A DNA stretch of 64,000 nt, taken from the NCBI RefSeq assembly GCF_000167355.1, contig NZ_AAEW02000002.1, positions 62,001 to 126,000 of the forward strand, read 5' to 3'. The notes under the pieces are model-generated. The model saw only the letters and a program-made list of their open reading frames with translations, ran no database searches and was not told the origin of the DNA. Shown one piece after another: positions 1-64,000 of the stretch. The DNA comes from Desulfuromonas acetoxidans DSM 684 (GTDB lineage: Bacteria; Desulfobacterota; Desulfuromonadia; Desulfuromonadales; Desulfuromonadaceae). The position numbers and the translations under genes are program-made. How positions within the stretch are numbered: the first letter of the stretch is position 1; every line of letters begins with the position of its first letter.

Positions 1-2
1 GT

Positions 3-935
3 GGGAAAGTGACGACGCTGTTCCAGACCTACGAATTGTCCGAGGACCGCGTCCAAGCGTTGTTGGCCGACAATGTTCCCCTGGATGCGATCAACCGGGC
101 AAAGGAGGCTCTCAACAAATCTCCAAAGGATCTGGAGTGGGCGCTGCGTGGGATGAAAAGGGGGATTGCCGGTCGCATCCGCAAGGCCGCATGCGTCTAC
201 AACAACAACCTGCTTATCAAATGGCATAAGGAGTGGGATCTGAAGAAGGTGAGCGGCGAGGTTCCAGCCTACCTGGTTCCCGGTTTTGCCTGTGTCCGGT
301 TCAAGTTTCCCTCATCTGTGCTGTACCCCTGTCTGCATGTTCACCATCCCCGCTATGGTCTGGTCTATCCGTCTTCAGGGATCACGGTTGCCACCCACCA
401 GGAGATCATGCTGGCGTTTGATGCCGGTGCCGAGATCGATGCGATCTGGTCGCTGGAGTTTCCTGTTAAACGAGCAGCGGACGGCTCTGTCACCATGTAC
501 CTACGAGAATTTCTTTCTGAGTTGGCTGTAAAACGCAATGAATACCGGGCAGCATCAGATGCGGGCGACGGCTCAGCAGCCGTCTATGAAAAGCTGCTGA
601 AGGAGTTCATGAACAGCCTTTACGGAAAATTCAGCCAAGGGGTCAATCCGCGTAACGTCACCTGCGCCAGCACGTTCGAGACCAAACCTCTCGGCCCCTC
701 CAAAGTCACTGACCCGATCGTTGCCGCCCTGACCACCGGCGCAGGTCGAGCGACCCTCTCCTCCCTGATGTTCGCGGTCGAGGCGTTTAATCAGAGTCGC
801 CCAGCTGAGCAGTGGATTGATATCGCTAGCTGCACGACCGACGGATATCTAGTCGGTCTCCCTTCTGACGAATCCTTTTCTGTCGCCGGAACCTATTACG
901 TTGAAAGCGAGCTTGAGTATGAAGAAGATATTTAA
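3..935 (+). CDS. Family B DNA polymerase, piPolB-like, palm part (5'-partial, frame breaks at 3' end)
   Basis: The frame is open to the left window edge, so the true start is probably outside; a GTG lies at position 9. Counting from that GTG, residues 198-206 read KEFMNSLYG, the Kx3NSxYG motif B of family B DNA polymerases. Residues 276-279 read TTDG, a motif C variant with D278 as the metal ligand. A TTDG-type motif C is, from memory, typical of primer-independent polymerases (piPolB) of pipolins. Where motif A (Asp five residues before a Tyr) should fall, the protein reads KAACVY at 59-64, with Lys in place of Asp. The frame stops 30 residues after motif C, far too early for the thumb; the missing part seems to continue in the next frame at 919-2565. 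It may be a decayed or split replicase of a mobile element. Family B assignment is firm, the piPolB subtype is inference. Confidence 0.7.
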   Translation, partial: GKVTTLFQTYELSEDRVQALLADNVPLDAINRAKEALNKSPKDLEWALRGMKRGIAGRIRKAACVYNNNLLIKWHKEWDLKKVSGEVPAYLVPGFACVRFKFPSSVLYPCLHVHHPRYGLVYPSSGITVATHQEIMLAFDAGAEIDAIWSLEFPVKRAADGSVTMYLREFLSELAVKRNEYRAASDAGDGSAAVYEKLLKEFMNSLYGKFSQGVNPRNVTCASTFETKPLGPSKVTDPIVAALTTGAGRATLSSLMFAVEAFNQSRPAEQWIDIASCTTDGYLVGLPSDESFSVAGTYYVESELEYEEDI

Positions 936-2565
936 GATTTTAAAGCCGAATAAGGCGGCGGACTGGAGCGTCTCGGCCGTTCTTGAGGCCTTCGATTGTG
1001 GTCAACTGGAGGAAGAGTTTAACCGCCTTGTCCCCTTCCAAATGTACCAGCAGGCGCGACGTCGCCTAGCACCGGACGAGGGGGCATGTCTAGAGATCAA
1101 GGGGATGGCGGATAACGTTTCGGCCGTTAAATCGCGCGGTCAGATCGGGTTCGACAGCTCGGGAGAACACGTCTTGATCCTGGCGAAGTTTTCGATCAAG
1201 CCTCCTCTGAAAGAGATCATCAAGGATGGTTCTGTGAGGCGTTTCGTTCTGGCAAACAAGGAGTTGCTACGTAACTTTGAAGGGCGCTGGATTCAGGCGC
1301 AGATCGATGAGACGCAGAACGGTCGCGACGAGATTTTCACCTACAACCTGTACACCCTGCCGACCTACACAAAAATCATGAAAAGTGACGGGCAACTTGG
1401 GCTGGTGGAGCAGTGTGCTCTCCGCAAGTTCAATAGCGACTTCGATATGAAAAGGCTGCCCGTCCTTGCCCGGACTCAAACCATCATAGCAGGGCGATTA
1501 CTTCCCCAGCCCTACACAGTTCCGTTTTCATCTTTGGAGCAGATGAAGATCCACCGTCATCAGGTCGACAACATCCGTCGCAGTGGCCGTGTTGCCCGCC
1601 CCGATGAGGTCATCGATCGGGTGCGACTGCGTGGCAAAAGCGTTCGTTTCCAGGGGGGAGAGGCTGCGACCGTTGTCAGAACTATTCTGCGCGGGGTGAC
1701 TCAAGGCAAGCTGCTACGTATCGGCGACGGTGCCTTTCCAGACTATCCCGAAATTGCCCGTCTTGTCTCGACGCAATGGAAAAAACTACCGCCGAGTCTG
1801 CAAGGATCTAAAGCGCAGTGGTCAACGACTGATGTCAAAAACGCGAAACGCGCCAATTGGGAAGAAGGGTTTATTCGTCCCCACCCGCTGCTGAAAAAGC
1901 TGACTGCTGAATTGTGCGCGGTCCTTTTGATCGACTGGTCTGATGCTGAATCGCGTTTGTTTTATGGTGACGATGTTCAGGACAACCGCGTCCTGGTGAC
2001 GGAGGTGGCCAAGTTGATCATGAACGGGCGCTGTTTCCCCCGCTGGCGCGAGTTGTATCGAGCTGGAGAGTTACCTGGGAAGGACGCTCTCTTGTTGTCC
2101 TTTCCTGAGGTTATTACCCCTACGATACTTGAAACCCTCAGTGACGGTGAATACACCCCCAACCCGAGGCCGACATCTGATCGCGTTGAGGTGGAATCCT
2201 ATTTTCGTCGCCTTGGCTTGAAGAATGCTGACGGTCGCGCACTGGCGCGGATTATCGCCCCTACGACACGCGAGCGCAGCGCTGCTCCGAAAAATCCAGC
2301 GGCTCAGTCCTGCCTGGAGAATTTCGTCACCTGCCTTCTTCAACCCGAATTTTCCAAGATCCGCCCTCCTGTCTGGTTGATCAAAGAGGAGCTGAGCGAA
2401 TTTGGCCTGTCAGAAAAAATTTACCGCCGAATCCGACAAACTCGCTTCATTCCTCATCAGCTGAGTCACTCTGCCTCCAACCGCAGTCAACTGCGAAAAA
2501 TGGCTCGATTGCTGGGTTTGGACCCCGCCGTGTTTATCGAGTTGACCATTGATCCCCCCGCTTGA
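919..2565 (+). CDS. C-terminal part of the piPolB-like DNA polymerase, in the +1 frame
   Basis: This frame overlaps the end of the preceding polymerase frame. The ATG at 919 gives 548 residues; a TTG at 901 is an alternative and neither has a convincing ribosome binding site. Counted from the TTG, residues 77-80 read KSRG, followed by QIGF. This matches the conserved KTRG-type motif reported downstream of motif C in piPolBs and lies about 95 residues past motif C when the two frames are joined, a sensible distance. The remaining 470 residues are unrecognised but would suit a C-terminal extension. Joined, the two frames would give over 860 residues from position 9. This is either a frameshifted pseudogene, a true two-subunit gene or a sequencing error. 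The frame ends inside the stem of a strong terminator. Confidence 0.6.
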   Translation: MKKIFKILKPNKAADWSVSAVLEAFDCGQLEEEFNRLVPFQMYQQARRRLAPDEGACLEIKGMADNVSAVKSRGQIGFDSSGEHVLILAKFSIKPPLKEIIKDGSVRRFVLANKELLRNFEGRWIQAQIDETQNGRDEIFTYNLYTLPTYTKIMKSDGQLGLVEQCALRKFNSDFDMKRLPVLARTQTIIAGRLLPQPYTVPFSSLEQMKIHRHQVDNIRRSGRVARPDEVIDRVRLRGKSVRFQGGEAATVVRTILRGVTQGKLLRIGDGAFPDYPEIARLVSTQWKKLPPSLQGSKAQWSTTDVKNAKRANWEEGFIRPHPLLKKLTAELCAVLLIDWSDAESRLFYGDDVQDNRVLVTEVAKLIMNGRCFPRWRELYRAGELPGKDALLLSFPEVITPTILETLSDGEYTPNPRPTSDRVEVESYFRRLGLKNADGRALARIIAPTTRERSAAPKNPAAQSCLENFVTCLLQPEFSKIRPPVWLIKEELSEFGLSEKIYRRIRQTRFIPHQLSHSASNRSQLRKMARLLGLDPAVFIELTIDPPA

Positions 2566-2592
2566 GGGAACTCAAGCGGGGGAATTTTGTTG
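2555..2592 (+). terminator. Intrinsic terminator after the polymerase
   Basis: A perfect 12-bp stem (CCCCCGCTTGAG with its complement) closed by a GGAA tetraloop is followed by AATTTTGTTGT. The stop codon of the polymerase C-part lies inside the left arm, so transcription ends directly after that gene. Confidence 0.85.
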
Positions 2593-2620
2593 TCTGTCTA
2601 CATCCGTTATTGTCTCAGTT

Positions 2621-3649
2621 ATGAAAACTGACGCCTTTTACATCCTCGAAAAGAATGTACACGTTACCGCAATTCTGCGGGCGGTTGTTGATGACGACAA
2701 AGTGAGAACCAGGCGTTACACGCTGAAGGAAATGATGGACGCTCTGTTTAAAGGAGGAGAGCTATCAGTTTCTGAACTAGTTGGAATGGTCTATTTGATC
2801 GCGACGAATGCATATCACCAAGAAAAGGTCGCTGCGAAAACAGATCCCAAAAAACGCAACATCAGGCTGCTACCGCTTTCTGTCGTGGGTCAGGTGAAGC
2901 GGCAACGCAACGATCATGCACCCGAACCGCTGGAGGGCGATATGGAACCTTTTGAACAATTTTTAGCGGACGCATTAAAGACCGCGAGAATCAGCCTTGG
3001 TCTGCCAGAGGACAACGCCACTGAGTTCTCCTACCCGCTTACAACTGCAGTTCGCAATGCCATGAGCTGCAATCAAATAGTGGATTACCTCGCTCAGGTT
3101 GAAACGGAAGGCCCGATCATGTCGGGCCGGATTAACGAGGTATTACAAGAGCTAAAGCGAATTGACCCGGACAACTTCAACTCGAATGAATCCACTCTAC
3201 TCGAAGCAAAGACCAGAGCCCACCTCAGTGTTATGTCGATTGAAGGCACCGGGAGGGACATGGCGGTTTCGATTGTTAATCCCTATGGTCGCATGATTCG
3301 GCTGTCGATCAGGCGCTTTGAGCTTCTGGTTGAAAACCTCGATGTGACCCGCTCACTGGGCGATCTCGTCCGCGAGATCGAGAAAGGAGATTTCCGACAA
3401 ACGTATATCAACACGAAGGTACCAAATGGTGAGGTTGTGGCTCGTTATACCTCGGAAACATCAACTCTGCGGGCAGCGGTGATCAGTGTTCGCAAAGGCG
3501 ATGTCGAAGACGTGGCGGAGTTCATCCTCGATGCAGACGCAGTTGTCTGTACTTATCTGGCCGTAAAACGGTTGCGGCTGGACTATACACGCTTCATCGT
3601 CCTTCGCGATGAAGCAGGATCTCGGGTCGATTTTGACCCTTTTGACTAG
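2621..3649 (+). CDS. Unrecognised protein of accessory element (342 aa)
   Basis: I do not recognise this family. The frame is open from a TTG at 2549, but that start lies inside the preceding terminator, so the ATG at 2621 is preferred. The protein is soluble, with no signal peptide or membrane segment and no cysteine motif. A run of charged helical segments around residues 20-60 and 85-140 is followed by a more beta-rich second half. The gene is 17 nt upstream of the next gene at 3667, so the two probably form one transcript. Base composition resembles the adjacent polymerase frames. A role in replication, packaging or plasmid-like maintenance of the element is only guesswork from position. 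Confidence 0.6.
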   Translation: MKTDAFYILEKNVHVTAILRAVVDDDKVRTRRYTLKEMMDALFKGGELSVSELVGMVYLIATNAYHQEKVAAKTDPKKRNIRLLPLSVVGQVKRQRNDHAPEPLEGDMEPFEQFLADALKTARISLGLPEDNATEFSYPLTTAVRNAMSCNQIVDYLAQVETEGPIMSGRINEVLQELKRIDPDNFNSNESTLLEAKTRAHLSVMSIEGTGRDMAVSIVNPYGRMIRLSIRRFELLVENLDVTRSLGDLVREIEKGDFRQTYINTKVPNGEVVARYTSETSTLRAAVISVRKGDVEDVAEFILDADAVVCTYLAVKRLRLDYTRFIVLRDEAGSRVDFDPFD

Positions 3650-3666
3650 ACAAGGAGATACAAAAA

Positions 3667-4332
3667 ATGGATGTAAAAACGAATACGGTGGCTGGCTGCG
3701 AAAGCTTGCCGGAGCCCCCAGAAGGTTCTTCAGGGGTATTGAGGGCTGTTTTTTCTTCGACGATGGACAACGCTAAGATTCGCAAGGGGCTGTCTAACCT
3801 GTCGACCTTCCCTCCCTTCGACATCAAAGCGAAGACTCCAGCACCATACAAGGGAAAGCCGTTCACACCCGCAGAGATTGGTCTTGTCAACTATGGCAAA
3901 GAAATCAAGGTGGCACTCGCGGCAGAGGGGGCTCTGCCACGCTACATTACCCCTGAAAAGTTCGTTGCCATGATCGAGTTTGCTGACAACCCGAAATACG
4001 CGACCGTCGAATTGCAAAGTCCCAAAGCACCGGCGGATCGCCGCGATGGACTCGGTCAGCTTCTGGGGCGTGTCCTGCCTGACCACAGTGCTATCAATAT
4101 CGCCATGGGGAACCAGGGGGTTCCGATCCGTAATGAGTCCGACATCCTGCGGATCGACAGTTTTCAGATTGATGCTGGCAAGCTGGCCGCTTACTACCTA
4201 GTGTGTCGCTATCAGATCATGGGCGAGGACCGCTTGGCCGATCTCATCGCTGGTTATGAGGGGGCTCGCTATTTTGAGCTGCCGGATGGTAAGTCTGGCG
4301 TGTCAGAGTCCATTTCGAACCTGCTTGGATAA
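3667..4332 (+). CDS. Unrecognised soluble protein (221 aa)
   Basis: The start ATG at 3667 has a strong ribosome binding site (AAGGAG, 8 nt upstream). No family is recognised. The 221-residue product has a Pro/Gly-rich N-terminal 75 residues, then a more compact part with two predicted helices near residues 85-105 and 165-200; it has no signal peptide, transmembrane segment or metal-binding motif. It follows the 2621-3649 gene by 17 nt and is closed by a terminator 48 nt downstream, so it is the last gene of a two-gene unit. The good Shine-Dalgarno sequence suggests it is well translated, as for a structural or DNA-binding protein, but function is unknown. Confidence 0.65.
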   Translation: MDVKTNTVAGCESLPEPPEGSSGVLRAVFSSTMDNAKIRKGLSNLSTFPPFDIKAKTPAPYKGKPFTPAEIGLVNYGKEIKVALAAEGALPRYITPEKFVAMIEFADNPKYATVELQSPKAPADRRDGLGQLLGRVLPDHSAINIAMGNQGVPIRNESDILRIDSFQIDAGKLAAYYLVCRYQIMGEDRLADLIAGYEGARYFELPDGKSGVSESISNLLG

Positions 4333-4380
4333 ACCATGAGATCACGGTCGTATGGTCGTCCTATATGCGATAAAAACCGC

Positions 4381-4420
4381 CTGGGACTTGCGTTAGCAAG
4401 TCCCAGCCATTGTTTTTTTC
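4381..4420 (+). terminator. Intrinsic terminator
   Basis: A perfect 11-bp stem (CTGGGACTTGC and complement) with loop GTTA is followed by CCATTG and a run of seven T. It closes the 2621-4332 transcription unit. Confidence 0.85.
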
Positions 4421-4939
4421 TCCATGCTGACAAACTGATAGCCTTAAGGGCTGCTCCTGGGGAGTTCCGGCTGATCAAGCGGCGCAATAAACACCCTGAG
4501 AAGGCGATTGGCTATCACCCTGGGGGAATACTCGGACGGTTGGATATCGGCAAAACTGGCTGGGTGAGAATCTGCCTTTTTCTTGGCGAATGTGGGCAGA
4601 ATATAGAGCTTGATGGTAACGGTGGGCTTTTGAACGTATTGCGCGAGTACCATCATGTTTTGCGACTGTCGGAATTGGATACGTTTATGGATAGTTTGAC
4701 TCTTGTTATAAGGCAAAGGGAGCAATTTGCTGAAGCTGAGTCTTTGTTCGATTCTCTGCCTTTTCGGGGGCTACTTGGCAAAAGTCAGGGGCATGGCCTG
4801 GAGTAAAGTCCTTACGCAATAGCGTGTTTGCTGTTGGGGGGCTCCCCCACATCCCCCTATAGTGGTGAATATGCCCTTTCCTTGCCAACTTACAGGAAAC
4901 TCGTTAACATGCTTTTTTCTCAAAGCTAGGGATAGATCA
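4421..4939. other. Gene-poor stretch of 520 nt with two weak ORFs
   Basis: Two open frames compete here. On the plus strand a frame runs 4336-4806 but begins before the terminator, making its N-terminus implausible. On the minus strand a 93-residue frame (4444-4725) is somewhat more protein-like, with a basic N-terminal half, but I see no ribosome binding site and recognise no family. At most one can be real. The rest, 4807-4939, probably holds the promoter of the gene at 4940. Confidence 0.35.
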
Positions 4940-5956
4940 ATGTCAAACGCACCTAAAAACACCCCTGAAACAGCATTACCGCTGGCCGGATGGGAAGCGG
5001 AAAAAAGCAACCTCATCTCTCGAATGGCAATAGCCAAGCGCATTGCTGAAGTTCAACTTGATGGTTATACCAACGACGATATTGATGACATCTGGGAAAC
5101 CATTAAGCCCGCTCTCTTCTTTGAAAAAGAGAGCGAATGCCAAAGAAGCCAAGTGCATCATCCTCCCATCGATCGGCTCTTTGATGTAGCAATCTACATT
5201 GACCGATACACAAATTCGGTTTTGGAAGGTGAAATTGCACCTGAAGATCTCTGTGCTGTCTATGCGCTGAAAACGATTCAGTACGCAGAGACTCTGGATG
5301 AAATTTTGCCTGCAGCCTTAGTCTTAATCGATGCATGGCGTGCTCTTTCATTCAGACCGAGATCTGCACACCTTAACAAAAGTCTTAAAATTAAGCAGAG
5401 TCATATAGAAAAAGCGCAAAAGGCAAATAAAGAAGGTCTTTTACAACGTGACAAAGAAAGACAGGTGTTTTACGTTTTTGCCGCCTATGAGAAAATTTTT
5501 GACGCCCTCCAGAATCAAAAAAAGACTGGAAAACTAACGCCAAAGTCGCCCTTAAATAAAGATTTGTTGAGGCTAAAAAAGAGAAGATATAACTACGAAT
5601 ATGCTGCAGAGGAAATTCGGCATATCTTAGCAGAAGATGGCACCATCGATCCTGATAGCGATGATTCATTATCGCTGGATCAAATCATCTCAATTATTAA
5701 ACGCTATGATAGAGAGAAAAAGCTCGAGCAAGATAACTTGAAGAGAAAGGCAAAGGTTGTTGTCGTTTCCGACACTCCCTTTCGATGGCCCGAAAAGGCG
5801 TCAAAAACACGAGGAAACGTTGAAGTGCTATCAGGGGAAATACCAGAGTTCCACGACAAAGACCGCACAGATATACATGACCAGGTTAAAAAATGGCTGA
5901 AAGAAAAAGAATTTAGAGATTCTATCGAGAATCGGATATCTGAGCTGTTTGGATAA
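4940..5956 (+). CDS. Unrecognised charged coiled-coil-like protein (338 aa)
   Basis: The frame is open from 4862, but the ATG at 4940, preceded by TAGGGA about 9 nt upstream, is the most credible start. The product is hydrophilic and rich in Lys, Glu and Asp, with long predicted helices at residues 150-210 and 265-300 that could form coiled coils. There is no signal peptide, membrane segment or catalytic motif I recognise. The second half is more A/T-rich and lysine-rich than the polymerase genes, hinting at separate acquisition. It is monocistronic: a gene-poor stretch lies upstream and a strong terminator follows 7 nt after the stop. Function unknown; location suggests element cargo or a maintenance protein. 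Confidence 0.65.
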   Translation: MSNAPKNTPETALPLAGWEAEKSNLISRMAIAKRIAEVQLDGYTNDDIDDIWETIKPALFFEKESECQRSQVHHPPIDRLFDVAIYIDRYTNSVLEGEIAPEDLCAVYALKTIQYAETLDEILPAALVLIDAWRALSFRPRSAHLNKSLKIKQSHIEKAQKANKEGLLQRDKERQVFYVFAAYEKIFDALQNQKKTGKLTPKSPLNKDLLRLKKRRYNYEYAAEEIRHILAEDGTIDPDSDDSLSLDQIISIIKRYDREKKLEQDNLKRKAKVVVVSDTPFRWPEKASKTRGNVEVLSGEIPEFHDKDRTDIHDQVKKWLKEKEFRDSIENRISELFG

Positions 5957-5963
5957 ATTATTT

Positions 5964-5998
5964 AGAGCTCCAGGCCACATAGCCTGGAGCTCTTTTCT
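5964..5998 (+). terminator. Intrinsic terminator
   Basis: A perfect 12-bp stem (AGAGCTCCAGGC and complement) with loop CACATA is followed by TTTCT. It closes the gene ending at 5956 and marks the right end of the accessory block. Confidence 0.8.
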
Positions 5999-6140
5999 AT
6001 TCAGGAAATGCCCCTTCCAAACCGTCTATAGAGACGGGGTAGAACCCCCTTGGCAGGCAATCTCCGTAGTCAGCTAGGAAAGTCTCCATATCGCGATAGG
6101 AGCCAGGGCTAAACTGACATAGATTAAGCGGAGGTTTCCG
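5997..6140 (-). other. Protein-like 47-codon fragment, possible gene remnant
   Basis: A minus-strand frame without a credible start runs from just after a stop at 6141-6143 to a TAG at 5997-5999. The translation contains GSYRDMETFLADYGDCLPRG followed by a further protein-like stretch ending GAFPE, which looks like the C-terminus of a globular protein. It overlaps the end of the STAS gene in another frame, so it cannot be an intact gene. I do not recognise the parent family. The same DNA read on the plus strand can form two small hairpins (5-6 bp), which I consider incidental. Confidence 0.3.
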
Positions 6141-6492
6141 CTAACCACAAACATCGTGTCGGATCTTTGGCGTCCTTGCAGCCTTCGGCGCGAAAATACC
6201 CGACGGATTGCGCTTCGACCATAACAACGTGAGCATTTTGTCCTGTCAGTTTAAAGGTTTTACCGTGCTTTTGGGCGTATTTATTGGCAGAACACATCAG
6301 TTGTAAAATGCTGTAATCGATATCACTAACTTCAGTTAAATCAATCACGACAGAATCATTGTTTTTCAATAGTGCAAGCAGATCATCCTTAAGCTTGCGG
6401 ACGACAGCAATCCCCAGGTTACCGCGGACAGCGAGGACCTGACAGGGACCTCCCTCACTATTTTGGATGCTTTTACGTTCTAATTCGTACAT
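6124..6492 (-). CDS. STAS-domain anti-sigma factor antagonist-like protein
   Basis: This 122-residue single-domain protein belongs to the STAS family (SpoIIAA/RsbV type), which act as switches in partner-protein regulatory cascades through phosphorylation of a conserved Ser. The core is visible as VVIDLTEVSDIDYSILQLM (residues 57-75), where the usual DSSGL switch reads DYSIL, so one of the two serines is kept. The start at 6492 is chosen because GGGAGG precedes it; the open frame extends upstream to 6540 but lacks a site. It is the last gene of the minus-strand operon that starts at 9312, 73 nt after the polyferredoxin gene. No kinase or phosphatase partner is encoded nearby, so its target is unknown. 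Confidence 0.8.
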   Translation of the reverse strand: MYELERKSIQNSEGGPCQVLAVRGNLGIAVVRKLKDDLLALLKNNDSVVIDLTEVSDIDYSILQLMCSANKYAQKHGKTFKLTGQNAHVVMVEAQSVGYFRAEGCKDAKDPTRCLWLAETSA

Positions 6493-6565
6493 GGTGCCTC
6501 CCAGAAGGGCCATCAGCCGACTTTGCAAACAGAAACACAAACTCCGAGATTTCAGCTCGTTAAAA

Positions 6566-7570
6566 TCAATGGCTCAAAAAATTCGTCATCGGAATCAAGC
6601 GCTGATAGTCCTCGTAACCTAACGAACTATCCCAGTGCCCCGTTACCATTCCGAGAGTAACTCCACCGGCATAAACAACCAAAACGACAACAGGAAAAGT
6701 CCAACGCGGCAGTGAAGCTGACCAGAGTGAAAGTTTCATCTGTACGGCCGCAGTCGGGCAGGCATCAACACAGGAAAGACAGCCAGAGCATTCAGGACTA
6801 CTGACGGTTTTAAGACGGTGAACGTTCAATCGAGACGGGCAGGCGCGACTGCAAAGACCACAATCAGTACAAGTCAAAACATTGCGACGGATTTTCAACG
6901 GACTGAAAAAACTGATCAATCCCAGCAAGGCACCATAAGGGCACAGGTAGCGACACCAGAAATTTTTATAGAAAAGAGAGAACCCCGCCAATAGAAGAAG
7001 AACAAATATGGTCGTCAGCGACATATTAGTAAAAAAGTAAAGCATTTTGACATCACTGATCGCCCAGTAGGGTGTTTGCAAAAACTGTTCAAGAGCATAA
7101 ACAGGCATATCAAGTACCAGGATTTTGACGAAAAACAGCAACAGGAGATATTTCCCCCCGCGTAACAATAAATCCAACCATCCCCACATATGAAAACTGC
7201 GCCCGAAGAGCCACTTGCCAAACTTCCAGAGTCCCTCGGAAACGGTACCGACCGGACAGAGCCAGGAGCAAAATGATTTTTTTGCCAACAAACTCATTGC
7301 TAAAAATGTGAGAAAAAGAACCAAGGCTGCCGGATGAATCCGGTCAACCTGACCCGTATACAGCCAGTGTTTTAAACTTGCCAGCGCGCCAATGGGTAAA
7401 AACCCTTCAACGCCTGCAGGTCTATTGACAAAGAAGGACTCTCCCTTCATCGCAAAATGTCTGACAAAAAAACCAAACTGGATTCCAATAATCAAAATCC
7501 AGACAAAGAAGCTCCATTGCACAATCGAGCGTACAACCGTCATTTTTTCAATGTTCAACTTAATTTGCAT
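6566..7570 (-). CDS. NapH/YccM-like membrane polyferredoxin
   Basis: The 334-residue protein is an integral membrane iron-sulfur protein of the NapH/NosR/YccM type, which pass electrons between the quinone pool or periplasm and redox partners. Two CxxxCP motifs (CSWLCPVG near residue 102 and CRYLCPYG near 206) sit at membrane boundaries. Two [4Fe-4S] ferredoxin motifs follow (CTDCGLCSRACP near 235 and CSGCLSCVDACP near 260). About five transmembrane helices are apparent, at roughly 15-35, 80-95, 135-155, 180-200 and 288-308. The start has GGAG 7 nt upstream. It follows the 7583-8263 gene by 12 nt. In this context it may supply electrons for nitrite or NO reduction; its direct partner is not visible. 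Confidence 0.85.
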   Translation of the reverse strand: MQIKLNIEKMTVVRSIVQWSFFVWILIIGIQFGFFVRHFAMKGESFFVNRPAGVEGFLPIGALASLKHWLYTGQVDRIHPAALVLFLTFLAMSLLAKKSFCSWLCPVGTVSEGLWKFGKWLFGRSFHMWGWLDLLLRGGKYLLLLFFVKILVLDMPVYALEQFLQTPYWAISDVKMLYFFTNMSLTTIFVLLLLAGFSLFYKNFWCRYLCPYGALLGLISFFSPLKIRRNVLTCTDCGLCSRACPSRLNVHRLKTVSSPECSGCLSCVDACPTAAVQMKLSLWSASLPRWTFPVVVLVVYAGGVTLGMVTGHWDSSLGYEDYQRLIPMTNFLSH

Positions 7571-7582
7571 GTCATTTCTCCT

Positions 7583-8263
7583 TTAACCTTGAGCGCCGTT
7601 CAACATGCTGAAAAACTCATCTCTCAAGGCGTCCATTGACAGCTGTGTCAAGCTGATGTATTCACCCCAGGTTTTCATGCCGTTTTTCACATTCAGATAG
7701 ATGCTTTGTGGAATTTCACCAGTCTTTTTCGAGAGCAAGGTCGCTATAACCAGCTCCTGATTGGAAGCACCCGCGTTCCGAAGGTCTCGCAAAGCCCTCT
7801 GGTCGAGGATGGAATAATGAACAAAAACATCCTCAACAACAGCTTGGGCCATAAATTCTTTTGAGACACAGGCTTTCAAAGCCTGAGCCAGGGAATTTCG
7901 TTGTGTTTTAATTGTTGGTGATAAAGAGCTCAGAATGGCGCTCCATTCTCCCTGCGCCCTTTTTTGAGCTAAAAGACGTTGCGCTGGGATATCAGCTATC
8001 TTTCCAATCCAAGAAGCAATCCAAAGATCATCGGAGGACACTCCATTTCTTTTCTGTTTTACAACCGACTTTCTGTCCGTATTAAACACTGCGGCAAAAA
8101 AGGAATTTTGCACTGACGCCAAATAATACTCATCAGCGGCGGCCGGTTGATCAGGGTTATAGCTCATGTCCTGAAAGCAATGACATGTAATCGTTGGTAT
8201 GGCTGTTACTGAAAAAGGGAAAAGCAAAACCATTAAAAGACAAAAAAGGCCTCTTTTAACCAT
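7583..8263 (-). CDS. Unrecognised exported protein (226 aa)
   Basis: An N-terminal signal peptide (basic MVKR, hydrophobic core, Ala-type cleavage near residue 21) indicates a periplasmic protein. Just after cleavage lies CHCF, a CxC pair that could bind metal or form a disulfide; it is not a heme-binding CxxCH. The rest is helical, with the repeated segment type SSDDLWIASWIGK and NQELVIATLLSKKTGEIP, in two halves that look like an internal duplication (residues 72-95 and 168-190). The start overlaps the end of the CGGC gene by 8 nt and has GGAG upstream, so the two are translationally coupled. The family is unknown to me; it is probably an accessory to the CGGC protein and polyferredoxin. 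Confidence 0.7.
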   Translation of the reverse strand: MVKRGLFCLLMVLLFPFSVTAIPTITCHCFQDMSYNPDQPAAADEYYLASVQNSFFAAVFNTDRKSVVKQKRNGVSSDDLWIASWIGKIADIPAQRLLAQKRAQGEWSAILSSLSPTIKTQRNSLAQALKACVSKEFMAQAVVEDVFVHYSILDQRALRDLRNAGASNQELVIATLLSKKTGEIPQSIYLNVKNGMKTWGEYISLTQLSMDALRDEFFSMLNGAQG

Positions 8264-8708
8264 GGGGCGTCTCCTTCATGCATTGATTGTTACGGTAAAG
8301 GCCTTCCTGGCGCCTCTTTTCAGCCGTTTTACTGATCCAGGTATCTTCGACCAGATCAAGCCCAAGCTTGCCGATCAGAGTTTTCAGGTAATCGAGATGG
8401 GGGCATGTTGGCGCATGATAATTGTCTTTAGTGATACAAGAAGAAAGATGCACAACAATGTCCTCTTTACTGATCCCGTCACGCTTTTGTGCCTGACGTA
8501 TCAAGTTCGTCAGTTTTCGATGAAGTGCTCGGCCGCAGCAGCCGCCACACGTCAATGAGAGACTGCGAAAATTTATGGTTTCGGGATATACGGCAAAACT
8601 ACCGGTTCGATCATGCAGAGCCTTTTCGCAATGAAAACCTGAACAACGCTCTTGAACGATGTGGCACTGTACAATCACCAGATATGTCTTTTCCTTGATC
8701 TCGGTCAT
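8256..8708 (-). CDS. CGGC-domain protein
   Basis: This 150-residue protein carries the CGGC motif (TCGGCCGR at residues 53-60) that defines the CGGC domain family, small proteins found mainly in anaerobes and thought to bind metal through conserved cysteines and histidines. Other candidate ligands are C15, C22, C27, C91 and C102 (HLSSC, APTCPH). No signal peptide is present, so it is cytoplasmic, unlike its coupled neighbour. It lies 34 nt downstream of the HPP gene and overlaps the next gene by 8 nt within a five-gene minus-strand operon. The biochemical role of the family is not established; the link to nitrite and NO genes here is by location only. Confidence 0.8.
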   Translation of the reverse strand: MTEIKEKTYLVIVQCHIVQERCSGFHCEKALHDRTGSFAVYPETINFRSLSLTCGGCCGRALHRKLTNLIRQAQKRDGISKEDIVVHLSSCITKDNYHAPTCPHLDYLKTLIGKLGLDLVEDTWISKTAEKRRQEGLYRNNQCMKETPHG

Positions 8709-8742
8709 TTTTTCTCTTTTCCTTTATCTTCGTGACAAATTT

Positions 8743-9312
8743 TCAAAACCAGTGTTTCGGATATTTCCGGTGATAAACCAGATTGTTTGTTATGAGAGCC
8801 GTCAACAGCAGGATTAACGCTCCGAGGAGCACGGGAATAACAATATATTCCGGCCCTGCGCCTCCTTGCACACCGATCAAAGCCGTGGCACCTCCCGGAG
8901 GATGCGTTGTGTGGGTTACGTTCATGACAAAAATAGCTAGCCCAACGGCCACGGCAATGGCAAGTTGGCCGGTACCCAAAAGCGCTACCACACAGACGGC
9001 AACCACAGCGGAAACAACATGTCCGGCAATCACGTTACGCGGTTGCGCCAAAGGTGAGTCTGCAGCGCCGAATAAAAGAACAGCAGAAGCTCCAAAGGAA
9101 CCAATCAGCAACGGAAAATCCAACAGCTCGGTAAGCCCAAAAATGACCAAAATACCGAACGTCCCACTAAGGAAGCTCCACAATGAATCGTGAAATGTCA
9201 TCGAAGAGCGTGGCCCCACCAGAGGCGCATGGTAACGCTTAGGAAGACGCTTCAAGCAATTCGGTACCAGCATGTGGCGTTTCATCAAAATTGCGTTATG
9301 TCTTTTCGTCAC
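8743..9312 (-). CDS. HPP family integral membrane protein, possible nitrite transporter
   Basis: The HPP signature is clear: THTTHPPGGATALIG near residue 133, preceded by LIGSFGASAVLLFGA and SPLAQPRNVIAGH, typical of this four-helix membrane family. Some plant chloroplast and cyanobacterial HPP proteins have reported nitrite transport activity, which fits the neighbouring nitrite reductase genes. The start is uncertain. A GTG at 9312 with AAAGGA 6 nt upstream is chosen (189 aa); an ATG at 9285 and a GTG at 9396 are alternatives. It is the first gene of the minus-strand operon and is divergent from the sigma-54 activator at 9571, with which it shares the intergenic region. The nitrite role is inference from family and context. 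Confidence 0.85.
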   Translation of the reverse strand: MTKRHNAILMKRHMLVPNCLKRLPKRYHAPLVGPRSSMTFHDSLWSFLSGTFGILVIFGLTELLDFPLLIGSFGASAVLLFGAADSPLAQPRNVIAGHVVSAVVAVCVVALLGTGQLAIAVAVGLAIFVMNVTHTTHPPGGATALIGVQGGAGPEYIVIPVLLGALILLLTALITNNLVYHRKYPKHWF

Positions 9313-9525
9313 GGTTGTTCCTTTCACAGTGAAGTGTTTGCGCGTGCGTTTAGCTCCATTGCGACAACCATACCGATCTGTAAAGAAACAGTTCACCTCT
9401 GCAGGAATTTAAAACTTCCTACAATTTCCCTCATGAATACGGCAACTTGCAAAGAAAGAAAAAATATCTACGTATTATATAAAAGCTTGATCTCAATCAC
9501 ATAGATATGTCACGATGCCTAAAAT

Positions 9526-9541
9526 GTTACGAATCCGTAAC
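9526..9541. promoter_or_regulatory. Palindromic operator GTTACG-N4-CGTAAC upstream of the activator
   Basis: A perfect inverted repeat GTTACG-AATC-CGTAAC lies 30 nt upstream of the activator start in the divergent region 9313-9570. The same 6-4-6 palindrome recurs at 10950-10965 before nrfA, so it is probably the binding site of the adjacent Fis-type activator, allowing autoregulation and control of the divergent HPP operon. Confidence 0.65.
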
Positions 9542-9570
9542 CTTTATAAGAAAATTTTGCGGAGGATTCT

Positions 9571-10932
9571 TTGGACTCTTTTGAGATGATGGATATTTCT
9601 GTTTTTCAGACCATTTTAGCAAGCATGGGAGAGGGGCTGGTTTTTGCTGATCAGGATGACACGATCCGCTTCATCAATGCCGCAGCCGAAAAGATCCGCG
9701 GTATCCGCGCGCACAAATTTCTTGGTCGACAACTTTTGGATATGCACACCCCGCGAGCCAGAGCGCCCCTATCCCAATTGTTAATCAAGTTGAAGAAAGG
9801 CGAACTTAATCATTCCACGCGTACGATTCGAGTGAAAAAAAAATTCTTTGAAAATACCTACTACCCAATCCGTAATAGCTCTGGAGTTTATACCGGCACT
9901 TTGATGGTCAGCCGAGATGTCACTGAAAAAAGCCAACTAAAAGATGAAAACGAGAAATTACGTCGCCAGCTTCTGGCCGGAGAGGGCCTTGCCGGAATGA
10001 TGGGCAAAAGCGCTGCAATGAAAACCGTCTTCAAGACCATTTTGGCGACAGCCAAACTTGATTCTACCATGTTAATTACCGGCGAAAGTGGTACCGGCAA
10101 AGAACTGGTTGCCCGGGCGTTACATGAATTAAGCACCAGAAAAAACGGACCCATGATTAACATCAACTGTGCCGCGCTTCCAGAGAACCTCCTTGAGGCA
10201 GAACTCTTCGGCTATGAAAAAGGCTCGTTTACTGGAGCAGGTCAGGCGCGTTCTGGTAAATTTGAACAAGCCGATGGTGGCACCCTCTTTCTGGATGAAA
10301 TTGGCGAAATGTCCTTGTCCGCCCAAACAAAACTACTGCGGGTGTTACAAGAAAAGAAGGTGCAACGGATCGGGGGAGAAAAAGAGATCCGTATCAATGT
10401 TCGTATTGTTGCGGCCACCAACAGAGATTTGCGTGAAGAGATGGAAAAAGGCCATTTCAGAGAGGATTTGTTTTTCCGACTCAATGTCATACCGGTTCAA
10501 CTACCACCGCTTCGGGAACGACGTGAAGATATTTTGCCGCTAGCCAATCTTTTTCTCGCTAAATTCTCCACCGCGATGCATAAACCCCTGAAAAAGATGC
10601 GTAAAGAAACCATCCAGGCACTTTTGCGCTACCCTTTCCCTGGCAACATCCGTGAACTTGAAAATGTTTTAGAACGCGCAGTAGCGCTTTGTCAGGATGG
10701 CGACCTCGCTCCTGAAGATTTACCGGATGAAATCACGCGGACCGCCGCCACTGTTTCACAGGGGGCAGCCCTTATGGACGAGGGACTGACAGTGACTATG
10801 CAACACCTAGAACAGCAGATCGTTAGCGACGCTATACGCCGAGCGAACGGCAGAAAAAATGAGGCGGCAAAGCTGTTAAAAATATCGCGAAAAACATTGT
10901 GGGAAAAACTGAAAAAATGGCAAGAAACGTAA
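9571..10932 (+). CDS. Sigma-54-dependent transcriptional activator (PAS-AAA-Fis)
   Basis: This 453-residue enhancer-binding protein has a PAS sensor (about 10-120), an AAA+ domain (about 145-370) and a C-terminal Fis-type helix-turn-helix ([19 protein letters not shown], 430-448). Walker A reads GESGTGKE, the sigma-54 contact loop GSFTGA replaces the usual GAFTGA, and Walker B is [11 protein letters not shown]. There is no receiver domain, so the PAS domain probably senses the signal directly; no cofactor residue can be named. A TTG start is chosen because GGAGG lies 5 nt before it. It is transcribed toward nrfA, which has a -24/-12 promoter and the shared palindrome. It is the likely regulator of nitrite reduction genes; the ligand is unknown. 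Confidence 0.9.
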
Positions 10933-10949
10933 CGATCTCCACCCACCAC

Positions 10950-10965
10950 GTTACGTTATCGTAAC
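10950..10965. promoter_or_regulatory. Upstream activator site GTTACG-N4-CGTAAC before nrfA
   Basis: A perfect palindrome GTTACG-TTAT-CGTAAC is centred about 112 nt upstream of the sigma-54 promoter, a normal distance for an enhancer. An extra half-site CGTAAC is at 10928-10933, overlapping the end of the activator gene. Confidence 0.7.
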
Positions 10966-11055
10966 ATTCCACAACCAGCAACAGACTCAACCTTTCCTCA
11001 ACCGCAAGAAAAAAAACGTTTAATTTTCAACAACATTCCTTACCGACCTTAGTTT

Positions 11056-11070
11056 TGGCACGCCCTATGC
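11056..11070 (+). promoter_or_regulatory. Sigma-54 (-24/-12) promoter of nrfA
   Basis: TGGCACG-CCCT-ATGC matches the consensus TGGCACG-N4-TTGC at all but one position, with GG and GC exactly 12 nt apart. Transcription should start near 11082, about 75 nt before the nrfA start. Confidence 0.85.
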
Positions 11071-11158
11071 CAGAGGGACCGACAACAGAATCAAGCTGCA
11101 CGTGGAGAGAACCACCACGTTTGCTGTCACCCTTGCCCATCAAGAAAGGTCCGGAAGC

Positions 11159-12697
11159 ATGCCTAAGAAACATTTTTTCAGTGCCAGATTACGCGTATCG
11201 CTATTCCTTTTGTTTCTGCTCTCTGCCATCATGATTGCTGTGAATGGCAACACAATAACGTCAGCCCATAATGCTCGTGGAATTCCAACAAAAGGCCTAA
11301 CAACTATTGAGCTTGGGAAAACCTACCCAGCACAATATGAGTCTTGGAAAGCGACAGCCGAGCCAACGCCTGCGGACAAAAGTAAATATAAGCGTGGCTA
11401 TGACACAGACGGCATCCTTTACAGCAAAATTGATGAGTACCCCTACTTGGCTTTGTTACTGAATGGCTGGGGGTACGGAGCTGAATTTACCGAACCACGT
11501 GGGCATGTGTACATGATTGAAGACCAAGTGGATATTGAGCCAACCCGTCTCAAAGCAGGAGGCTCGTGTTTAAGCTGTAAAACACCATATGCCCAAGATT
11601 TGCAGACTGAATTGGGTGAGGACTACTTCAAAAAATCGTATGCTGAATTACGTGATGATATCCCGGCTCAAGACCAATTATTGGGAGTGACTTGTGTTGA
11701 TTGTCATAACACGGACGATCTGTCTCTCAAAATCTCTCGCGGTTTTACTCTGGGCAAAGCCCTGCCCCAGATTGGAAAGCAACCATCCGATTTATCCAAT
11801 CAGGATAAACGGACTCTAGTGTGTGCACAGTGTCACGTCACCTACACCATGCCGAAAAATGCGCAAATGAAGACAACAGATGTTCTTTTCCCATGGTCCG
11901 GGAGCCAGTGGGGAAACATCAGTGTTGAAAACATTATTGCCACGATCAAATCCGATCCCACCTATAAAGAGTGGACACAAAGCGTGACGGGATTCAAACT
12001 CGGCTTTGTGCGTCACCCGGAGTTTGAATTTTTCTCCAAAGACAGTCCACACTGGCAAGCGGGTTTATCCTGTGCAGACTGCCACATGCCGAGTACAGGT
12101 GCAGCGGACCAAACAATTTCCGACCATCGGATCATGAGTCCGTTAAAAAACGACCTAACAGCTTGTGCGGCCTGTCACACTGAAGACCCCAATAGCCTGC
12201 GGGAGATGGTTTTTGCCATTCAGGACAACACGGCAACGGCAATGATCAACACAGGCTACGCCCTGGCTGGGGTGGCAAAGCTTTTTGAGCTGGCTCATCA
12301 CAGCTCCGCAGCAGGAACCATTACCACCACTTCTTTCTATCAGCAGGCAAAAGAGGCCTATGAACAGGCTTTTTACCGCTTGATGTTTATCCAAAATGAA
12401 AACTCCACCGGATTTCACAACCCGGCGGAAGCTACTCGCATCCTGAACGATACCGAAAAGTACACAAATACTGCAGAACGCTTACTCCGTGAGGCCATCA
12501 TCACATCAGGAATAACGATTCCAGAGATTGTTGATTTGGAGTTGGACCAGTACCTGTATAACCGTGGAAATAAGAAACTGAACTTCAACCCCGACATGGA
12601 AATTGTACTGCCACAGACACCTCATTATCCCGATAGCCTGTCGGAAGAGCCCCATCAAATAACACATCCGTCTGCGAACGCTGCATTGCCACAGTAA
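11159..12697 (+). CDS. nrfA: Ammonia-forming cytochrome c nitrite reductase
   Basis: NrfA reduces nitrite to ammonium with six electrons in the periplasm and also acts on NO and hydroxylamine. The 512-residue protein has a membrane-type signal (residues 11-30) and the diagnostic catalytic heme motif CLSCK (137-141) with Lys as proximal ligand. Four standard heme motifs follow: CVDCH (179), CAQCH (222), CADCH and CAACH, making the usual five hemes. The segment CHVTY (225-229) carries the expected active-site Tyr. The ATG at 11159 is chosen because the signal peptide begins there; the open frame goes back to 11102. No nrfH is adjacent; the NapC/NrfH-type gene at 26175 in the same island is the likely quinol donor. 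Expression is predicted to be sigma-54 dependent. Confidence 0.95.
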   Translation: MPKKHFFSARLRVSLFLLFLLSAIMIAVNGNTITSAHNARGIPTKGLTTIELGKTYPAQYESWKATAEPTPADKSKYKRGYDTDGILYSKIDEYPYLALLLNGWGYGAEFTEPRGHVYMIEDQVDIEPTRLKAGGSCLSCKTPYAQDLQTELGEDYFKKSYAELRDDIPAQDQLLGVTCVDCHNTDDLSLKISRGFTLGKALPQIGKQPSDLSNQDKRTLVCAQCHVTYTMPKNAQMKTTDVLFPWSGSQWGNISVENIIATIKSDPTYKEWTQSVTGFKLGFVRHPEFEFFSKDSPHWQAGLSCADCHMPSTGAADQTISDHRIMSPLKNDLTACAACHTEDPNSLREMVFAIQDNTATAMINTGYALAGVAKLFELAHHSSAAGTITTTSFYQQAKEAYEQAFYRLMFIQNENSTGFHNPAEATRILNDTEKYTNTAERLLREAIITSGITIPEIVDLELDQYLYNRGNKKLNFNPDMEIVLPQTPHYPDSLSEEPHQITHPSANAALPQ

Positions 12698-12725
12698 AAA
12701 AACTAAGACACCTAATTTTAGAAAA

Positions 12726-12751
12726 GGTATCCCCACGTCGTTGGGGATACC
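12726..12751 (-). terminator. Hairpin terminator between nrfA and the small minus-strand ORF
   Basis: A perfect 10-bp stem (GGTATCCCCA and complement) with a 6-nt loop. The T-rich tail (TTTTC) is on the minus strand, directly after the stop of the small ORF at 12752, so it suits that strand best; it may also stop nrfA transcripts. Confidence 0.65.
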
Positions 12752-12877
12752 TCACGAATTGACACGATTAGGTTTGGATATAAGATTCTTTGGGGAGAGC
12801 TTGAATAAACTGTCCGCCATCATCCATATGTAATTTTTTTGATTTGTATCAATTTCTTCTTTTTCTATTTGCGTCAT
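12752..12877 (-). CDS. Possible small protein (41 aa), antisense between nrfA and hcp
   Basis: A minus-strand ATG at 12877 is preceded by GAGG at 5 nt spacing, a good ribosome binding site. The 41-residue product is hydrophilic at its N-terminus and has a short amphipathic segment (YIWMMADSLFKLS). The stop codon abuts an intrinsic terminator whose T tract is on this strand. The frame stays open upstream to 12937. It resembles no family I know. The combination of start signal and terminator is what makes it worth listing; it could equally be the 5' part of a small RNA gene. Confidence 0.4.
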   Translation of the reverse strand: MTQIEKEEIDTNQKNYIWMMADSLFKLSPKNLISKPNRVNS

Positions 12878-12961
12878 AGTGGCCTCAAGAAACGCCGATG
12901 AAGGATAACACGTAACAACAAAACGTATCCTTAACACTCAATCAAACCAGGAGAGAATCAC

Positions 12962-14590
12962 ATGAGTATGTTTTGTTTTCAATGTCAGGAAGCCGCGAAA
13001 GGAACCGGTTGCACCATCGCCGGCGTCTGCGGAAAAAAAGAGGACACCGCAGGACTGCAGGACCTATTAGTCTACAACTTGAAGGGTTTGGCCGTTGTCG
13101 CTGAAGAGGCAAAATCACAGAACAAACTGGACGAGTCCATCGGCTTGTTCATCTGCCAAGCCCTGTTCGCCACCATTACCAACGCCAACTTTGACAACCA
13201 ACGGATTAAAGAACTCATCAAGACCACTATTGCCAAACGTGACACCCTGAAGCTGTCCACTGGCTTCAATAGTAATGAAGACGTTGTCAACTGGAGCGGT
13301 GTTGAATCCGAGTACACTGCCAAAGCCGCCCAGGTCGGTGTTTTGTCACAGCCAAACGAAGACGTGCGCTCATTACGTGAATTACTTATTTACGGCCTGA
13401 AGGGCATGGCCGCCTACACGGATCATGCGGCGATGTTGGGTTTCCAGAATAACGATATTTATGAATTCATGATTTCAGCACTGGCCGGCACAACACGCGA
13501 GCTAAGTGTCGAAGAAATGATTGGCCAGGTTCTTAAATGCGGAGAAGTAGCCGTGACAGCCATGGCCTTACTGGACGAAGCCAACACGTCAACCTATGGC
13601 AATCCGGAGATCACCAAGGTCAATATCGGGGTGCGCAACAACCCCGGCATTCTCATTTCCGGCCACGACCTTAAAGACATGGAAGAGCTGCTTAAGCAGA
13701 CCGAAGGTACCGGCGTTGATGTCTATACGCACAGTGAGATGCTGCCGGCAAACTACTATCCAGAATTCAAGAAATACGATCACTTTGTCGGTAACTATGG
13801 CAATGCCTGGTGGCAGCAGGACAAGGAGTTCACTTCTTTCAACGGACCGATTCTGATGACAACCAACTGCATCACTCCGGTCAAGGACGCCTACCGAGAC
13901 CGGATCTACACCACCGGCATGGCCGGCTGGCCTGGAGTCACCCATATCGCGGAACGCCCTGATGGTGGCAACAAAGATTTCTCCGAGATCATCGAGAAAG
14001 CGAAAAGCTGTCCGGCTCCGGTGGAGATTGAAACCGGGGAAATTGTCGGAGGGTTTGCTCACGCCCAGGTCATGGCTCTGGCAGACAAAGTTGTTGACGC
14101 GGTTAAATCGGGAGCCATCAAGCGTTTTGTCGTCATGGCGGGATGTGATGGTCGCCATACCAGCCGCAGCTATTTTACCGAAGTTGCCCAAGAGCTACCA
14201 CAAGACGCGGTTATCCTAACCGCCGGGTGTGCAAAATACCGTTACAACAAGCTTGATCTCGGGGATATTGGCGGCATTCCCCGTGTGCTTGATGCCGGTC
14301 AGTGCAATGACTCATACTCTCTGGCCTACATCGCACTGAAGCTTAAAGAGGTCTTCGAACTCGACGACATCAATGACCTGCCCATTTCCTATGACATCGC
14401 CTGGTATGAACAAAAAGCCGTCGTCGTGTTGCTGGCGCTGCTTCATCTCGGTGTGAAACACATCCGCCTCGGACCGACATTGCCAGCATTCCTGTCGCCC
14501 AATGTCGCCAAGGTGTTGGTCGAAAATTTTGATATCAAGCCGATCGGTGAAGTTAAAACCGATGTCGCCGCGATCATGGCTGGAAAATGA
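12962..14590 (+). CDS. hcp: Hybrid cluster protein (hydroxylamine/NO reductase)
   Basis: Hcp contains a [4Fe-4S] cluster and a hybrid Fe-S-O cluster; it reduces hydroxylamine in vitro and is regarded as an NO reductase and nitrosative-stress protein. The N-terminal cysteines C5, C8, C17 and C23 (C-x2-C-x8-C-x5-C) give the compact motif typical of anaerobe Hcps. Hybrid-cluster ligands are seen in GHD (residue 239 region), TNCITPV, AGCDGRH and AGCAKYR. The length of 542 residues is normal. The start has AGGAGA 8 nt upstream. No hcr reductase gene follows. It lies directly downstream of nrfA, though separated by a hairpin and 264 nt, with a CGTAAC half-site at 12911. A role in removing NO or hydroxylamine leaking from nitrite reduction is likely. 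Confidence 0.95.
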
Positions 14591-14616
14591 AACTTAAGCG
14601 AACATAGTTAACATAA

Positions 14617-14660
14617 ATCTTGATTAAGCGGGCAGCCTAGGTTGCCCGCTTAATCAAGAT
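14617..14660. terminator. Bidirectional hairpin between convergent hcp and efflux operon
   Basis: A perfect 18-bp stem (half-sequence beginning ATCTTGATTAAGCGGGCA) with the 8-nt loop GCCTAGGT lies 26 nt after hcp. It lacks a long T tract, but its length and position between convergent units support a terminator role. Confidence 0.7.
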
Positions 14661-14801
14661 ATTGGTAGCACCCATTGGATTATTTTTTAGAAACAACCCA
14701 CAACGAACTAAATATCGTTATAAAAAGACAGAATGTATAGCCTTCCAGTTATCTTCTCAGACCTGCTTTTCATTCCGTGAGATAGCAGTAGGTCCTCTAA
14801 A

Positions 14802-16319
14802 CTATCGCGAGGCGACCGACTCGGCGCTTTGATCCTCCGCCACCCGTCCTGTGTATTCGGTAATGCCATTTAATCCGCCACCCATTGCTTGGCAAAAAAC
14901 AACAGTGTTAACCAATCGTTTTGCCTGGACTTTAGTCAAATCGAGCTCAGTTTGAAGCCGTTGCTGCTGTGCGATAAGCAAATCGTAATAGCTTACAGTT
15001 CCAAGCTTATACCGGCGCTGTGTCGACTCTAGGGACTTCCCTGAAGCGGAATCAGCGACAGAAAGAGCCTCCAGCCTTTTTGAATCATTCTCCAATGCCC
15101 TCAGTACATCAGCTACGTTGCGAAGAGCTTCCAGAACAACGGATTGGTAGTTTGCCGCAGCCGCATCGAAAGCGGCGAGAGCTGCTCTCTTTTCAGCGGG
15201 CAAGCCTGGATTGAACAGGGGTTGTGTCAGCTGCCCCACCAGACTCCAAACAGCAGAACCGCCGCCGAACAACGCACCGGTCGTCAGTGCCTGCGATCCA
15301 AGATCGGCACTAAGGTTGAGTTGGGGATATAGTTTCGATATTGCGACCCCGTATTCTGCATTAGAGGCATGCAGCAACGCTTCAGCACCGAGAATATCCG
15401 GCCTTGCACGCACCAGTTCAGAGGGGATTAACAATGGCAACTCCGGCGGCAAGGTGAAATCCTCCAAGGTAAACGACGGCAACAAACTCTCTCCTGGAGC
15501 TTTACCCACAAGAACGGCCAAAAAATGTTCGTTTTGTTGAAGTTGATAACGTAACGGCGGCAGTTTGGCGCGCGTTTGCTCCAACTGTGTCTGCAGGGCT
15601 AACGCATCGTCCGGTTCTCCATGACCAAGACGAATGCGTTCCCGGGTTAGTTCGAGTTGGTTTTCCTGCGACTTCAAGATGTTTTCTATAATTTCAGTCT
15701 GCCTTTTCAGGCTTGCCTGAGTGATGGCCGTTGTGACGATATTTGCCACCAATGTCAAACGAGCACCTTCCAATTGAAACTGCTGATAATCGCTCCGGGC
15801 AGCCAGAGCTTCCAACGCCCTACGATTTCCCCCGGCCAGATCAAATGTATAGCGAACACCCACGCCAGCGTTGTAGAGACTGAATTCCCGTGCTTCTCCG
15901 GTTTGTCCTAATGTTCCAGGATTGAAGCGTTGGCGCTGGCCACCCAAGTTGCCCTCTAATTGTGGATAAAGCGTCGAACCAGCCCTCGCCGCGTAAAGTT
16001 CCTGAGCCTGACGCAAATTAGCCTCTGCCGCCATCAGGGTTGGATTACGTTCCAGGGCCTCGCTGATGAGCATGTCTAGTTTGTCGGCACCCATCGCTCG
16101 CCACCAATGTTTTGTTAGTCGTTCTGCCTTAATAATGTTTTGTGGATCACCCAGCGTGGTGGGGGAGGAATTCAAACTTGTAGCCAGCGGGGTGGGAGTA
16201 TAACCAATCACATCAGGGGGTGCCGGGCGCTGGAAGTCAGGCCCAACAGCACATCCTGTCAACGTCAGAAGACACATTCCTATCAGAGCATAATGAACAA
16301 CCATATTATTATTTCCCAT
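14802..16319 (-). CDS. Outer membrane efflux lipoprotein (NodT/OprM type)
   Basis: The 505-residue protein is a TolC-superfamily outer membrane channel with a lipoprotein signal (LLTLTGCAVGPDF, Cys at about 23). It contains two repeated outer membrane factor domains with long coiled-coil helices (about 75-290 and 300-480). The typical opening after the lipid Cys (GPDFQRP) and the segment LYPQLNLSAD confirm the NodT subfamily. It overlaps the preceding cytochrome gene by 11 nt and is the last gene of the TetR-controlled operon. With the periplasmic adaptor and FtsX-type ABC components it would form a tripartite efflux pump of MacAB-TolC style. The substrate is unknown. Confidence 0.92.
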   Translation of the reverse strand: MGNNNMVVHYALIGMCLLTLTGCAVGPDFQRPAPPDVIGYTPTPLATSLNSSPTTLGDPQNIIKAERLTKHWWRAMGADKLDMLISEALERNPTLMAAEANLRQAQELYAARAGSTLYPQLEGNLGGQRQRFNPGTLGQTGEAREFSLYNAGVGVRYTFDLAGGNRRALEALAARSDYQQFQLEGARLTLVANIVTTAITQASLKRQTEIIENILKSQENQLELTRERIRLGHGEPDDALALQTQLEQTRAKLPPLRYQLQQNEHFLAVLVGKAPGESLLPSFTLEDFTLPPELPLLIPSELVRARPDILGAEALLHASNAEYGVAISKLYPQLNLSADLGSQALTTGALFGGGSAVWSLVGQLTQPLFNPGLPAEKRAALAAFDAAAANYQSVVLEALRNVADVLRALENDSKRLEALSVADSASGKSLESTQRRYKLGTVSYYDLLIAQQQRLQTELDLTKVQAKRLVNTVVFCQAMGGGLNGITEYTGRVAEDQSAESVASR

Positions 16320-16770
16320 AAAAATGCTCCTTGAAGGTTTTTCTAAAACTCTGGTGACAAGCGAGACAACTTTTTTGGAGTGTTGCGAACTGTGCTATCA
16401 CCCCTTTACCGTCTTTTCTCATGGCGATTTCTTCTAATTCCTTTGCGGCTTGATGTGTCTGCTTGTCAAAACTTTTGAAGTTGCTCACATTGGAACCTGC
16501 AAAACCTAAAATGCGCATCTTCTCTGCTATCGGCGGCTGTGGATGATTGGCAATCTGAGGCGCAGTTCCCGCCACCTGTTCCCAGTCCTCTCTGTAAATG
16601 GCATCAATCACTATCTGCATGCTATTGCTCAATTCCTGCATGATATTTCTCAGCGAGAGCGCTTTGACTGCACTATCGTTCTCTTCGGCCCACGTTGCAG
16701 AACTGATTGCGGTTAAAATAGTCATGAGTACAACCAATGCGACTCGTTTAAGCCAGACGTCTTTTGTCAT
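16309..16770 (-). CDS. Cytochrome c'-like (class II) monoheme cytochrome
   Basis: A signal peptide (1-28, cleavage after TWA) precedes a four-helix-type domain ending in a single heme motif CLACH (135-139) near the C-terminus, followed by QSFRKTF. A C-terminal CxxCH in a 125-residue mature helical protein is the hallmark of class II cytochromes such as cytochrome c', many of which bind NO at an open heme site. The heme axial ligand cannot be decided from sequence. It sits inside the ABC efflux operon, 24 nt after the ATPase gene and overlapping the outer membrane channel gene by 11 nt. This is an unusual partner for an efflux system; given the island, an NO-binding or sensing role is plausible. 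Confidence 0.85.
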   Translation of the reverse strand: MTKDVWLKRVALVVLMTILTAISSATWAEENDSAVKALSLRNIMQELSNSMQIVIDAIYREDWEQVAGTAPQIANHPQPPIAEKMRILGFAGSNVSNFKSFDKQTHQAAKELEEIAMRKDGKGVIAQFATLQKSCLACHQSFRKTFKEHFYGK

Positions 16771-16794
16771 TTTGAATACCTTTCTGTATTGATC

Positions 16795-17505
16795 TCATTC
16801 GAAACCACGTCCTTCGCCTTCTTCTTCATAGGTTACCCCGTCACGGATGTGATATATGCGTTTGAAGGTGGGAATGATTTTTTCATCGTGGGTGACGACA
16901 ATAATGGCGGTCTCGAATTTTTTGGCCATATCGTTCAAGATCCGGATTACGGCCAGGGCGCGCTCACTATCAAGCGGAGCGGTCGGTTCATCGGCCAGTA
17001 TTACCGGGGGACGATTCACCAAGCCACGTGCAATAGCCACTCGTTGCTGTTCTCCACCAGAGAGTTGAGATGGCATGGCCTTGGCGCGATGCTCCACATC
17101 AAGCGCTTTAAACAATCCTATTGCCCGTTTACGCGCCTCGGCATTTGGCATTCCCGCCAACATGGGCAGAAGGGCTACGTTGTCGGTGACATCGAGGAAA
17201 GGAATCAGATAAGGTGCTTGGAATACAAAGCCTATCCGGTCCCGCCGCAAGGCACGAAGATCTTTGACCTTCCAGCCGTCATCATATATGACGTCATCTC
17301 CGAGTATCATTTTTCCGGCGGTCGGCTCGATCACCGCTCCCAAACATTTAAGGAGCGTGGTTTTGCCAGATCCAGAAGGACCTATCAGTCCAACGACCTC
17401 GCCCGGCGCAACGTGCATGTCGACGGTCTTTAGGGCATCAACGGCGGTATCGCCACTTCCATAACGTTTTTTTAACCCCTGGATACGAATACCTTTAGCA
17501 GTCAT
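16795..17505 (-). CDS. ABC transporter ATP-binding protein (LolD/MacB type)
   Basis: This 236-residue ATPase drives the FtsX-type permease encoded just upstream. Walker A is GPSGSGKTT (42-50), the signature is LSGGEQQR (about 141-148), and Walker B is VILADEP with the catalytic Glu. The D-loop and switch His (THDEK) are also present, so the site is complete. It is closest in style to LolD/DevA ATPases that export lipids, peptides or macrolides rather than import nutrients. It follows the permease gene by one nucleotide and precedes the cytochrome gene by 24 nt. Regulation is through the TetR repressor at the head of the operon. Confidence 0.93.
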   Translation of the reverse strand: MTAKGIRIQGLKKRYGSGDTAVDALKTVDMHVAPGEVVGLIGPSGSGKTTLLKCLGAVIEPTAGKMILGDDVIYDDGWKVKDLRALRRDRIGFVFQAPYLIPFLDVTDNVALLPMLAGMPNAEARKRAIGLFKALDVEHRAKAMPSQLSGGEQQRVAIARGLVNRPPVILADEPTAPLDSERALAVIRILNDMAKKFETAIIVVTHDEKIIPTFKRIYHIRDGVTYEEEGEGRGFE

Positions 17506-17506
17506 G

Positions 17507-18712
17507 TCAGCCCCCTATGGCTTCGGCCGGATCGACTCTGAGCGCGGCACGAATGGCGATAATGCTCGACAGTACGCAGATCATAACCACGGCGATAAAA
17601 CCCATAACGGAGTCGAGTGGTTGCAGCAGCACATATTTGGGAAAGATTGGCGCCATCAATAACGTTGCCGAAATCTTACCCACCACAAAGCCGATCAAAC
17701 CTAAAGCGATGGACTGTTGCATGATCAAACCGACAATGGTGCGATTTTTAGTGCCGATCAGTTTCAAGACAGCAATTTCACGAATTTTCCCGAGTGTCAG
17801 GGTGTAGATGATGAAGGCCACAATGGCGGAGCTGACAATCGAAAGGATCACCAGAAACATGAAGATCTGTCTGGCGGAGGTCGCGATCAGCTTACCAACC
17901 AAAATCTCCTCCATCTGGCTGCGGGTATAGACGGTTAAGCGCTTCCAGCGGCGGATCGACTCAGCGACTTCTTCCGGGGCATGACCTGGTTCAACCCGCA
18001 CCAAAACCGCATTGACATATGGGTTGGTGCCTTGCGAAGCAATAACCGCATCGAGCAAACCTGGCACTCCGGGCCGGTTGAAAGCAGGGTTTTCGGCCGT
18101 GCGTCGACGCTGCTCTCGGATGGCGTCATTATCCTTGAGAAACTGTGCTTCCTGGGCATCTTTAAGAGGAATGAACACCATTGGGTCGCCATTGGAAGAG
18201 ACCATCCTTCTGGTCAGGCCGACTATAGTATAGTGATTGCGGCGGATCTGGATACGGTCGCCAAGTTTAAATCCGGAAGCGATGTCGGCGACGGCCTCGT
18301 AATGGCTCCGAGTAATCTGGCGACCCGCGACTAGATAGGGCGGCCACCCGGGTGTCCCAGGTTCTCCAGAAGTGACGCCAGTGACCATGGCACGTACGTC
18401 ACCATCTTGTTTGCTCACCTGCATGGTGAGATAAGTGATGTTCGCTGCCCGCTCCACTCCCGGCATGCCTTGCATCCCTCGCCAGATATCATCGTAGAGA
18501 CTTGATGACTCAGCGTAAGGACCAAGAGTGTCCTTCTGTACAACCCAGAGATCAGCACCGCTATTGTCGAGCAACACTTTGGCATCATCCACCATGCCAC
18601 GATAAATTCCTGCCATAGACAGTGTGATGCCAATGAGTAGCCCAAGACCTATACCGGTAAAGACAAACTTACCCCAGGAGTGCAAGATGTCGCGTCCTGC
18701 CAAGCTGATCAT
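17507..18712 (-). CDS. FtsX/MacB-type ABC transporter permease
   Basis: The 401-residue protein has the MacB/DevC layout: an N-terminal helix (about 14-35), a large periplasmic domain (about 40-270) and three C-terminal helices (about 278-300, 325-350 and 362-388). The C-terminal FtsX domain shows the typical EIAVLKLIGTKNRTI segment linking helices. Mechanotransmission permeases of this kind push periplasmic substrates through an adaptor and TolC channel without moving them across the inner membrane. It overlaps the adaptor gene by 4 nt and abuts the ATPase gene, so the three are one translational unit. The substrate is unknown. Confidence 0.92.
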   Translation of the reverse strand: MISLAGRDILHSWGKFVFTGIGLGLLIGITLSMAGIYRGMVDDAKVLLDNSGADLWVVQKDTLGPYAESSSLYDDIWRGMQGMPGVERAANITYLTMQVSKQDGDVRAMVTGVTSGEPGTPGWPPYLVAGRQITRSHYEAVADIASGFKLGDRIQIRRNHYTIVGLTRRMVSSNGDPMVFIPLKDAQEAQFLKDNDAIREQRRRTAENPAFNRPGVPGLLDAVIASQGTNPYVNAVLVRVEPGHAPEEVAESIRRWKRLTVYTRSQMEEILVGKLIATSARQIFMFLVILSIVSSAIVAFIIYTLTLGKIREIAVLKLIGTKNRTIVGLIMQQSIALGLIGFVVGKISATLLMAPIFPKYVLLQPLDSVMGFIAVVMICVLSSIIAIRAALRVDPAEAIGG

Positions 18713-19860
18713 TGCGTCACCCCGGGGATATGGTCAACGACGTGAATTCGGCTATGCTCATTCAGGGCGTTTTCGCTGTAGGCCACAACTTGGTCACCAA
18801 CCTTGAGCCCTTCTCGTATTTGAACACGACCCTCCAAATCGGCAATCCCCAGTGAAACTGCTGTAAAGTGAAGATCGCCATTAGTGACCTGCCACACGCC
18901 CAATTTGCTACCTATATGATGGATAGCGGCATTTGGGACAACCGGTGTTGCCGCAAGAGTCGGTAAGGTAATCGTGATTTCGGCCAATTCACCGACAGGT
19001 GGCAACGGATCAGGGATTTGATCAAAGACAACCTTGGCTAGTGTTTCCTCCGTTACCGCGTCTGCCAGGGGTTCGACTCTCAGTACTCGTCCAGCCTGCA
19101 GCTCACCTGCCTGCGAACGTAATGTGATCTGGGCTGATAAGCCTGCTGCGAGACCTCGCGCACGAATTTGATCGAAACGGACATTGACCCACAGAGTACT
19201 CGGGTCGATCAGCTCCACGACAGACTGACCTGCAACCACGGTGGTTCCCGGATCGGCATCACGCGAAACGACCAAGCTGTCAACTGGCGCAATCAGAGAC
19301 AAATTATTGCGCTGCGCCTCTAACGCCTCTCGTTCCGCTCGTACACGAGATAGTTCCTCTCGTGCCGCAGTCAGCCCTGCTTTCGCAACCAACAGATCTT
19401 GTTGTTTAGTGGCTACCACTTCCTCACTTGAGGAACGCACTTTAAGTAACTGCTCGTAGCGTAAAGCCTGTGTCTGCGCATAATCCTTACGCGCCTGCGC
19501 TTCCTTTAATTGAGCGTTTGCTCGTTTCAACGTGGCATCCTGAGCCCTGAGACGTTCATCAAGATCCACCGGGTCCATTTCGCCAAGCACTTGCCCGGCC
19601 TTGACACGTTCACCTACGTGTACGTCCAAACGTATGACCCGCCCCGCAAACGTTGGGCCAATTTTGTAGGTGTAACGAGCCTCAATGGTTCCGATGCCAA
19701 ATAGTTTCGGTGAGATGCTCTTGTTCTCGACCGTGGTCAATACAACCGATACCGGAGCAAGTGGCCCCGAACGCAAGGCCACATAGACAAAAAGCGCAAG
19801 CAGAGGAACAAGTACAGCTATAAGGGCCAATGTACGTTTTTGGAAAGGCAATCTTTTCAT
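18709..19860 (-). CDS. Periplasmic adaptor (HlyD/DevB-type membrane fusion protein)
   Basis: A single N-terminal transmembrane helix (about 10-30) anchors this 383-residue adaptor. It is followed by a lipoyl half-motif (GRVIRLDVHVGERVKAGQVL, 73-92), a helical hairpin (about 100-190), the second lipoyl half and a beta-barrel (about 210-300). This is the normal architecture of MacA/DevB-type adaptors linking an ABC permease to a TolC-like channel. It overlaps the TetR gene and the permease gene by 4 nt each, so the operon is tightly coupled. No lipobox is present, so it is membrane-anchored by its helix. Confidence 0.92.
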   Translation of the reverse strand: MKRLPFQKRTLALIAVLVPLLALFVYVALRSGPLAPVSVVLTTVENKSISPKLFGIGTIEARYTYKIGPTFAGRVIRLDVHVGERVKAGQVLGEMDPVDLDERLRAQDATLKRANAQLKEAQARKDYAQTQALRYEQLLKVRSSSEEVVATKQQDLLVAKAGLTAAREELSRVRAEREALEAQRNNLSLIAPVDSLVVSRDADPGTTVVAGQSVVELIDPSTLWVNVRFDQIRARGLAAGLSAQITLRSQAGELQAGRVLRVEPLADAVTEETLAKVVFDQIPDPLPPVGELAEITITLPTLAATPVVPNAAIHHIGSKLGVWQVTNGDLHFTAVSLGIADLEGRVQIREGLKVGDQVVAYSENALNEHSRIHVVDHIPGVTQ

Positions 19861-20465
19861 GATACGCTCCCGATACCCCGTTGATATATTGCAAAAACTT
19901 TCGGTGCATCGCGACGCATATGGCTAACATCTCCAGCTATCAATGATTGCATGACCAATCCTTGAATAGTTCCGATGAAAAGCGTAGCCGCAGCCTCATT
20001 ATCAAGCCTTACATCAAATTCACCAGAGACCTTTCCTTGTTCAAATAAACGGTTGAGACGCTCCCCATAACGACGGATGAGTGCATGCACCATTCGTTTG
20101 GGTACGGTTTCTTCAGAGCGTTGTAATTCACCAAACAACATACGAGGAATACCGGGATGCTCTATTATAAAGTCCACATGCGCCATAAACATACTTTCGA
20201 GTGCGGCAAGAGGAGAGGGCTTTTCATAAACTGCTTTTTCGATACGTGACATCAATCGTTCGCTCACCCATTCCATAACAGCCTGTAAGATGGCATCCTT
20301 GTTTGAAAAATGACGAAAAAGTGCCCCCTGAGTCACCCCCATTCGTTTAGCTATGGAAGCCGTAGTAATTTCGCTCGGATTCTGCTCTCCCGCCAACTCG
20401 ATTACCGCCTCTACCGTCACCGCCCGTCGTTCCTCAGCCGGAAGATATTTGCTTGATAAATTCAT
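19857..20465 (-). CDS. TetR family repressor of the efflux operon
   Basis: A TetR DNA-binding domain occupies the first 60 residues, with the helix-turn-helix as TTASIAKRMGVTQGALFRHF; the rest is a helical ligand domain. The ATG at 20465 is preferred because GGAGGG precedes it, although the frame is open to 20528 (that extension overlaps the operator). The product is 202 residues. It is the first gene of the operon and overlaps the adaptor gene by 4 nt, so it is coexpressed with the pump it controls. A perfect 26-nt palindrome directly upstream of its ribosome binding site is the probable operator. The inducer is unknown. Confidence 0.92.
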   Translation of the reverse strand: MNLSSKYLPAEERRAVTVEAVIELAGEQNPSEITTASIAKRMGVTQGALFRHFSNKDAILQAVMEWVSERLMSRIEKAVYEKPSPLAALESMFMAHVDFIIEHPGIPRMLFGELQRSEETVPKRMVHALIRRYGERLNRLFEQGKVSGEFDVRLDNEAAATLFIGTIQGLVMQSLIAGDVSHMRRDAPKVFAIYQRGIGSVS

Positions 20466-20479
20466 ATAGCCCTCCAAAG

Positions 20480-20505
20480 AAAGATAGTAATCAATTACTA
20501 TCTTT
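20480..20505. promoter_or_regulatory. TetR operator, perfect palindrome
   Basis: Half-site AAAGATAGTAAT is repeated inverted around a 2-nt CA centre, giving 12+12 matched bases, 15 nt before the repressor start. Size and symmetry fit binding of a TetR dimer pair that blocks transcription or its initiation. Confidence 0.8.
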
Positions 20506-20519
20506 GCTCTGCAAAAACG

Positions 20520-20533
20520 ATTAGTCAACTAAT
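20520..20533. promoter_or_regulatory. Second short palindrome near the TetR operator
   Basis: ATTAGT-CA-ACTAAT is a perfect 6-2-6 inverted repeat, 14 nt beyond the main operator and with the same CA centre. It may be a weaker second site or a site for the second TetR regulator encoded at 21124. Confidence 0.4.
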
Positions 20534-21123
20534 TTATAAAAGTGGTCAGCGCCATAGACTAAACAATCAGCGCCGCCAGCCTGGCTATTAAACTAGCTGC
20601 TCGTCCCATTAGAAGTATGTTTGCATAGCATGGAAGCATCCACTTTCCGCAGACAAAAGTGCCATTGCTATCGTGTTTTACACCTTCTCTTGCTCGTGAA
20701 AAAAAACAATATTGTTGCCATTGAAGTGGTGCGGAATTTAACGTTGGTTTGGCTCTAGCACATAAATTTTAAGACTGTCGAGGTATTCTTTGGTGGTAAT
20801 TTTTTTCTGTTTAAGGATGTTTCTTGTAATGAACGGAAGTTGTCCTTAATAGGATTCTACCGATTGAGACAATTAGGAAGATGGGGGCTCAGGTCAGAAA
20901 AAAGCTGGCCTTAAAAGTAAACATCCCGGATCATCACCGTTTCAAGGGCGGGAGCGGACTACTGGGATACTGCATGTGGAAAGTAGAAAATACGGATAAT
21001 AGCGTCAATCCTTTTCTTTCAATCAAAAAGTTAACTGTAGTTGCACTTAGACATGTCAATCCCAAGAAGCTAACAAAAATCAAACGTGCTTGAAAAAAAC
21101 GTGCGATCAGATAATATTTGGGC
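20534..21123. other. 590-nt intergenic region between divergent TetR genes, with a decayed coding fragment
   Basis: No intact gene is seen. On the minus strand 20738-20845 encodes 35 residues, including KQKKITTKEYLDSLKIYVLE, between two stop codons; it reads like the C-terminus of a real protein of unknown family. A 70-residue plus-strand frame at 20881-21093 has no ribosome binding site or protein character and is not annotated. The rest must hold promoters for both TetR units. The fragment suggests past deletion or insertion of mobile DNA here. Confidence 0.5.
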
Positions 21124-21780
21124 ATGATTGCGAATAACGATTCACAAAAAACAACCCCTCTTACCAAGCGCCTTGCCACAGCTATCAGACGTGAACAGAT
21201 TGCTGAAACGTCTTTAAAGTTGATCAGCCTGCATGGACTGGAAGCTTTAAATATCGTGGCTATAGCAGAAGATATCGGACTTGCTCCTTCTGCGATCTAT
21301 CGCCATTTCTCCGGCAAAGAAGAAATCCTTGAGTCTGTTAGCGGCTTACTTCAAGACCGCCTTTTAGGCAATGTCAGGAGGGTTTGTGCAGAAACAGACG
21401 ATCCGCTCAAACGTTTGCACCTGTTATTACAGTCTCATCTCAACCTTGTGCTCAAGGGCAGCGGCATTCCTCGTTATGTGTTTGCCACGGGCTCGGAAGG
21501 TGTTCAATCGACAAGAAAGTTACGGCTCTTTAAAGCTGTTGAACTCTACTTAAAAAAAGTCGCGACTCTTTTTTATGATGGACAACAAGTGGGGAAAATT
21601 CGTCCTGAACTGGATCCTGACGTCTTGTCCTACATGTATCTTGGCCTCATTCAACCAGGAATTCTTCTGCAACAGATGAGTGATGGAGAGTTTGACATAG
21701 AATCTCACGTTGAAGCAGCTTGGGAGATATTTTCCAAGACAATTTCGGTTACTTCACAAAGCGGTCAACCAAGGCCCTAA
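21124..21780 (+). CDS. TetR family transcriptional regulator
   Basis: The N-terminal TetR helix-turn-helix is visible at about residues 38-57 (VAIAEDIGLAPSAIYRHF), followed by a helical regulatory domain of about 150 residues. It resembles the first TetR protein in this island only in general features. The ATG at 21124 is chosen; a TTG two codons upstream is possible, and neither has a strong ribosome binding site, suggesting low expression. The gene lies 152 nt upstream of the octaheme cytochrome gene in the same direction and may control it, but no TetR-type palindrome is obvious in that gap. The ligand is unknown. Confidence 0.9.
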   Translation: MIANNDSQKTTPLTKRLATAIRREQIAETSLKLISLHGLEALNIVAIAEDIGLAPSAIYRHFSGKEEILESVSGLLQDRLLGNVRRVCAETDDPLKRLHLLLQSHLNLVLKGSGIPRYVFATGSEGVQSTRKLRLFKAVELYLKKVATLFYDGQQVGKIRPELDPDVLSYMYLGLIQPGILLQQMSDGEFDIESHVEAAWEIFSKTISVTSQSGQPRP

Positions 21781-21833
21781 GGAAACACTATGGATTTGTA
21801 AACAAAGTACAATATAAAATTTTTTACATTTTA

Positions 21834-21851
21834 TGTGAACTTAAATTCACA
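21834..21851. promoter_or_regulatory. Inverted repeat TGTGAA-N6-TTCACA upstream of octaheme cytochrome
   Basis: A perfect 6-6-6 inverted repeat (spacer CTTAAA) lies 82 nt before the cytochrome start. The half-sites resemble those of CRP/FNR-superfamily regulators (which include HcpR and NnrR-type nitrogen-oxide regulators), but spacing differs from the classical TGTGA-N6-TCACA by two nucleotides. The cognate protein is not in this window. Confidence 0.5.
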
Positions 21852-21932
21852 ACTTGTCTAAAAAGTTCTGCCGCTATCTTGCATATTTAAAAAGATGAGA
21901 TAGCGTTTACTTTCAACCAAAGGAGGCTGTCT

Positions 21933-23216
21933 ATGGATAATCGTTTAACGTTTTTACTCATCTGTACCACTCTGTTGATGACTGCTGGAGTAGCTTTTGC
22001 TGGAGATCTCTGTATTGATTGCCACAGCAAAACATCTCCCGGCCAAGTTGCCGACTGGCAAGCAAGTCAACATTCACACGTCGGCGTCACTTGTGACACC
22101 TGCCATGGAGATGCGCACACCTCTGCTGACGACTACAAAAATGCTGTACTGCCCGATGAAGCGGTCTGTGCACAGTGCCACGAAGAACAGTTCACCTCGT
22201 TCTCACATGGCAAACACAACTATGGCTGGACCGTATTGAATGCCATTCCGGCAACTCACATGGCCCCAGATGAACTGATTGAAGGGGGCCGCGGCTGTGG
22301 CGGTTGTCATAACATGGGGATCAAGAGTGAAGAGCAAAAGGCTGACCAATTGGCCAAAGGCTATCGCTATCAGAACAATTCTTGCGACGAATGTCATACC
22401 CGTCATGCCTTTTCCCTGAAAGAAGCCCAGAACCCTAAAGCCTGCCAGCAATGTCACATGGGATACGACCATCCACAGTGGGAAATGTGGTCGAGCTCGA
22501 AACATGGTGCGCGTTACTTTGCCAAAAAAGATGGAGATCTTCCTGAAGGGGCAGCGGCACCAACATGCCAGGACTGCCACTTACCCGATGGCACCCATGA
22601 AAATCATACTGCTTGGGGATTCCTCGGTGTTCGCTTACCGTTGCCGGAAGACCCACAGGCCGCAGCTGATCGCGTTACAATCCTCAAAGCCCTCGGCGTT
22701 TTACATCCCGAGACGGGTGAACCGACAGCCGTTTTTGATGCCGTCAAGGCTGTCGACATGGCACGACTGGATCAAGCTTCATGGGAAAAAGAACGCAACA
22801 AGATGCTCGATACCTGCACTAAATGCCATTCCCGCACCTACGCCAAAGAGCAGCTTGACATGGGTGATGCAATTTTGACAAAAGCGGATCGCCTCATGGC
22901 CGATGCAATTGAAACGGTGGCGGCTCTTTACAAAGACGGGATTATCAAGAAGCCTGAAGGTTACCCCTACAATTATCCGTTCATTCTCGCATTAATGCAT
23001 ACCAACGGTGCCAACTGGAATGAGAAACTTGATGAGCTTTCCTACATTGATCAGGTTCTTCTGCAGATGTATTTCAAGCATCGTATGCGCGCTTATCAAG
23101 CCTTCTTCCATGTCAATCCGGATTATGCCTATTGGTACGGCTGGAACATGATGACTCAGGATTTAGGTGAGATAAAACATCTGGCTCAACAACTGCGTGC
23201 TGACCAGCAGAAGTAA
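21933..23216 (+). CDS. Octaheme c-type cytochrome, HAO-related
   Basis: After a signal peptide (1-23, cleavage after AFA) the protein carries eight CxxCH motifs: CIDCH, CDTCH, CAQCH, CGGCH, CDECH, CQQCH, CQDCH and CTKCH. The heme count, the spacing and a C-terminal helical part with YAYWYGW fit the octaheme hydroxylamine oxidoreductase-like family. In anaerobes such proteins lack the cross-linked Tyr and are thought to reduce nitrite or hydroxylamine rather than oxidise it. It has a strong AAAGGAGG ribosome binding site. It precedes the flavodiiron gene by 120 nt with a hairpin between them. A second, distinct octaheme protein is encoded at 26743. It is periplasmic; exact activity cannot be decided from sequence. 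Confidence 0.85.
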   Translation: MDNRLTFLLICTTLLMTAGVAFAGDLCIDCHSKTSPGQVADWQASQHSHVGVTCDTCHGDAHTSADDYKNAVLPDEAVCAQCHEEQFTSFSHGKHNYGWTVLNAIPATHMAPDELIEGGRGCGGCHNMGIKSEEQKADQLAKGYRYQNNSCDECHTRHAFSLKEAQNPKACQQCHMGYDHPQWEMWSSSKHGARYFAKKDGDLPEGAAAPTCQDCHLPDGTHENHTAWGFLGVRLPLPEDPQAAADRVTILKALGVLHPETGEPTAVFDAVKAVDMARLDQASWEKERNKMLDTCTKCHSRTYAKEQLDMGDAILTKADRLMADAIETVAALYKDGIIKKPEGYPYNYPFILALMHTNGANWNEKLDELSYIDQVLLQMYFKHRMRAYQAFFHVNPDYAYWYGWNMMTQDLGEIKHLAQQLRADQQK

Positions 23217-23231
23217 ATGACAAAAGAATTA

Positions 23232-23254
23232 GGCCGCCCCATTCAGGGGCGGCC
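23232..23254 (+). terminator. Hairpin after the octaheme cytochrome gene
   Basis: A perfect 9-bp GC-rich stem (GGCCGCCCC and complement) with loop ATTCA begins 15 nt after the stop. There is no T tract, so it may attenuate, protect the mRNA 3' end or require a factor. Confidence 0.5.
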
Positions 23255-23336
23255 ATCACATATTCAACACTCAAGAGGCAGGCAATAATAGTCGATTAAG
23301 TTGGGCAGGTGATACAACCGCACTCAGGAGAGGTTT

Positions 23337-24515
23337 ATGAATCCGCGCAAAATTAAAGACGATATTTACTGGATGGGGTATATCGATTGGGAAGCACGCC
23401 TCTTTGATGAGCTTATCCCCCTGCCAGATGGAACTAGTTACAATGCTTACCTTATTGCAGGCAGCAAAAAGACAGCTCTGATAGACAGCGTAGAGTCAGA
23501 GTTTTTCTCAGACCTTGAGGCTCAGCTCAAGGATGTTACCAAGCTTGATTATCTAGTATCATTGCATGCTGAACAAGATCACTCCGGCAGCATTCCTAAA
23601 ATCCTGGCTAAATATCCCGAAGCCAAACTAGTAACGAGCCCCAAGGCTAAAGGGATACTCATGGATATACTCGATATCGCCGCAGACGCCATTATCACTG
23701 TCGCAGACGGAGAAATCCTCTGCCTGGGGGATAAAACGCTGGAGTTCATCCATACCCCATGGGTGCATTGGCCAGAAACCATGGTGGCCTACCTTCAAGA
23801 GGATAAGATTCTCTTCAGCTGCGACTTTTTCGGCTCCCATATTGCGACGACTGAGCTATTCGCCAGTGATGAAGCGCGTGTTTACGAAGCGGCAAAACGC
23901 TACTACGCCGAAGTCATGATGCCTTTTGGCAATAGCATCAAAAAGCATCTACAAAAACTTGCACCTTATGCAATTGACATCATCGCTCCCAGCCACGGTC
24001 CACTGCATAAACGACCATCTTTTATCATTGATGCCCATAAAGACTGGGTCGATGGACAACTGAAAAATGTGGTCATTTTGCCCTACGTTTCCATGCACAA
24101 AAGCACTAAAAAAATGGTAGACCACCTCACCGCCATGCTTACTGAGCAGGGTGTTCGCGTCGAGCTGTTTAACTTATCAGTTACCGACATTGGCAAACTG
24201 GCGATAGCTTTAGTCGATGCTGGAACAATCGTTGTTGGCACCCCAACGGTGCTTGCCGGCCCCCATCCCGCCGCCGCTTACTGCGCCTTTTTAGCCAACG
24301 CCTTACGTCCGCGAAGCAAATATTTATCGATTATCGGCTCCTATGGTTGGGGCGGTAAAACAGTAGAAGTGTTGGCTGGAATGGTTCCCAACCTCAAAGT
24401 CGAAATTATTGAACCGGTACAGGTAAAAGGGTTTCCAACCGAGGAGGATCTTGCCGCCCTTGAGACTTTGGCGAAAACGATAGCGGCTAAACACAAAGAG
24501 CAGGGCTTTGTCTAA
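23337..24515 (+). CDS. Flavodiiron protein (A-type flavoprotein, NO/O2 reductase)
   Basis: The 392-residue cytoplasmic protein has an N-terminal metallo-beta-lactamase-like diiron domain (1-250) and a C-terminal flavodoxin domain (255-390). The diiron ligands appear as HAEQDH (residues 77-82), a His in HTPWVHW, Asp in SCDFFGSH and His in SHGP. The FMN-binding loop is VVGTPTVLAGP. It lacks the C-terminal rubredoxin of NorV, so it is the short FprA/Roo type, which reduces NO to N2O or O2 to water using a separate rubredoxin or ferredoxin donor not encoded nearby. AGGAGAGG precedes the start. The island context favours NO detoxification. Confidence 0.93.
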   Translation: MNPRKIKDDIYWMGYIDWEARLFDELIPLPDGTSYNAYLIAGSKKTALIDSVESEFFSDLEAQLKDVTKLDYLVSLHAEQDHSGSIPKILAKYPEAKLVTSPKAKGILMDILDIAADAIITVADGEILCLGDKTLEFIHTPWVHWPETMVAYLQEDKILFSCDFFGSHIATTELFASDEARVYEAAKRYYAEVMMPFGNSIKKHLQKLAPYAIDIIAPSHGPLHKRPSFIIDAHKDWVDGQLKNVVILPYVSMHKSTKKMVDHLTAMLTEQGVRVELFNLSVTDIGKLAIALVDAGTIVVGTPTVLAGPHPAAAYCAFLANALRPRSKYLSIIGSYGWGGKTVEVLAGMVPNLKVEIIEPVQVKGFPTEEDLAALETLAKTIAAKHKEQGFV

Positions 24516-24586
24516 TCTGTGTACAGATTTCTCCGAAATATTAGATTGTTACCGATGTTCAGCTTGGCATATCAAAAGGAAACAAT

Positions 24587-25492
24587 ATGTTGTTGTATCG
24601 CGATTTAAAAGAGGACTATCAATTTACCGTGGAAGAAGCGGATATTTTACACAAGCTGCAACCGCGCATGGGAGCCCTCGCCGAAAAGTTTATCAGTGAA
24701 TTTTATGACTACATCTGGGGATTTGGCAAAACTGCGCAATTCTTAAAAAACAAAGATATCATTTCGCACCATCGAGTAAAAATTAAGCAGTGGTTTCTTA
24801 ATCTATTTTGCGGCGACTACGACCTCACTTATTTCACCAATCTGTATAAAATAGGCGAAATCCATGTGAAGATTGGTTTACCTACCCACTATGTCAACTC
24901 GGCATTCACCTTCACCAGGACTTTTATAATTAAAAATTCTGTCGACGAAAAAGTTGACAAAAAAAAGCGCATTGCCGAACTGGCTGCTATAGAAAAAATA
25001 ATCGACATGAACCTCGATGTACTAACCAGCTCCTACCGCGAAGAGGAGCTAGGTAAGTTTTTATCACTCTCTGGTTTTGAAAAAACAATTCTAATCGGGT
25101 TAAAAAAGTTCAACTCCTATATAAATCTATTTTTGGCCATAGCTCTGGCATTTGTGGCAATTTTTTCTATCAGCCTATTTGGTTACGATATCTACCTCCT
25201 TTTCTATTCGGATATAGGGGTAGAAAAAGGAATTCTAACTATTCTCGGCAGTTTGCTGGTTTTATGGGCAGCGATAGAGTTGATCCATGAAGAAATAAAA
25301 CACCTGCAGGGAAAAATTTTCGACATCGGCACCTTTATTATGCTGGCCATGGCCGCGCTTATTCGCAAAGTACTGATATACTCTTTATCTGCTGAAAAAT
25401 CTCATGAGCTCATTATTATTGGCGGCGTAATCGTTGCGCTCGCCGCTGCTTACTGGCTCATCGGCAGACAGGACAAAAAAAACATGCACTAA
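24587..25492 (+). CDS. Protoglobin domain fused to PsiE-like membrane domain
   Basis: Residues 1-165 form a globin-coupled-sensor type globin; the proximal His is in YKIGEIHVKIGL (about residue 104). Residues 170-300 contain four predicted transmembrane helices (about 182-203, 213-233, 240-265 and 275-292) resembling the PsiE phosphate-starvation-inducible family. There is no signalling output domain such as GGDEF or MCP. A heme globin bound to the inner membrane could sense or scavenge NO or O2, fitting its position 71 nt after the flavodiiron gene. AAGGA precedes the ATG. The PsiE-type part has no established biochemical function. Confidence 0.8.
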   Translation: MLLYRDLKEDYQFTVEEADILHKLQPRMGALAEKFISEFYDYIWGFGKTAQFLKNKDIISHHRVKIKQWFLNLFCGDYDLTYFTNLYKIGEIHVKIGLPTHYVNSAFTFTRTFIIKNSVDEKVDKKKRIAELAAIEKIIDMNLDVLTSSYREEELGKFLSLSGFEKTILIGLKKFNSYINLFLAIALAFVAIFSISLFGYDIYLLFYSDIGVEKGILTILGSLLVLWAAIELIHEEIKHLQGKIFDIGTFIMLAMAALIRKVLIYSLSAEKSHELIIIGGVIVALAAAYWLIGRQDKKNMH

Positions 25493-25557
25493 ATTTGCCA
25501 GCACGATGGTCTAACTGAATAAAAAGACCCATTAACTTACGTAGCGAAAGGATAGTA

Positions 25558-25995
25558 ATGGAAGCTAAGATTGAACAGTATATCCAGGCCATGATTTGCG
25601 ACCAGGCACCAGATGCTATTTTGTTTGCAGACCGTGCCGGAAATATCCAGTTATGGAATCGCGGGGCGGAGATGATTTTTGGCTACACCAAAGAGGAGGC
25701 CATCGGCAAACAACTTGACCTGATCATCCCGGAGAAACTTCGTCAACGACACAACGACGGCTATATCAGAGTCATCTCAGAGGGGATAAGCAAGTACTGC
25801 GATGACCTCCTTTCGGTTCCAGCCTTACCCAAGGATGGACACGCGTTATTCAGCGATTTTTCAATCATTATGATTAAAGATAATAACGGCGTGATGCAAG
25901 GTGTCGCCGCCATCATGAGAGATTCGAGCGAGCAAAAAAACAAAGAAAAAGAGCTGAAGAATCAGATCAAACAACTCAAAGCTCAACCAGAATAG
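25558..25995 (+). CDS. Single PAS-domain protein (145 aa)
   Basis: The protein consists of one PAS/PAC domain (about 10-125; motifs GNIQLWNRGAEMIFGY and GVAAIMRDSSEQ) and a short charged helix at the C-terminus (126-145), which could dimerise or dock on a partner. No kinase, cyclase or DNA-binding domain is present. Such stand-alone PAS proteins usually act as sensory modules for a separate effector. It follows the globin gene by 65 nt and precedes the NapC-type gene, so it is likely part of the nitrogen-oxide response. A heme or flavin cofactor is possible but cannot be read from the sequence. Confidence 0.85.
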   Translation: MEAKIEQYIQAMICDQAPDAILFADRAGNIQLWNRGAEMIFGYTKEEAIGKQLDLIIPEKLRQRHNDGYIRVISEGISKYCDDLLSVPALPKDGHALFSDFSIIMIKDNNGVMQGVAAIMRDSSEQKNKEKELKNQIKQLKAQPE

Positions 25996-26174
25996 TTTTA
26001 GTTTATTGCCAAAAATATCGGCATCAGAAAACTGGTGACATGATGCAAACTTAACAAATTTTCTCAGTCGTCAAACACCTAAATGTGAAAGGAGGTGCAG
26101 CGGATCGAAATAGCCCCCGTTACAACACCGAAATTGCAAAAGGTAGCAACTTTGTACTGAAAGGAGGTGTTTGC

Positions 26175-26702
26175 ATGAAAAGATGGATGAAAGCCGTACT
26201 GCTGGTGGCAACCGGGGTTATTCTTGGTGTGCCCCTTATGAGTATGGGTTATTACACCATGGTACGCACATCCACCCCGCAATTCTGCGCCATGTGTCAC
26301 GAAATACGACCTGCCTACCGGGACTGGCAAACCTCCAGTCATGGGTTTAACACTCAGGGCGTTGTAGCGGATTGCATGGACTGTCACCTTCCAGCACCGC
26401 ATGACACTTTCGATTTTTTCTATGCTAAGGCCTATCATGGAGTCAAGGATGTTGTCGCGCATCTGTTTCTTGATGAATATGATCGCGAAAAAAATCGTCA
26501 CCATGCTTGGGCAGACATCAGCAATGATCAATGCATGAAATGCCATCGAAACCTGCTCTATATGCCTGATAAGCGTGGTGCCATGATGGCTCATAGAACT
26601 GTCGTCTATGCCCGAGAAGGTTACGAAAAATTGTGTACCGACTGTCACAGATATTTAGTGCATAAACCCAAATCCAGCTATTCCTATAGTCAAAAATTGT
26701 AA
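26175..26702 (+). CDS. NapC/NirT/NrfH-family tetraheme quinol dehydrogenase
   Basis: A single N-terminal membrane anchor (about 8-28) is followed by four heme motifs: CAMCH, CMDCH, CMKCH and CTDCH, in a 175-residue protein the size of NrfH. This family oxidises menaquinol and passes electrons to periplasmic multiheme reductases. The start at 26175 has a near-perfect AAGGAGGTG site; the open frame upstream is not used. It lies 40 nt upstream of an octaheme HAO-like gene, the same pairing as haoC-haoA of Epsilonproteobacteria, so its first partner is probably that enzyme. It may also feed NrfA, which has no private NrfH in this window. Partner choice is inference. Confidence 0.92.
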   Translation: MKRWMKAVLLVATGVILGVPLMSMGYYTMVRTSTPQFCAMCHEIRPAYRDWQTSSHGFNTQGVVADCMDCHLPAPHDTFDFFYAKAYHGVKDVVAHLFLDEYDREKNRHHAWADISNDQCMKCHRNLLYMPDKRGAMMAHRTVVYAREGYEKLCTDCHRYLVHKPKSSYSYSQKL

Positions 26703-26742
26703 CAACACAGCGTGATGCCATTCTAGGGAGAAAGGAACTGCC

Positions 26743-28125
26743 ATGAAAACGTCAATAACTGTTGTTGTCTCTGTAATTCTCGGTTTGGTTCTGGCAGGAA
26801 CAACATTTGCTGCTAACCAAGTTAAACTCAAAGATTTTCGCCTGGAACGCAGCATGTCCAAACAAGCACAAGCTTGTCTGGAATGCCATAAACAGGAGCA
26901 TCCGGGCATTTTCTCGGACTGGGCGGAGAGCCGCCATGCAAGCGCTAACATTACCTGTCTTGATTGCCACTTAGCCGATGAGACAGACTCGGATATCAGC
27001 CAGACCCATTTTAAGCAATATCAACGCAATGACACCCCGTGGGGCCGTTCTGAATACCGCGTGCCCATCGCTGAAGTCGTCACCCCAAAAGACTGTTCTC
27101 GCTGTCATCCCGACGAAGTCAAAGAGTACAGCGTCAGCAAACATGCCAATACGATTGAAATCATGTGGAAGGTCGATCCGTGGCTGAACAAGGGAATGAA
27201 CTCCGATATCGAACGCCAGGCAGGGTGCTATTACTGCCACGGCACGATTCTGGAGATGGATGACCAAGGGCGGCTTTCATCAGAAACCTGGCCGAATGTC
27301 GGAGTGGGACGCATCAACCTTGACGGCAGCAAGGGAAGCTGCACAAGTTGCCATACGCGCCATCGTTTTTCTGTAGCTGAAGCTCGCAAGCCAGAGGCTT
27401 GCGGACAATGCCATTTAGGTCCGGATCATCCACAGATTGAAATCTTTACCGAATCCAAGCACGGTGATATCTATGCCGCCTTTGGTGACGATTACAATTG
27501 GGATGCCGCACCAGGGACCTGGACACCAGGCATTGATTATCGAGGACCCACGTGCGCATCTTGTCACATGAGTGGTTCCGGGAATCAAATGACAACCCAC
27601 GATGTCACAGAACGGTTAAGCTGGGAGTTGCAGGCACCGCTCACGGTCCGCCCAGAGGATTTCAAACCATTCCCAGCCAAGAGCAACTGGGTTACCGAGC
27701 GCAACAAGATGAAAGACGTGTGTAAACAATGCCACGCCAAAAACTGGGTTGAAGACCATTACACCAAAACCGATGCCGTGATCAACGAGTACAACGAAGT
27801 GTATTACAAACCGGCAAAAGCCATGCTTGATGATCTTTACAGCAAAGGTCTTCTCGATAAGAGTAAATTTTTCGATGAGCATCTTGAGGTCGAATTCTAC
27901 GAGCTGTGGCACCACGAAGGTCGTCGAGCACGCATGGGGACGGCAATGATGGCACCAGATTATGCTTGGTGGCATGGTTTCTATGAGTGCAAACACCGGT
28001 ATAATGGGTTTATGCAAGAAGCTCGACACCTGATTGAGACAGGAGAAAAAGCATATATCTTTAAAGACTTCCCCAATGCCACTGGGGACACAACCCGACC
28101 ACCGGTTCTATTTGGCAAACCATAA
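26743..28125 (+). CDS. Octaheme HAO-like cytochrome (nitrite/hydroxylamine reductase type)
   Basis: The 460-residue exported protein (signal 1-23) has eight CxxCH motifs: CLECH, CLDCH, CSRCH, CYYCH, CTSCH, CGQCH, CASCH and CKQCH. Its order of hemes and the C-terminal YAWWHGFYECKHRYNG segment place it in the hydroxylamine oxidoreductase family. It is coupled to a NapC-type quinol oxidase, so electron flow is toward the enzyme, as proposed for the reductive HaoA of Epsilonproteobacteria. The predicted reaction is reduction of nitrite or hydroxylamine to ammonium, or of nitrite to hydroxylamine, in the periplasm. It differs clearly from the octaheme protein at 21933, so the two are paralogues or separate acquisitions. 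It is the last gene of the island and is followed by a hairpin. Confidence 0.88.
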   Translation: MKTSITVVVSVILGLVLAGTTFAANQVKLKDFRLERSMSKQAQACLECHKQEHPGIFSDWAESRHASANITCLDCHLADETDSDISQTHFKQYQRNDTPWGRSEYRVPIAEVVTPKDCSRCHPDEVKEYSVSKHANTIEIMWKVDPWLNKGMNSDIERQAGCYYCHGTILEMDDQGRLSSETWPNVGVGRINLDGSKGSCTSCHTRHRFSVAEARKPEACGQCHLGPDHPQIEIFTESKHGDIYAAFGDDYNWDAAPGTWTPGIDYRGPTCASCHMSGSGNQMTTHDVTERLSWELQAPLTVRPEDFKPFPAKSNWVTERNKMKDVCKQCHAKNWVEDHYTKTDAVINEYNEVYYKPAKAMLDDLYSKGLLDKSKFFDEHLEVEFYELWHHEGRRARMGTAMMAPDYAWWHGFYECKHRYNGFMQEARHLIETGEKAYIFKDFPNATGDTTRPPVLFGKP

Positions 28126-28150
28126 TCCCAATCAGGGTTCTGACTGAACA

Positions 28151-28180
28151 GCCCCCCTGTCTCGTATGCGACAGGGGGGC
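28151..28180 (+). terminator. Hairpin terminator after the island
   Basis: A perfect 11-bp stem (GCCCCCCTGTC and complement) with an 8-nt loop begins 25 nt after the stop of the octaheme gene. No T tract follows, but its strength and position suggest it ends the operon. Confidence 0.65.
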
Positions 28181-28556
28181 GTTATCAGAACTGGACGATG
28201 CGTAAAAACAGAGACACTGAGATTCCCATATATACTGGGCTTGTAAAATCCTTTGTGTAAATGGTCACAGTCGGGATTTAGCCAAGAAACTAAGGCGCAA
28301 AAGAATTGGATTCTGATAACGGGGCCCGCAGAAACGGTGAGTGAAAAGGTTGCCCCTAGGTTGGTTTTCGGGCCGGATTGACGTTAGATTGACTCTTGGG
28401 CATGACCCCATTTTTCAATAAAAACCTTAGAACTGCAGATAGTTGCACCGAACCACCCTAAATCAAGCGAATCACCAGCTAATGGCACGCTGAAACAGAA
28501 TTTAATCTTTTAATTACAGGCAGTTACCAACCTACCACACCTGGCGGATCAAGTTC
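28181..28556. other. 375-nt non-coding stretch left of the tRNA-Lys fragment
   Basis: I see no credible gene on either strand. A 9-bp inverted repeat is present: TAGGTTGGT at 28357-28365 and ACCAACCTA at 28526-28534. Given the tRNA fragment that follows, these could be arm-type recombinase sites, but this is speculative; no integrase is recognisable here. Confidence 0.45.
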
Positions 28557-28601
28557 CTTTTAATCAGATGGTCGTGGGTTCGATCCCCCCCCGGCTCACC
28601 A
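28557..28601 (+). repeat. 3' fragment of tRNA-Lys(TTT), probable attachment-site scar
   Basis: The sequence begins in an anticodon loop (C-TTT-TAA), continues through the anticodon-stem 3' side (TCAG), a variable loop and a T arm with GTTCGATC, and ends GGCTCACCA. This is the 3' half of a tRNA-Lys. The DNA to its left does not supply a D arm or 5' acceptor strand, so the gene is not functional here. Duplicated tRNA 3' ends are left by tyrosine-recombinase integration of islands. One T-stem pair appears mismatched (GTGGG against CCCCC), a sign of decay. The intact tRNA-Lys should lie elsewhere, probably left of the window. Confidence 0.75.
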
Positions 28602-28614
28602 TTTTTATACATAA

Positions 28615-28692
28615 GTCCCTATCGTCTAGCCTGGCCCAGGACACCGCCCTTTCACGGCGGCGACGGGGGTTCGAATCCCCCTGGGGACGCCA
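28615..28692 (+). tRNA. tRNA-Glu (anticodon TTC)
   Basis: A full cloverleaf is present: acceptor GTCCCTA paired with TGGGGAC (one G-T pair), anticodon stem CCGCC/GGCGG with loop CTTTCAC (anticodon TTC), T arm GGGGGTTCGAATCCCCC, and a genome-encoded CCA. It starts 13 nt after the tRNA-Lys fragment, suggesting an original tRNA-Lys-tRNA-Glu tandem. Confidence 0.95.
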
Positions 28693-28699
28693 AAGATAT

Positions 28700-28733
28700 A
28701 GCCCTGCTGATCACTGATCGGCAGGGCTTTTTA
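28700..28733 (+). terminator. Intrinsic terminator of the tRNA unit
   Basis: A 13-bp stem with one G-T pair (AGCCCTGCTGATC against GATCGGCAGGGCT) and loop ACT is followed by TTTTAC. It ends the tRNA transcript. Confidence 0.85.
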
Positions 28734-29000
28734 CTTGGTCTACACCAAAGAAGTGGGATGCTGGTATTTCACCAAATCATCTCCCACGACAGCCTTCATA
28801 AACATGACGAACGTCATTGCAATTTCGACCACAGTCTCTCAGGTACACGCTCGCCCCACCTTTCTGATAACGTCACGCGCATTAAAAAAAAGAAAATCGT
28901 CTGAAATTATTTTATCTTTGCTAGAATCAACAAATCTTTTCTTATCGCGAGATCGGACGTAACAAAAAAACAAACTCTGTTTATAGATGCAGGTATAAGC

Positions 29001-31376
29001 ATGTTTATGGGCACGACTATCGTTCTGCTGACATCGTTTCTACTCATCCTTTGCTCCTTGCTGCTGTGGATCATGGCGCAGCAGGCAAAGGAGAAAAACG
29101 GACTCAGGGTGCTTTCAATAGCAATACTCCTTACCGCCCTTGGCTTGGGGTTGCAGCAACAACTCCACCTGTCGGAAAACACAACGAGTCTGGCAAGATT
29201 CCTCCTGGTAATTCTTTTTTGTGCCGGCGTTATCAAGATCTACCATTCGCGTCGATCGACTCAACGCAATGCAAATCACGACAGCCGCCCTGAACAGTTC
29301 TATGCGTTTTTTCAGCATGGTGGTGCGGGCATGTATTCTTATGACACAGCAGGACGTATCCTCAATGCCAACCCCGCATTCTGTTCAATGATTGGTTATT
29401 CTGAGCACGAATTGAAAAGCATGACGATCCTCGATGTCACACCGCCTCAGGTGCGTGACGAAACATTAAACCGCTTAGCCCGGTTCCGCGACAAATTGAA
29501 TGAGCCGTGCAATTTCGAGAAGACCTATCTCTGTAAAGACGGCTCAACCCTTATCGGACACTTTACCGGCAAATGGATTGTCAGTGATAACGATTCCATC
29601 TACGCCGTCGCTCTGGTTCAGGATATTACCGAACACAAGAATGCTGACCAAGCGGTGTTAAAAGAGCGGGAATTCCTACAAACAGTCATCGATGGCATCG
29701 CGGATCCGATTATGGCAATTTCAACTGATTACCACGTCATCCTGGCTAACCGGGCGGCCAGGGAGAGCCACCCCGAACACGCACTGCAGCCTGGCCCGAC
29801 CTTATGCTACCAGCTTTCTCACGGGTCAGATACGCCGTGCTCAGACACCAATCAAAAATGTCCCCTTTGCCAAGTTCTCAAAACGGGCAAAGAAGCCCGT
29901 GAAATTCACGAGCACTTACGGGCTGGCCATGAGAAAAGGACCTATGAAATTAAAGCATCACCACTGTACAATGAAGACCATTCAATCCGCGGGATCATCG
30001 AAACGTCCCGCGATCTTACTGATATTTTAAACTCAGAAGCTGAACTCAATGAAAAAACGCAGCATCTCCAGTTTGTAACGACGCACGACCAGCTTACCCA
30101 CCTGCCAAATAAAGAATTATTTTTTGATAGGTTAGAGCGGGCAACGTTCAAAACCCACCGCTCACCTTTTTTTACAGCCCTGCTGTTTATTGACCTGGAC
30201 CGCTTTAAACACATCAACGATTCTCTGGGCCATGAGATTGGCGACCAACTACTTCAGGAAGTTGCCAAACGCCTGAGCACTTCAATTCGTAAGACAGATA
30301 CTCTCGCCCGCATGGGTGGTGATGAATTTCTGATCATTATTGAGGACATAAAGGAACTCTCTCACGTCAGTACCGTGGCAAAAAACTTTATTGATACCAT
30401 CCTGCCTTCATTTACAATTGACGGTCACGAATTGTTTATCACCCCCAGTATGGGAATCAGCATTGCCCCAACCGACACCCAACACCCCAAAGAACTGCTG
30501 GCCTTTGCCGAAATCGCCATGTATCAGGCCAAAGGGCTGGGAGGCAACAAGTGTCAATTTTATACGGCCGAAATGAACAGCCGCGCAAAAACACGCATCG
30601 AGCTGGAGAGCTATTTGCGCAAAGCCGTCAATCAGGACCAGTTTGTCCTCTATTATCAACCGCAATTCGACATTCAATCGGGTGAACTTGTCGGTTGTGA
30701 AGCGTTACTGCGCTGGCAACATCCGCAGATGGGCATGATCTCCCCTAACGATTTCATTCCCCTGGCTGAAGAGACTGGAGTAATCATCGAGATTGGTGAA
30801 TGGGTTTTACAGGAAGCCTGTCTTCAGAATAAGAAATGGCAGGATGCCGGACACAGCCCGATTCGTGTTGCCGTTAACATTTCACCACGCCAATTCAGAG
30901 AGCCCGGCTTCCTTGAAATGATCGAGCGTGTTGTTCAGACAACAGGGATCAAACCCGAATGGCTTGAACTTGAAATAACAGAAAGCTTGCTTATGGATGA
31001 CATTGATTCAGCCATCAACATTCTTAAACAACTTAAAGCGAAAGGGATCCACCTTGCTATCGACGATTTTGGTACAGGCTATTCTTCTTTAAGCTACTTG
31101 AAACGCTTTCCACTGTCCCGTTTAAAAATCGACCGGTCCTTTGTTCGCGATATCACAACGGACGACAATGACGCCTCAATTACCAAAGCCGTTATCGCAC
31201 TGGCCCACAGTATGAATCTCAAGGTCGTCGCTGAGGGGATTGAAACACAAGAGCAGTTACTTTTCCTCAAGGAAAAGGGCTGTGAAGTGGGACAAGGCTA
31301 CCTGTACAGCCCTCCCGTGGCCAAAGAGCCCTTTGATCATTTTTTCACAGACGGAAGCCCTGACAACCGCGAATGA
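29001..31376 (+). CDS. Membrane PAS-PAS-GGDEF-EAL cyclic-di-GMP protein
   Basis: The 791-residue protein has about three N-terminal transmembrane helices (within 5-82) and two PAS domains (about 95-215 and 225-345). A diguanylate cyclase domain follows, with intact GGDEF (ARMGGDEF) and an upstream inhibitory RxxD site (RKTD). The last domain is an EAL phosphodiesterase with EALLRW and the metal-binding DDFGTGYSSL loop. Both catalytic domains look complete, so it could make or break cyclic-di-GMP according to signal. The second PAS carries a cysteine cluster (CYQLSH, PCSD, KCPLC) of the kind that may bind metal or sense redox state. It stands alone, downstream of the tRNA genes. The ATG at 29001 is used; 29007 is an alternative. 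Confidence 0.92.
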   Translation: MFMGTTIVLLTSFLLILCSLLLWIMAQQAKEKNGLRVLSIAILLTALGLGLQQQLHLSENTTSLARFLLVILFCAGVIKIYHSRRSTQRNANHDSRPEQFYAFFQHGGAGMYSYDTAGRILNANPAFCSMIGYSEHELKSMTILDVTPPQVRDETLNRLARFRDKLNEPCNFEKTYLCKDGSTLIGHFTGKWIVSDNDSIYAVALVQDITEHKNADQAVLKEREFLQTVIDGIADPIMAISTDYHVILANRAARESHPEHALQPGPTLCYQLSHGSDTPCSDTNQKCPLCQVLKTGKEAREIHEHLRAGHEKRTYEIKASPLYNEDHSIRGIIETSRDLTDILNSEAELNEKTQHLQFVTTHDQLTHLPNKELFFDRLERATFKTHRSPFFTALLFIDLDRFKHINDSLGHEIGDQLLQEVAKRLSTSIRKTDTLARMGGDEFLIIIEDIKELSHVSTVAKNFIDTILPSFTIDGHELFITPSMGISIAPTDTQHPKELLAFAEIAMYQAKGLGGNKCQFYTAEMNSRAKTRIELESYLRKAVNQDQFVLYYQPQFDIQSGELVGCEALLRWQHPQMGMISPNDFIPLAEETGVIIEIGEWVLQEACLQNKKWQDAGHSPIRVAVNISPRQFREPGFLEMIERVVQTTGIKPEWLELEITESLLMDDIDSAINILKQLKAKGIHLAIDDFGTGYSSLSYLKRFPLSRLKIDRSFVRDITTDDNDASITKAVIALAHSMNLKVVAEGIETQEQLLFLKEKGCEVGQGYLYSPPVAKEPFDHFFTDGSPDNRE

Positions 31377-31415
31377 CAAAAGCACCTGAAAAAGAACTCT
31401 TCGGCCCGCCCACTA

Positions 31416-32996
31416 TCAGGCTATGCGAGTGCAATTTCTTCCGTCTCTTTTAGCCAGATACAGAGCCTTGTCCGCAAGGTCAATCAACTCCTCTTTTGCC
31501 TGATTTTTCTCAGGAATCACACTTGCCACGCCGATACTGACAGTAATCACGTTGGCGGTATCGGAAAACTCATGGATATAATGCAGATCTTCGACATGCT
31601 GCCTCATTGTTTCCGCCAGCTGGACAGCTGCCTGCTGTGAGGTTTCCGGCAATAGACAGATAAACTCTTCTCCACCATAACGGGCAACAAAGTCACGCGG
31701 CCTCGATACCGTCTGGTTCAACGTGATGGCAACTTGATGAAGAGCCTGATCACCCGCAAGGTGGCCATAACGATCATTGTAGATCTTGAACAGATCAATA
31801 TCGATCATCAACAGTGACAACACGCGCCCTTCGCGCCTTGCGGCACTCCACTCCGTTTCGTAGTAGGTATTGAATTTCCGCCGATTGTAAATCCCGGTCA
31901 ACACATCTTTTTCACTCAACTCTTTCAGGGCTCTCTGAGCCTTCTTACGTTCTTGTATCTCTAATGACAACGTTTCATTTAACGCTTGAAGAGCTGAGGT
32001 CCTTTTTGCAACCTTGAGTTCAAGACTCTCCTGAAGAGAACGGACCTGTTTCAGAAAAAAACCCGTCCCACCAAACAGGCTCATCAGTGTCAAAATAAAG
32101 ACACAGAAAAACAGGCCACCGGCATGCATCAATGAGGCACGAAACTCATGATATTCTTTCGTTGTATTGAGCGCCGTAAGCACCTCGCCAATCTTCTCTC
32201 CACGGTAATTCTGTATTGGCAGCGGTGCAAACCTCCGATATATCTGACCACTGAACTCAAAACGCTCCAGAGCCTTTGCTTTAAACAACGCTTCTGTAAA
32301 GCCGGCGTCTGAGAAGGACTTCCCTTGCCATGCAACCAGCGCCTGTCCTTTAATCTCGCGGACATTTTTATCTTCAAATCGGGCAACATATTTTCGATCA
32401 ACAAAGATGCCACACTCAGCATTGTAATCATCGGCAAGCATGGTGATCGCCCGCGTTGGCTCGACAACCAGCACGATCATACCCACATAACGCTCTTGAT
32501 CAAAGACCGGATAGCTGTAGCGATAAGCTAACCCCGCCAGAGATAGAACAAGTCCCGACACAGGTTTTCGACTCTCAAAACCTTCTCTGGCAAACGGAAT
32601 TGACGCAACATTTTGGCCGATTCTATGTAAATCTTTACTGTGATAAAATATAGTGCCATCACTAAAGACGAAGGTAATACAATAGAAGAAATCATCCTCT
32701 TTATGCAGAGTTTCAACTTTCCTCTCTAGTAAATGTACCATCCGCGCTGAATCTTTCCGGATAAAGGCATCAATGACAGCTGGATTGGATTTGACGAAAC
32801 CGGCTACGCGGCTGGAATAGCGCTGTTCGGTTTCTCTGGCGTTGCGTTCAAAATGATTCTTAAGACTATTGCCGATATAAAAAAGGGTTTCATGTTCCCT
32901 TTTTTTATGCTCATTAAAAAACAACAGCGCTGCCGTCACCATCAGAACAATTTCCAACAGCAAAACCATGCTGATTATGCGGCCACGAATGGACAT
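31416..32996 (-). CDS. Diguanylate cyclase with periplasmic sensor domain
   Basis: Two transmembrane helices (about 8-28 and 290-315) flank a periplasmic sensor of about 260 residues that has a Cache-like layout. A coiled-coil linker (325-365) leads to a GGDEF domain (370-525). The active site is GGEEF, and RPRD five residues before it is a complete inhibitory site, so product feedback is expected. Substrate-binding and metal residues (DIDLFKIYNDRYGH) are present. It is convergent with the GGDEF-EAL gene, 39 nt apart at their 3' ends, so the pair may set opposing cyclic-di-GMP levels. The sensed ligand is unknown. Confidence 0.92.
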   Translation of the reverse strand: MSIRGRIISMVLLLEIVLMVTAALLFFNEHKKREHETLFYIGNSLKNHFERNARETEQRYSSRVAGFVKSNPAVIDAFIRKDSARMVHLLERKVETLHKEDDFFYCITFVFSDGTIFYHSKDLHRIGQNVASIPFAREGFESRKPVSGLVLSLAGLAYRYSYPVFDQERYVGMIVLVVEPTRAITMLADDYNAECGIFVDRKYVARFEDKNVREIKGQALVAWQGKSFSDAGFTEALFKAKALERFEFSGQIYRRFAPLPIQNYRGEKIGEVLTALNTTKEYHEFRASLMHAGGLFFCVFILTLMSLFGGTGFFLKQVRSLQESLELKVAKRTSALQALNETLSLEIQERKKAQRALKELSEKDVLTGIYNRRKFNTYYETEWSAARREGRVLSLLMIDIDLFKIYNDRYGHLAGDQALHQVAITLNQTVSRPRDFVARYGGEEFICLLPETSQQAAVQLAETMRQHVEDLHYIHEFSDTANVITVSIGVASVIPEKNQAKEELIDLADKALYLAKRDGRNCTRIA

Positions 32997-33129
32997 TCAA
33001 CGCATTCTCCTCATAAAACTAACTTTATTACTTTCTAAGATAACACTCTTGGTGGGTTTTTCATTTTATATAGCGATTATTCTTACAGCCTCGCCATAGC
33101 TTCCCATCAGCCCACTCTGTACTATTTCA

Positions 33130-33157
33130 AAAAAACAAACCCCGCACACATGCGGGG
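33130..33157 (-). terminator. Intrinsic terminator, minus strand
   Basis: A 7-bp stem (CCCCGCA and complement) with a 4-nt loop is followed on the minus strand by GTTTGTTTTTTT. It ends transcription from the gene at 33296-34012. Confidence 0.75.
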
Positions 33158-33295
33158 CTTGCGAAGAACTTCCTTAATAAAGAGACGCACGATGAATTCC
33201 CTCATGCCATTCAACGTGCAAGCACCAATCAGTCTCATGACTGATTTAGTTCAATTGGTCGCTCATCAATTCTACAAAGGATTGGCATGTCTTTA

Positions 33296-34012
33296 TCAGG
33301 CGACCTGAAATTCGTCATCAAACTCAACAACCAGTTCAACATCACCAAAATAGTGCTGCTCTTTGTTTTTATCCTCTTGCCGACTGACACCATCTGCAGC
33401 CCACAGCGCCTGTAACTTTTCCGCCAGAGCCTCATTGTGATTCTCTGCCACCAATCTTGCTTGCTGAAATTTCGCCAAAAAAACGGCAGTGTCAGTGAAA
33501 TATGGTCTCATTTCATTTAAAATTTTCCGATTCAATGTGGCCTCACCATTCTCGGCACCCAAAGGAACGCGCACATAAGGTCCCACCCCAATGGAATCGC
33601 TGTAGCAAACTAAACTTTCAACAGGAATGCGTTTAAATTTCTGGCGCATTTCTTCATGCTCTTTTTGTTTCAGGCAACGAAAGTCTGCACGCTGAGCTAG
33701 ATAATCACGAACCAGAGCCTGCACGGACTCTTTTTCACAGTCGTTGTACTTAGCGATTTCCGTAACCAGCTGTCGCTGCCACTGAGGCTGCGCCCCTTCA
33801 TAAGCGTACTCAACAAGATCAACACGCATCTGAGTCATCGACTCATTGTTGTTTTTATGCAGATAGAGTTCATTTCGCTGTTCAGGGCTTAACAAGTCAG
33901 CAACAATCGGCACTCGTATAATCCCGCTTATGGCAACATCATCCCCACACTCTTTTTCATCGATAATAAATTCAAGAAAAACCGTTCCCTCGTTGGATTG
34001 TCCAGATTTCAT
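33296..34012 (-). CDS. Unrecognised cytoplasmic protein (238 aa)
   Basis: I do not recognise this family. The product is acidic and soluble, with an N-terminal beta-rich part (residues 10-45), a helical middle (65-135) containing a Gln/Glu/Lys-rich stretch, and an acidic C-terminus rich in Asp, Glu and Phe. There is no signal peptide or known motif; three scattered cysteines do not form a binding pattern. It stands alone with its own terminator downstream and 294 nt of A/T-rich non-coding DNA upstream. Its start ATG at 34012 has no strong ribosome binding site. Confidence 0.65.
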   Translation of the reverse strand: MKSGQSNEGTVFLEFIIDEKECGDDVAISGIIRVPIVADLLSPEQRNELYLHKNNNESMTQMRVDLVEYAYEGAQPQWQRQLVTEIAKYNDCEKESVQALVRDYLAQRADFRCLKQKEHEEMRQKFKRIPVESLVCYSDSIGVGPYVRVPLGAENGEATLNRKILNEMRPYFTDTAVFLAKFQQARLVAENHNEALAEKLQALWAADGVSRQEDKNKEQHYFGDVELVVEFDDEFQVA

Positions 34013-34306
34013 TTTTTCATCACACTTCAGGCTTCGCCCAAAATCGTCCCTTCCTTGTTTGTTTCACCATTTCACATTTTAATACTTTGCGCTACACATA
34101 TTAGCTAGTCCAATTATTGCAATTCAATCCTTTTAATATAAAACCATCTCTCACCTTCCCCCCCCCAGATATGATTTTAAATAGACACATCCCATATCTA
34201 TGGGCAAACCTATTTGCCACTCAGTAACCTCTAAAAATTTAAATACGGAGTCTGGACAATTCCCTGAACAACAGTTAATATATAAAAATTAAATGAGGTA
34301 AATTAT

Positions 34307-34930
34307 ATGACAGTTTTTTTGACTTCCCATAATTCCGACAAAAAGTTGAGAGTGAAAACAATTGTATACGTTTTGTGCTCTTTGCTTTTGTCATTACAAA
34401 CTGTATCAGCTCAAACCATCCAAACCGTTACAACTTCCACAACTTTCGACTTTACAGAATTCGGTTCCAAGCCTGACACTTTAATGGAATGTATTCGCAG
34501 AGCAACGTTCAATGATTTTGAGAACCAAGAAACTGTTTACAGCTCCTACACACGGCAAAGTGACGCCGGTCAGTTCCATGACTTAACCATCACCCAACCT
34601 GTTTATGACTTTTGTGATGAAGAACTTTTTCGCATCCGGTTTCGTCTCGCTGTCGAAGATCAAGAACCGGAAGAAGCGTTGGAAGCGCTTGGCAACATTC
34701 TTGAAAAATGGTACCAGATGACGTTTGTTCACGAAGAAACACAATCAACCAGCGAACACTGCATCGCGCATAAGTGGGTTTTTAAATCTTCACAAGATAT
34801 CGTCGCCGAGGTTTCATGGAAAAGGTATGGTGGCTGCTGGGATATGCCAATCATCAAAGTACAAAAAAGTCAGCTTATCAACAAACTGAACAAAGCCATG
34901 AACCCCGACTACATTTCAAAGGCCTATTGA
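34307..34930 (+). CDS. Unrecognised exported protein (207 aa)
   Basis: Residues 17-36 form a signal peptide (VKTIVYVLCSLLLSLQTVSA), so the protein is periplasmic or secreted; the first 16 residues before it make an unusually long n-region and an internal start is possible. The mature part has four cysteines (in MECIRR, DFCDEE, EHCIAH and GGCWDM) that could form two disulfides. No family is recognised. A GAGGT ribosome binding site lies 8 nt before the ATG. It is monocistronic, with A/T-rich flanks of 294 and 164 nt. Confidence 0.65.
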   Translation: MTVFLTSHNSDKKLRVKTIVYVLCSLLLSLQTVSAQTIQTVTTSTTFDFTEFGSKPDTLMECIRRATFNDFENQETVYSSYTRQSDAGQFHDLTITQPVYDFCDEELFRIRFRLAVEDQEPEEALEALGNILEKWYQMTFVHEETQSTSEHCIAHKWVFKSSQDIVAEVSWKRYGGCWDMPIIKVQKSQLINKLNKAMNPDYISKAY

Positions 34931-35094
34931 TTTAACCACAGGATAAAACAGAATCAGCATCAGACACTCACGGTGTTTTCTATCTCCTCACGCGTGGACA
35001 CATCGCAGTATCACCCTACCACGTATTCACACCATTCACCGAAAACGCTTAAACATTACTAGCCCTGTTACCGCGACATTGTTATGATACGGGC

Positions 35095-35538
35095 ATGTCT
35101 CAAAAACAACATGTCGAAATTTATAGTGATGGCGCCTGTCGTGGCAACCCCGGCCCTGGCGGTTATGGCACCCTGTTACGCTGTGGTAGCCACATTAAGG
35201 AACTAAGTGGTTATGAAGCGCAAACCACCAACAACCGCATGGAACTGCTTGGAGCTATTGCAGGATTGGAAGCGTTGAAGAAACCATGCATTGTCACCCT
35301 GACGACAGATTCTCAATATGTCTACAAGGGCATGACACAATGGCTCTCAGGCTGGAAAAAAAAAGGCTGGAAGAACTCCCAGAAAAAGGACGTTCTTAAC
35401 CGCGACCTCTGGGAACGCCTTGAGCGTGCGGCCCAAGACCACGAGGTCACTTGGCAGTGGGTTAAAGGTCATGCCGGCCACGAAGAGAACGAGCGCTGCG
35501 ATGAACTTGCCCGGACTGCTATAGACTTGGCTGAATAA
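35095..35538 (+). CDS. rnhA: Ribonuclease HI
   Basis: RNase HI cleaves the RNA strand of RNA-DNA hybrids, removing primers and R-loops. All four catalytic acidic residues are visible: D in [16 protein letters not shown] (residue 12), E in [10 protein letters not shown] in TTDSQYV and D in CDELAR. The 147-residue length and the basic handle region ([14 protein letters not shown]) match the E. coli type. The start ATG at 35095 is the first in the frame with family-like spacing to the first Asp. It precedes a CoA-binding protein gene by 22 nt and probably shares its transcript, which ends at the strong terminator at 35987. Confidence 0.96.
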
Positions 35539-35560
35539 ATGAATTGATCAAGGAGAGAGT

Positions 35561-35956
35561 ATGGACCAGATTGAAACATTTCTATCCGCGAACCATTATG
35601 CTGTAGCCGGCGCATCGACGAACCGAGACAAATATGGCAACAAGGTCTTGCGCTGTTATCAACAAAACAACAAACAGGTCACACCGATCAACCCGCGCGC
35701 TGAAACGATTGAGGGGTTGCCCTGTGTCTCCAGCGTCGCCGACCTTGACGATAATGTGGAGAGCCTGTCCATTATCACCCCACCTAAGATCACCACAGAG
35801 GTGGTAAAATCGGCGATTGTCAAAGGGATTAAAAACATCTGGATGCAACCCGGAGCTGAAAGCGACGAGGCAGTTGCTCTATGCAAGGAAAATGGCATCA
35901 ATGTCATTGCCGACGGTAGTTGTCTGCTGGTGGTTCTGCATTACCACGAACACTAA
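35561..35956 (+). CDS. CoA-binding domain protein (YccU family)
   Basis: The 131-residue protein is a single Rossmann-type CoA-binding domain, as in the N-terminal part of succinyl-CoA synthetase alpha. Diagnostic segments are VAGASTNRDKYGNKVLR, TPINPRAETIEG, and IKNIWMQPGAESDEA. The family is widespread; its cellular role is not well defined. AGGAGAG precedes the start. It forms a two-gene unit with rnhA and is convergent with sfrA. Confidence 0.93.
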   Translation: MDQIETFLSANHYAVAGASTNRDKYGNKVLRCYQQNNKQVTPINPRAETIEGLPCVSSVADLDDNVESLSIITPPKITTEVVKSAIVKGIKNIWMQPGAESDEAVALCKENGINVIADGSCLLVVLHYHEH

Positions 35957-35986
35957 CCACAGCCAACAGACATTAAACACTAATTT

Positions 35987-36027
35987 ACTAAAAAAGCCCC
36001 GGCGCAATGCGCCGGGGCTTTTTTAGT
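35987..36027. terminator. Bidirectional intrinsic terminator between convergent genes
   Basis: A 20-bp perfect inverted repeat around a single central A (36007) has a GC-rich core GCCCCGGCGCA flanked by A6 and T6 tracts on both sides. It can therefore terminate both the rnhA unit and the sfrAB operon. Confidence 0.95.
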
Positions 36028-36043
36028 AATCGTGCAACGTGAT

Positions 36044-38548
36044 CTACTTGCTGACTTCAACACTTGTATAGTTTGCCCCGGAAGGCATCACCTGCTGAAT
36101 ATTCAGTTCAGCAAAATGATACGGAGCAAATAAGACACCTTGAGGAACATAGCTGCTGATGCGAGCCTTACCTTGTGCCGAACCCTGTCCCGTCTTAACG
36201 GTAACAACAGCCCCGTCAGTAATACCGATTTTATCTGCATCGGCAGTGCTGATTTCAATGTACCCTTCGGGAGCAATTTCCAGAGCTCCGGCAGCGTATG
36301 TTGACGTCACACCGGTATGCGCATGCATCTTACCGGAGATCAGGATCAACCCTTTGGCTTCAGCCACATGACCGCAATCTGAGAAAGTCAATGCCGCTGC
36401 GGCAGGCGTATAGCCCTTCTTGGTGCAACTACTCTGATAACGGTCGCCAGCCAGGCCAACGACACTAAACAGATCGCAGCTTTCAGCCATTTCAGCGAGA
36501 ATTTTCTCATTGCACAGGGTTTGAGCACTCCCCGTTGTCGCCTCAAGCAGTTGGGCAAAAATCGCTTTATCACTTTGCGAGCCACCTTTCGGTGCCACGG
36601 CCTTGGCCAGAACACCTGCAGTGTGATCACAAGCAATGTAGGTACCGGACTTCTCCGTATAGGCCGCAGCAGGTAGGACAACGCTGGCCATTTCGGTCAA
36701 CTCTGATGCCAGGATATCCTGAACAACCAGCAATTCAACCTTCTCAAGGGCGGCTTTCCAACGGGCACTGTCCGGATAACTGACCAGAGGATTGGTGCCG
36801 GCAACATAAAGCATCTTCACTACGCCAGATTCAATGCCTTCAAGAATTTGCTGAGCATTCATGCCAGCGTCACTGTTAGCAACATAACCCGGCAGATACT
36901 CAGGAGTGACACCAGCATCGAGCAGCCCCTGCATATTCGGTTTTTCATCAACCGGATACAGGCCACCGCTTTCACTGCCCAAGGCACCACTGACCATCGC
37001 CAAGTTTGCAAGACTCTTGACCGTCTCCTCACAAAGTGCCGATTTGGTAACATCACCGCCAAAAACAATGGCCACATTTTCCGCCGCACCTAAGAGTTCA
37101 GAAACTTCAGTGAGCAAAGCAGCGTCAATTCCGCAAGCCTCAGCGACCTTAGCCACATCCACTTTGGCAAGAGCTTTTTTCACATCAGCACTGTTTTTAA
37201 CATATTGCTTGAGGAACGCTTCATCAGCCTGACCATTCTCAACAATCAGTTTGGCCAGAGCAGCGGCCAGAGCTGCTTCGCTGCCCGGTGCATAGTTCAG
37301 AAAGCAATGCGACTCTTTGGCGATGCGCACCTGGCGCATGTTGGCAACCAGCAGCTTGGCGTCGTTCTGACGATACGCCTTTTGGATCAGATAATTAATC
37401 TGCGGTTGTTCCGATGTGATGTCGGAACCAAAGACCAGCACAGCATCCGCACCAGCAATTTTCTGAGCTGCAGCACTTGCGCCACGCAGTCCTAAAACTT
37501 CAGCCAGCGTATCGGACGCACGCTGCATACCGAACCGCGCTTCACTGTCAATATTGTTACTCTTGAATCCTGTCCGGAACAGCTTCTGGAACAGGTAGTT
37601 TTCTTCTACGGTCAGACGAGCCGAAGACAAACCTGCAACAGCGCTTCCACCGAATTCCGCCGCTTTATCAGCAACAGCCTTAAGGGCATCAGCCATAGTG
37701 GACTCTTCGCCGTTAACCACCGGCTTGAGCAGTCGCTTCTCCGAGTTGACAAAGCCGTAACCAAAGCTCGAATCGAAGCCGAGCAGACCATTGTTGATCG
37801 TGGCATCGTCCTGAGAGGTAATGCGGAACAACTTATCCTGTTTGACATTCAGGTCCACCTGCTCCAGGCTGCCACCGGCATATCCAATGGAAGGAACTTT
37901 ATCCAGCGTCCAGCTCCGTGCAGAGTGCTTGAAAGGCTTGGAGATCATGGCGCCGACCGGACAGACATCAACAGCATTCCCTTCAATATAGGGATCAATG
38001 TCGTTGCCTGGCTTACGACCAATGTAGGCCATGTCACCACGTTCAACCACGGTAAAGTCACCAATGCCGGTTAACTCATAACCGACTTTGACACATTTTT
38101 CACACAGAACACAGCGAGAGGGGACATTTTCAATCAACGGCCAATCAGTAATTTTTGCCGCAGCAACGTCTTCTGCAGTGAACGGCTGATCAAGAATGCC
38201 GTGCTCATAGCAGATATCCTGCAGGTCACACTCGCCGGCAGCGTCACAAACCGGGCAATCAAGCGGGTGATTGACCAGCATCAACCGGATCATATCTTTG
38301 CGCTTATTCACCAGCTCTTCACCGGTCGTTGTTACAACGATACCCTCTGTCGCCACGGTATTACAGGCAGTAACAGAACCCTCAACACCTTCAACATTAA
38401 CCAGACAAACCCGGCATGCCCCGGTCGTAGATACCTTTTTCAGGTAGCACATCGTTGGGATCTTGATGCCGAGTTTTTCTGCAGCAGAAATGATGGTTTG
38501 GCCTTCTTCTACCTGTACCTGTTGACCATCAATTGTGAGGTTGACCAT
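36044..38548 (-). CDS. sfrA: NADPH-Fe(III) oxidoreductase alpha subunit, NuoG-like
   Basis: SfrA forms with SfrB a soluble NADPH:acceptor oxidoreductase known from Geobacter, thought to oxidise NADPH made in acetate metabolism. The N-terminus is a [2Fe-2S] ferredoxin domain (CYLKKVSTTGACRVC and a Cys in TACNT), then a NuoG-type His/Cys cluster site (NHPLDCPVCDAAGECDLQD), two [4Fe-4S] motifs (CVLCEKC and CPVGAM) and a large molybdopterin-oxidoreductase-like domain (about 220-830). As in NuoG, the domain probably carries no molybdenum. The ATG at 38548 with AGGTG upstream is preferred, giving 834 residues; an ATG at 38572 is possible. It lies 79 nt after sfrB in the same operon. Confidence 0.9.
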   Translation of the reverse strand: MVNLTIDGQQVQVEEGQTIISAAEKLGIKIPTMCYLKKVSTTGACRVCLVNVEGVEGSVTACNTVATEGIVVTTTGEELVNKRKDMIRLMLVNHPLDCPVCDAAGECDLQDICYEHGILDQPFTAEDVAAAKITDWPLIENVPSRCVLCEKCVKVGYELTGIGDFTVVERGDMAYIGRKPGNDIDPYIEGNAVDVCPVGAMISKPFKHSARSWTLDKVPSIGYAGGSLEQVDLNVKQDKLFRITSQDDATINNGLLGFDSSFGYGFVNSEKRLLKPVVNGEESTMADALKAVADKAAEFGGSAVAGLSSARLTVEENYLFQKLFRTGFKSNNIDSEARFGMQRASDTLAEVLGLRGASAAAQKIAGADAVLVFGSDITSEQPQINYLIQKAYRQNDAKLLVANMRQVRIAKESHCFLNYAPGSEAALAAALAKLIVENGQADEAFLKQYVKNSADVKKALAKVDVAKVAEACGIDAALLTEVSELLGAAENVAIVFGGDVTKSALCEETVKSLANLAMVSGALGSESGGLYPVDEKPNMQGLLDAGVTPEYLPGYVANSDAGMNAQQILEGIESGVVKMLYVAGTNPLVSYPDSARWKAALEKVELLVVQDILASELTEMASVVLPAAAYTEKSGTYIACDHTAGVLAKAVAPKGGSQSDKAIFAQLLEATTGSAQTLCNEKILAEMAESCDLFSVVGLAGDRYQSSCTKKGYTPAAAALTFSDCGHVAEAKGLILISGKMHAHTGVTSTYAAGALEIAPEGYIEISTADADKIGITDGAVVTVKTGQGSAQGKARISSYVPQGVLFAPYHFAELNIQQVMPSGANYTSVEVSK

Positions 38549-38627
38549 TGACTTTTCACCTTTATGACTCATATGGAAATCCTAACGCTAGTGTCCGTTT
38601 TCAGCTCTTGTGCAGGTCTGATACCGA

Positions 38628-40583
38628 CTACTGTTCGACGGCAACCATTGCCACCCGGTAGCAACGTAAACAACGATCTGCTTCAACCACCGCCTGACTT
38701 TCAGGCATGGCTAACTCAATTTCCTCGTAGTTGGTGGCACGCTCCGCACCATCGACCTTAGGCTGGTGTTCACGATGCAGACCACCAACGTTGGGAACGT
38801 TTTCATCCGCATCAAATACACCTAAGCGATTGACGACATCTTCCAAAGCCTCTTCGTCATCAAGGATGGATTTGCCTTCCATCAGATAACGATGCATGAC
38901 ACTGGCCGCGCGCTTGCCATGACCAACGGCCAGAACAACAGTCATTGCCCCGTATTCACAGTCGCCACCGGCGAACACACCATCATCATCCGTCATCATA
39001 GTGCCGCCGTTGGTAACGATACTATTCCAACGGGTCTGCTTGATGCCGTAATCACCATCTTCGAGATAACCCAGATCCGGGTCCTGACCAATGGCCGGGA
39101 TGACCATGTCACACGGGATGATATATTCGGAACCTTCAACCGGTTGCGGACGACGCCGTCCAGAATCATCCGGCTCACCCAAGGCCATCTTGATCACCTC
39201 AACACCAGTGATCTTGTTATTTTCCGTAATCAAACGGGTCGGATTAACGAGGAACTCAAAGCGAACATTTTCCTCATCGGCATCATCGACCTCGTACGAT
39301 TCCGCAGGCATCTCGTTACGGGTACGACGATAAACCAGGATCGATTCTTCCGCACCTTCACGCAACGCAACACGGACACAGTCAATCGCGGTATTACCAC
39401 CACCGACAACGACCACACGTTTCGGCGTGACCATGCCTTGGCCCAGCGCAACAGCTCGCAGATAATGAATACCACCTTCGGAGAACCCTTCGTAACCGGC
39501 ATCTTCTCCTTCAACCCCCATCGGCTTGGACTTGAATGCGCCAGTACCGAGGAACACGGCATCATAGTTCTCTTTGAGCTCACGCAGAGAAACATCACGG
39601 CCCAACTTAACGCCATACTCAATCTCAACGCCGAGGGCTTCAACAATCTCAGCTTCGCGTCGCAGCAACGGACGCGGCATGCGGTAATCCGGAATACCAA
39701 CAGCAACGGTTCCACCGGGCTCCGACAGCATGTCGATAATTTTGACTTTGTGGCCTTTTTGAGCCAGATAAAATGCGCAGGTCAATCCGGCCGGGCCAGC
39801 ACCGACAACGATAACTTTTTTACCGGTGGGTGCAGCAGGAAGCATCGGCGGCGTTTTATGGTGCATCCATTCATGGTCAGATGCAACACGCTTCATCACC
39901 ATAATGCTGACCGGTTCATCAACCAGAGCGCGGCGACAGGCGGTCTCACAGGGATGCGGACACACACGGCCACACACAGCCGGAATCGCCATCCGCTCAC
40001 GAATTACCGACAACGAGTCTTCGAAACGATAATTCTTGATTTCTTCGATGTAAGCGGGAATATCAATATGCGCCGGGCAACGATCAATACAGGGCGCAGT
40101 GAGCTTATCGTGATAGCTGGCTGCCGGTTTCGGCTTTTTACCACCACCGATATAGGCCATGTAGTCATCACGGAAGTACTTGACCGTGTCAAGAACAGGG
40201 ATCGCTGACGTCATGCACAGTGTACATTTACAGCCTTCCAACAACGACTTCAGGTTTTCAATAATTTCCAGATCACGCTCTTCGCCGTGGCCCTGGAGAA
40301 TCCGAGCCAGCGTATCCTGCATGACACGTGTTCCCTTTTTACCGGGAGTACACTTGCCACAGCAGTGTTTTTCCTGAACCCGCTTCATGTATTCAGCGGC
40401 CATCGCCACGACATCGGTTTCGCCGTCGAGCAGAACAACACCATCCCAGCCCATGAAGGCACCGACTTTACCGTCCAGATACTCTGTGGGAAGCTTCAGC
40501 TTCAACGATGCCAGATCGGCTTCACCGCCGTTACGGTTATCGACGATTTCTCTTCCCCAGCTGGAAAAAACTATATCAGACAA
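38628..40583 (-). CDS. sfrB: NADPH-Fe(III) oxidoreductase beta subunit, NuoF/GltD-like
   Basis: SfrB is the NADPH-oxidising subunit. It has an N-terminal part like the C-terminus of NuoF with an iron-sulfur motif (HCCGKCTPGKKGT and CKCTLC, about 73-127). A GltD-like body follows with cysteine motifs (CIDRCPAH and CGRVCPHPCETAC), an FAD-binding VVGAGPAGL (about 257) and an NADPH-binding VVGGGNTAID (about 398). The order of fused modules and the 651-residue length match Geobacter SfrB. The start is TTG at 40583, preceded by AGGAGG at 5 nt spacing. It is the first gene of the operon. Alternative names for this enzyme class exist; the in vivo acceptor is unsettled. Confidence 0.9.
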   Translation of the reverse strand: MSDIVFSSWGREIVDNRNGGEADLASLKLKLPTEYLDGKVGAFMGWDGVVLLDGETDVVAMAAEYMKRVQEKHCCGKCTPGKKGTRVMQDTLARILQGHGEERDLEIIENLKSLLEGCKCTLCMTSAIPVLDTVKYFRDDYMAYIGGGKKPKPAASYHDKLTAPCIDRCPAHIDIPAYIEEIKNYRFEDSLSVIRERMAIPAVCGRVCPHPCETACRRALVDEPVSIMVMKRVASDHEWMHHKTPPMLPAAPTGKKVIVVGAGPAGLTCAFYLAQKGHKVKIIDMLSEPGGTVAVGIPDYRMPRPLLRREAEIVEALGVEIEYGVKLGRDVSLRELKENYDAVFLGTGAFKSKPMGVEGEDAGYEGFSEGGIHYLRAVALGQGMVTPKRVVVVGGGNTAIDCVRVALREGAEESILVYRRTRNEMPAESYEVDDADEENVRFEFLVNPTRLITENNKITGVEVIKMALGEPDDSGRRRPQPVEGSEYIIPCDMVIPAIGQDPDLGYLEDGDYGIKQTRWNSIVTNGGTMMTDDDGVFAGGDCEYGAMTVVLAVGHGKRAASVMHRYLMEGKSILDDEEALEDVVNRLGVFDADENVPNVGGLHREHQPKVDGAERATNYEEIELAMPESQAVVEADRCLRCYRVAMVAVEQ

Positions 40584-40833
40584 TATGACCTCCTGTTATA
40601 CACACGCCCTCGCCAGCAAGAGAGCCCTTATTCCGCACAAAAAAGAGCGACTAGCCGCCCTTTTTGTCGTAAATCACCACTGACATTTTGTATACAGTAT
40701 GCAGCTAAATACCACAAATGCCTGTCGCAAATCAAGGATAAATTTAGCCGGCTGGTGGCTCCAGCCAGGTGAACAATTGCCGATAAATGCAACAACCGGC
40801 AGGGATAAGGAGGACCTGTAAAAGAAAAAAAGG

Positions 40834-42678
40834 TCAGGCGGATGTTGCCTTTATAATTTCGATAAGTTGCAAGGCAAGATCGACCTTGCCGAAGGGGGGC
40901 ATAATATAATAACCATCAGCTTGAGGTGCACAGGAGCGAACCAGCTCGGAGGCGATGCCCATCCCCGCTACGACACCGCTGTCGCCCACAGTACCACGCA
41001 TCCTTTTCCGCACCTCGTCGGGCAGCGTAATTCCCGGCACCTCATTATGAAGAAATTCCGCATTACGTTCACTGACCAACGGCAACAATCCGAGAAATAC
41101 AGGCGCAGAAACATCTTGCAGAGCCTGAACCATATCCTGAAAAACAGTCGACGAATAAACAGGTTGCGTTTGGAAAAACTGCGCGCCAGCCGCCAGTTTT
41201 TTCTTCAACTTATTCACCTGCCCCTGCAGATGGGTCACGTTGGGATTGAATGCCGCCCCCAAGCAAAAGCCGGTCCCCTCTCCGAGATCAGCACCGAGCA
41301 TATTGCGTCCCTGATTCAAATGACTGAGCAGATCAAGCAGGCCGACGGAGTTGAGATCAAACACACTGGTGGCACCGCTGGTCTCGCCAACAGAAACCGG
41401 ATCACCGGTAACAGCGAGAATATGGCGCAAACCGAGCAAATGCGCCCCCATCAGATCGGAGTGCAAACCGATCAGGTTACGATCACGACACGTGACATGA
41501 GCAATTACCGGGATCCCGGTGGCATCCTGAATTTTTGCAGCCAGAGCCAGATTTCCCATGCGAATACGGGCCAAAGGGTTCTCAGCCAGATTGATGGCAT
41601 CGACACCATTTTGCGCCAATAGTTTGGCGCGTTCAATCGTCAACGAGCAATCCAGGCCGCGCGGAGGATCAAGCTCCACAGTGATCGGCACAGTTTTTCG
41701 CGCCGGGTCCAGCAACGGCGACACGGTCGTCTGGCGCGATTCGCCCACCTCAACAGCTACCGGCTTTCGCCGTTCAACCGGATGTGGCACCGCAACACGG
41801 CTCGGCTTCACCCCCTGAATCTGCGCCGTTAACGCCGCAATATGCTCGGGAGTCGTCCCACAGCAACCACCAACCAGCCCGGCTCCAGCCTCAACCATCT
41901 CCAGACCACGCGCTGCAAAATAATCCGGTGTGGCCAGATAGACGTGGCGGCCATTGACATACTGGGGAAAACCCGAATTGGCAAAGGCTGAAACAGGCCC
42001 AGACGTTGCTGCCACCATCTGACGAACCAGTTGCAGCATTTCATGCGGTCCCACACCACAATTGGCGCCAACCACATCAACATCGCTTTTCAACGCGGCA
42101 ACAAACTGTCCGCCATCAAGCCCTTCACGGGTTCGCCCTTCAGCGAAAAATGCCATTTGGGCAATCACCGGCAAACCGAATTCCACCGCCACGGATGCAG
42201 CTAACTGCAGTTCGGCCAGACTGGCAAACGTCTCCAGCAGCAGCAGGTCGACACCGCCATTAACCAGACCGGTCATCTGCTCACGAAACAGGCTCTTCTG
42301 ATCGTCGACAGAATGGGTTTCCTCGCTGTCTCGCGAACCTAAAGGCCCGACGGATCCTGCCACAAAACACTCACGACCACTGCCTATCGCCTTCCGGGCA
42401 AGACGCGCACCGGCCTCGTTGATCTGGCGCACCTGACCATCAAGGCCAACACCACCGAGCCGCACCCCATTGGCGGTAAACGTATTGGTTTCCAGTAATT
42501 GAGCACCCGCCTTGACATAGGCTTCATGGACTGAAGTCACCAGCTCCGGTCGGGTCAGGTTGAGCCGTTCAAAGCAACTGTCCGCCGGGACGCCCCTGCT
42601 GTAAAGCTGGGTACCCATAGCGCCATCGCCAATCAGAACGGTTTCCTGGATGCGCTGCATAAATGGTGGGGTGCTCAT
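40834..42678 (-). CDS. Bifunctional homocysteine S-methyltransferase / methylenetetrahydrofolate reductase
   Basis: The first 300 residues are a Zn-dependent homocysteine methyltransferase, with GDGAMGTQL at the N-terminus and zinc ligands in GANCG and GGCCGTTPEH. The last 290 residues are a MetF-type methylenetetrahydrofolate reductase (VTGDPVS, and QPVYSS near the folate site). The fusion allows methyl groups from one-carbon metabolism to go to methionine and matches the YitJ-like family in length (614 aa). The MetF part is FAD-dependent. It starts 11 nt after the rpe stop codon, so the two are probably cotranscribed. No cobalamin-binding domain is present. Confidence 0.92.
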   Translation of the reverse strand: MSTPPFMQRIQETVLIGDGAMGTQLYSRGVPADSCFERLNLTRPELVTSVHEAYVKAGAQLLETNTFTANGVRLGGVGLDGQVRQINEAGARLARKAIGSGRECFVAGSVGPLGSRDSEETHSVDDQKSLFREQMTGLVNGGVDLLLLETFASLAELQLAASVAVEFGLPVIAQMAFFAEGRTREGLDGGQFVAALKSDVDVVGANCGVGPHEMLQLVRQMVAATSGPVSAFANSGFPQYVNGRHVYLATPDYFAARGLEMVEAGAGLVGGCCGTTPEHIAALTAQIQGVKPSRVAVPHPVERRKPVAVEVGESRQTTVSPLLDPARKTVPITVELDPPRGLDCSLTIERAKLLAQNGVDAINLAENPLARIRMGNLALAAKIQDATGIPVIAHVTCRDRNLIGLHSDLMGAHLLGLRHILAVTGDPVSVGETSGATSVFDLNSVGLLDLLSHLNQGRNMLGADLGEGTGFCLGAAFNPNVTHLQGQVNKLKKKLAAGAQFFQTQPVYSSTVFQDMVQALQDVSAPVFLGLLPLVSERNAEFLHNEVPGITLPDEVRKRMRGTVGDSGVVAGMGIASELVRSCAPQADGYYIMPPFGKVDLALQLIEIIKATSA

Positions 42679-42688
42679 GGCTTAGCCT

Positions 42689-43342
42689 TTACTTGACGTT
42701 ATCCCGCAGCGCCTGAATGGCCTGGGTATAATCGGGAGCATTGAACACGGCACTGCCCGCGACAAACACATCAGCTCCGGCAGCGGCGATCTCGCCAATA
42801 TTGTCGGCCTTGACACCACCATCCACTTCCAGCTCAATGTCACGGCCGGTGCGATCGATCATCTCACGCAGTTGGGTAATTTTGTTCAGTGTCGCCGGAA
42901 TAAAACTCTGTCCGCCAAAGCCGGGATTCACCGTCATCACCAGCACCAGATCCACCTCGGCCATAATGACCTCCAGTGCCCCGGCCGGTGTTGCCGGATT
43001 AATTGAAACACCCGCTTTCTTGCCCAGGCTGTGGATCAGTTGAACGGTCCGATGCAGATGGGGTACCGCCTCCTGATGAACAGTAATAATATCGGAGCCG
43101 GCTTTGGCAAAGTCGGGGATATACAGATCGGGATTCTCGATCATCAGATGAACATCAAGGGGCAATTCGGTCACCTGACGCAACGCACCGACAACCGGCG
43201 CGCCAATGGTAATATTGGGCACAAAGTGGCCATCCATGACATCAACATGGATATAGTCGGCTCCGGCCTGTTCTACGGTGCGAATTTCCGCACCAAGACG
43301 GGCAAAATCCGCCGAAAGGATCGAGGGAGAAATCTTGATCAT
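42689..43342 (-). CDS. rpe: Ribulose-phosphate 3-epimerase
   Basis: Rpe interconverts ribulose 5-phosphate and xylulose 5-phosphate in the pentose phosphate pathway. The TIM-barrel motifs are complete: [25 protein letters not shown] with metal-binding His and Asp, [17 protein letters not shown], and EVDGGVK. The 217-residue length is standard. It lies 41 nt downstream of rsmB and 10 nt upstream of the methyltransferase/MTHFR gene on the same strand, a common arrangement of rsmB-rpe in this group of bacteria. Confidence 0.97.
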
Positions 43343-43383
43343 GGTTCACTCCTTCCCGCTACGGGAACTGTTCAGGATAAACG

Positions 43384-44772
43384 TTAAAATGAGCACTCCG
43401 GCTGACGATAAAAACCAGCGGCAAAAAAGCAGTCCATCGGGCCATGCTCACCAGTGCGCGTTACAAGTTGTCCGTCATCATCAAACAACCCCTCCCAGTG
43501 TTTCGGAACACGGTTGGCCAGGTTAACTTGGACATACATGGGATGGTGGGCCAGAAAGTCCGCCACCACCGCAGTGGATTCTTCCGGGGTCGTGGTACAC
43601 AAAGAGTAAAGCAACAGGCCGCCGGGAACAACCAATTCTGCAGCCTGATGTAAAATTTGCCGCTGGGTTTTGGCCAGCACCTTGATATCGGTCTGTTTAC
43701 GTCGCCAACGCGACTCAGGATTGCGCCGCAATACCCCCAGACCGCTACACGGTGCATCAATGAGAACACGATCAAAACCACCTGCAGACAAGTCCTCACA
43801 CGGCTGGGTCATATCGCACGCCAGTGTACGAATCTGTTGACACCCAAGGCGCTTGGCGCCCTGCTGTAAAATCTCAAGCCGTTGCGAATGAAGATCAAGG
43901 GCGAGAATCTCTGAACGATTGTCGGTCAATGCGGCCAGATGGGTGGTTTTGCCGCCGGGTGCCGCACAGCCATCGAGAAGGCGTTGACCGGGTTCGACCG
44001 ACAACAGATGTGCAATCAGCATACTGGCTTCATCCTGCACCTGATACCAGCCTTCTTCGCGTCCGGGCAAACGCTGTAGATCACCGGCATGGGGCAAGAC
44101 CACACCTTCCGGTGCAAAACGGGTCGGTTCGGCCGCAATATCACGCTGCTTAAGCTGAGCGACAAACGCGTTCCGCGTCATTTTCAGGGTATTGACGCGC
44201 ACAGTGACGGGCGGTGCGCTCAACTGACTCTCAGCCAGTGCCATGGCCCCCTCGGCACCATACTGCACCAGCCAGCGTTGCGCCAACCAGTGCGGCAACG
44301 ACAGACCATGTTCCAGCCAGCCCTGGGTATCCCGGCGCGGGTCGGGCCATACTACCCGATTCGGCTCACGCAAATAACTACGCAGCACACCGTTGACCAA
44401 ACCACTGACCCGCTCCAGACCACAGCGCCGCGCCAGTTCCACCATGCTGTGAACCACGGCCCGATCCGGGATCCGGTCAAGATAGCACAGTTGATAGATC
44501 CCCAGACGCAGCAGACGCAACACCTTGGGTTGCAATTTTTTCAGCGGCTGACGACTATAGGCTTTGAGGATAAAATCGAGATTGCCGCGACGGCGCAGCA
44601 CGCCATAAACAAGCTCCGTGGCCAAGGCACGATCGCGCGGATCAAGGCCAGGATTCGCCTCCAGTGCGGCATCCAACACCAGATCGGAATAACCGCCCTC
44701 ATCCACCCGGGTTAACACATCAAAAGCGATGCGTCGCGCATCCTTGACGTTAGGCTCTGCTTTTTTTGCCAC
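43384..44772 (-). CDS. rsmB: 16S rRNA m5C967 methyltransferase
   Basis: RsmB methylates C967 of 16S rRNA using S-adenosylmethionine. It has an N-terminal NusB-like RNA-binding domain (about 1-140) and a Rossmann methyltransferase domain (about 160-460). SAM-binding motif DGCAAPGGKT and the two catalytic cysteines in DAPCSG and SLCTTTPEE are present. The GTG at 44772 is chosen as start because GAGG lies 5 nt before it and the N-terminus then fits the family; the frame is open to 44823, through a terminator. The product is 462 residues. It heads the rsmB-rpe-methyltransferase unit. Confidence 0.95.
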   Translation of the reverse strand: MAKKAEPNVKDARRIAFDVLTRVDEGGYSDLVLDAALEANPGLDPRDRALATELVYGVLRRRGNLDFILKAYSRQPLKKLQPKVLRLLRLGIYQLCYLDRIPDRAVVHSMVELARRCGLERVSGLVNGVLRSYLREPNRVVWPDPRRDTQGWLEHGLSLPHWLAQRWLVQYGAEGAMALAESQLSAPPVTVRVNTLKMTRNAFVAQLKQRDIAAEPTRFAPEGVVLPHAGDLQRLPGREEGWYQVQDEASMLIAHLLSVEPGQRLLDGCAAPGGKTTHLAALTDNRSEILALDLHSQRLEILQQGAKRLGCQQIRTLACDMTQPCEDLSAGGFDRVLIDAPCSGLGVLRRNPESRWRRKQTDIKVLAKTQRQILHQAAELVVPGGLLLYSLCTTTPEESTAVVADFLAHHPMYVQVNLANRVPKHWEGLFDDDGQLVTRTGEHGPMDCFFAAGFYRQPECSF

Positions 44773-44783
44773 ACACACCTCGA

Positions 44784-44821
44784 ATAACAAAGCGGGGGTA
44801 TGCTCGTCGGCACACCCCCGC
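44784..44821 (-). terminator. Intrinsic terminator between htpX and rsmB
   Basis: An 8-bp GCGGGGGT stem, extended with one mismatch to 12 bp, is followed on the minus strand by TTTGTTATT. It ends htpX transcription before rsmB. Confidence 0.7.
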
Positions 44822-44858
44822 ACATTTCGTGAAACGTTCTGCCCTCGTAACGACAGCG

Positions 44859-45698
44859 TTACGCCATCGCTTCCAATCGACGCACTCGCTCATCCATGGG
44901 GGGATGGGTGGAAAAAAGACTTTGCAACCCTTTACCACTGAGCGGATTAACAATAAACATATGCGCGGTTGCATCGTTGACATCATGCATGGGCCGCTGA
45001 TGATTGGCCGACTCCAGCTTACGCAGGGCACTGGCCAAATAGTGCGGATTGCCGCACAGTTCAGCGCCGCCACGATCTGCCGCATACTCACGCGAGCGCG
45101 ATACCGCCATCTGCACCAGCATGGCCGCCATCGGCGCAAAGATCATGGTGATCAGCATGACAAACATGTTACCGCCGCCATCCTCATCATCGCTGCCGCC
45201 CATGCCGAACAACATGGCCCACTGCCCCATCTGGGCCAGATATGAGATCGCTCCGGCGATGGTTGCTGCGACAGAACCGATAAGAATATCGCGATGACGG
45301 ACATGGCTCAACTCGTGAGCCATCACGCCCATCAGCTCTTCACGGCTGAGCAGATGAACAATCCCCTGCGTGGCAGCCACGACAGCATGTTGCGGATTAC
45401 GCCCAGTCGCAAACGCGTTGGGTGTGTCCTGCGGAATCATGTAAACGCGCGGCATGATCAGATTGTTGCGCTCGCACAGCTCACTGACGACATCGTAGAG
45501 CATGCCGCTGTTCACTTCCTGTCCTTTATACATACGGATGACGATCTTATCGGAAAACCAATAGGATCCGATATTCATCACACCAGCCAGAACCAGTGCC
45601 ACAATGGCGCCGCCACGGCCACCAATTGCACCACCAATCACCATCAGGATGATGGTCAACAAGGCCATCAGGCCAACGGTCTTCAAATTGTTCAGCAT
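44859..45698 (-). CDS. htpX: Membrane zinc metalloprotease HtpX
   Basis: HtpX is an inner-membrane protease that degrades misfolded membrane proteins together with FtsH. The zinc motif HELSH (within [14 protein letters not shown], about residue 128) and the later Glu in REYAADRGG are present. Two N-terminal helices (about 7-27 and 31-50) and two more around 145-165 and 178-198 give the normal topology with the active site in the cytoplasm. The 279-residue length is typical. It is separated by 138 nt from fmt and ends at its own terminator, so it is probably monocistronic. Confidence 0.96.
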
Positions 45699-45836
45699 TA
45701 TTTCCTCTTTATTGGATAGGTCCGGTTAGAAGTACGGCGCCAATCGCCCCATTTGAGCGACAATCTAACCATCCCCAAAGCGCTTTTCAAGGGAGATGTC
45801 CCCAGAAGCGGACTGTGCAAATAACCGTATCCGCCA

Positions 45837-46781
45837 TCAACTACCGAGAAGATTTCCTTTTTCCAGACCACGGCCACGCAGAAAATCAGCAGCACTGAGC
45901 ATCTTTTTGCCCGGCAACTGCAACGCCCCCAACTGTAACGCCCCCTGCCCACAGGCAACGATGACCGTTTCACCACTGGCTTCGAGAACCTGTCCCGGTT
46001 CCCCCTGCCCTTCAACACAGCGGGTTTTTGCCAATTTGAGCGTCTGACCGTCCAGCAGTGTATAAGCTCCCGGCCACGGATCAAGGCCGCGCACCAGATT
46101 ATGAATCTGCCGGGCCTCCTTACTCCAATCAATGCAACCGTCCTCTTTTTTCATCATCGACGCATAGGTGCTCAAGCTGTCATCCTGCTTTTCACGCGCC
46201 AGGGTTCCAGCACACAAACGCGCCAATGTCTCCTCCATCGCTTCACGCCCCAATGGAGCCAGACGATCATGAAGCTGGCCGGCCGTCTCATCGGGATGGA
46301 TGGACAACGATTTTTTTACCAGCATGTCACCGGTATCCAAGCCAACATCCATCATCATGGTTGTGACTCCGGTCATCGGATCGCCATCGACAATGGCCTT
46401 ATTAATCGGCGCTGCTCCGCGATGACGCGGCAACAGCGACGCATGGACATTGATGCAGCCATACTTGGGAATATCAAGAACCGCCTGAGGAAGGATCTGG
46501 CCGTAGGCCACCACCACAATCAGGTCAGGCGACAGACTGCGCAACTGCTTCACCGCCTCTTCATCGCGAAGTTTCTGTGGCTGAAACACCGGGATATCGT
46601 GCTCCAACGCCAGTTCCTTGACCGGCGGTGCGGCCAGCTTTTTGCCCCGCCCTTTGGGCCGGTCCGGCTGGGTATAAACACCGACCATCTGCACGCCGGA
46701 TTCAATCAGGCCCTGTAGTGTATCCAGAGCAAAATCGGGGGTGCCCATAAAAACCGTACGAATGGTTTGAATATTAATCAC
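45837..46781 (-). CDS. fmt: Methionyl-tRNA formyltransferase
   Basis: Fmt adds a formyl group from 10-formyltetrahydrofolate to initiator Met-tRNA. The N-terminal catalytic domain shows VFMGTPDFAL, the hallmark HASLLPRHRGAAPI with catalytic His and downstream Asp in MDVGLDTGDM; the C-terminal OB-fold binds tRNA (about 205-305). The length of 314 residues is standard. It starts with GTG, overlapping the def stop codon by 4 nt, so it is translationally coupled to deformylase, the usual def-fmt pair. Confidence 0.97.
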   Translation of the reverse strand: MINIQTIRTVFMGTPDFALDTLQGLIESGVQMVGVYTQPDRPKGRGKKLAAPPVKELALEHDIPVFQPQKLRDEEAVKQLRSLSPDLIVVVAYGQILPQAVLDIPKYGCINVHASLLPRHRGAAPINKAIVDGDPMTGVTTMMMDVGLDTGDMLVKKSLSIHPDETAGQLHDRLAPLGREAMEETLARLCAGTLAREKQDDSLSTYASMMKKEDGCIDWSKEARQIHNLVRGLDPWPGAYTLLDGQTLKLAKTRCVEGQGEPGQVLEASGETVIVACGQGALQLGALQLPGKKMLSAADFLRGRGLEKGNLLGS

Positions 46782-47293
46782 AACTGCTCCTGCTGCTGTT
46801 CGAGAATTTTCGGATATTTCTTACGAAACATCCCCTTTTTCAGGGAGGACAAACGGTCGACGAACAGCTTGCCGTCAAGATGATCGATCTCATGCTGGAA
46901 ACAGATCGCCAACAGCCCTTCCGCCTCCCGCTCAACGGTTTGACCGTCCATATCCACATAGCGCACCTTAACCCAGGAACTGCGTTTGACTGCCGCGTAG
47001 TAACCGGGCACCGACAGACACCCCTCCTCTTCGCACGAGTCGCCCTGTCGCTCGAGGATTTCCGGATTAACGGCTTTGATCAGCTCCGGATTCTCTTCAC
47101 CACCGCAATCAAGCACAATCAATCGCCGGGAAATACCCACCTGCGGGGCCGCCAAACCAACTCCGGGTGCGGCATACATGGTTTCCGCCATATCGGCGGC
47201 GAGTTGACGAATCTCGTCATCAACAACAGCAATCGGTTCGGACATTTCAGCTAATACCGCGTCCGGATAATGATATATTTTCAACAGGCTCAT
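46778..47293 (-). CDS. def: Peptide deformylase
   Basis: Deformylase removes the N-formyl group from new polypeptides. All three family motifs are seen: GVGLAAPQVG, EEGCLSVPG with the metal-binding Cys, and QHEIDHLDG with two metal-binding His and the catalytic Glu. The ATG at 47293 is chosen over 47302 because the family begins with a short segment before KIYHYPD and AAGGAA lies upstream. The product is 171 residues. It is the first gene of the def-fmt operon. Confidence 0.97.
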   Translation of the reverse strand: MSLLKIYHYPDAVLAEMSEPIAVVDDEIRQLAADMAETMYAAPGVGLAAPQVGISRRLIVLDCGGEENPELIKAVNPEILERQGDSCEEEGCLSVPGYYAAVKRSSWVKVRYVDMDGQTVEREAEGLLAICFQHEIDHLDGKLFVDRLSSLKKGMFRKKYPKILEQQQEQL

Positions 47294-47388
47294 GGAGAGC
47301 AATTCCTTTCCGTGTTATCACGCATTCAACCAACAATCTAAGTATGATAATACGCCCCCTGAGCCAAGTCAACTGATGCGCAAGACGC

Positions 47389-47416
47389 AAAAAAGGGAGA
47401 AGCTCAGCTTCTCCCC
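47389..47416 (-). terminator. Intrinsic terminator of the heptaheme cytochrome gene
   Basis: A 9-bp stem (GGGAGAAGC and complement) is followed on the minus strand by a T6 tract. It lies 34 nt after the cytochrome stop codon. Confidence 0.75.
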
Positions 47417-47449
47417 TTGTTCTTCCCTCATGTCTGATCAAGAAATGGT

Positions 47450-48526
47450 CTAATCATCCTTACTGCTATGACAAACAAAGCAACCACTGGTATTGCTGCC
47501 CGCGCTGGCAACCATTGCCGCATAATCCCAACGCAGCATATCCGGATAGGGTGATCCGTGTGGACGATGGCAGGAAATACAGGTCACCACATCTGAACCC
47601 GGCACCACCTCAGAACTGTTTTTCTGGCCGGTCAGTGATGTTTTCGCCACCGGCACCAACGGATTATAGACCGTGTATTCCTTATAATCACCAGTATCCG
47701 GCAACACCACATCAGAGGGATGACGAATCCAGGCGCCAGTAAGTCCAGCCTGATCCTCATTCATATCGTGATGGAAATTGCCGTGACAACCGGCGCAAAA
47801 CTGACCCATGGATTCCGTGCGCATATAGGAGTTAACGCTTTTTTCATACACCTCTGTGGTTCCCATATAGGTGTTGTGCTGTGTTGAGGTTGGATTCTGC
47901 TCCCAATCTTCGTCTTCAATGCCCGTAACACCATAGGTTCCGGAATCACCCACCATGGCCTCATTCTCACCGAGAAAACGGTACCAACCTCCCGCGCCAT
48001 CAACAACATCAGCAGAGTCATTGGCATGATGATGCGGCACATGACAACCGGTACACCCACTGATGGGGTTATTGCTGGCCAACGTGGCATGACAATCCGC
48101 ACATTCACCGGCACCACCGCCACTCGCCCCCAGAGACGTTCCCGGTGCGGTGGTTAACGTGCCATCCTCGCCTGAGATTCCATAGACATTGTGACCATAA
48201 GCATCACCGCCCTCTTGGGACACCCAGTAGAAATTCCCTCCGGCCAAGGTGGAAGTCGGCGTACCAACAGCCGGATAAGTCGGCCGGTTCTGGGTGAAGA
48301 CAATGGGGATGCGCGTTTCTCCGAGTTCAACAATGGTATCGGTGGCGTGGCTGTGACAGCCGACACAGCTATTAGAGAGCAAATGACTCGACGGTCCATC
48401 GGCATAGACCGCCGAGTCATTTTGGCTGTTGTGCATGGTATGACAGTTTGCACAGGGTCCGGACACCATCCCCCAGACTGTATCCGCCCCCATCAGCAAT
48501 AGACATAAAATAACAATCCCACGCAT
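47450..48526 (-). CDS. Heptaheme c-type cytochrome
   Basis: A short signal peptide (1-19) precedes seven CxxCH motifs: CANCH, CVGCH, CADCH, CTGCH, CAGCH, CISCH and CFVCH. Between them the chain is rich in Gly, Ser, Thr and Asp, as in the extracellular or outer-surface multiheme cytochromes of Geobacter relatives. The first motif is of the paired CxxCHTMH type seen in the doubled CXXCH family. I cannot name an orthologue. AGAGGG precedes the ATG. The gene is monocistronic, in a run of core housekeeping genes, with its own terminator. It is probably part of extracellular or periplasmic electron transfer. Confidence 0.85.
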   Translation of the reverse strand: MRGIVILCLLLMGADTVWGMVSGPCANCHTMHNSQNDSAVYADGPSSHLLSNSCVGCHSHATDTIVELGETRIPIVFTQNRPTYPAVGTPTSTLAGGNFYWVSQEGGDAYGHNVYGISGEDGTLTTAPGTSLGASGGGAGECADCHATLASNNPISGCTGCHVPHHHANDSADVVDGAGGWYRFLGENEAMVGDSGTYGVTGIEDEDWEQNPTSTQHNTYMGTTEVYEKSVNSYMRTESMGQFCAGCHGNFHHDMNEDQAGLTGAWIRHPSDVVLPDTGDYKEYTVYNPLVPVAKTSLTGQKNSSEVVPGSDVVTCISCHRPHGSPYPDMLRWDYAAMVASAGSNTSGCFVCHSSKDD

Positions 48527-48837
48527 ACAACCCTCTACATCAAACGCACATCAATCAGATGGTTAACATGGTCTAGCAAAAGGCGGGCCAACATTTTAGG
48601 GCTTACTCATAACCCCACAAAGAAGGCATAAGTAGCTGTAGTTACGAAAAATATTGTCAGAGCTGTTTCACTGGGATCATTTTCTAATTTTGAGACAGGT
48701 CTCATGTGGGGTAGGTTCAGCAGCAGGTGGGCAAATCCCCCACAAAAAAAAGGAGAGGGTCATCCCTCTCCTTGACGTGTTGTTTAAATGTGAGTTCAAT
48801 CCACGCCCTTAATCACAGGGAGGATAACCGCTCAGCC
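48527..48837. other. 311-nt intergenic region; holds nifU terminator and cytochrome promoter
   Basis: No gene is seen. The right end, 48742-48773, is an intrinsic terminator for nifU on the minus strand: a 10-bp stem AAGGAGAGGG with a T8 tract. The remainder must contain the promoter of the heptaheme cytochrome gene; I do not identify its elements with confidence. Confidence 0.6.
48742..48773 (-). terminator. Intrinsic terminator of the nifS-nifU operon
   Basis: A perfect 10-bp stem (AAGGAGAGGG and complement) with loop ATGA is followed on the minus strand by TTTTTTTTG. Confidence 0.88.
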
Positions 48838-49809
48838 TCAGGCGACAACCACGCGAATGGCTTCACTGAGGTTTTCCTGAAGCATTGTCTGAACAAAGCC
48901 AAGAGTACCGGCAACACTTCCGGCGCAGCCCTTACAGGCCCCTTTGTATTTGACGTGAACATACACCTGGCCATCATTTTCACCTGGCTGAACATCATCG
49001 AGTTCAATACCACCACCATCACCAGCCAGGGCCGGACGGACATGGCGGTCGAGAACGGCCTCAATCTCCTTGACCTGCTTGACGATCGACAGGGTGACAA
49101 AATCATCCACCTTGGCGCCTTCCGGATTGCGCTCCGCCTCCATCTCGGCACGCACTCGAGCGAGGATATCAACCAGATACACATCGCGCTTTTCATGGCC
49201 GCCCGGTTCAATACAGGACTTGCAGAAAGCGCCGGCCTTGGTGTAATCGGCAATCTCTTCGATGGTGGTCAGATCATTGATACGGATCGCGTCTTCAACC
49301 ATCTGCAGCGACACCCGGGCACATTCGCAGACAATATCCTTGTCTTTCAACGTTTCGACATCAACATTGCGATAAATGGCCGCAGCCTGCTTGATCACCT
49401 CGTAGGCCATGACACTACAGTGCATTTTCTGCGGCGGCACCGCCGCCTGGTCTTCGGTGTCACGCAGCGCCATCTCAACATCCAAATTGGTAATCTTGGT
49501 GGCTTCATCAACGGTCTTGCCGATACACATCTCCGCCATCATATCCGTGGAGGCAATCGCGGTTCCGCAACCAAACGATTTAAAGGTTGCCGCTTTGATC
49601 ACCTCATCTTCGTCACCAACAACCCAGAACAGTCGCACGGTATCGCCACAGGACTCAGCGCCCTCGTTGGCAATCACCAGTCGCCCGCCGAGACGCTTGG
49701 CGTCCTCTTCGGTCAGCTCACCGAAATAACGCGGATTGTTCATGCGGTCGGATACTTTTTGTGAATACTGCTCCCAGAGAGAGCCGCCAATCAAATCATT
49801 TTTACCCAT
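48838..49809 (-). CDS. nifU: NifU-type iron-sulfur cluster scaffold
   Basis: This is the three-domain NifU. An IscU-like domain (1-140) has cysteines in ESCGDT, GCGTAIAS and MHCSVM. A central [2Fe-2S] Bfd-like domain (about 160-215) has CECARVS and CKSC. A C-terminal Nfu domain (about 240-320) has KGCAGS. It assembles Fe-S clusters using sulfur from NifS and is used as a general scaffold in anaerobes that lack the full Isc system. The length of 323 residues is normal. It follows nifS by 42 nt on the same strand. With so many Fe-S and heme proteins in the window, this is probably the housekeeping system rather than a nitrogenase-specific one. Confidence 0.93.
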   Translation of the reverse strand: MGKNDLIGGSLWEQYSQKVSDRMNNPRYFGELTEEDAKRLGGRLVIANEGAESCGDTVRLFWVVGDEDEVIKAATFKSFGCGTAIASTDMMAEMCIGKTVDEATKITNLDVEMALRDTEDQAAVPPQKMHCSVMAYEVIKQAAAIYRNVDVETLKDKDIVCECARVSLQMVEDAIRINDLTTIEEIADYTKAGAFCKSCIEPGGHEKRDVYLVDILARVRAEMEAERNPEGAKVDDFVTLSIVKQVKEIEAVLDRHVRPALAGDGGGIELDDVQPGENDGQVYVHVKYKGACKGCAGSVAGTLGFVQTMLQENLSEAIRVVVA

Positions 49810-49851
49810 AACGGTAACTCCTATATTCGTGAACCCTGACCCGCCAGGGTC

Positions 49852-51024
<1,173 letters not shown>

Positions 51025-51134
51025 TTAATCGAGATAAGATAAGAAAAAAATAGCGCTTCTGTGCGGCACGCCATTGTGTCCGTCATCACACCTGCGGCCT
51101 AAATATGACCTGAAAGGTTTAGCTTTGCCTACCA

Positions 51135-51181
51135 TAAATGAAAAAAAGCAGCCCGTCAACATAGTTGATCGAACTGCTCAA
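51135..51181 (-). terminator. Intrinsic terminator, minus strand
   Basis: An imperfect stem of about 14 bp (AGCAG outer and TCAAC inner pairs, with G-T pairs between) is followed on the minus strand by a T7 tract. It ends the gene at 51209-52954. Confidence 0.65.
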
Positions 51182-51208
51182 GTATAAAAGATCTCCTGCT
51201 GTGGTGAC

Positions 51209-52954
51209 TTACAGGAGCAGATGGTGCTCCAACCCTTTTGCTGTCGACCACTCAACCTGGCGACCACCAAAAGACAAGCGTGCGATACCGGATTGAACAT
51301 CAAGGACAATCTCGTCGTCGGCATAGCGTGCTCGCCAGATATCGGCCAGGCAAAACGCCCGCTCCAGACCATCACCGCGCTGAAAATTCCACACTTCATC
51401 CGGTTGGGCCAAGCGGCCCTCGGAATAGATGGAGGCATTTTCCATGGCGGACAATTGCTCAATCACTGCGTCATCACTCAAATTTTCCGTTGCTACAACG
51501 GCTACCGGATTGCGCTCCATCGCCGCTTTGACAAATGGACCCCAATCACAACTGCGCAGATCGCGCAGTGCATAAAAGCCCAGATCCACCACCGGATTCT
51601 GTTGGCGAATCGCAGTCAAGGCATCGATCACCTGGTGACGGTCCATCTCCTGGGTCAGAACAATGGGCGGCACATCCACGACACTCTTTTCTTCATACTC
51701 CGGCAGCCGCGGACTTATTTCGACAAACTCGCGCAGTTTGTCAATCAATTCACAGGCATTCTGTTGCGGGCAGTTGAACTCCGCCACCAGCGCACTGCGC
51801 ATCTTCTGCTTGTCGAGGTTGACCTTGGGGTGTTTTTTGAAAAAGGCTTCAAAGCGCTCCAAATCGATCCGGCCTTCAAGCGGTTCCGGAGAATAATCAT
51901 AGGAATCGATCTCGTCGAGCAATTTCTCCCGGGTATTATCGCTGGCTTTAAACGAGCTGCCATGCTCATAGCTGTAAACCTTTTCTGCGGCAATCCAGCG
52001 TTTTTTACCGTGGCGCATCTGACTGATCTGAAAACATTTCTGCAACGAGCTGTGTTCGCGCAAAAAATTACAGAGAATCTCCTGGTTCAGATCAACCTTG
52101 AGATAGGTCACTAACTTGTCGGAGAAACGCTGATAGGCCTCAGGGTCAATACTCACGTCGGGATAAACCACATGAATATTACCGCTGCAATGCGCCACCA
52201 TGGTCACCTGCTCATTCCGCAAGGCGCGCTGGGCGCGAGCCGACAGTTCCGTGCCGTTGAACCACATGTTTTTGGTGACAATGCGCCGGTTATTGGTAAC
52301 CAGCCCTTCCTTGACATCGACAAAGTTCTGCGAGTGCAGCGGCGTCGCCATGAGGAAGATATCTTCCAACGGAATTTTACACACGACGAACAATGCCGCC
52401 GCATACAGAGTGGACAGCGACACACATTCGCCAGCACCGTTCCGGTAGCCGTCGCGATAGCAGAACGCATCCATGGCCTCAACGGTTTCCGTCTTCCAGT
52501 ATGGAATCATATCGCTATCGTATTTATCGAGACCGAAATGCTTACGGATATTCATGTCGAAGTAGTAGCGATCCCCGGTATAACCGAACAACGCATTACT
52601 CTCGGCAATGATCTCCGGGTCCATCACATCCTTAAAACGATCCAGCTCGGTATCCTTATGGGTCAAGCCCCAGGTATCCAGATCGAGATTAAAATCATAA
52701 TGATCCATGATGAACTGCTTGAGCCGAACAATGCGCCGGTAAGGGTTCATTGTGTCAATTTTGGCGAACCATGGATCATCACGCCACTGCCAGACCACCG
52801 GCGACATGATGTTCGCCAGCACCAGGCTGTAAAGCAGGTCGGGGTAGATGAAAATTTCCATGTCCGACAGCGTAATAGCCGAGGAGTATTTTTCCAGCAA
52901 CTCCGAGGCAACAACGGGCGGTTTCTGTGAAGTGTGGTTATTTATCGTATTCAT
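51209..52954 (-). CDS. Transglutaminase-like protein of unknown function (581 aa)
   Basis: I do not recognise the whole protein. Its middle (about 168-225) contains GAGECVSLSTLYAAALF followed by an LHSQNFVD segment, which looks like the Cys and His of a transglutaminase-like fold; a later Asp or Asn would complete the triad. An N-terminal helical region (1-160) and a C-terminal domain rich in acidic residues and helices (about 350-580) are unassigned. There is no signal peptide. The ATG at 52954 is chosen over a TTG at 52990. It stands alone between nifS and a pseudogene, with its own terminator. Function is unknown; a peptidase or amidase-like reaction is conceivable. Confidence 0.65.
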   Translation of the reverse strand: MNTINNHTSQKPPVVASELLEKYSSAITLSDMEIFIYPDLLYSLVLANIMSPVVWQWRDDPWFAKIDTMNPYRRIVRLKQFIMDHYDFNLDLDTWGLTHKDTELDRFKDVMDPEIIAESNALFGYTGDRYYFDMNIRKHFGLDKYDSDMIPYWKTETVEAMDAFCYRDGYRNGAGECVSLSTLYAAALFVVCKIPLEDIFLMATPLHSQNFVDVKEGLVTNNRRIVTKNMWFNGTELSARAQRALRNEQVTMVAHCSGNIHVVYPDVSIDPEAYQRFSDKLVTYLKVDLNQEILCNFLREHSSLQKCFQISQMRHGKKRWIAAEKVYSYEHGSSFKASDNTREKLLDEIDSYDYSPEPLEGRIDLERFEAFFKKHPKVNLDKQKMRSALVAEFNCPQQNACELIDKLREFVEISPRLPEYEEKSVVDVPPIVLTQEMDRHQVIDALTAIRQQNPVVDLGFYALRDLRSCDWGPFVKAAMERNPVAVVATENLSDDAVIEQLSAMENASIYSEGRLAQPDEVWNFQRGDGLERAFCLADIWRARYADDEIVLDVQSGIARLSFGGRQVEWSTAKGLEHHLLL

Positions 52955-53185
52955 GGGCGCAACTTTACCCCGTCTACAAAAGATTGGCAAGCCGGTTTAT
53001 TGACCAAACAGGTTAGATTTAAAGCCCCCCACCAGTGCCTACACAGGAATTATTTTCAAAAAATAGTATGAAATTACAGTCACTTAACCAAAAAGACAAG
53101 GATTGACACTGACGACATAGAGTAATCCATATAAAGCACACAACGAACGTTCTTTCTTGTTCCCGCTAACAGGAGAGTGCTGTTT

Positions 53186-53575
53186 ATGCTTACCCCGGGA
53201 ATTGCCATTATCGGCGGTTCGACAGCCGGTCTCACCGCAGCCATTAATCCGAAAATACGCAGCCCGGAAAAAAGTTACCGGTCATCCGTAACGTCCGCAA
53301 CACGTTGTTCCTTTCTGTATTCCGTACATCTTTGGCACCATGAAAGCCATTCTCCATTTTCGCAAAGAGGATGGCTCCCTGATCGTTGGCCACATTCGCG
53401 ACACCGACGCCACGGCAGAGATTGTCAACATCCTCGCCGTGGCAATCCTGGCCAGACGGACCACCGCACAACTGGCCACCATGCAATATGCCACCCATCC
53501 ACCGCTGACCACATCGCCGTCGGCCTATCAGAGCATGATAGCTACTGAACAGGTTGTTATTCAACAGGGCAACTA
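53186..53575 (+). pseudogene. Internally deleted, frameshifted FAD-dependent disulfide oxidoreductase
   Basis: An ATG with AGGAGA upstream begins a protein with IAIIGGSTAGLTAA, the FAD-binding start of CoA-disulfide reductase/NADH oxidase-like flavoproteins. After PEK the homology jumps frames (KVT, then VIRNVRNTL, then CIPYIFGTMKAIL). From 53340 it then continues as a C-terminal dimerisation domain with DATAEIVNILAVAIL and QYATHPPLTTSPSAY. The roughly 300 residues between, including the NAD-binding domain, are missing. Several small indels and one large deletion have therefore destroyed the gene. It is likely a recent loss, since both ends are well preserved. Confidence 0.75.
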
Positions 53576-53665
53576 ACCGCCGCCAAAGCAGCATTGCTGG
53601 TCGCGCGGAATCGGCTGGCCAGTGCCTGTTCTTTCTCCCGAGACGGACAGGTGCCCGCCCTCAAA

Positions 53666-54517
53666 CTACTTCAACTCAGCCGATGTTATCTGTGTCAACA
53701 ATTGAGGCCAGAGTTCCACCCATCCACGAAGATGACCAACATCCGCCACGTTAATCATACGAACAGAATCATCATCAAAAAGCTCGACATAAGCATTCGA
53801 AATTTCATCGGTAATAATTTCATCTTCAGAACCGACAAAATGGACTTGAGGAATATTCGACAGAACATCAACATAATCAGCGGGATTTAGCGATTCCGTC
53901 AATGGACTCACATGATGGTATTCGGCAAATCTGCGTGTCTCCAGATTTCCGGCAACCGTAATAACGGAATCAACATCATCTCTTTCAACCGCCAGCAAAA
54001 GGGCGAGCGCTCCCCCTCCGGAATAGCCGACAAGCTGAAATGACGTGACTGAAAGCTGTTGCTTCAGTTGGCTTAAAGCAGAAGACAGTGAAGATACAAC
54101 CGGCTGGGAAAATCTCGCCGAGGCCCAGAGAGAATATCGACAGGCGTCATTGTGAACAAACTGGCAAGGCCGCCCTAAGTAGGCAAGATCCTTATTCGGG
54201 TCAGCCAGCATCAATTGCAAAGCCACAGGGGTCACTGGGGTGGGATTATCAGAAACCTGTCGGCGCGAGCGCCAGGCCAGGCCATCTCCTTCGAGATAGA
54301 CTCTTAAGACATTGACCGGGCGATGAATATCTGTCGGCACAACGCTTATCATGGGCAGCCCTTCAGCCTCCAACGCTCTATCCTGATAACCATGTCGAAC
54401 AACGAGATCATGGAGTGTTGCTCGTGTCATTTGACGCGGCTGTGATACACAAGCGGACATCAACACCGCCAAAATAACAACGCAAAGCCGGAACACTTTT
54501 CCATGTCGTTTACCCAT
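53666..54517 (-). CDS. Lipoprotein with alpha/beta-hydrolase fold
   Basis: A lipoprotein signal peptide ends at LMSAC (Cys at about 23). The mature part has an alpha/beta-hydrolase arrangement: nucleophile elbow GYSGG (about 165-169), an acid candidate in FVGSEDEII (about 230), and a His in VADVGHLRGW (about 263). It could be an esterase, lipase-like or thioesterase enzyme on the periplasmic side of a membrane. The length is 283 residues. It overlaps nothing and is convergent with the pseudogene on its left. Substrate is unknown. Confidence 0.8.
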   Translation of the reverse strand: MGKRHGKVFRLCVVILAVLMSACVSQPRQMTRATLHDLVVRHGYQDRALEAEGLPMISVVPTDIHRPVNVLRVYLEGDGLAWRSRRQVSDNPTPVTPVALQLMLADPNKDLAYLGRPCQFVHNDACRYSLWASARFSQPVVSSLSSALSQLKQQLSVTSFQLVGYSGGGALALLLAVERDDVDSVITVAGNLETRRFAEYHHVSPLTESLNPADYVDVLSNIPQVHFVGSEDEIITDEISNAYVELFDDDSVRMINVADVGHLRGWVELWPQLLTQITSAELK

Positions 54518-54560
54518 CGTTAAATCGACCCCTTCACTGCTGCTTTACAATTTGAACAAG

Positions 54561-54605
54561 ATATAAAAACGAAGCCCCGTAACCAGAGATGGAAAACGGG
54601 GCTTC
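54561..54605 (-). terminator. Intrinsic terminator of the autotransporter gene
   Basis: A 10-bp stem (GAAGCCCCGT and complement) with a 15-nt loop is followed on the minus strand by GTTTTTAT. It lies 24 nt after the autotransporter stop codon. Confidence 0.8.
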
Positions 54606-54629
54606 TGTCAGACAATTTAACATCTAATA

Positions 54630-57600
54630 CTAGAATTCGAAACGAACCTTACCGGTAAAGCTGTGGGCAGCGAAATCCTGGCGTCCGGCATAGTCGTAAC
54701 CAAGACGCAGGCTCACGTTTTGCTCTCCGAGGCTGGCAACGGTCAGCGCCGCACCAAGATCCCAGCTTGTCTCTGAGGGTTCGATCCCCTTGGCAACAAA
54801 GGAGGTTGTTCCGCCAACAAAGTTGGCCGTACTGACGATGCGATCGTTTTCCACATCGTAGGCAAGTTGGCCGGAGACTTCGGGAGTGACAATGCCCCAA
54901 CTGCGCTGGAAATCTTTCTGCAGTCGGGCTCCGACTCCAGCTGTGAACACCTCATAGTCTTTCGAGCGGACATGTAATGCCAGGCTCCCTCCGGTTTCAG
55001 TGTAACTGTCGTAGTCTTTGCTGGAGTATTCCAGGGTCAGATAGGGATAAATCTCCCAACCGGCCGCACTGATTTTGCAGCCGGATTCAACCAGAGTACT
55101 GTAACTCGTGCTGTCGTAATCTCCCGCGTAGTCGTCAGAACCAACGCTACGCAAACTGTCGACGCTGCCGAAACCAACACTGACAACGGCTTCGCTGTAC
55201 CATGTACCGCCGTCGTAACTGCCGTAGAGGCTGAACAGGTTGTCGCTCATCTCAAAGTCGGCACTGGCGTCATTGGCTTTGGCATCGCTATTGCCGCGGG
55301 TATAGGCAACACCGAGAACCACATTGCCGAACTCACGGTCAAAACCGAAGCTCAAGGCGTCGGTGTCGGCATCAAAGCCTTCAATACCGTCACGGCGATC
55401 CTGCTCGGCATCGGTAAAGCGTGCGCTGAACCACATGCCGTTACTAGCGGCGATTTCATCACCGCTGTTCATACCGCTGAGCATGCCAAGACGGTTGCCA
55501 ATGTTCATGTTGGACACCATCAGGGTATGGGCCATGCCGACAACAAAGGCACCGCTGACGTTCGGGCTCCATTCTTCCGGACTACTGGTGGGGGTAAACA
55601 GTCCGCCATCAACAGCGGCTTCATAGGCCGCAGTCGCGTTGGCGCTAAGCCCGGCCTGCTCCGGGGTCAAAAAGGTTGCCGTGGCTATCAGCTGATTTCC
55701 TGCGGCGTTTTCAGTTAATTCCAGTCCGATCATCGGCGTATCAAAGGGAGTTTCCAGAGACAGGTTCTCCAACGTCCAGTCTCCTTCACCGGCAGACAGC
55801 AACGCGATGGAGGTCGAATCTCCTTCAGAGACAATACCGAGATTATCAGAGGGATAAACCAGAAAGGTCGTCCCGTCAGCAAGCTCGGCACGGTCTGCTA
55901 CGCTGAAATAGAAATCCTCGTCTTCAAAGTAGCCGACGCCGTCCTCACCGATCAGCAGGTCATCACTATCCAGTAAAAGCATAAAACGGCCCCCGACATT
56001 GTTGGTCAGGTCACTGACCAGCAAACGGCCAGCAAGGGTTCCGCTGTTGTTCAGGTGAACCACACCATCAGCGGTGTACACCGCCCAATCGGCAAGGATA
56101 CCGGAGTGGGCATCAAGGTTCAGGGTCACTTCCGGCGTCCCGCCATAATAATCTTCGACAAAGACACCATAAGAAACCGCCTCGCCCGTTTGAGCATGAG
56201 CACTCGACATGAGATGCGAACCAACCAACGAAATATTCTCCGCGACCGTATCCACACCAATAATCAAACCGGCAGCATAGGCCTCGCCAACTGACGCATC
56301 GCTATCGGTGGCGACTGCGGAGCTCAAAATATATGAACGATTCAATACCAAACTGCTGATCGTGGTTGAGCCAACCAAACTAAAACCGACGGCCTCGGCT
56401 TCTCCCCCGGCTGCTTGAGCAAAAGTATCCACAGTAGAATCCGCAATATCGATATCCAGGTTTGTGGCACCGATGATCATGACACCAGTGGCATTGGCAA
56501 AATCACCTTGCGTCTGCGCCAAAACATCAATGGTCGCCCCCTCCATCTCCAGACGAACATCCGAATTGGACTGGCCGACAAAGCCCGAAGCACGGGCTCC
56601 GTAGCTGGAGCTGATGGCATCAACATCAATCGTACTGCGGGTTAACGTTGCGCGAACCTCAGGCTGAGAAAAATATGCTCCCAATGCATCAGCATAACCG
56701 TCGGCCGTTGCAGTGGCGGAAAAGGTCGAATCACTCAGCAGGAACTCTGAAGCACCGCTTCCATAGGTCTGTAAAACATACGCATAGGCAGCACCCTCCT
56801 CGGCGAAAGCTTGCGCACTGATCAGCGAATTTCCCGCAACCGCAATCGTGCTGTTGCTTATCGAGCCAAGCCGCAAATTACGTGCGTTCGCAACGGTAAC
56901 GCCGTCGCTGGCAATATTTCGTGTCGCCACCGTGCGGATAGTGGATTCATTATCCAATGCAACAGTGACAACATCCCCCTCCAACCTTGCGCCAGCGCTA
57001 CTGGCAGAGGAAGTACCCGTATCTCCAGCGGCATAAGCACTCGTCTCCACGTTAATGGCGGAGCCATGATCGAGGCTCAGATTGACATACCCACCCGGGG
57101 TCCCGGCATTGATGCCATAGCCAAATCTCGATGGCGCAGAATCGGGAAAGGTCACAGGATCCTCAACGCTCCCTGAAACATCAATCGTGCTGCCACCGTC
57201 CAGGTTGATCGTCGCGGAGGACCTCAGCACCTCAATCCCGTAACCGATGTAAGAGGCGATATCAACAGAGAGCGAAGAACCTTCCGCCAGGGAGATGAGG
57301 GATTCGTCAAAGCCCTTCATACCAACAGCAAAATTGAAATCTTCATTCCCACCGCTTGTATCAAAAAAGAATGTCGCGTCAGTCAAAGAGACGGTGGCAT
57401 CGCGAAGATCAGCGCTACCCGAATCATACTCCAGCAACACTGCGTATTTCTCCACGCCCCCACCCTCTTCAAGACCGGAGAAAACAACATCAATGCCCTC
57501 CCCCGTCAAACTGAACTCAGGTACGCTGAGCATATCGCCCACGACATGAACCTCACTGTCCGGACCATAATAAAACTCGCTATGGATAATCGGATCATAC

Positions 57601-57677
57601 GCTGCGGCTAGTCCCGACCAACACAGCGTGAGCAACATGACGCACAGTGTCGGACAGGCCATTTTTAAAGATCTCAT
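54630..57677 (-). CDS. Autotransporter (type V secretion) with beta-helical passenger
   Basis: The 1015-residue protein has a signal peptide (1-28, ending AAA), a long passenger (about 30-680) and a C-terminal autotransporter beta-barrel (about 740-1015). The barrel ends in GKVRFEF with the terminal Phe required for outer membrane insertion. The passenger is made of irregular repeats rich in Ser, Thr, Val, Ala, Gly and Asp, typical of a beta-helix. No catalytic triad or adhesion motif is obvious. The ATG at 57677 with GGGAGA upstream is preferred over 57743, as the signal peptide starts there. It is probably an adhesin or surface protein. It is monocistronic. Confidence 0.85.
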   Translation of the reverse strand: MRSLKMACPTLCVMLLTLCWSGLAAAYDPIIHSEFYYGPDSEVHVVGDMLSVPEFSLTGEGIDVVFSGLEEGGGVEKYAVLLEYDSGSADLRDATVSLTDATFFFDTSGGNEDFNFAVGMKGFDESLISLAEGSSLSVDIASYIGYGIEVLRSSATINLDGGSTIDVSGSVEDPVTFPDSAPSRFGYGINAGTPGGYVNLSLDHGSAINVETSAYAAGDTGTSSASSAGARLEGDVVTVALDNESTIRTVATRNIASDGVTVANARNLRLGSISNSTIAVAGNSLISAQAFAEEGAAYAYVLQTYGSGASEFLLSDSTFSATATADGYADALGAYFSQPEVRATLTRSTIDVDAISSSYGARASGFVGQSNSDVRLEMEGATIDVLAQTQGDFANATGVMIIGATNLDIDIADSTVDTFAQAAGGEAEAVGFSLVGSTTISSLVLNRSYILSSAVATDSDASVGEAYAAGLIIGVDTVAENISLVGSHLMSSAHAQTGEAVSYGVFVEDYYGGTPEVTLNLDAHSGILADWAVYTADGVVHLNNSGTLAGRLLVSDLTNNVGGRFMLLLDSDDLLIGEDGVGYFEDEDFYFSVADRAELADGTTFLVYPSDNLGIVSEGDSTSIALLSAGEGDWTLENLSLETPFDTPMIGLELTENAAGNQLIATATFLTPEQAGLSANATAAYEAAVDGGLFTPTSSPEEWSPNVSGAFVVGMAHTLMVSNMNIGNRLGMLSGMNSGDEIAASNGMWFSARFTDAEQDRRDGIEGFDADTDALSFGFDREFGNVVLGVAYTRGNSDAKANDASADFEMSDNLFSLYGSYDGGTWYSEAVVSVGFGSVDSLRSVGSDDYAGDYDSTSYSTLVESGCKISAAGWEIYPYLTLEYSSKDYDSYTETGGSLALHVRSKDYEVFTAGVGARLQKDFQRSWGIVTPEVSGQLAYDVENDRIVSTANFVGGTTSFVAKGIEPSETSWDLGAALTVASLGEQNVSLRLGYDYAGRQDFAAHSFTGKVRFEF

Positions 57678-58010
57678 GCTTTCTCCCTTCCAACGGTTCT
57701 TTCTGCCGATATCAACACCGATGAAACTCTTGTAAAAAGCCATCCCCGGTTTTTCACAAAAGAGACCTAGAATACCAAATAACTTAGCCAGTTTAGAACA
57801 ATCTCAACAAGAAATTCAATGCTCTATTAAAAACAAATAAAAAATAAGAAAAACAGTAATAAACACTAATTTTTTTTACGAGCCAACAACTCAAACCAAG
57901 AGTGGCAACTGCCCCTTTAAGAAAGGAGAAAAAACCTGCCAACATTGTCTCGAAACTGGAAATACGCTATCATTGAGCACTTTTCCCCCAGAAAGCCGGA
58001 CGACACCGTA
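57678..58010. other. 333-nt A/T-rich intergenic region between divergent genes
   Basis: This region separates the autotransporter from the methyltransferase gene and is strongly A/T-rich at 57770-57880, with several A and T runs. It must hold both promoters. An AAAGGAG at 57922 precedes an in-frame TTG at 57945, but spacing is too long; I see no additional gene. Confidence 0.5.
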
Positions 58011-58661
58011 ATGAAGACCCAACAACCACTCACCGACATGGCCCACTGGTCGCATACCTTTGCGGCAGAGGTGCTCGAAGCGGGAGACCTTGCTATTGAT
58101 CTGACCGCCGGCCGCGGTAAGGACTGCCTCCACCTGGCACGCTGTGTTGACAGCAACAGTCACGGCACAGTACTGGCATTCGATATCCAGCACGAGGCGA
58201 TTCACAGCACCACATCCCTTCTGACCGAACAGCGGATGACGGTCGCAACAATCAGCCGTCCGCAACAGGTAACAGGGCCGGGCGTTTTTCTAATTCAGAC
58301 AAGTCACGAGCAACTTTCCCTGTTCAGCCCTCGCCAGGCGAAAGTGATCATGGCGAACCTTGGCTACCTTCCTGGCGGCGACCACGCCATTACCACCCGG
58401 GCCGACAGCACACTGAAAACGATCAAAGAGGCATTAACGGAGCTCTTATCCGGTGGCCGACTCATTTTGGTCGTCTACACTGGCCATGAGGGTGCCCAGG
58501 AGGAATCACAGGCCATCACCACCCATCTTGCCGACCTGCATCCACGCCATTGGCACATCATCACCATGCGCCCGTTCCTTTGTCACAACGCACCCTACCT
58601 GCTGGTGGTGGAAAAACGTCAACAGCCGGCAACGGTGCGCGAGCGGTTGCTACAACGATAA
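58011..58661 (+). CDS. SAM-dependent methyltransferase, YtqB-like rRNA methylase family
   Basis: A Rossmann methyltransferase of 216 residues. The SAM-binding loop is IDLTAGRGKD (27-36), motif IV is MANLGYLPGGD (about 120-130), and GHEGAQEE is the conserved segment of the YtqB/class I rRNA methylase-like family, whose substrate is not well established. The ATG at 58011 makes the N-terminus fit the family (QPLTDMAHWSHTF) although no ribosome binding site is seen; the frame extends upstream to 57945. It lies 103 nt upstream of the ABC exporter pair on the same strand. Confidence 0.8.
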   Translation: MKTQQPLTDMAHWSHTFAAEVLEAGDLAIDLTAGRGKDCLHLARCVDSNSHGTVLAFDIQHEAIHSTTSLLTEQRMTVATISRPQQVTGPGVFLIQTSHEQLSLFSPRQAKVIMANLGYLPGGDHAITTRADSTLKTIKEALTELLSGGRLILVVYTGHEGAQEESQAITTHLADLHPRHWHIITMRPFLCHNAPYLLVVEKRQQPATVRERLLQR

Positions 58662-58764
58662 TTCCCCGACGATTTTAATACTGGACAGAATGCGACCAAA
58701 TAGGGTGAGATAGGCGGATGCATTTTTCGACCTTCCCCCAACTCCGTACAGCCAAGGTACGGCC

Positions 58765-60510
58765 ATGAAATCCCTGCAGCGCCTGTGGCCCTGGTTGCGC
58801 CCATATCGCACCACCCTGCTGATCGGTCTGTTCTGGGTTATCATCACCAATGGGCTGATTCTGATGACTCCGCAACTGCTGCGTTGGGGTATTGCCGCCA
58901 TTGAACAGGGCAATTGGGCCGATGTGCAGTTTTACGCGGCCACCATGATCGTCGCCACCCTGCTCGGCGGTGGCATCCGGGTGATCTCGCGACTCCATTT
59001 TCTCCATACCGGACGCAAGGTCGAGGTTGACCTGCGCCAAGCTATGTTCCACCGTCTGCTCTATCAGCCGGGACCGTTTTTCAACGACCACCGCATCGGC
59101 GATCTGATCTCCCGTTTTACCAACGACTTAACCAATGTGCGCATGGTCGCCGGTTTCGGCCTGGTCTCCCTGATCAACGCCATTGTCATCTATACCATTG
59201 CCATCAGTCTGATGGTGTGGATGTCGCCCAGCCTGACCATTGCTGCGCTGGCCCCGTTTCCTCTGATGTTGCTGGCAGTAAAAAAGATCAGCCGCCGGTT
59301 ACTGCTTTATTCCGGCCAAGTCCAGGAACGCCTTGGTGACATCAGCGACATGGTGGAAGAATCGGTGCGCGGTCAACTCAGTTTGCGCAGCAGCGGCTTC
59401 CAGCAGGTCCGTTGCCGTCAATTTGACGATCTCAACGATCATTATCTTGAAGCCGCCGTTGGCATGGCGCGCATGCGTTCACTGATGGGACCAGTGATGA
59501 GTGTGGTCACGCCGCTGGGCATTCTTATGGTGCTCTACTTCGGCGGTCGCCAGGTGATCGCCGGCACGCTACAGTTGGGGGACATGGTGGCGTTCAATGC
59601 CTACCTGGTTCAGCTCACGATGCCGACCATGCTGCTCGGTTGGATTCTCACCCTGATTCAACGCGCCGCCGTCGGCATGGAGCGCATCAGCCTGCTGCTC
59701 GATCTAACCGCACCGCCGCTCGGTCTGCCGGAACCGCAAGAGATTCCCGTCGAAGCAAATCAGCCCCCGCAGGTTTACCTGAACAATCTGACTTTCGGTT
59801 ACCATGCGGACAAACCTGTGTTGCACGATGTGACCCTGGAGATCCCGGCCGGCGCAACCATTGGTATTACCGGAAGCGTGGCCAGCGGCAAAAGCACGCT
59901 GTTGCATGTACTGACCGGCCGCTACCCGGTAAAACAGAGCCAGGTGTGGATGGATGGCCAGGACTTAAGCGATATGGACATGCAACGCCACAGTCAACGG
60001 CTGTGCGCCGTGCTTCAAGAGGGCAAGCTGTTCAGCGGCACCCTGGCGGACAACTTCCGTTTTGCCGCCCCGGATCTGGACGATGAAACCCTGCATAAGG
60101 TAGCCCGCCAGGTTTCTCTGGAAAAGGAGATCAACCAGTTCACTAACGGCTTTGACACTCTGATCGGCGAAGGCGGCTTGACCCTGTCCGGCGGCCAGCG
60201 CCAGCGGGTCGGCGTGGCGCGTGCCCTGGCGCGCAATCGCGGTCTGTGGTTGCTTGACGATCCGTTCAGTCACCTCGATACCGTCACCGCACGCAAAGTG
60301 TGGGAGGAAGTGCGCGACGCCCTCAAAGGCCGCACCGTTCTGTTCGCCTCCAGCCGGGTATCGATTCTTCAAAATGCTGACCACATCATTGTGCTTGATC
60401 AGGGCCGTATCCGCGAACAGGGCGACCATGCGGCGCTCATGGCACAACGCGGTGAATACGCGCGTCTGGTGGAACGCGAACAGTTGCACCGTGAGATGGA
60501 GGGGCTATGA
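58765..60510 (+). CDS. Heterodimeric ABC exporter, half A (degenerate Walker B)
   Basis: The protein has six transmembrane helices (about 1-310) and an ATPase domain (about 330-575). Walker A is GSVASGKST, the signature is LSGGQRQR, and Walker B is LWLLDDPF, where the catalytic Glu is replaced by Asp. This is characteristic of one half of heterodimeric exporters such as MdlA or BmrC, in which one ATP site is degenerate. The partner follows with a 4-nt overlap (ATGA), so the two are translationally coupled and form one pump. The start at ATG 58765 is the first in frame. Possible substrates are drugs or lipids; not decidable from sequence. Confidence 0.92.
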   Translation: MKSLQRLWPWLRPYRTTLLIGLFWVIITNGLILMTPQLLRWGIAAIEQGNWADVQFYAATMIVATLLGGGIRVISRLHFLHTGRKVEVDLRQAMFHRLLYQPGPFFNDHRIGDLISRFTNDLTNVRMVAGFGLVSLINAIVIYTIAISLMVWMSPSLTIAALAPFPLMLLAVKKISRRLLLYSGQVQERLGDISDMVEESVRGQLSLRSSGFQQVRCRQFDDLNDHYLEAAVGMARMRSLMGPVMSVVTPLGILMVLYFGGRQVIAGTLQLGDMVAFNAYLVQLTMPTMLLGWILTLIQRAAVGMERISLLLDLTAPPLGLPEPQEIPVEANQPPQVYLNNLTFGYHADKPVLHDVTLEIPAGATIGITGSVASGKSTLLHVLTGRYPVKQSQVWMDGQDLSDMDMQRHSQRLCAVLQEGKLFSGTLADNFRFAAPDLDDETLHKVARQVSLEKEINQFTNGFDTLIGEGGLTLSGGQRQRVGVARALARNRGLWLLDDPFSHLDTVTARKVWEEVRDALKGRTVLFASSRVSILQNADHIIVLDQGRIREQGDHAALMAQRGEYARLVEREQLHREMEGL

Positions 60511-62288
60511 GACCGATTGTCGGTGATGAAATTAAAGGCCGTCATCTTGACAGCCGCATTCTCAAGCGCTTTCTGCCGTTTGTTCGACCCTATCGCCGTC
60601 TGGCAGTGACCAGTCTGGTGCTGTTGCCGTTCATCTCACTGGTGCGTATCGTGCCACCCTTGCTGATCAAAAAGGCGATTGACGAAAATATCCTGCCCGG
60701 CGACCTGACCGGTCTGCTGCCCATTGCCGGTCTACTGATCGCCATCCTGTGTGTTGAAGGCCTGCTGGTGTTTGGCCAATCGTGGTGTGTGCAGGTGGTG
60801 GGACAATACATCATGGCCGATCTGCGCCGCATCAGCTTTGCCAAGCTGATGCGCCTGCCGCGCTCCTGGTACGACTGGCAACCATCGGGCCGGATTCTCA
60901 CCCGTTTGACCAGCGACATTGAACACGTCGGAGACCTGTTCGGCTCCGGCATTGTCTCAGCCATCGGCGATGTGGCGACCCTGGTGATGATCTTCATCAT
61001 TATGCTAACCATCAACGTGCCGCTGTCGTTAGTGGCGTTTGCTGTGGTGCCACTGATGATCGCGGTGATCGTGAGCCTGCGCCGGCCCATGCGCCGGGTG
61101 ATGCGCCAATTACGCGCCCGCCAGGCCACCCTCAATGCCTTCATCTCCGAACGCACCAGCGGCATTGCCGAAGTGCAGATCTTCAGCCAGCAACAACGCT
61201 GTGATGACGAATTCGACACCCTGCAGGACAGTTACCGCCACAGCGCCCTCAACTGGGTGACTCTGGAAGCGCTGTTTTATGCCAGCGTCCATATCTTCGG
61301 CAGTCTGGCTGTCGCCGCTATCCTGTGGAAAGGAGGCGGCGAAGTCATTCAAGGGGCGGCCACCTTCGGCACCTTGGTGGCGTTTATCGAATATTCACGT
61401 AAATTTTTTATGCCACTGACCGATCTTGCCTCCAAATTTTCCATTCTCCAAACCAGCAATGCCTCGCTGGAGCGGATTTTCGACCTGCTCGATCAGAAGG
61501 ATGAACCTCAAGGCGCAATCAACGAGGCTCCCGGCAACGGCCGGGTGGAATTTGACAGGGTCAGCTTTGCCTACCAGACCGACGAACCGGTCCTGCAACA
61601 GGTCAGCTTCACGCTGGACGCAGGACAACGCGTAGCTCTAGTCGGCGAGACCGGCAGTGGAAAAAGTACGCTGACCCAGCTTTTGCTGGGATTTTATGCG
61701 GCCGATCAGGGCCAGGTCCGTCTCAACGGACACGATGTCACCACCATGGACAAAGCCGTGTTGCGGCGCATGGTCGGCTGGGTGTCTCAGGAACCGTTCC
61801 TGTTTTCCGGCAACGTGCGTGATAACCTCGACCCACAAAATGAACTGGACGACAGCGCCCTGCTTGATGCGATTGAAGCGACCGGCGCCGGACAGGTGGT
61901 CGAACGCCTCGGTGGACTGGGGGGAACTCTGGTTGAGCACGGTAAAAATTTGTCCAGCGGCGAGCGGCAACTGTTGTGTCTGGCACGGGCCCAGATCCTT
62001 AACCCACCGGTGATCATTCTTGACGAAGCCACCAGCCACCTTGACGGCGACAGCGAAGAACTGGTTTATGCCGGAATGCGCACCGTGGCCGGAGGCCGAA
62101 CTACGCTAATGATCGTCCATCATCTGCGCCTGGCCGCCGAGGCTGACCACATTGTCGTCCTGCATCAGGGGCAGGTCTGCGAACAGGGCACTCACAAACA
62201 ATTATTGGCTGCTGACGGTCGCTACGCGCACCTGTGGCGCATTCAACAGCTCGAAGCACGCAGCGAATATCAACAAGAACAGGGATAA
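60507..62288 (+). CDS. Heterodimeric ABC exporter, half B
   Basis: This 593-residue half also has six transmembrane helices and one ATPase domain. Walker A is GETGSGKST and Walker B is VIILDEATSHLD, with an intact catalytic Glu, but the signature is LSSGERQ, a variant of LSGGQ. With half A's Asp in Walker B, one composite ATP site is degenerate and the other is competent, as in MdlAB/BmrCD. The start overlaps half A by 4 nt. The rsgA gene follows 9 nt later, so the three may be cotranscribed. Confidence 0.93.
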   Translation: MRPIVGDEIKGRHLDSRILKRFLPFVRPYRRLAVTSLVLLPFISLVRIVPPLLIKKAIDENILPGDLTGLLPIAGLLIAILCVEGLLVFGQSWCVQVVGQYIMADLRRISFAKLMRLPRSWYDWQPSGRILTRLTSDIEHVGDLFGSGIVSAIGDVATLVMIFIIMLTINVPLSLVAFAVVPLMIAVIVSLRRPMRRVMRQLRARQATLNAFISERTSGIAEVQIFSQQQRCDDEFDTLQDSYRHSALNWVTLEALFYASVHIFGSLAVAAILWKGGGEVIQGAATFGTLVAFIEYSRKFFMPLTDLASKFSILQTSNASLERIFDLLDQKDEPQGAINEAPGNGRVEFDRVSFAYQTDEPVLQQVSFTLDAGQRVALVGETGSGKSTLTQLLLGFYAADQGQVRLNGHDVTTMDKAVLRRMVGWVSQEPFLFSGNVRDNLDPQNELDDSALLDAIEATGAGQVVERLGGLGGTLVEHGKNLSSGERQLLCLARAQILNPPVIILDEATSHLDGDSEELVYAGMRTVAGGRTTLMIVHHLRLAAEADHIVVLHQGQVCEQGTHKQLLAADGRYAHLWRIQQLEARSEYQQEQG

Positions 62289-62297
62289 CGCACGGCC

Positions 62298-63251
62298 ATG
62301 GCACAGAAAAAACCAACAATGCGACGGCAACAAAAGCCCCAACACAACAATGGAAAACCGGGACTGATCATCAGTCATTACGGCGTGGCGGTTTTGGTCC
62401 GCTTTGATAATGGTGAGGAGCATCCGGTCAAAGTAAAACGCAACTCCGACCATGTGGTCGGCGACCGAGTGATGGTGGTCGATGAACGGGTCACCTCGCT
62501 GGAACGTCGGAATGCCCTGCGCCGCCGCGACCCGTTCGGCAAGGTGCGCACTTTGGCCGCTAACCTTGACCTGCTCGGCATTGTCGTTGCTGTTCGCCCA
62601 CAAACACCTTCCGGCTTTATCGAACGTGTCGTGGTCGCTGCCCGCGCCGCCGACATTGCGCCGCTGCTCATCGTCAACAAACAGGACCTGCCCGGCACTA
62701 CCGCGTTTGAAGACCAACTGCAGCGCGACTTTCCGGCCATGCCGCGCCTCGCAGTCAGCGCTAAACAGGGCGACGGGCTGGAACTACTCCGCCATGAACT
62801 CGCCGAAGCTGGTCGCAGTGCCCTGGTCGGCGTCTCCGGCAGCGGAAAAAGCTCGCTGCTCAATGCCTTGTGCCCCGGCATTGACCTGGAAACCGGCGAT
62901 CTCAACGAAGAGGATCACGGCTGCCATACCACCAGCGTCTCCACGCTGCTGGCACTCCCTAACGGCGGCGAGCTGGTTGATACCCCCGGATTTCGCGATT
63001 TTTCTCCCGTGGATGTCAGCAGTGAAGCCCTTGCCCACTGGTTTCCCGGCGTAATGAGCATTCTTGAAGAGCAACCGTGCCGATTCCGTAACTGCCGCCA
63101 TCGCCAGGAACCCGGCTGCCGCATCAAGCAGGCCGTTACTCAGGGAACGTTCAGTGAACAACGCTACCAGCTCTATCTGAACACTCTGGAAGAGCTGGAA
63201 CAGCTCGAAACAGCCCGCAACGAGGGGCGCAAAAACCCTTTCTGTCGTTAA
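62298..63251 (+). CDS. rsgA: Ribosome small-subunit-dependent GTPase A
   Basis: RsgA (YjeQ) is a circularly permuted GTPase for late 30S subunit maturation. The N-terminal OB-fold (about 15-75) precedes the GTPase domain in permuted order: NKQD (G4, about 130), SAKQGDG (G5), GVSGSGKSSLLN (G1, about 175) and DTPGF (G3, about 220). A C-terminal zinc motif C-x4-C-x-H-x5-C (CRFRNCRHRQEPGC) is present. The length of 317 residues is typical. It is 9 nt downstream of the ABC exporter. Confidence 0.96.
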   Translation: MAQKKPTMRRQQKPQHNNGKPGLIISHYGVAVLVRFDNGEEHPVKVKRNSDHVVGDRVMVVDERVTSLERRNALRRRDPFGKVRTLAANLDLLGIVVAVRPQTPSGFIERVVVAARAADIAPLLIVNKQDLPGTTAFEDQLQRDFPAMPRLAVSAKQGDGLELLRHELAEAGRSALVGVSGSGKSSLLNALCPGIDLETGDLNEEDHGCHTTSVSTLLALPNGGELVDTPGFRDFSPVDVSSEALAHWFPGVMSILEEQPCRFRNCRHRQEPGCRIKQAVTQGTFSEQRYQLYLNTLEELEQLETARNEGRKNPFCR

Positions 63252-63363
63252 TCCACCGACACCACTTTTTTCTGGTCTGACTGCGCGTAGAATTTTGTTT
63301 TGCGGTTTTCATCCAGCAAGAAACCGCTATGATAAGAACAACATTCAAATGGTGGAGGGGATG

Positions 63364-63840
63364 ATGTTGCGAAAACAGATTAAAAAATTCAGTCTCGTTC
63401 TGGTCATTGTATTGTTGACGGTGTCATCGTCTCTTGCTGAGCATCCAGCAAAGCTGTCGAGCGGACAGACCCTCTATGTTCCGGTTTACTCCCACGTTTA
63501 CAGCGGACCGAATGGACAACCCTTTCAATTGGCGGTGATGCTCAGCATTCGCAATACCGATCCTCGCCAGTCACTCACAGTGACCACTCTGGATTTTTAC
63601 AACAATGACGGCCACCTTGTTCACCATTACATGAGCGTCCCCATCACTCTGGGCCCACTTGCCTCCCACCATGTATTCATTGAGGAGAACAACCAGCAAG
63701 GCGGTTTCGGTGCCAATTTCATTGTTCGCTGGCAAGCGAAAAAAGCCATCAACGCCCCTCTGGTGGAAAGTGTCATGATCGGCGCCCGCTCCGGCCAGGG
63801 GATCTCCTTTGTCTGTCCGGCCCAGCCCTTGGTCAATTAA
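63364..63840 (+). CDS. DUF3124 exported protein
   Basis: A signal peptide (about 1-24, cleavage after LAE or nearby) leads a 158-residue periplasmic protein. Sequence features such as LYVPVYSHVYSG and HVFIEENNQQGGFGANFIV identify the DUF3124 family, of unknown function. Two adjacent ATGs lie at 63361 and 63364; the second has better spacing from GGAGG. The gene is monocistronic, ending near a terminator-like hairpin. Confidence 0.85.
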   Translation: MLRKQIKKFSLVLVIVLLTVSSSLAEHPAKLSSGQTLYVPVYSHVYSGPNGQPFQLAVMLSIRNTDPRQSLTVTTLDFYNNDGHLVHHYMSVPITLGPLASHHVFIEENNQQGGFGANFIVRWQAKKAINAPLVESVMIGARSGQGISFVCPAQPLVN

Positions 63841-63865
63841 CAGAAGAAACGGTTATAAACGCAAA

Positions 63866-63894
63866 AAGGGCTGTTCTCCATGAGAACAGCCCTT
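63866..63894 (-). terminator. Intrinsic terminator, mainly for the minus-strand gene at the edge
   Basis: A perfect 13-bp stem (AAGGGCTGTTCTC and complement) with loop CAT is followed on the minus strand by TTTTTGCG. It is also positioned to end the DUF3124 transcript on the plus strand, although it has no T tract there. Confidence 0.8.
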
Positions 63895-63917
63895 CGTCTT
63901 AAGTGCGCCTATTCTGA

Positions 63918-64000
63918 TTATTTTTTCTTCTTCGGCACAAATTTTTTAGCACTTTTTTTCGGTTTGTGCGGTACAGTTTTGGCAGCTCGTCCCCGCTCCG
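63918..64000 (-). CDS. C-terminal tail of a lysine-rich protein (partial)
   Basis: A minus-strand frame with no stop reaches the right edge and ends in a basic tail rich in Lys, Arg and Pro (KPKKSAKKFVPKKKK). The stop codon is 23 nt from a minus-strand terminator, supporting a real gene. Basic tails of this kind occur on RNA helicases, RNase R and some ribosome-associated proteins, but 27 residues are not enough to name the protein. Confidence 0.65.
   Translation of the reverse strand, partial: ERGRAAKTVPHKPKKSAKKFVPKKKK

What the first reader, a model, noticed from the sequence alone, without database searches (positions are those of the whole stretch)
3..2565. Primer-independent-type (piPolB) DNA polymerase outside its usual setting
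Motif B (Kx3NSxYG) and motif C in the form TTDG are seen directly, followed about 95 residues on by KSRG in the next frame. From memory, TDG-type motif C and a KTRG motif mark piPolBs of pipolins, self-replicating mobile elements. A pipolin-like element in a Desulfuromonadales-type genome would be notable. The downstream genes (2621-5956) match no family I know and may be its cargo.
Basis: partly seen in the sequence, partly recalled or inferred. Interest (0 to 1): 0.75.

Follow-up and report, generated by a model that had tools for sequence, protein, structure and literature searches.

The report
Pipolin-like element with conserved partner genes
A mobile DNA element in a relative of Geobacter carries a DNA polymerase of the kind thought to start copying DNA without a primer, here broken across two reading frames, together with three related small proteins that travel with it and look like single-strand DNA binders.

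Summary
Window 3-2565 is the end of a split B-family polymerase with motif B, TTDG and, in the next frame, KSRG; the gene starts 1 kb left of the window. Of 8 copies found in this bacterial class, 5 are one frame of about 1200 codons; this one has a frame change at about 919-935. Full-length profiles place it with primer-independent polymerases (piPolB; 5e-71, plasmid ones 4e-30), not with phage protein-primed ones (0.6). Whether it branches inside or beside the known piPolBs is unresolved. The setting is pipolin-like: tyrosine recombinases, a P4-type helicase, Wadjet-like genes, an island at tRNA-Lys. The new part lies downstream: genes 2621-3649, 3667-4332 and 4336-4806 are not cargo. They follow this polymerase in 8, 8 and 7 of 8 copies, were not found in 53 other piPolB-type loci, and share one homologous domain whose predicted fold is nearest to the PUR/Whirly single-strand nucleic-acid binders. 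Best reading: a piPolB replication module with three ssDNA-binding-like subunits. Self-priming and DNA binding are inferred; this copy may be dead.

The parts
1..935 (+). Polymerase, first piece (C-terminal 310 of 644 aa; the gene begins at L002:15001, 1000 bases left of window base 1): motif B 600-629, motif C TTDG 834-845
901..2565 (+). Polymerase, second piece (thumb region with KSRG 1129-1140, plus lineage-specific C-terminal extension); first ATG of this frame at 919
919..935 (+). Place of the frame change (+1 or -2): from the ATG of the second frame to the TAA of the first; lies in a length-variable linker of the family
2555..2582 (+). Hairpin (12 pairs, 9 GC) with T-rich tail overlapping the polymerase stop; possible terminator or attenuator
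   Evidence: consensus match only; 10 sites found in the stretch, 4.6 expected in shuffles
2621..3649 (+). Cassette gene g2 (342 aa): helical N-terminal part plus C-terminal PUR/Whirly-like domain; in 8 of 8 copies
3667..4332 (+). Cassette gene g3 (221 aa): PUR/Whirly-like domain; in 8 of 8 copies
4336..4806 (+). Cassette gene g4 (156 aa): homologous to g3 and to the C-terminal part of g2; in 7 of 8 copies (cut by the contig end in one of them)
4862..5956 (+). ORF5 (364 aa), GC 42%, no match among the ORFs of the loci searched: probable cargo
5964..5993 (+). Terminator-like hairpin after ORF5
6047..28232 (.). Separate 22-kb respiratory block (nrfA-like and others), 98-99% identical in two other species of the genus (right end at 28180 in one, 28232 in the other); its left end at 6047 limits the polymerase element on the right
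28557..28736 (+). Right copy of a 139+41-nt direct repeat (half of tRNA-Lys, whole tRNA-Glu, terminator); left copy at L002:848-1028: att-like ends of the island

Best explanation
This is the core of a pipolin-like integrative element with a divergent piPolB lineage. SHOWN by sequence: a polymerase with intact 3'-5' exonuclease motifs, catalytic Asp of motif A, Lys of motif B, single-Asp motif C (TTDG) and a K(T/S/A)RG motif; tyrosine recombinases and a P4-type SF3 helicase just upstream; three homologous cassette proteins just downstream that are inherited with the polymerase; an island at tRNA-Lys. INFERRED: a tyrosine recombinase cuts the element out at the tRNA; the helicase opens DNA; the three PUR/Whirly-like proteins coat and position single-stranded template, perhaps as one complex; the polymerase starts synthesis without a separate primer and extends it with proofreading. 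In this copy the polymerase frame is broken between motif C and the KSRG region, so it is either recently inactivated or made as two chains (a question apart from what the lineage is; see the first two rivals, which do not exclude this reading).
For: Joined window polymerase: piPolB-type profile (42 sequences) 5e-71, plasmid piPolB profile (5) 4e-30, phage protein-primed profile (7) 0.6. tblastn in named records: only Pseudosulfitobacter and Staphylococcus plasmids, among them S. epidermidis pSE-12228-03; no match in 50,697 phage records. S. epidermidis and L. fermentum are named as hosts of plasmidic pipolins in PMC9710591. Motif C TTDG in 7 of 7 family members, 41 of 42 piPolB-type and 4 of 5 plasmid sequences; the phage set has DTDS in 6 of 7, NTDG in 1. 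PMC7544198 states that piPolBs lack the first Asp of motif C. Tree: the 7 phage polymerases set apart, SH-aLRT 99; the family one group, 100. Cassette: the g2 profile hits 7 of 277 class genomes, the same 7 that carry the polymerase; no match to g2, g3 or g4 in 53 other piPolB-type loci. hhalign of 11 profiles, 55 pairs: the three cassette pairs (4.8e-6 to 1.5e-5) and two positive controls stand alone under 0.005. PDB second look: the best 13 rows for g3 are PURA, Whirly or MRP1/2 (Z 4.9-5.8), the best 3 for g2 Pur-alpha (Z 6.8, 5.8, 5.8); Foldseek for g3: Whirly PBF-2 first, E 7.6e-3, prob 0.90. Helicase: D5_N 1e-24, TIGR01613 7e-66. Empty site: same-genus G008 has one tRNA-Lys/tRNA-Glu pair between purA and the gene that lies beyond the island here.
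Against: The polymerase is broken here, and 3 of 8 copies are. The best PHROG family for an unbroken relative (P0010) is the phi29-type phrog_1907 (1.9e-8), though only over 64 residues round motif B; for another (P0011) and for the S. epidermidis enzyme it is phrog_11768. The AU test does not reject the split in which the family and the phage enzymes stand together against all other piPolBs (p 0.484), so it could be a sister lineage to piPolBs; the tree also has long branches that meet. The 42 piPolB-type sequences were gathered with this family's own profile. G025 carries a TOPRIM/zinc primase gene between helicase and polymerase, which a self-priming enzyme should not need. The D5 helicase was found in only 2, and such recombinases in only 4, of the 8 fetched stretches. 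Foldseek had no match under 0.001 for either model and nothing useful for g2; Z values under 8 can mean only a common arrangement. The characterised E. coli piPolB could not be fetched for comparison.
Confidence: 0.7

Rival explanations
1. A decaying remnant: this copy of the element has lost function, and the frame change is a lesion gathered after integration. (Compatible with the lineage being what the best explanation says.)
For: Frame change in the window copy; one in-frame TAG in G088 C57 and several breaks in G088 C98, i.e. 3 of 8 copies broken.
Against: The second piece (554 codons) has no further stop and still matches G025 at 43% over its length; the other element genes read here are open; one lesion in about 1190 codons. 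Motif A of the window copy lacks the Pro of its 6 relatives, but so do several of the 42 piPolB-type sequences, so this is no lesion by itself.
Confidence: 0.45
2. A two-chain polymerase: the second piece is translated from ATG 919, overlapping the first stop, and the chains assemble.
For: Both simple breaks (window; G088 C57) fall at or within 3 columns of length-variable columns of the family alignment, and in both the next frame has an ATG at the junction.
Against: 5 of 8 copies are one chain; 34% of residues lie within 5 columns of a variable column, so the placing is weak evidence; by eye no clear ribosome-binding site.
Confidence: 0.12
3. Polymerase plus cassette is itself a defence or damage-tolerance module, not a replication module.
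For: Of 5 neighbourhoods scanned, 4 hold clear defence genes: Wadjet-like JetC/JetD here, BREX PglZ and BrxL in G185, ThsB and type I RM in G137, type I RM in G088 C57; G025 gave only partial helicase and HEC-05 type matches; G242 and G257 were not scanned. PMC9710591 says the role of piPolB is unclear and mentions damage tolerance.
Against: The defence genes differ from copy to copy while polymerase and cassette stay; recombinase and helicase neighbours point to an element core; no PADLOC family matched g2, g3, ORF5 or the helicase.
Confidence: 0.15
4. A phage-type protein-primed or casposon polymerase.
For: Best PHROG match of one relative is phi29-type over 64 residues; the AU test leaves the family able to branch next to the phage enzymes.
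Against: Full-length profile 0.6 against 5e-71; no phage record hit; motif C TTDG; the one Cas1 match of the genome is on another contig.
Confidence: 0.05

Closest known systems
Pipolins / piPolB (Redrejo-Rodriguez et al. 2017, recalled; PMC9710591 parts 1-2 of 3 and PMC7385651 passages read)
   Same: PolB with TTDG motif C and K/R-TRG motif, exonuclease motifs, tyrosine recombinases, tRNA target; defence cargo (the latter recalled for pipolins)
   Different: About 1200 aa (the 42 sequences compared are up to 989 aa, the 5 plasmid ones 1007-1146 with a longer N-terminal part); 220-276 residues between motifs A and B (129-149 and 148-180); 464-508 residues after the KTRG columns (162-324 and 231-328); a fixed cassette of three PUR/Whirly-like proteins not found in 53 other piPolB-type loci
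PolA-SSB primase modules of SCC and other Bacillota elements (PMC10061031, passages read)
   Same: A polymerase with its own ssDNA-binding-type partner, next to a D5_N/primase_Cterm helicase without primase domain and site-specific recombinases, on integrative elements
   Different: A-family polymerase with one OB-fold partner there; B-family polymerase with three PUR/Whirly-like partners here. [quoted passage not shown]
phi29/PRD1-type protein-primed PolB
   Same: Distant homology of exonuclease and palm (hhalign 8.5e-6 for the palm)
   Different: Shorter, DTDS-type motif C in 6 of 7; no full-length profile match; terminal protein and linear genomes (recalled)
PUR-alpha, Whirly, MRP1/MRP2 fold
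   Same: Two sheet-plus-helix units in the g3 model; best structural matches of g2 and g3
   Different: No sequence match in PDB or Pfam; Z under 8; the PUR/Whirly/MRP rows seen are eukaryotic (a bacterial PUR protein, Bpur, is in PMC3764826, search listing only)

Membership tests
piPolB | Motif C lacking the first Asp (TDG type) | tested here: met
   TTDG at 834-845; 7 of 7 family members; criterion from PMC7544198
piPolB | KTRG motif after motif C (recalled; seen in the reference set) | tested here: met
   KSRG in the window, KTRG in 5 and KARG in 1 of the other 6; K/R-T-R in 41 of 42 and 5 of 5 references, in none of the 7 phage enzymes
piPolB | Groups with known piPolBs and apart from protein-primed PolBs | tested here: met
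   Profiles and tree; but the exact branching is unresolved and E. coli piPolB was not in hand
piPolB | Match to the ExplorePipolin HMM at 1e-50 | not testable with these tools
   Model not held; own profile of 42 piPolB-type sequences gives 5e-71
piPolB | Intact single reading frame | tested here: not met
   Met in 5 of 8 copies, not in the window copy: the window gene is a broken or split member of the lineage
piPolB | Primer-independent DNA synthesis | not testable with these tools
   Needs the enzyme
Pipolin | Element encoding a piPolB | tested here: met
   As above, with the frame break
Pipolin | Tyrosine recombinase in integrative forms | tested here: met
   P0009 and P0008, Phage_integrase 3e-35 and 3e-26
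Pipolin | att-like direct repeats overlapping a tRNA | tested here: inconclusive
   139+41-nt repeats at tRNA-Lys/Glu and an empty site in G008, but the repeats also enclose a separate 22-kb block
Pipolin | Excisionase, uracil-DNA glycosylase (frequent in E. coli pipolins, PMC7385651) | tested here: inconclusive
   No excisionase among the element ORFs of 90 aa or more that were scanned; smaller ORFs and UDG not searched
Protein-primed PolB | Full-length similarity to phi29/PRD1-type enzymes | tested here: not met
   E 0.6; local match of 64 residues to phrog_1907 for a relative
Protein-primed PolB | TPR1/TPR2 insertions | tested here: inconclusive
   Motif spacing (A to B 220-276, B to C 77-79; phage 122-164 and 69-87) does not decide it
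Casposon | cas1 beside the PolB | tested here: not met
   The one Cas1 match of the genome is on contig C18, the PolB on C2
PUR/Whirly-like proteins (cassette) | Fold | tested here: inconclusive
   Best matches of two separate models, Z 4.9-6.8; pLDDT 64.5 and 79.9
PUR/Whirly-like proteins (cassette) | ssDNA binding | not testable with these tools
   Needs the proteins
Wadjet (neighbour) | JetA, JetB, JetC, JetD | tested here: inconclusive
   JetC 5e-23 (other SMC-like defence models score 2e-19) and JetD 2e-13; the two genes in the places of JetA and JetB match no PADLOC or Pfam model

The most novel reading that the evidence does not exclude
A self-contained replication module: a self-priming B-family polymerase with its own three-subunit, paralogous PUR/Whirly-fold single-strand-binding complex, an independent counterpart of RPA-type trimers and of PolA-SSB primases, in a lineage that branches at or near the root of the known piPolBs.
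Probability: 0.35. Interest if true: 0.78.

Novelty: new variant of a known kind. Interest (0 to 1): 0.6.

Why it matters
[quoted passage not shown] A lineage in which three ssDNA-binding-like proteins are inherited with the polymerase would say that at least some piPolBs work in a dedicated complex, and it offers unbroken genes (Geobacter sp. H2geo MAG, Geomonas propionica) on which this can be tested directly. It also puts piPolB-type elements, with changing defence neighbours, in a bacterial class for which the searches listed no report, and may help to place the root between protein-primed and self-priming PolBs.

Tried and rejected
Protein-primed and casposon readings: rejected on full-length profiles, phage searches and the place of cas1. 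Two genes by design: rejected for the family, as 5 of 8 copies are one frame; kept as a weak rival for this copy. Programmed frameshifting: the change is +1 or -2 and the overlap shows no slippery motif that I know; the 5 unbroken copies do not need it. Cargo reading for genes 2621-4806: rejected. Is the polymerase's C-terminal extension another cassette-type domain? hhalign against g2C, g3 and g4 gave E 0.3-0.56: no sign. Viral origin: IMG/VR scans with the polymerase and with g3 gave no confirmed relative. The first scan of genome contigs with P0006 alone gave none; the second, with an alignment, gave 59 loci. A DNA search of E. coli genomes with a Salinivibrio relative found nothing, so the characterised E. 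coli enzyme is missing from all comparisons. PDB sequence searches with the polymerase and cassette alignments gave nothing below E 0.05 (P0006 alone none); the g4 hits at 0.051-0.057 are designed proteins. A 12-nt repeat of the tRNA start near L002:11804 was judged chance. Casposon and RNA/DNA-primed PolB sequences were not put in the profiles or tree. No structure of the polymerase was predicted (both jobs went to the cassette). No other tree than the quick one was built.
Full report
WHAT IS THERE. The window starts inside a gene. On the contig (window = C2:62001-126000) a frame opens at L002:15001, 1000 bases left of window base 1, and runs to window 935 (644 aa). A second frame runs from 901 to 2565 (554 aa). 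Together they make one B-family DNA polymerase with exonuclease motifs (DAEW, HHSTAE, YALKD), motif A (DIDEKGAYA), motif B (KEFMNSLYGK), motif C (TTDG) and KSRG. The frame change is +1 or -2, between the ATG at 919 and the TAA at 933.

THE FRAME CHANGE. In the 277 genomes of the class that were searched, 7 carry this polymerase, in 8 copies (a first search of 195 relatives found 5 genomes). Five copies are one frame of 1199-1276 aa (G025, G137, G185, G242, G257). Three are broken: the window, G088 C57 (one TAG) and G088 C98 (several breaks). So the family norm is one chain. The window break and the G088 C57 break lie in, or within 3 columns of, length-variable columns, each with an ATG at the junction. 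That leaves a two-chain enzyme possible, but 34% of residues lie within 5 columns of such a column, and a recent lesion or an assembly error is simpler.

WHAT KIND OF POLYMERASE. Pfam gives DNA_pol_B_2, weakly (1.2e-6 at best, 7 of 7 members of alignment A1 at E up to 0.1). NCBIfam has nothing, neither for two unbroken relatives nor for the S. epidermidis plasmid polymerase. tblastn found no match among 50,697 phage records. Among 72,556 plasmid records it found 36 (window piece: 30 Pseudosulfitobacter, 6 Staphylococcus) or 31 (unbroken relative: 30 Pseudosulfitobacter and S. epidermidis pSE-12228-03). PMC9710591 (read: parts 1 and 2 of 3) names S. epidermidis and L. fermentum as hosts of plasmidic pipolins; that pSE-12228-03 and pLME300 are those plasmids is recalled. 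I built profiles of four sets: the family (7; the G088 C98 copy left out), piPolB-type proteins from genome contigs (42: ORFs of at least 780 aa in the 53 non-family loci, shorter ones dropped; two of them identical), plasmid piPolBs (5) and phage protein-primed polymerases (7). The joined window protein scores 5e-71, 4e-30 and 0.6 against the last three. The 42 were gathered with the family's own profile, a bias; the plasmid set other than S. epidermidis was gathered with the S. epidermidis protein. PHROGs gives one relative a local match of 64 residues to the phi29-type family at 1.9e-8; the window piece alone has only 0.0035 and 0.042 to two phage polymerase families. In a quick IQ-TREE tree of 61 rows the 7 phage enzymes are set apart with SH-aLRT 99 and the family is one group with 100, its stem long (1.82); the program warns of long branches that meet. 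An AU test does not reject the split {family + phage enzymes | all other piPolBs} (p 0.484). So the family may lie inside the piPolBs or be their sister at the base. TTDG stands in 7 of 7, 41 of 42 and 4 of 5 of the non-phage sets; DTDS in 6 of 7 phage enzymes, as PMC7544198 (passages read) describes for piPolBs. Family-specific are 220-276 residues between motifs A and B (129-149 in the 42, 148-180 in the 5) and 464-508 residues after the KTRG columns (162-324 and 231-328).

THE CASSETTE. Directly after the polymerase come g2 (2621-3649), g3 (3667-4332) and g4 (4336-4806). They were first seen by reading the neighbourhoods; profiles built from those copies find g2 and g3 in 8 of 8 and g4 in 7 of 8 (missing in G088 C57; cut by the contig end in G242), just downstream each time, and give no match at E up to 0.01 in the 53 other piPolB-type loci, held with up to 10 kb on each side, some of them short. 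A search of the 277 class genomes with g2 hits the same 7 genomes and no other. A sample of 395 phylum genomes gave g3 only in this genome and G137. No Pfam or PHROG match of g2 or g3 is below E 0.06, g4 has no Pfam match, PADLOC none for g2 and g3 and NCBIfam none for the three. They are homologous to each other: g2 C-terminal part with g3, g3 with g4, g2 with g4, over 122-126 columns. In an all-against-all comparison of 11 profiles (55 pairs) only these three pairs and two positive controls (polymerase palm and exonuclease against phage polymerases) fall below E 0.005; the next is 0.016. AlphaFold models of g3 (pLDDT 64.5, middle part about 80) and g2 (79.9) were made from the window proteins with 6 relatives each. 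The second look at PDB matches puts PURA, Whirly and MRP1/2 in the best 13 rows for g3 (Z 4.9-5.8; then SsgB, 4.9) and Pur-alpha in the best 3 for g2 (Z 6.8, 5.8, 5.8; then Hsp70 5.0 and Whirly 4.8). Foldseek itself had no match below 0.001 for either; for g3 the first is Whirly PBF-2 (7.6e-3, prob 0.90), for g2 nothing useful. The strand-helix order of g3 fits two sheet-plus-helix units. I take the fold as likely and ssDNA binding as inferred.

SETTING. Left of the polymerase in order: tRNA-Lys, tRNA-Glu, small genes (DUF1232, DUF2787), a tyrosine recombinase, Wadjet-like genes on the other strand (JetC 5e-23, JetD 2e-13, a WYL regulator), a second tyrosine recombinase, a P4-type helicase (D5_N, TIGR01613; no primase domain found by Pfam) and the polymerase. 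An exact 139+41-nt repeat that begins in the tRNA-Lys anticodon loop and includes tRNA-Glu lies at L002:848-1028 and window 28557-28736. Same-genus G008 has one copy between purA and the gene that here follows the right repeat, with about 1.2 kb more after the repeat; G002 has further inserts with a second tRNA-Glu. The 43.7-kb island is thus an insertion at a hot spot. Its right half is another block: 98-99% identical to stretches of G007 and G002 (G002 in two pieces; no match at the cut-off used in G008; in G001 only one short stretch at 77%), both starting at window 6047. The polymerase element therefore ends before 6047. GC is 49-54% in the element genes and 42% in ORF5; host genes sampled range from 46 to 54%, so GC alone says little. 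Recombinases of this kind were found by profile in 4 of 8 fetched stretches and the D5 helicase in 2 of 8. Six loci of another piPolB lineage (L045, L058, L060, L061, L067, L070) also have such a helicase right after the polymerase. Defence neighbours differ: BREX PglZ and BrxL in G185, ThsB and type I RM in G137, type I RM in G088 C57; whether they lie inside the elements was not shown.

HOW IT PROBABLY WORKS. Recombinase and tRNA repeats for integration and excision; helicase to open DNA; three ssDNA-binding-like proteins to hold template; polymerase to start and extend. The closest described plan is the PolA-SSB primase with D5-type helicase and recombinase on Bacillota elements (PMC10061031, passages read), which remarks that piPolBs prime without an SSB-like protein. 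Against simple self-priming: G025 has a TOPRIM/zinc primase gene beside its polymerase.

LITERATURE. Searches for pipolin/piPolB (14 papers), with Desulfuromonadales, with defence and helicase, primer-independent polymerase with Geobacter, PUR-alpha or Whirly, and Whirly with PC4, phage and polymerase listed no report of such elements in this class or of this cassette; most of those papers I saw only as listings, and read passages of PMC7544198, PMC7385651, PMC10936179 and PMC10061031 and two of three parts of PMC9710591. Subscription papers, among them the 2017 discovery paper and, as recalled, a 2024 survey of pipolins, were not held, so earlier notice is possible.

CHECK. On rereading the calls I corrected ranges (Z 4.9-5.8; motif spacing; GC), added the plasmid enzymes' lengths, narrowed the defence-neighbour count to 4 of 5 scanned, and took the motif A Pro out of the evidence for decay.

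Noticed in passing
window 6047-28232: 22-kb block with nrfA-like, NapH-like, hcp-like and efflux genes (named by eye), 98-99% identical in two other species of the genus, with no tRNA gene at the block's edges there, while a neighbouring chromosomal gene is 70-82% identical: a recently moved respiratory island with a sharp left end at 6047.
   Followed up: partly
L002:4630-11520 (left of the window): Wadjet-like operon whose SMC-type (JetC) and JetD genes match, while the two genes in the places of JetA and JetB match no PADLOC or Pfam model: perhaps a divergent type.
   Followed up: partly
L045, L058, L060, L061, L067, L070: piPolB-type polymerases, mostly of Betaproteobacteria, with a D5/P4-type SF3 helicase gene directly downstream: a second piPolB lineage tied to such a helicase; L060 and L061 are two copies on one contig with identical polymerases.
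   Followed up: no
L015:7500-7503 and L017:9253-13069: Two further broken copies of the polymerase in one genome (G088); in the first, the stop TAG is followed at once by ATG.
   Followed up: partly
L013:10256-11371: TOPRIM/zinc-ribbon primase gene between helicase and polymerase in G025, unexpected beside a polymerase thought to need no primer.
   Followed up: no
L016:13439-14260, L015:11999-12820: ParB-like genes near the polymerase in two copies (Pfam ParB_N), as in plasmid partition.
   Followed up: no
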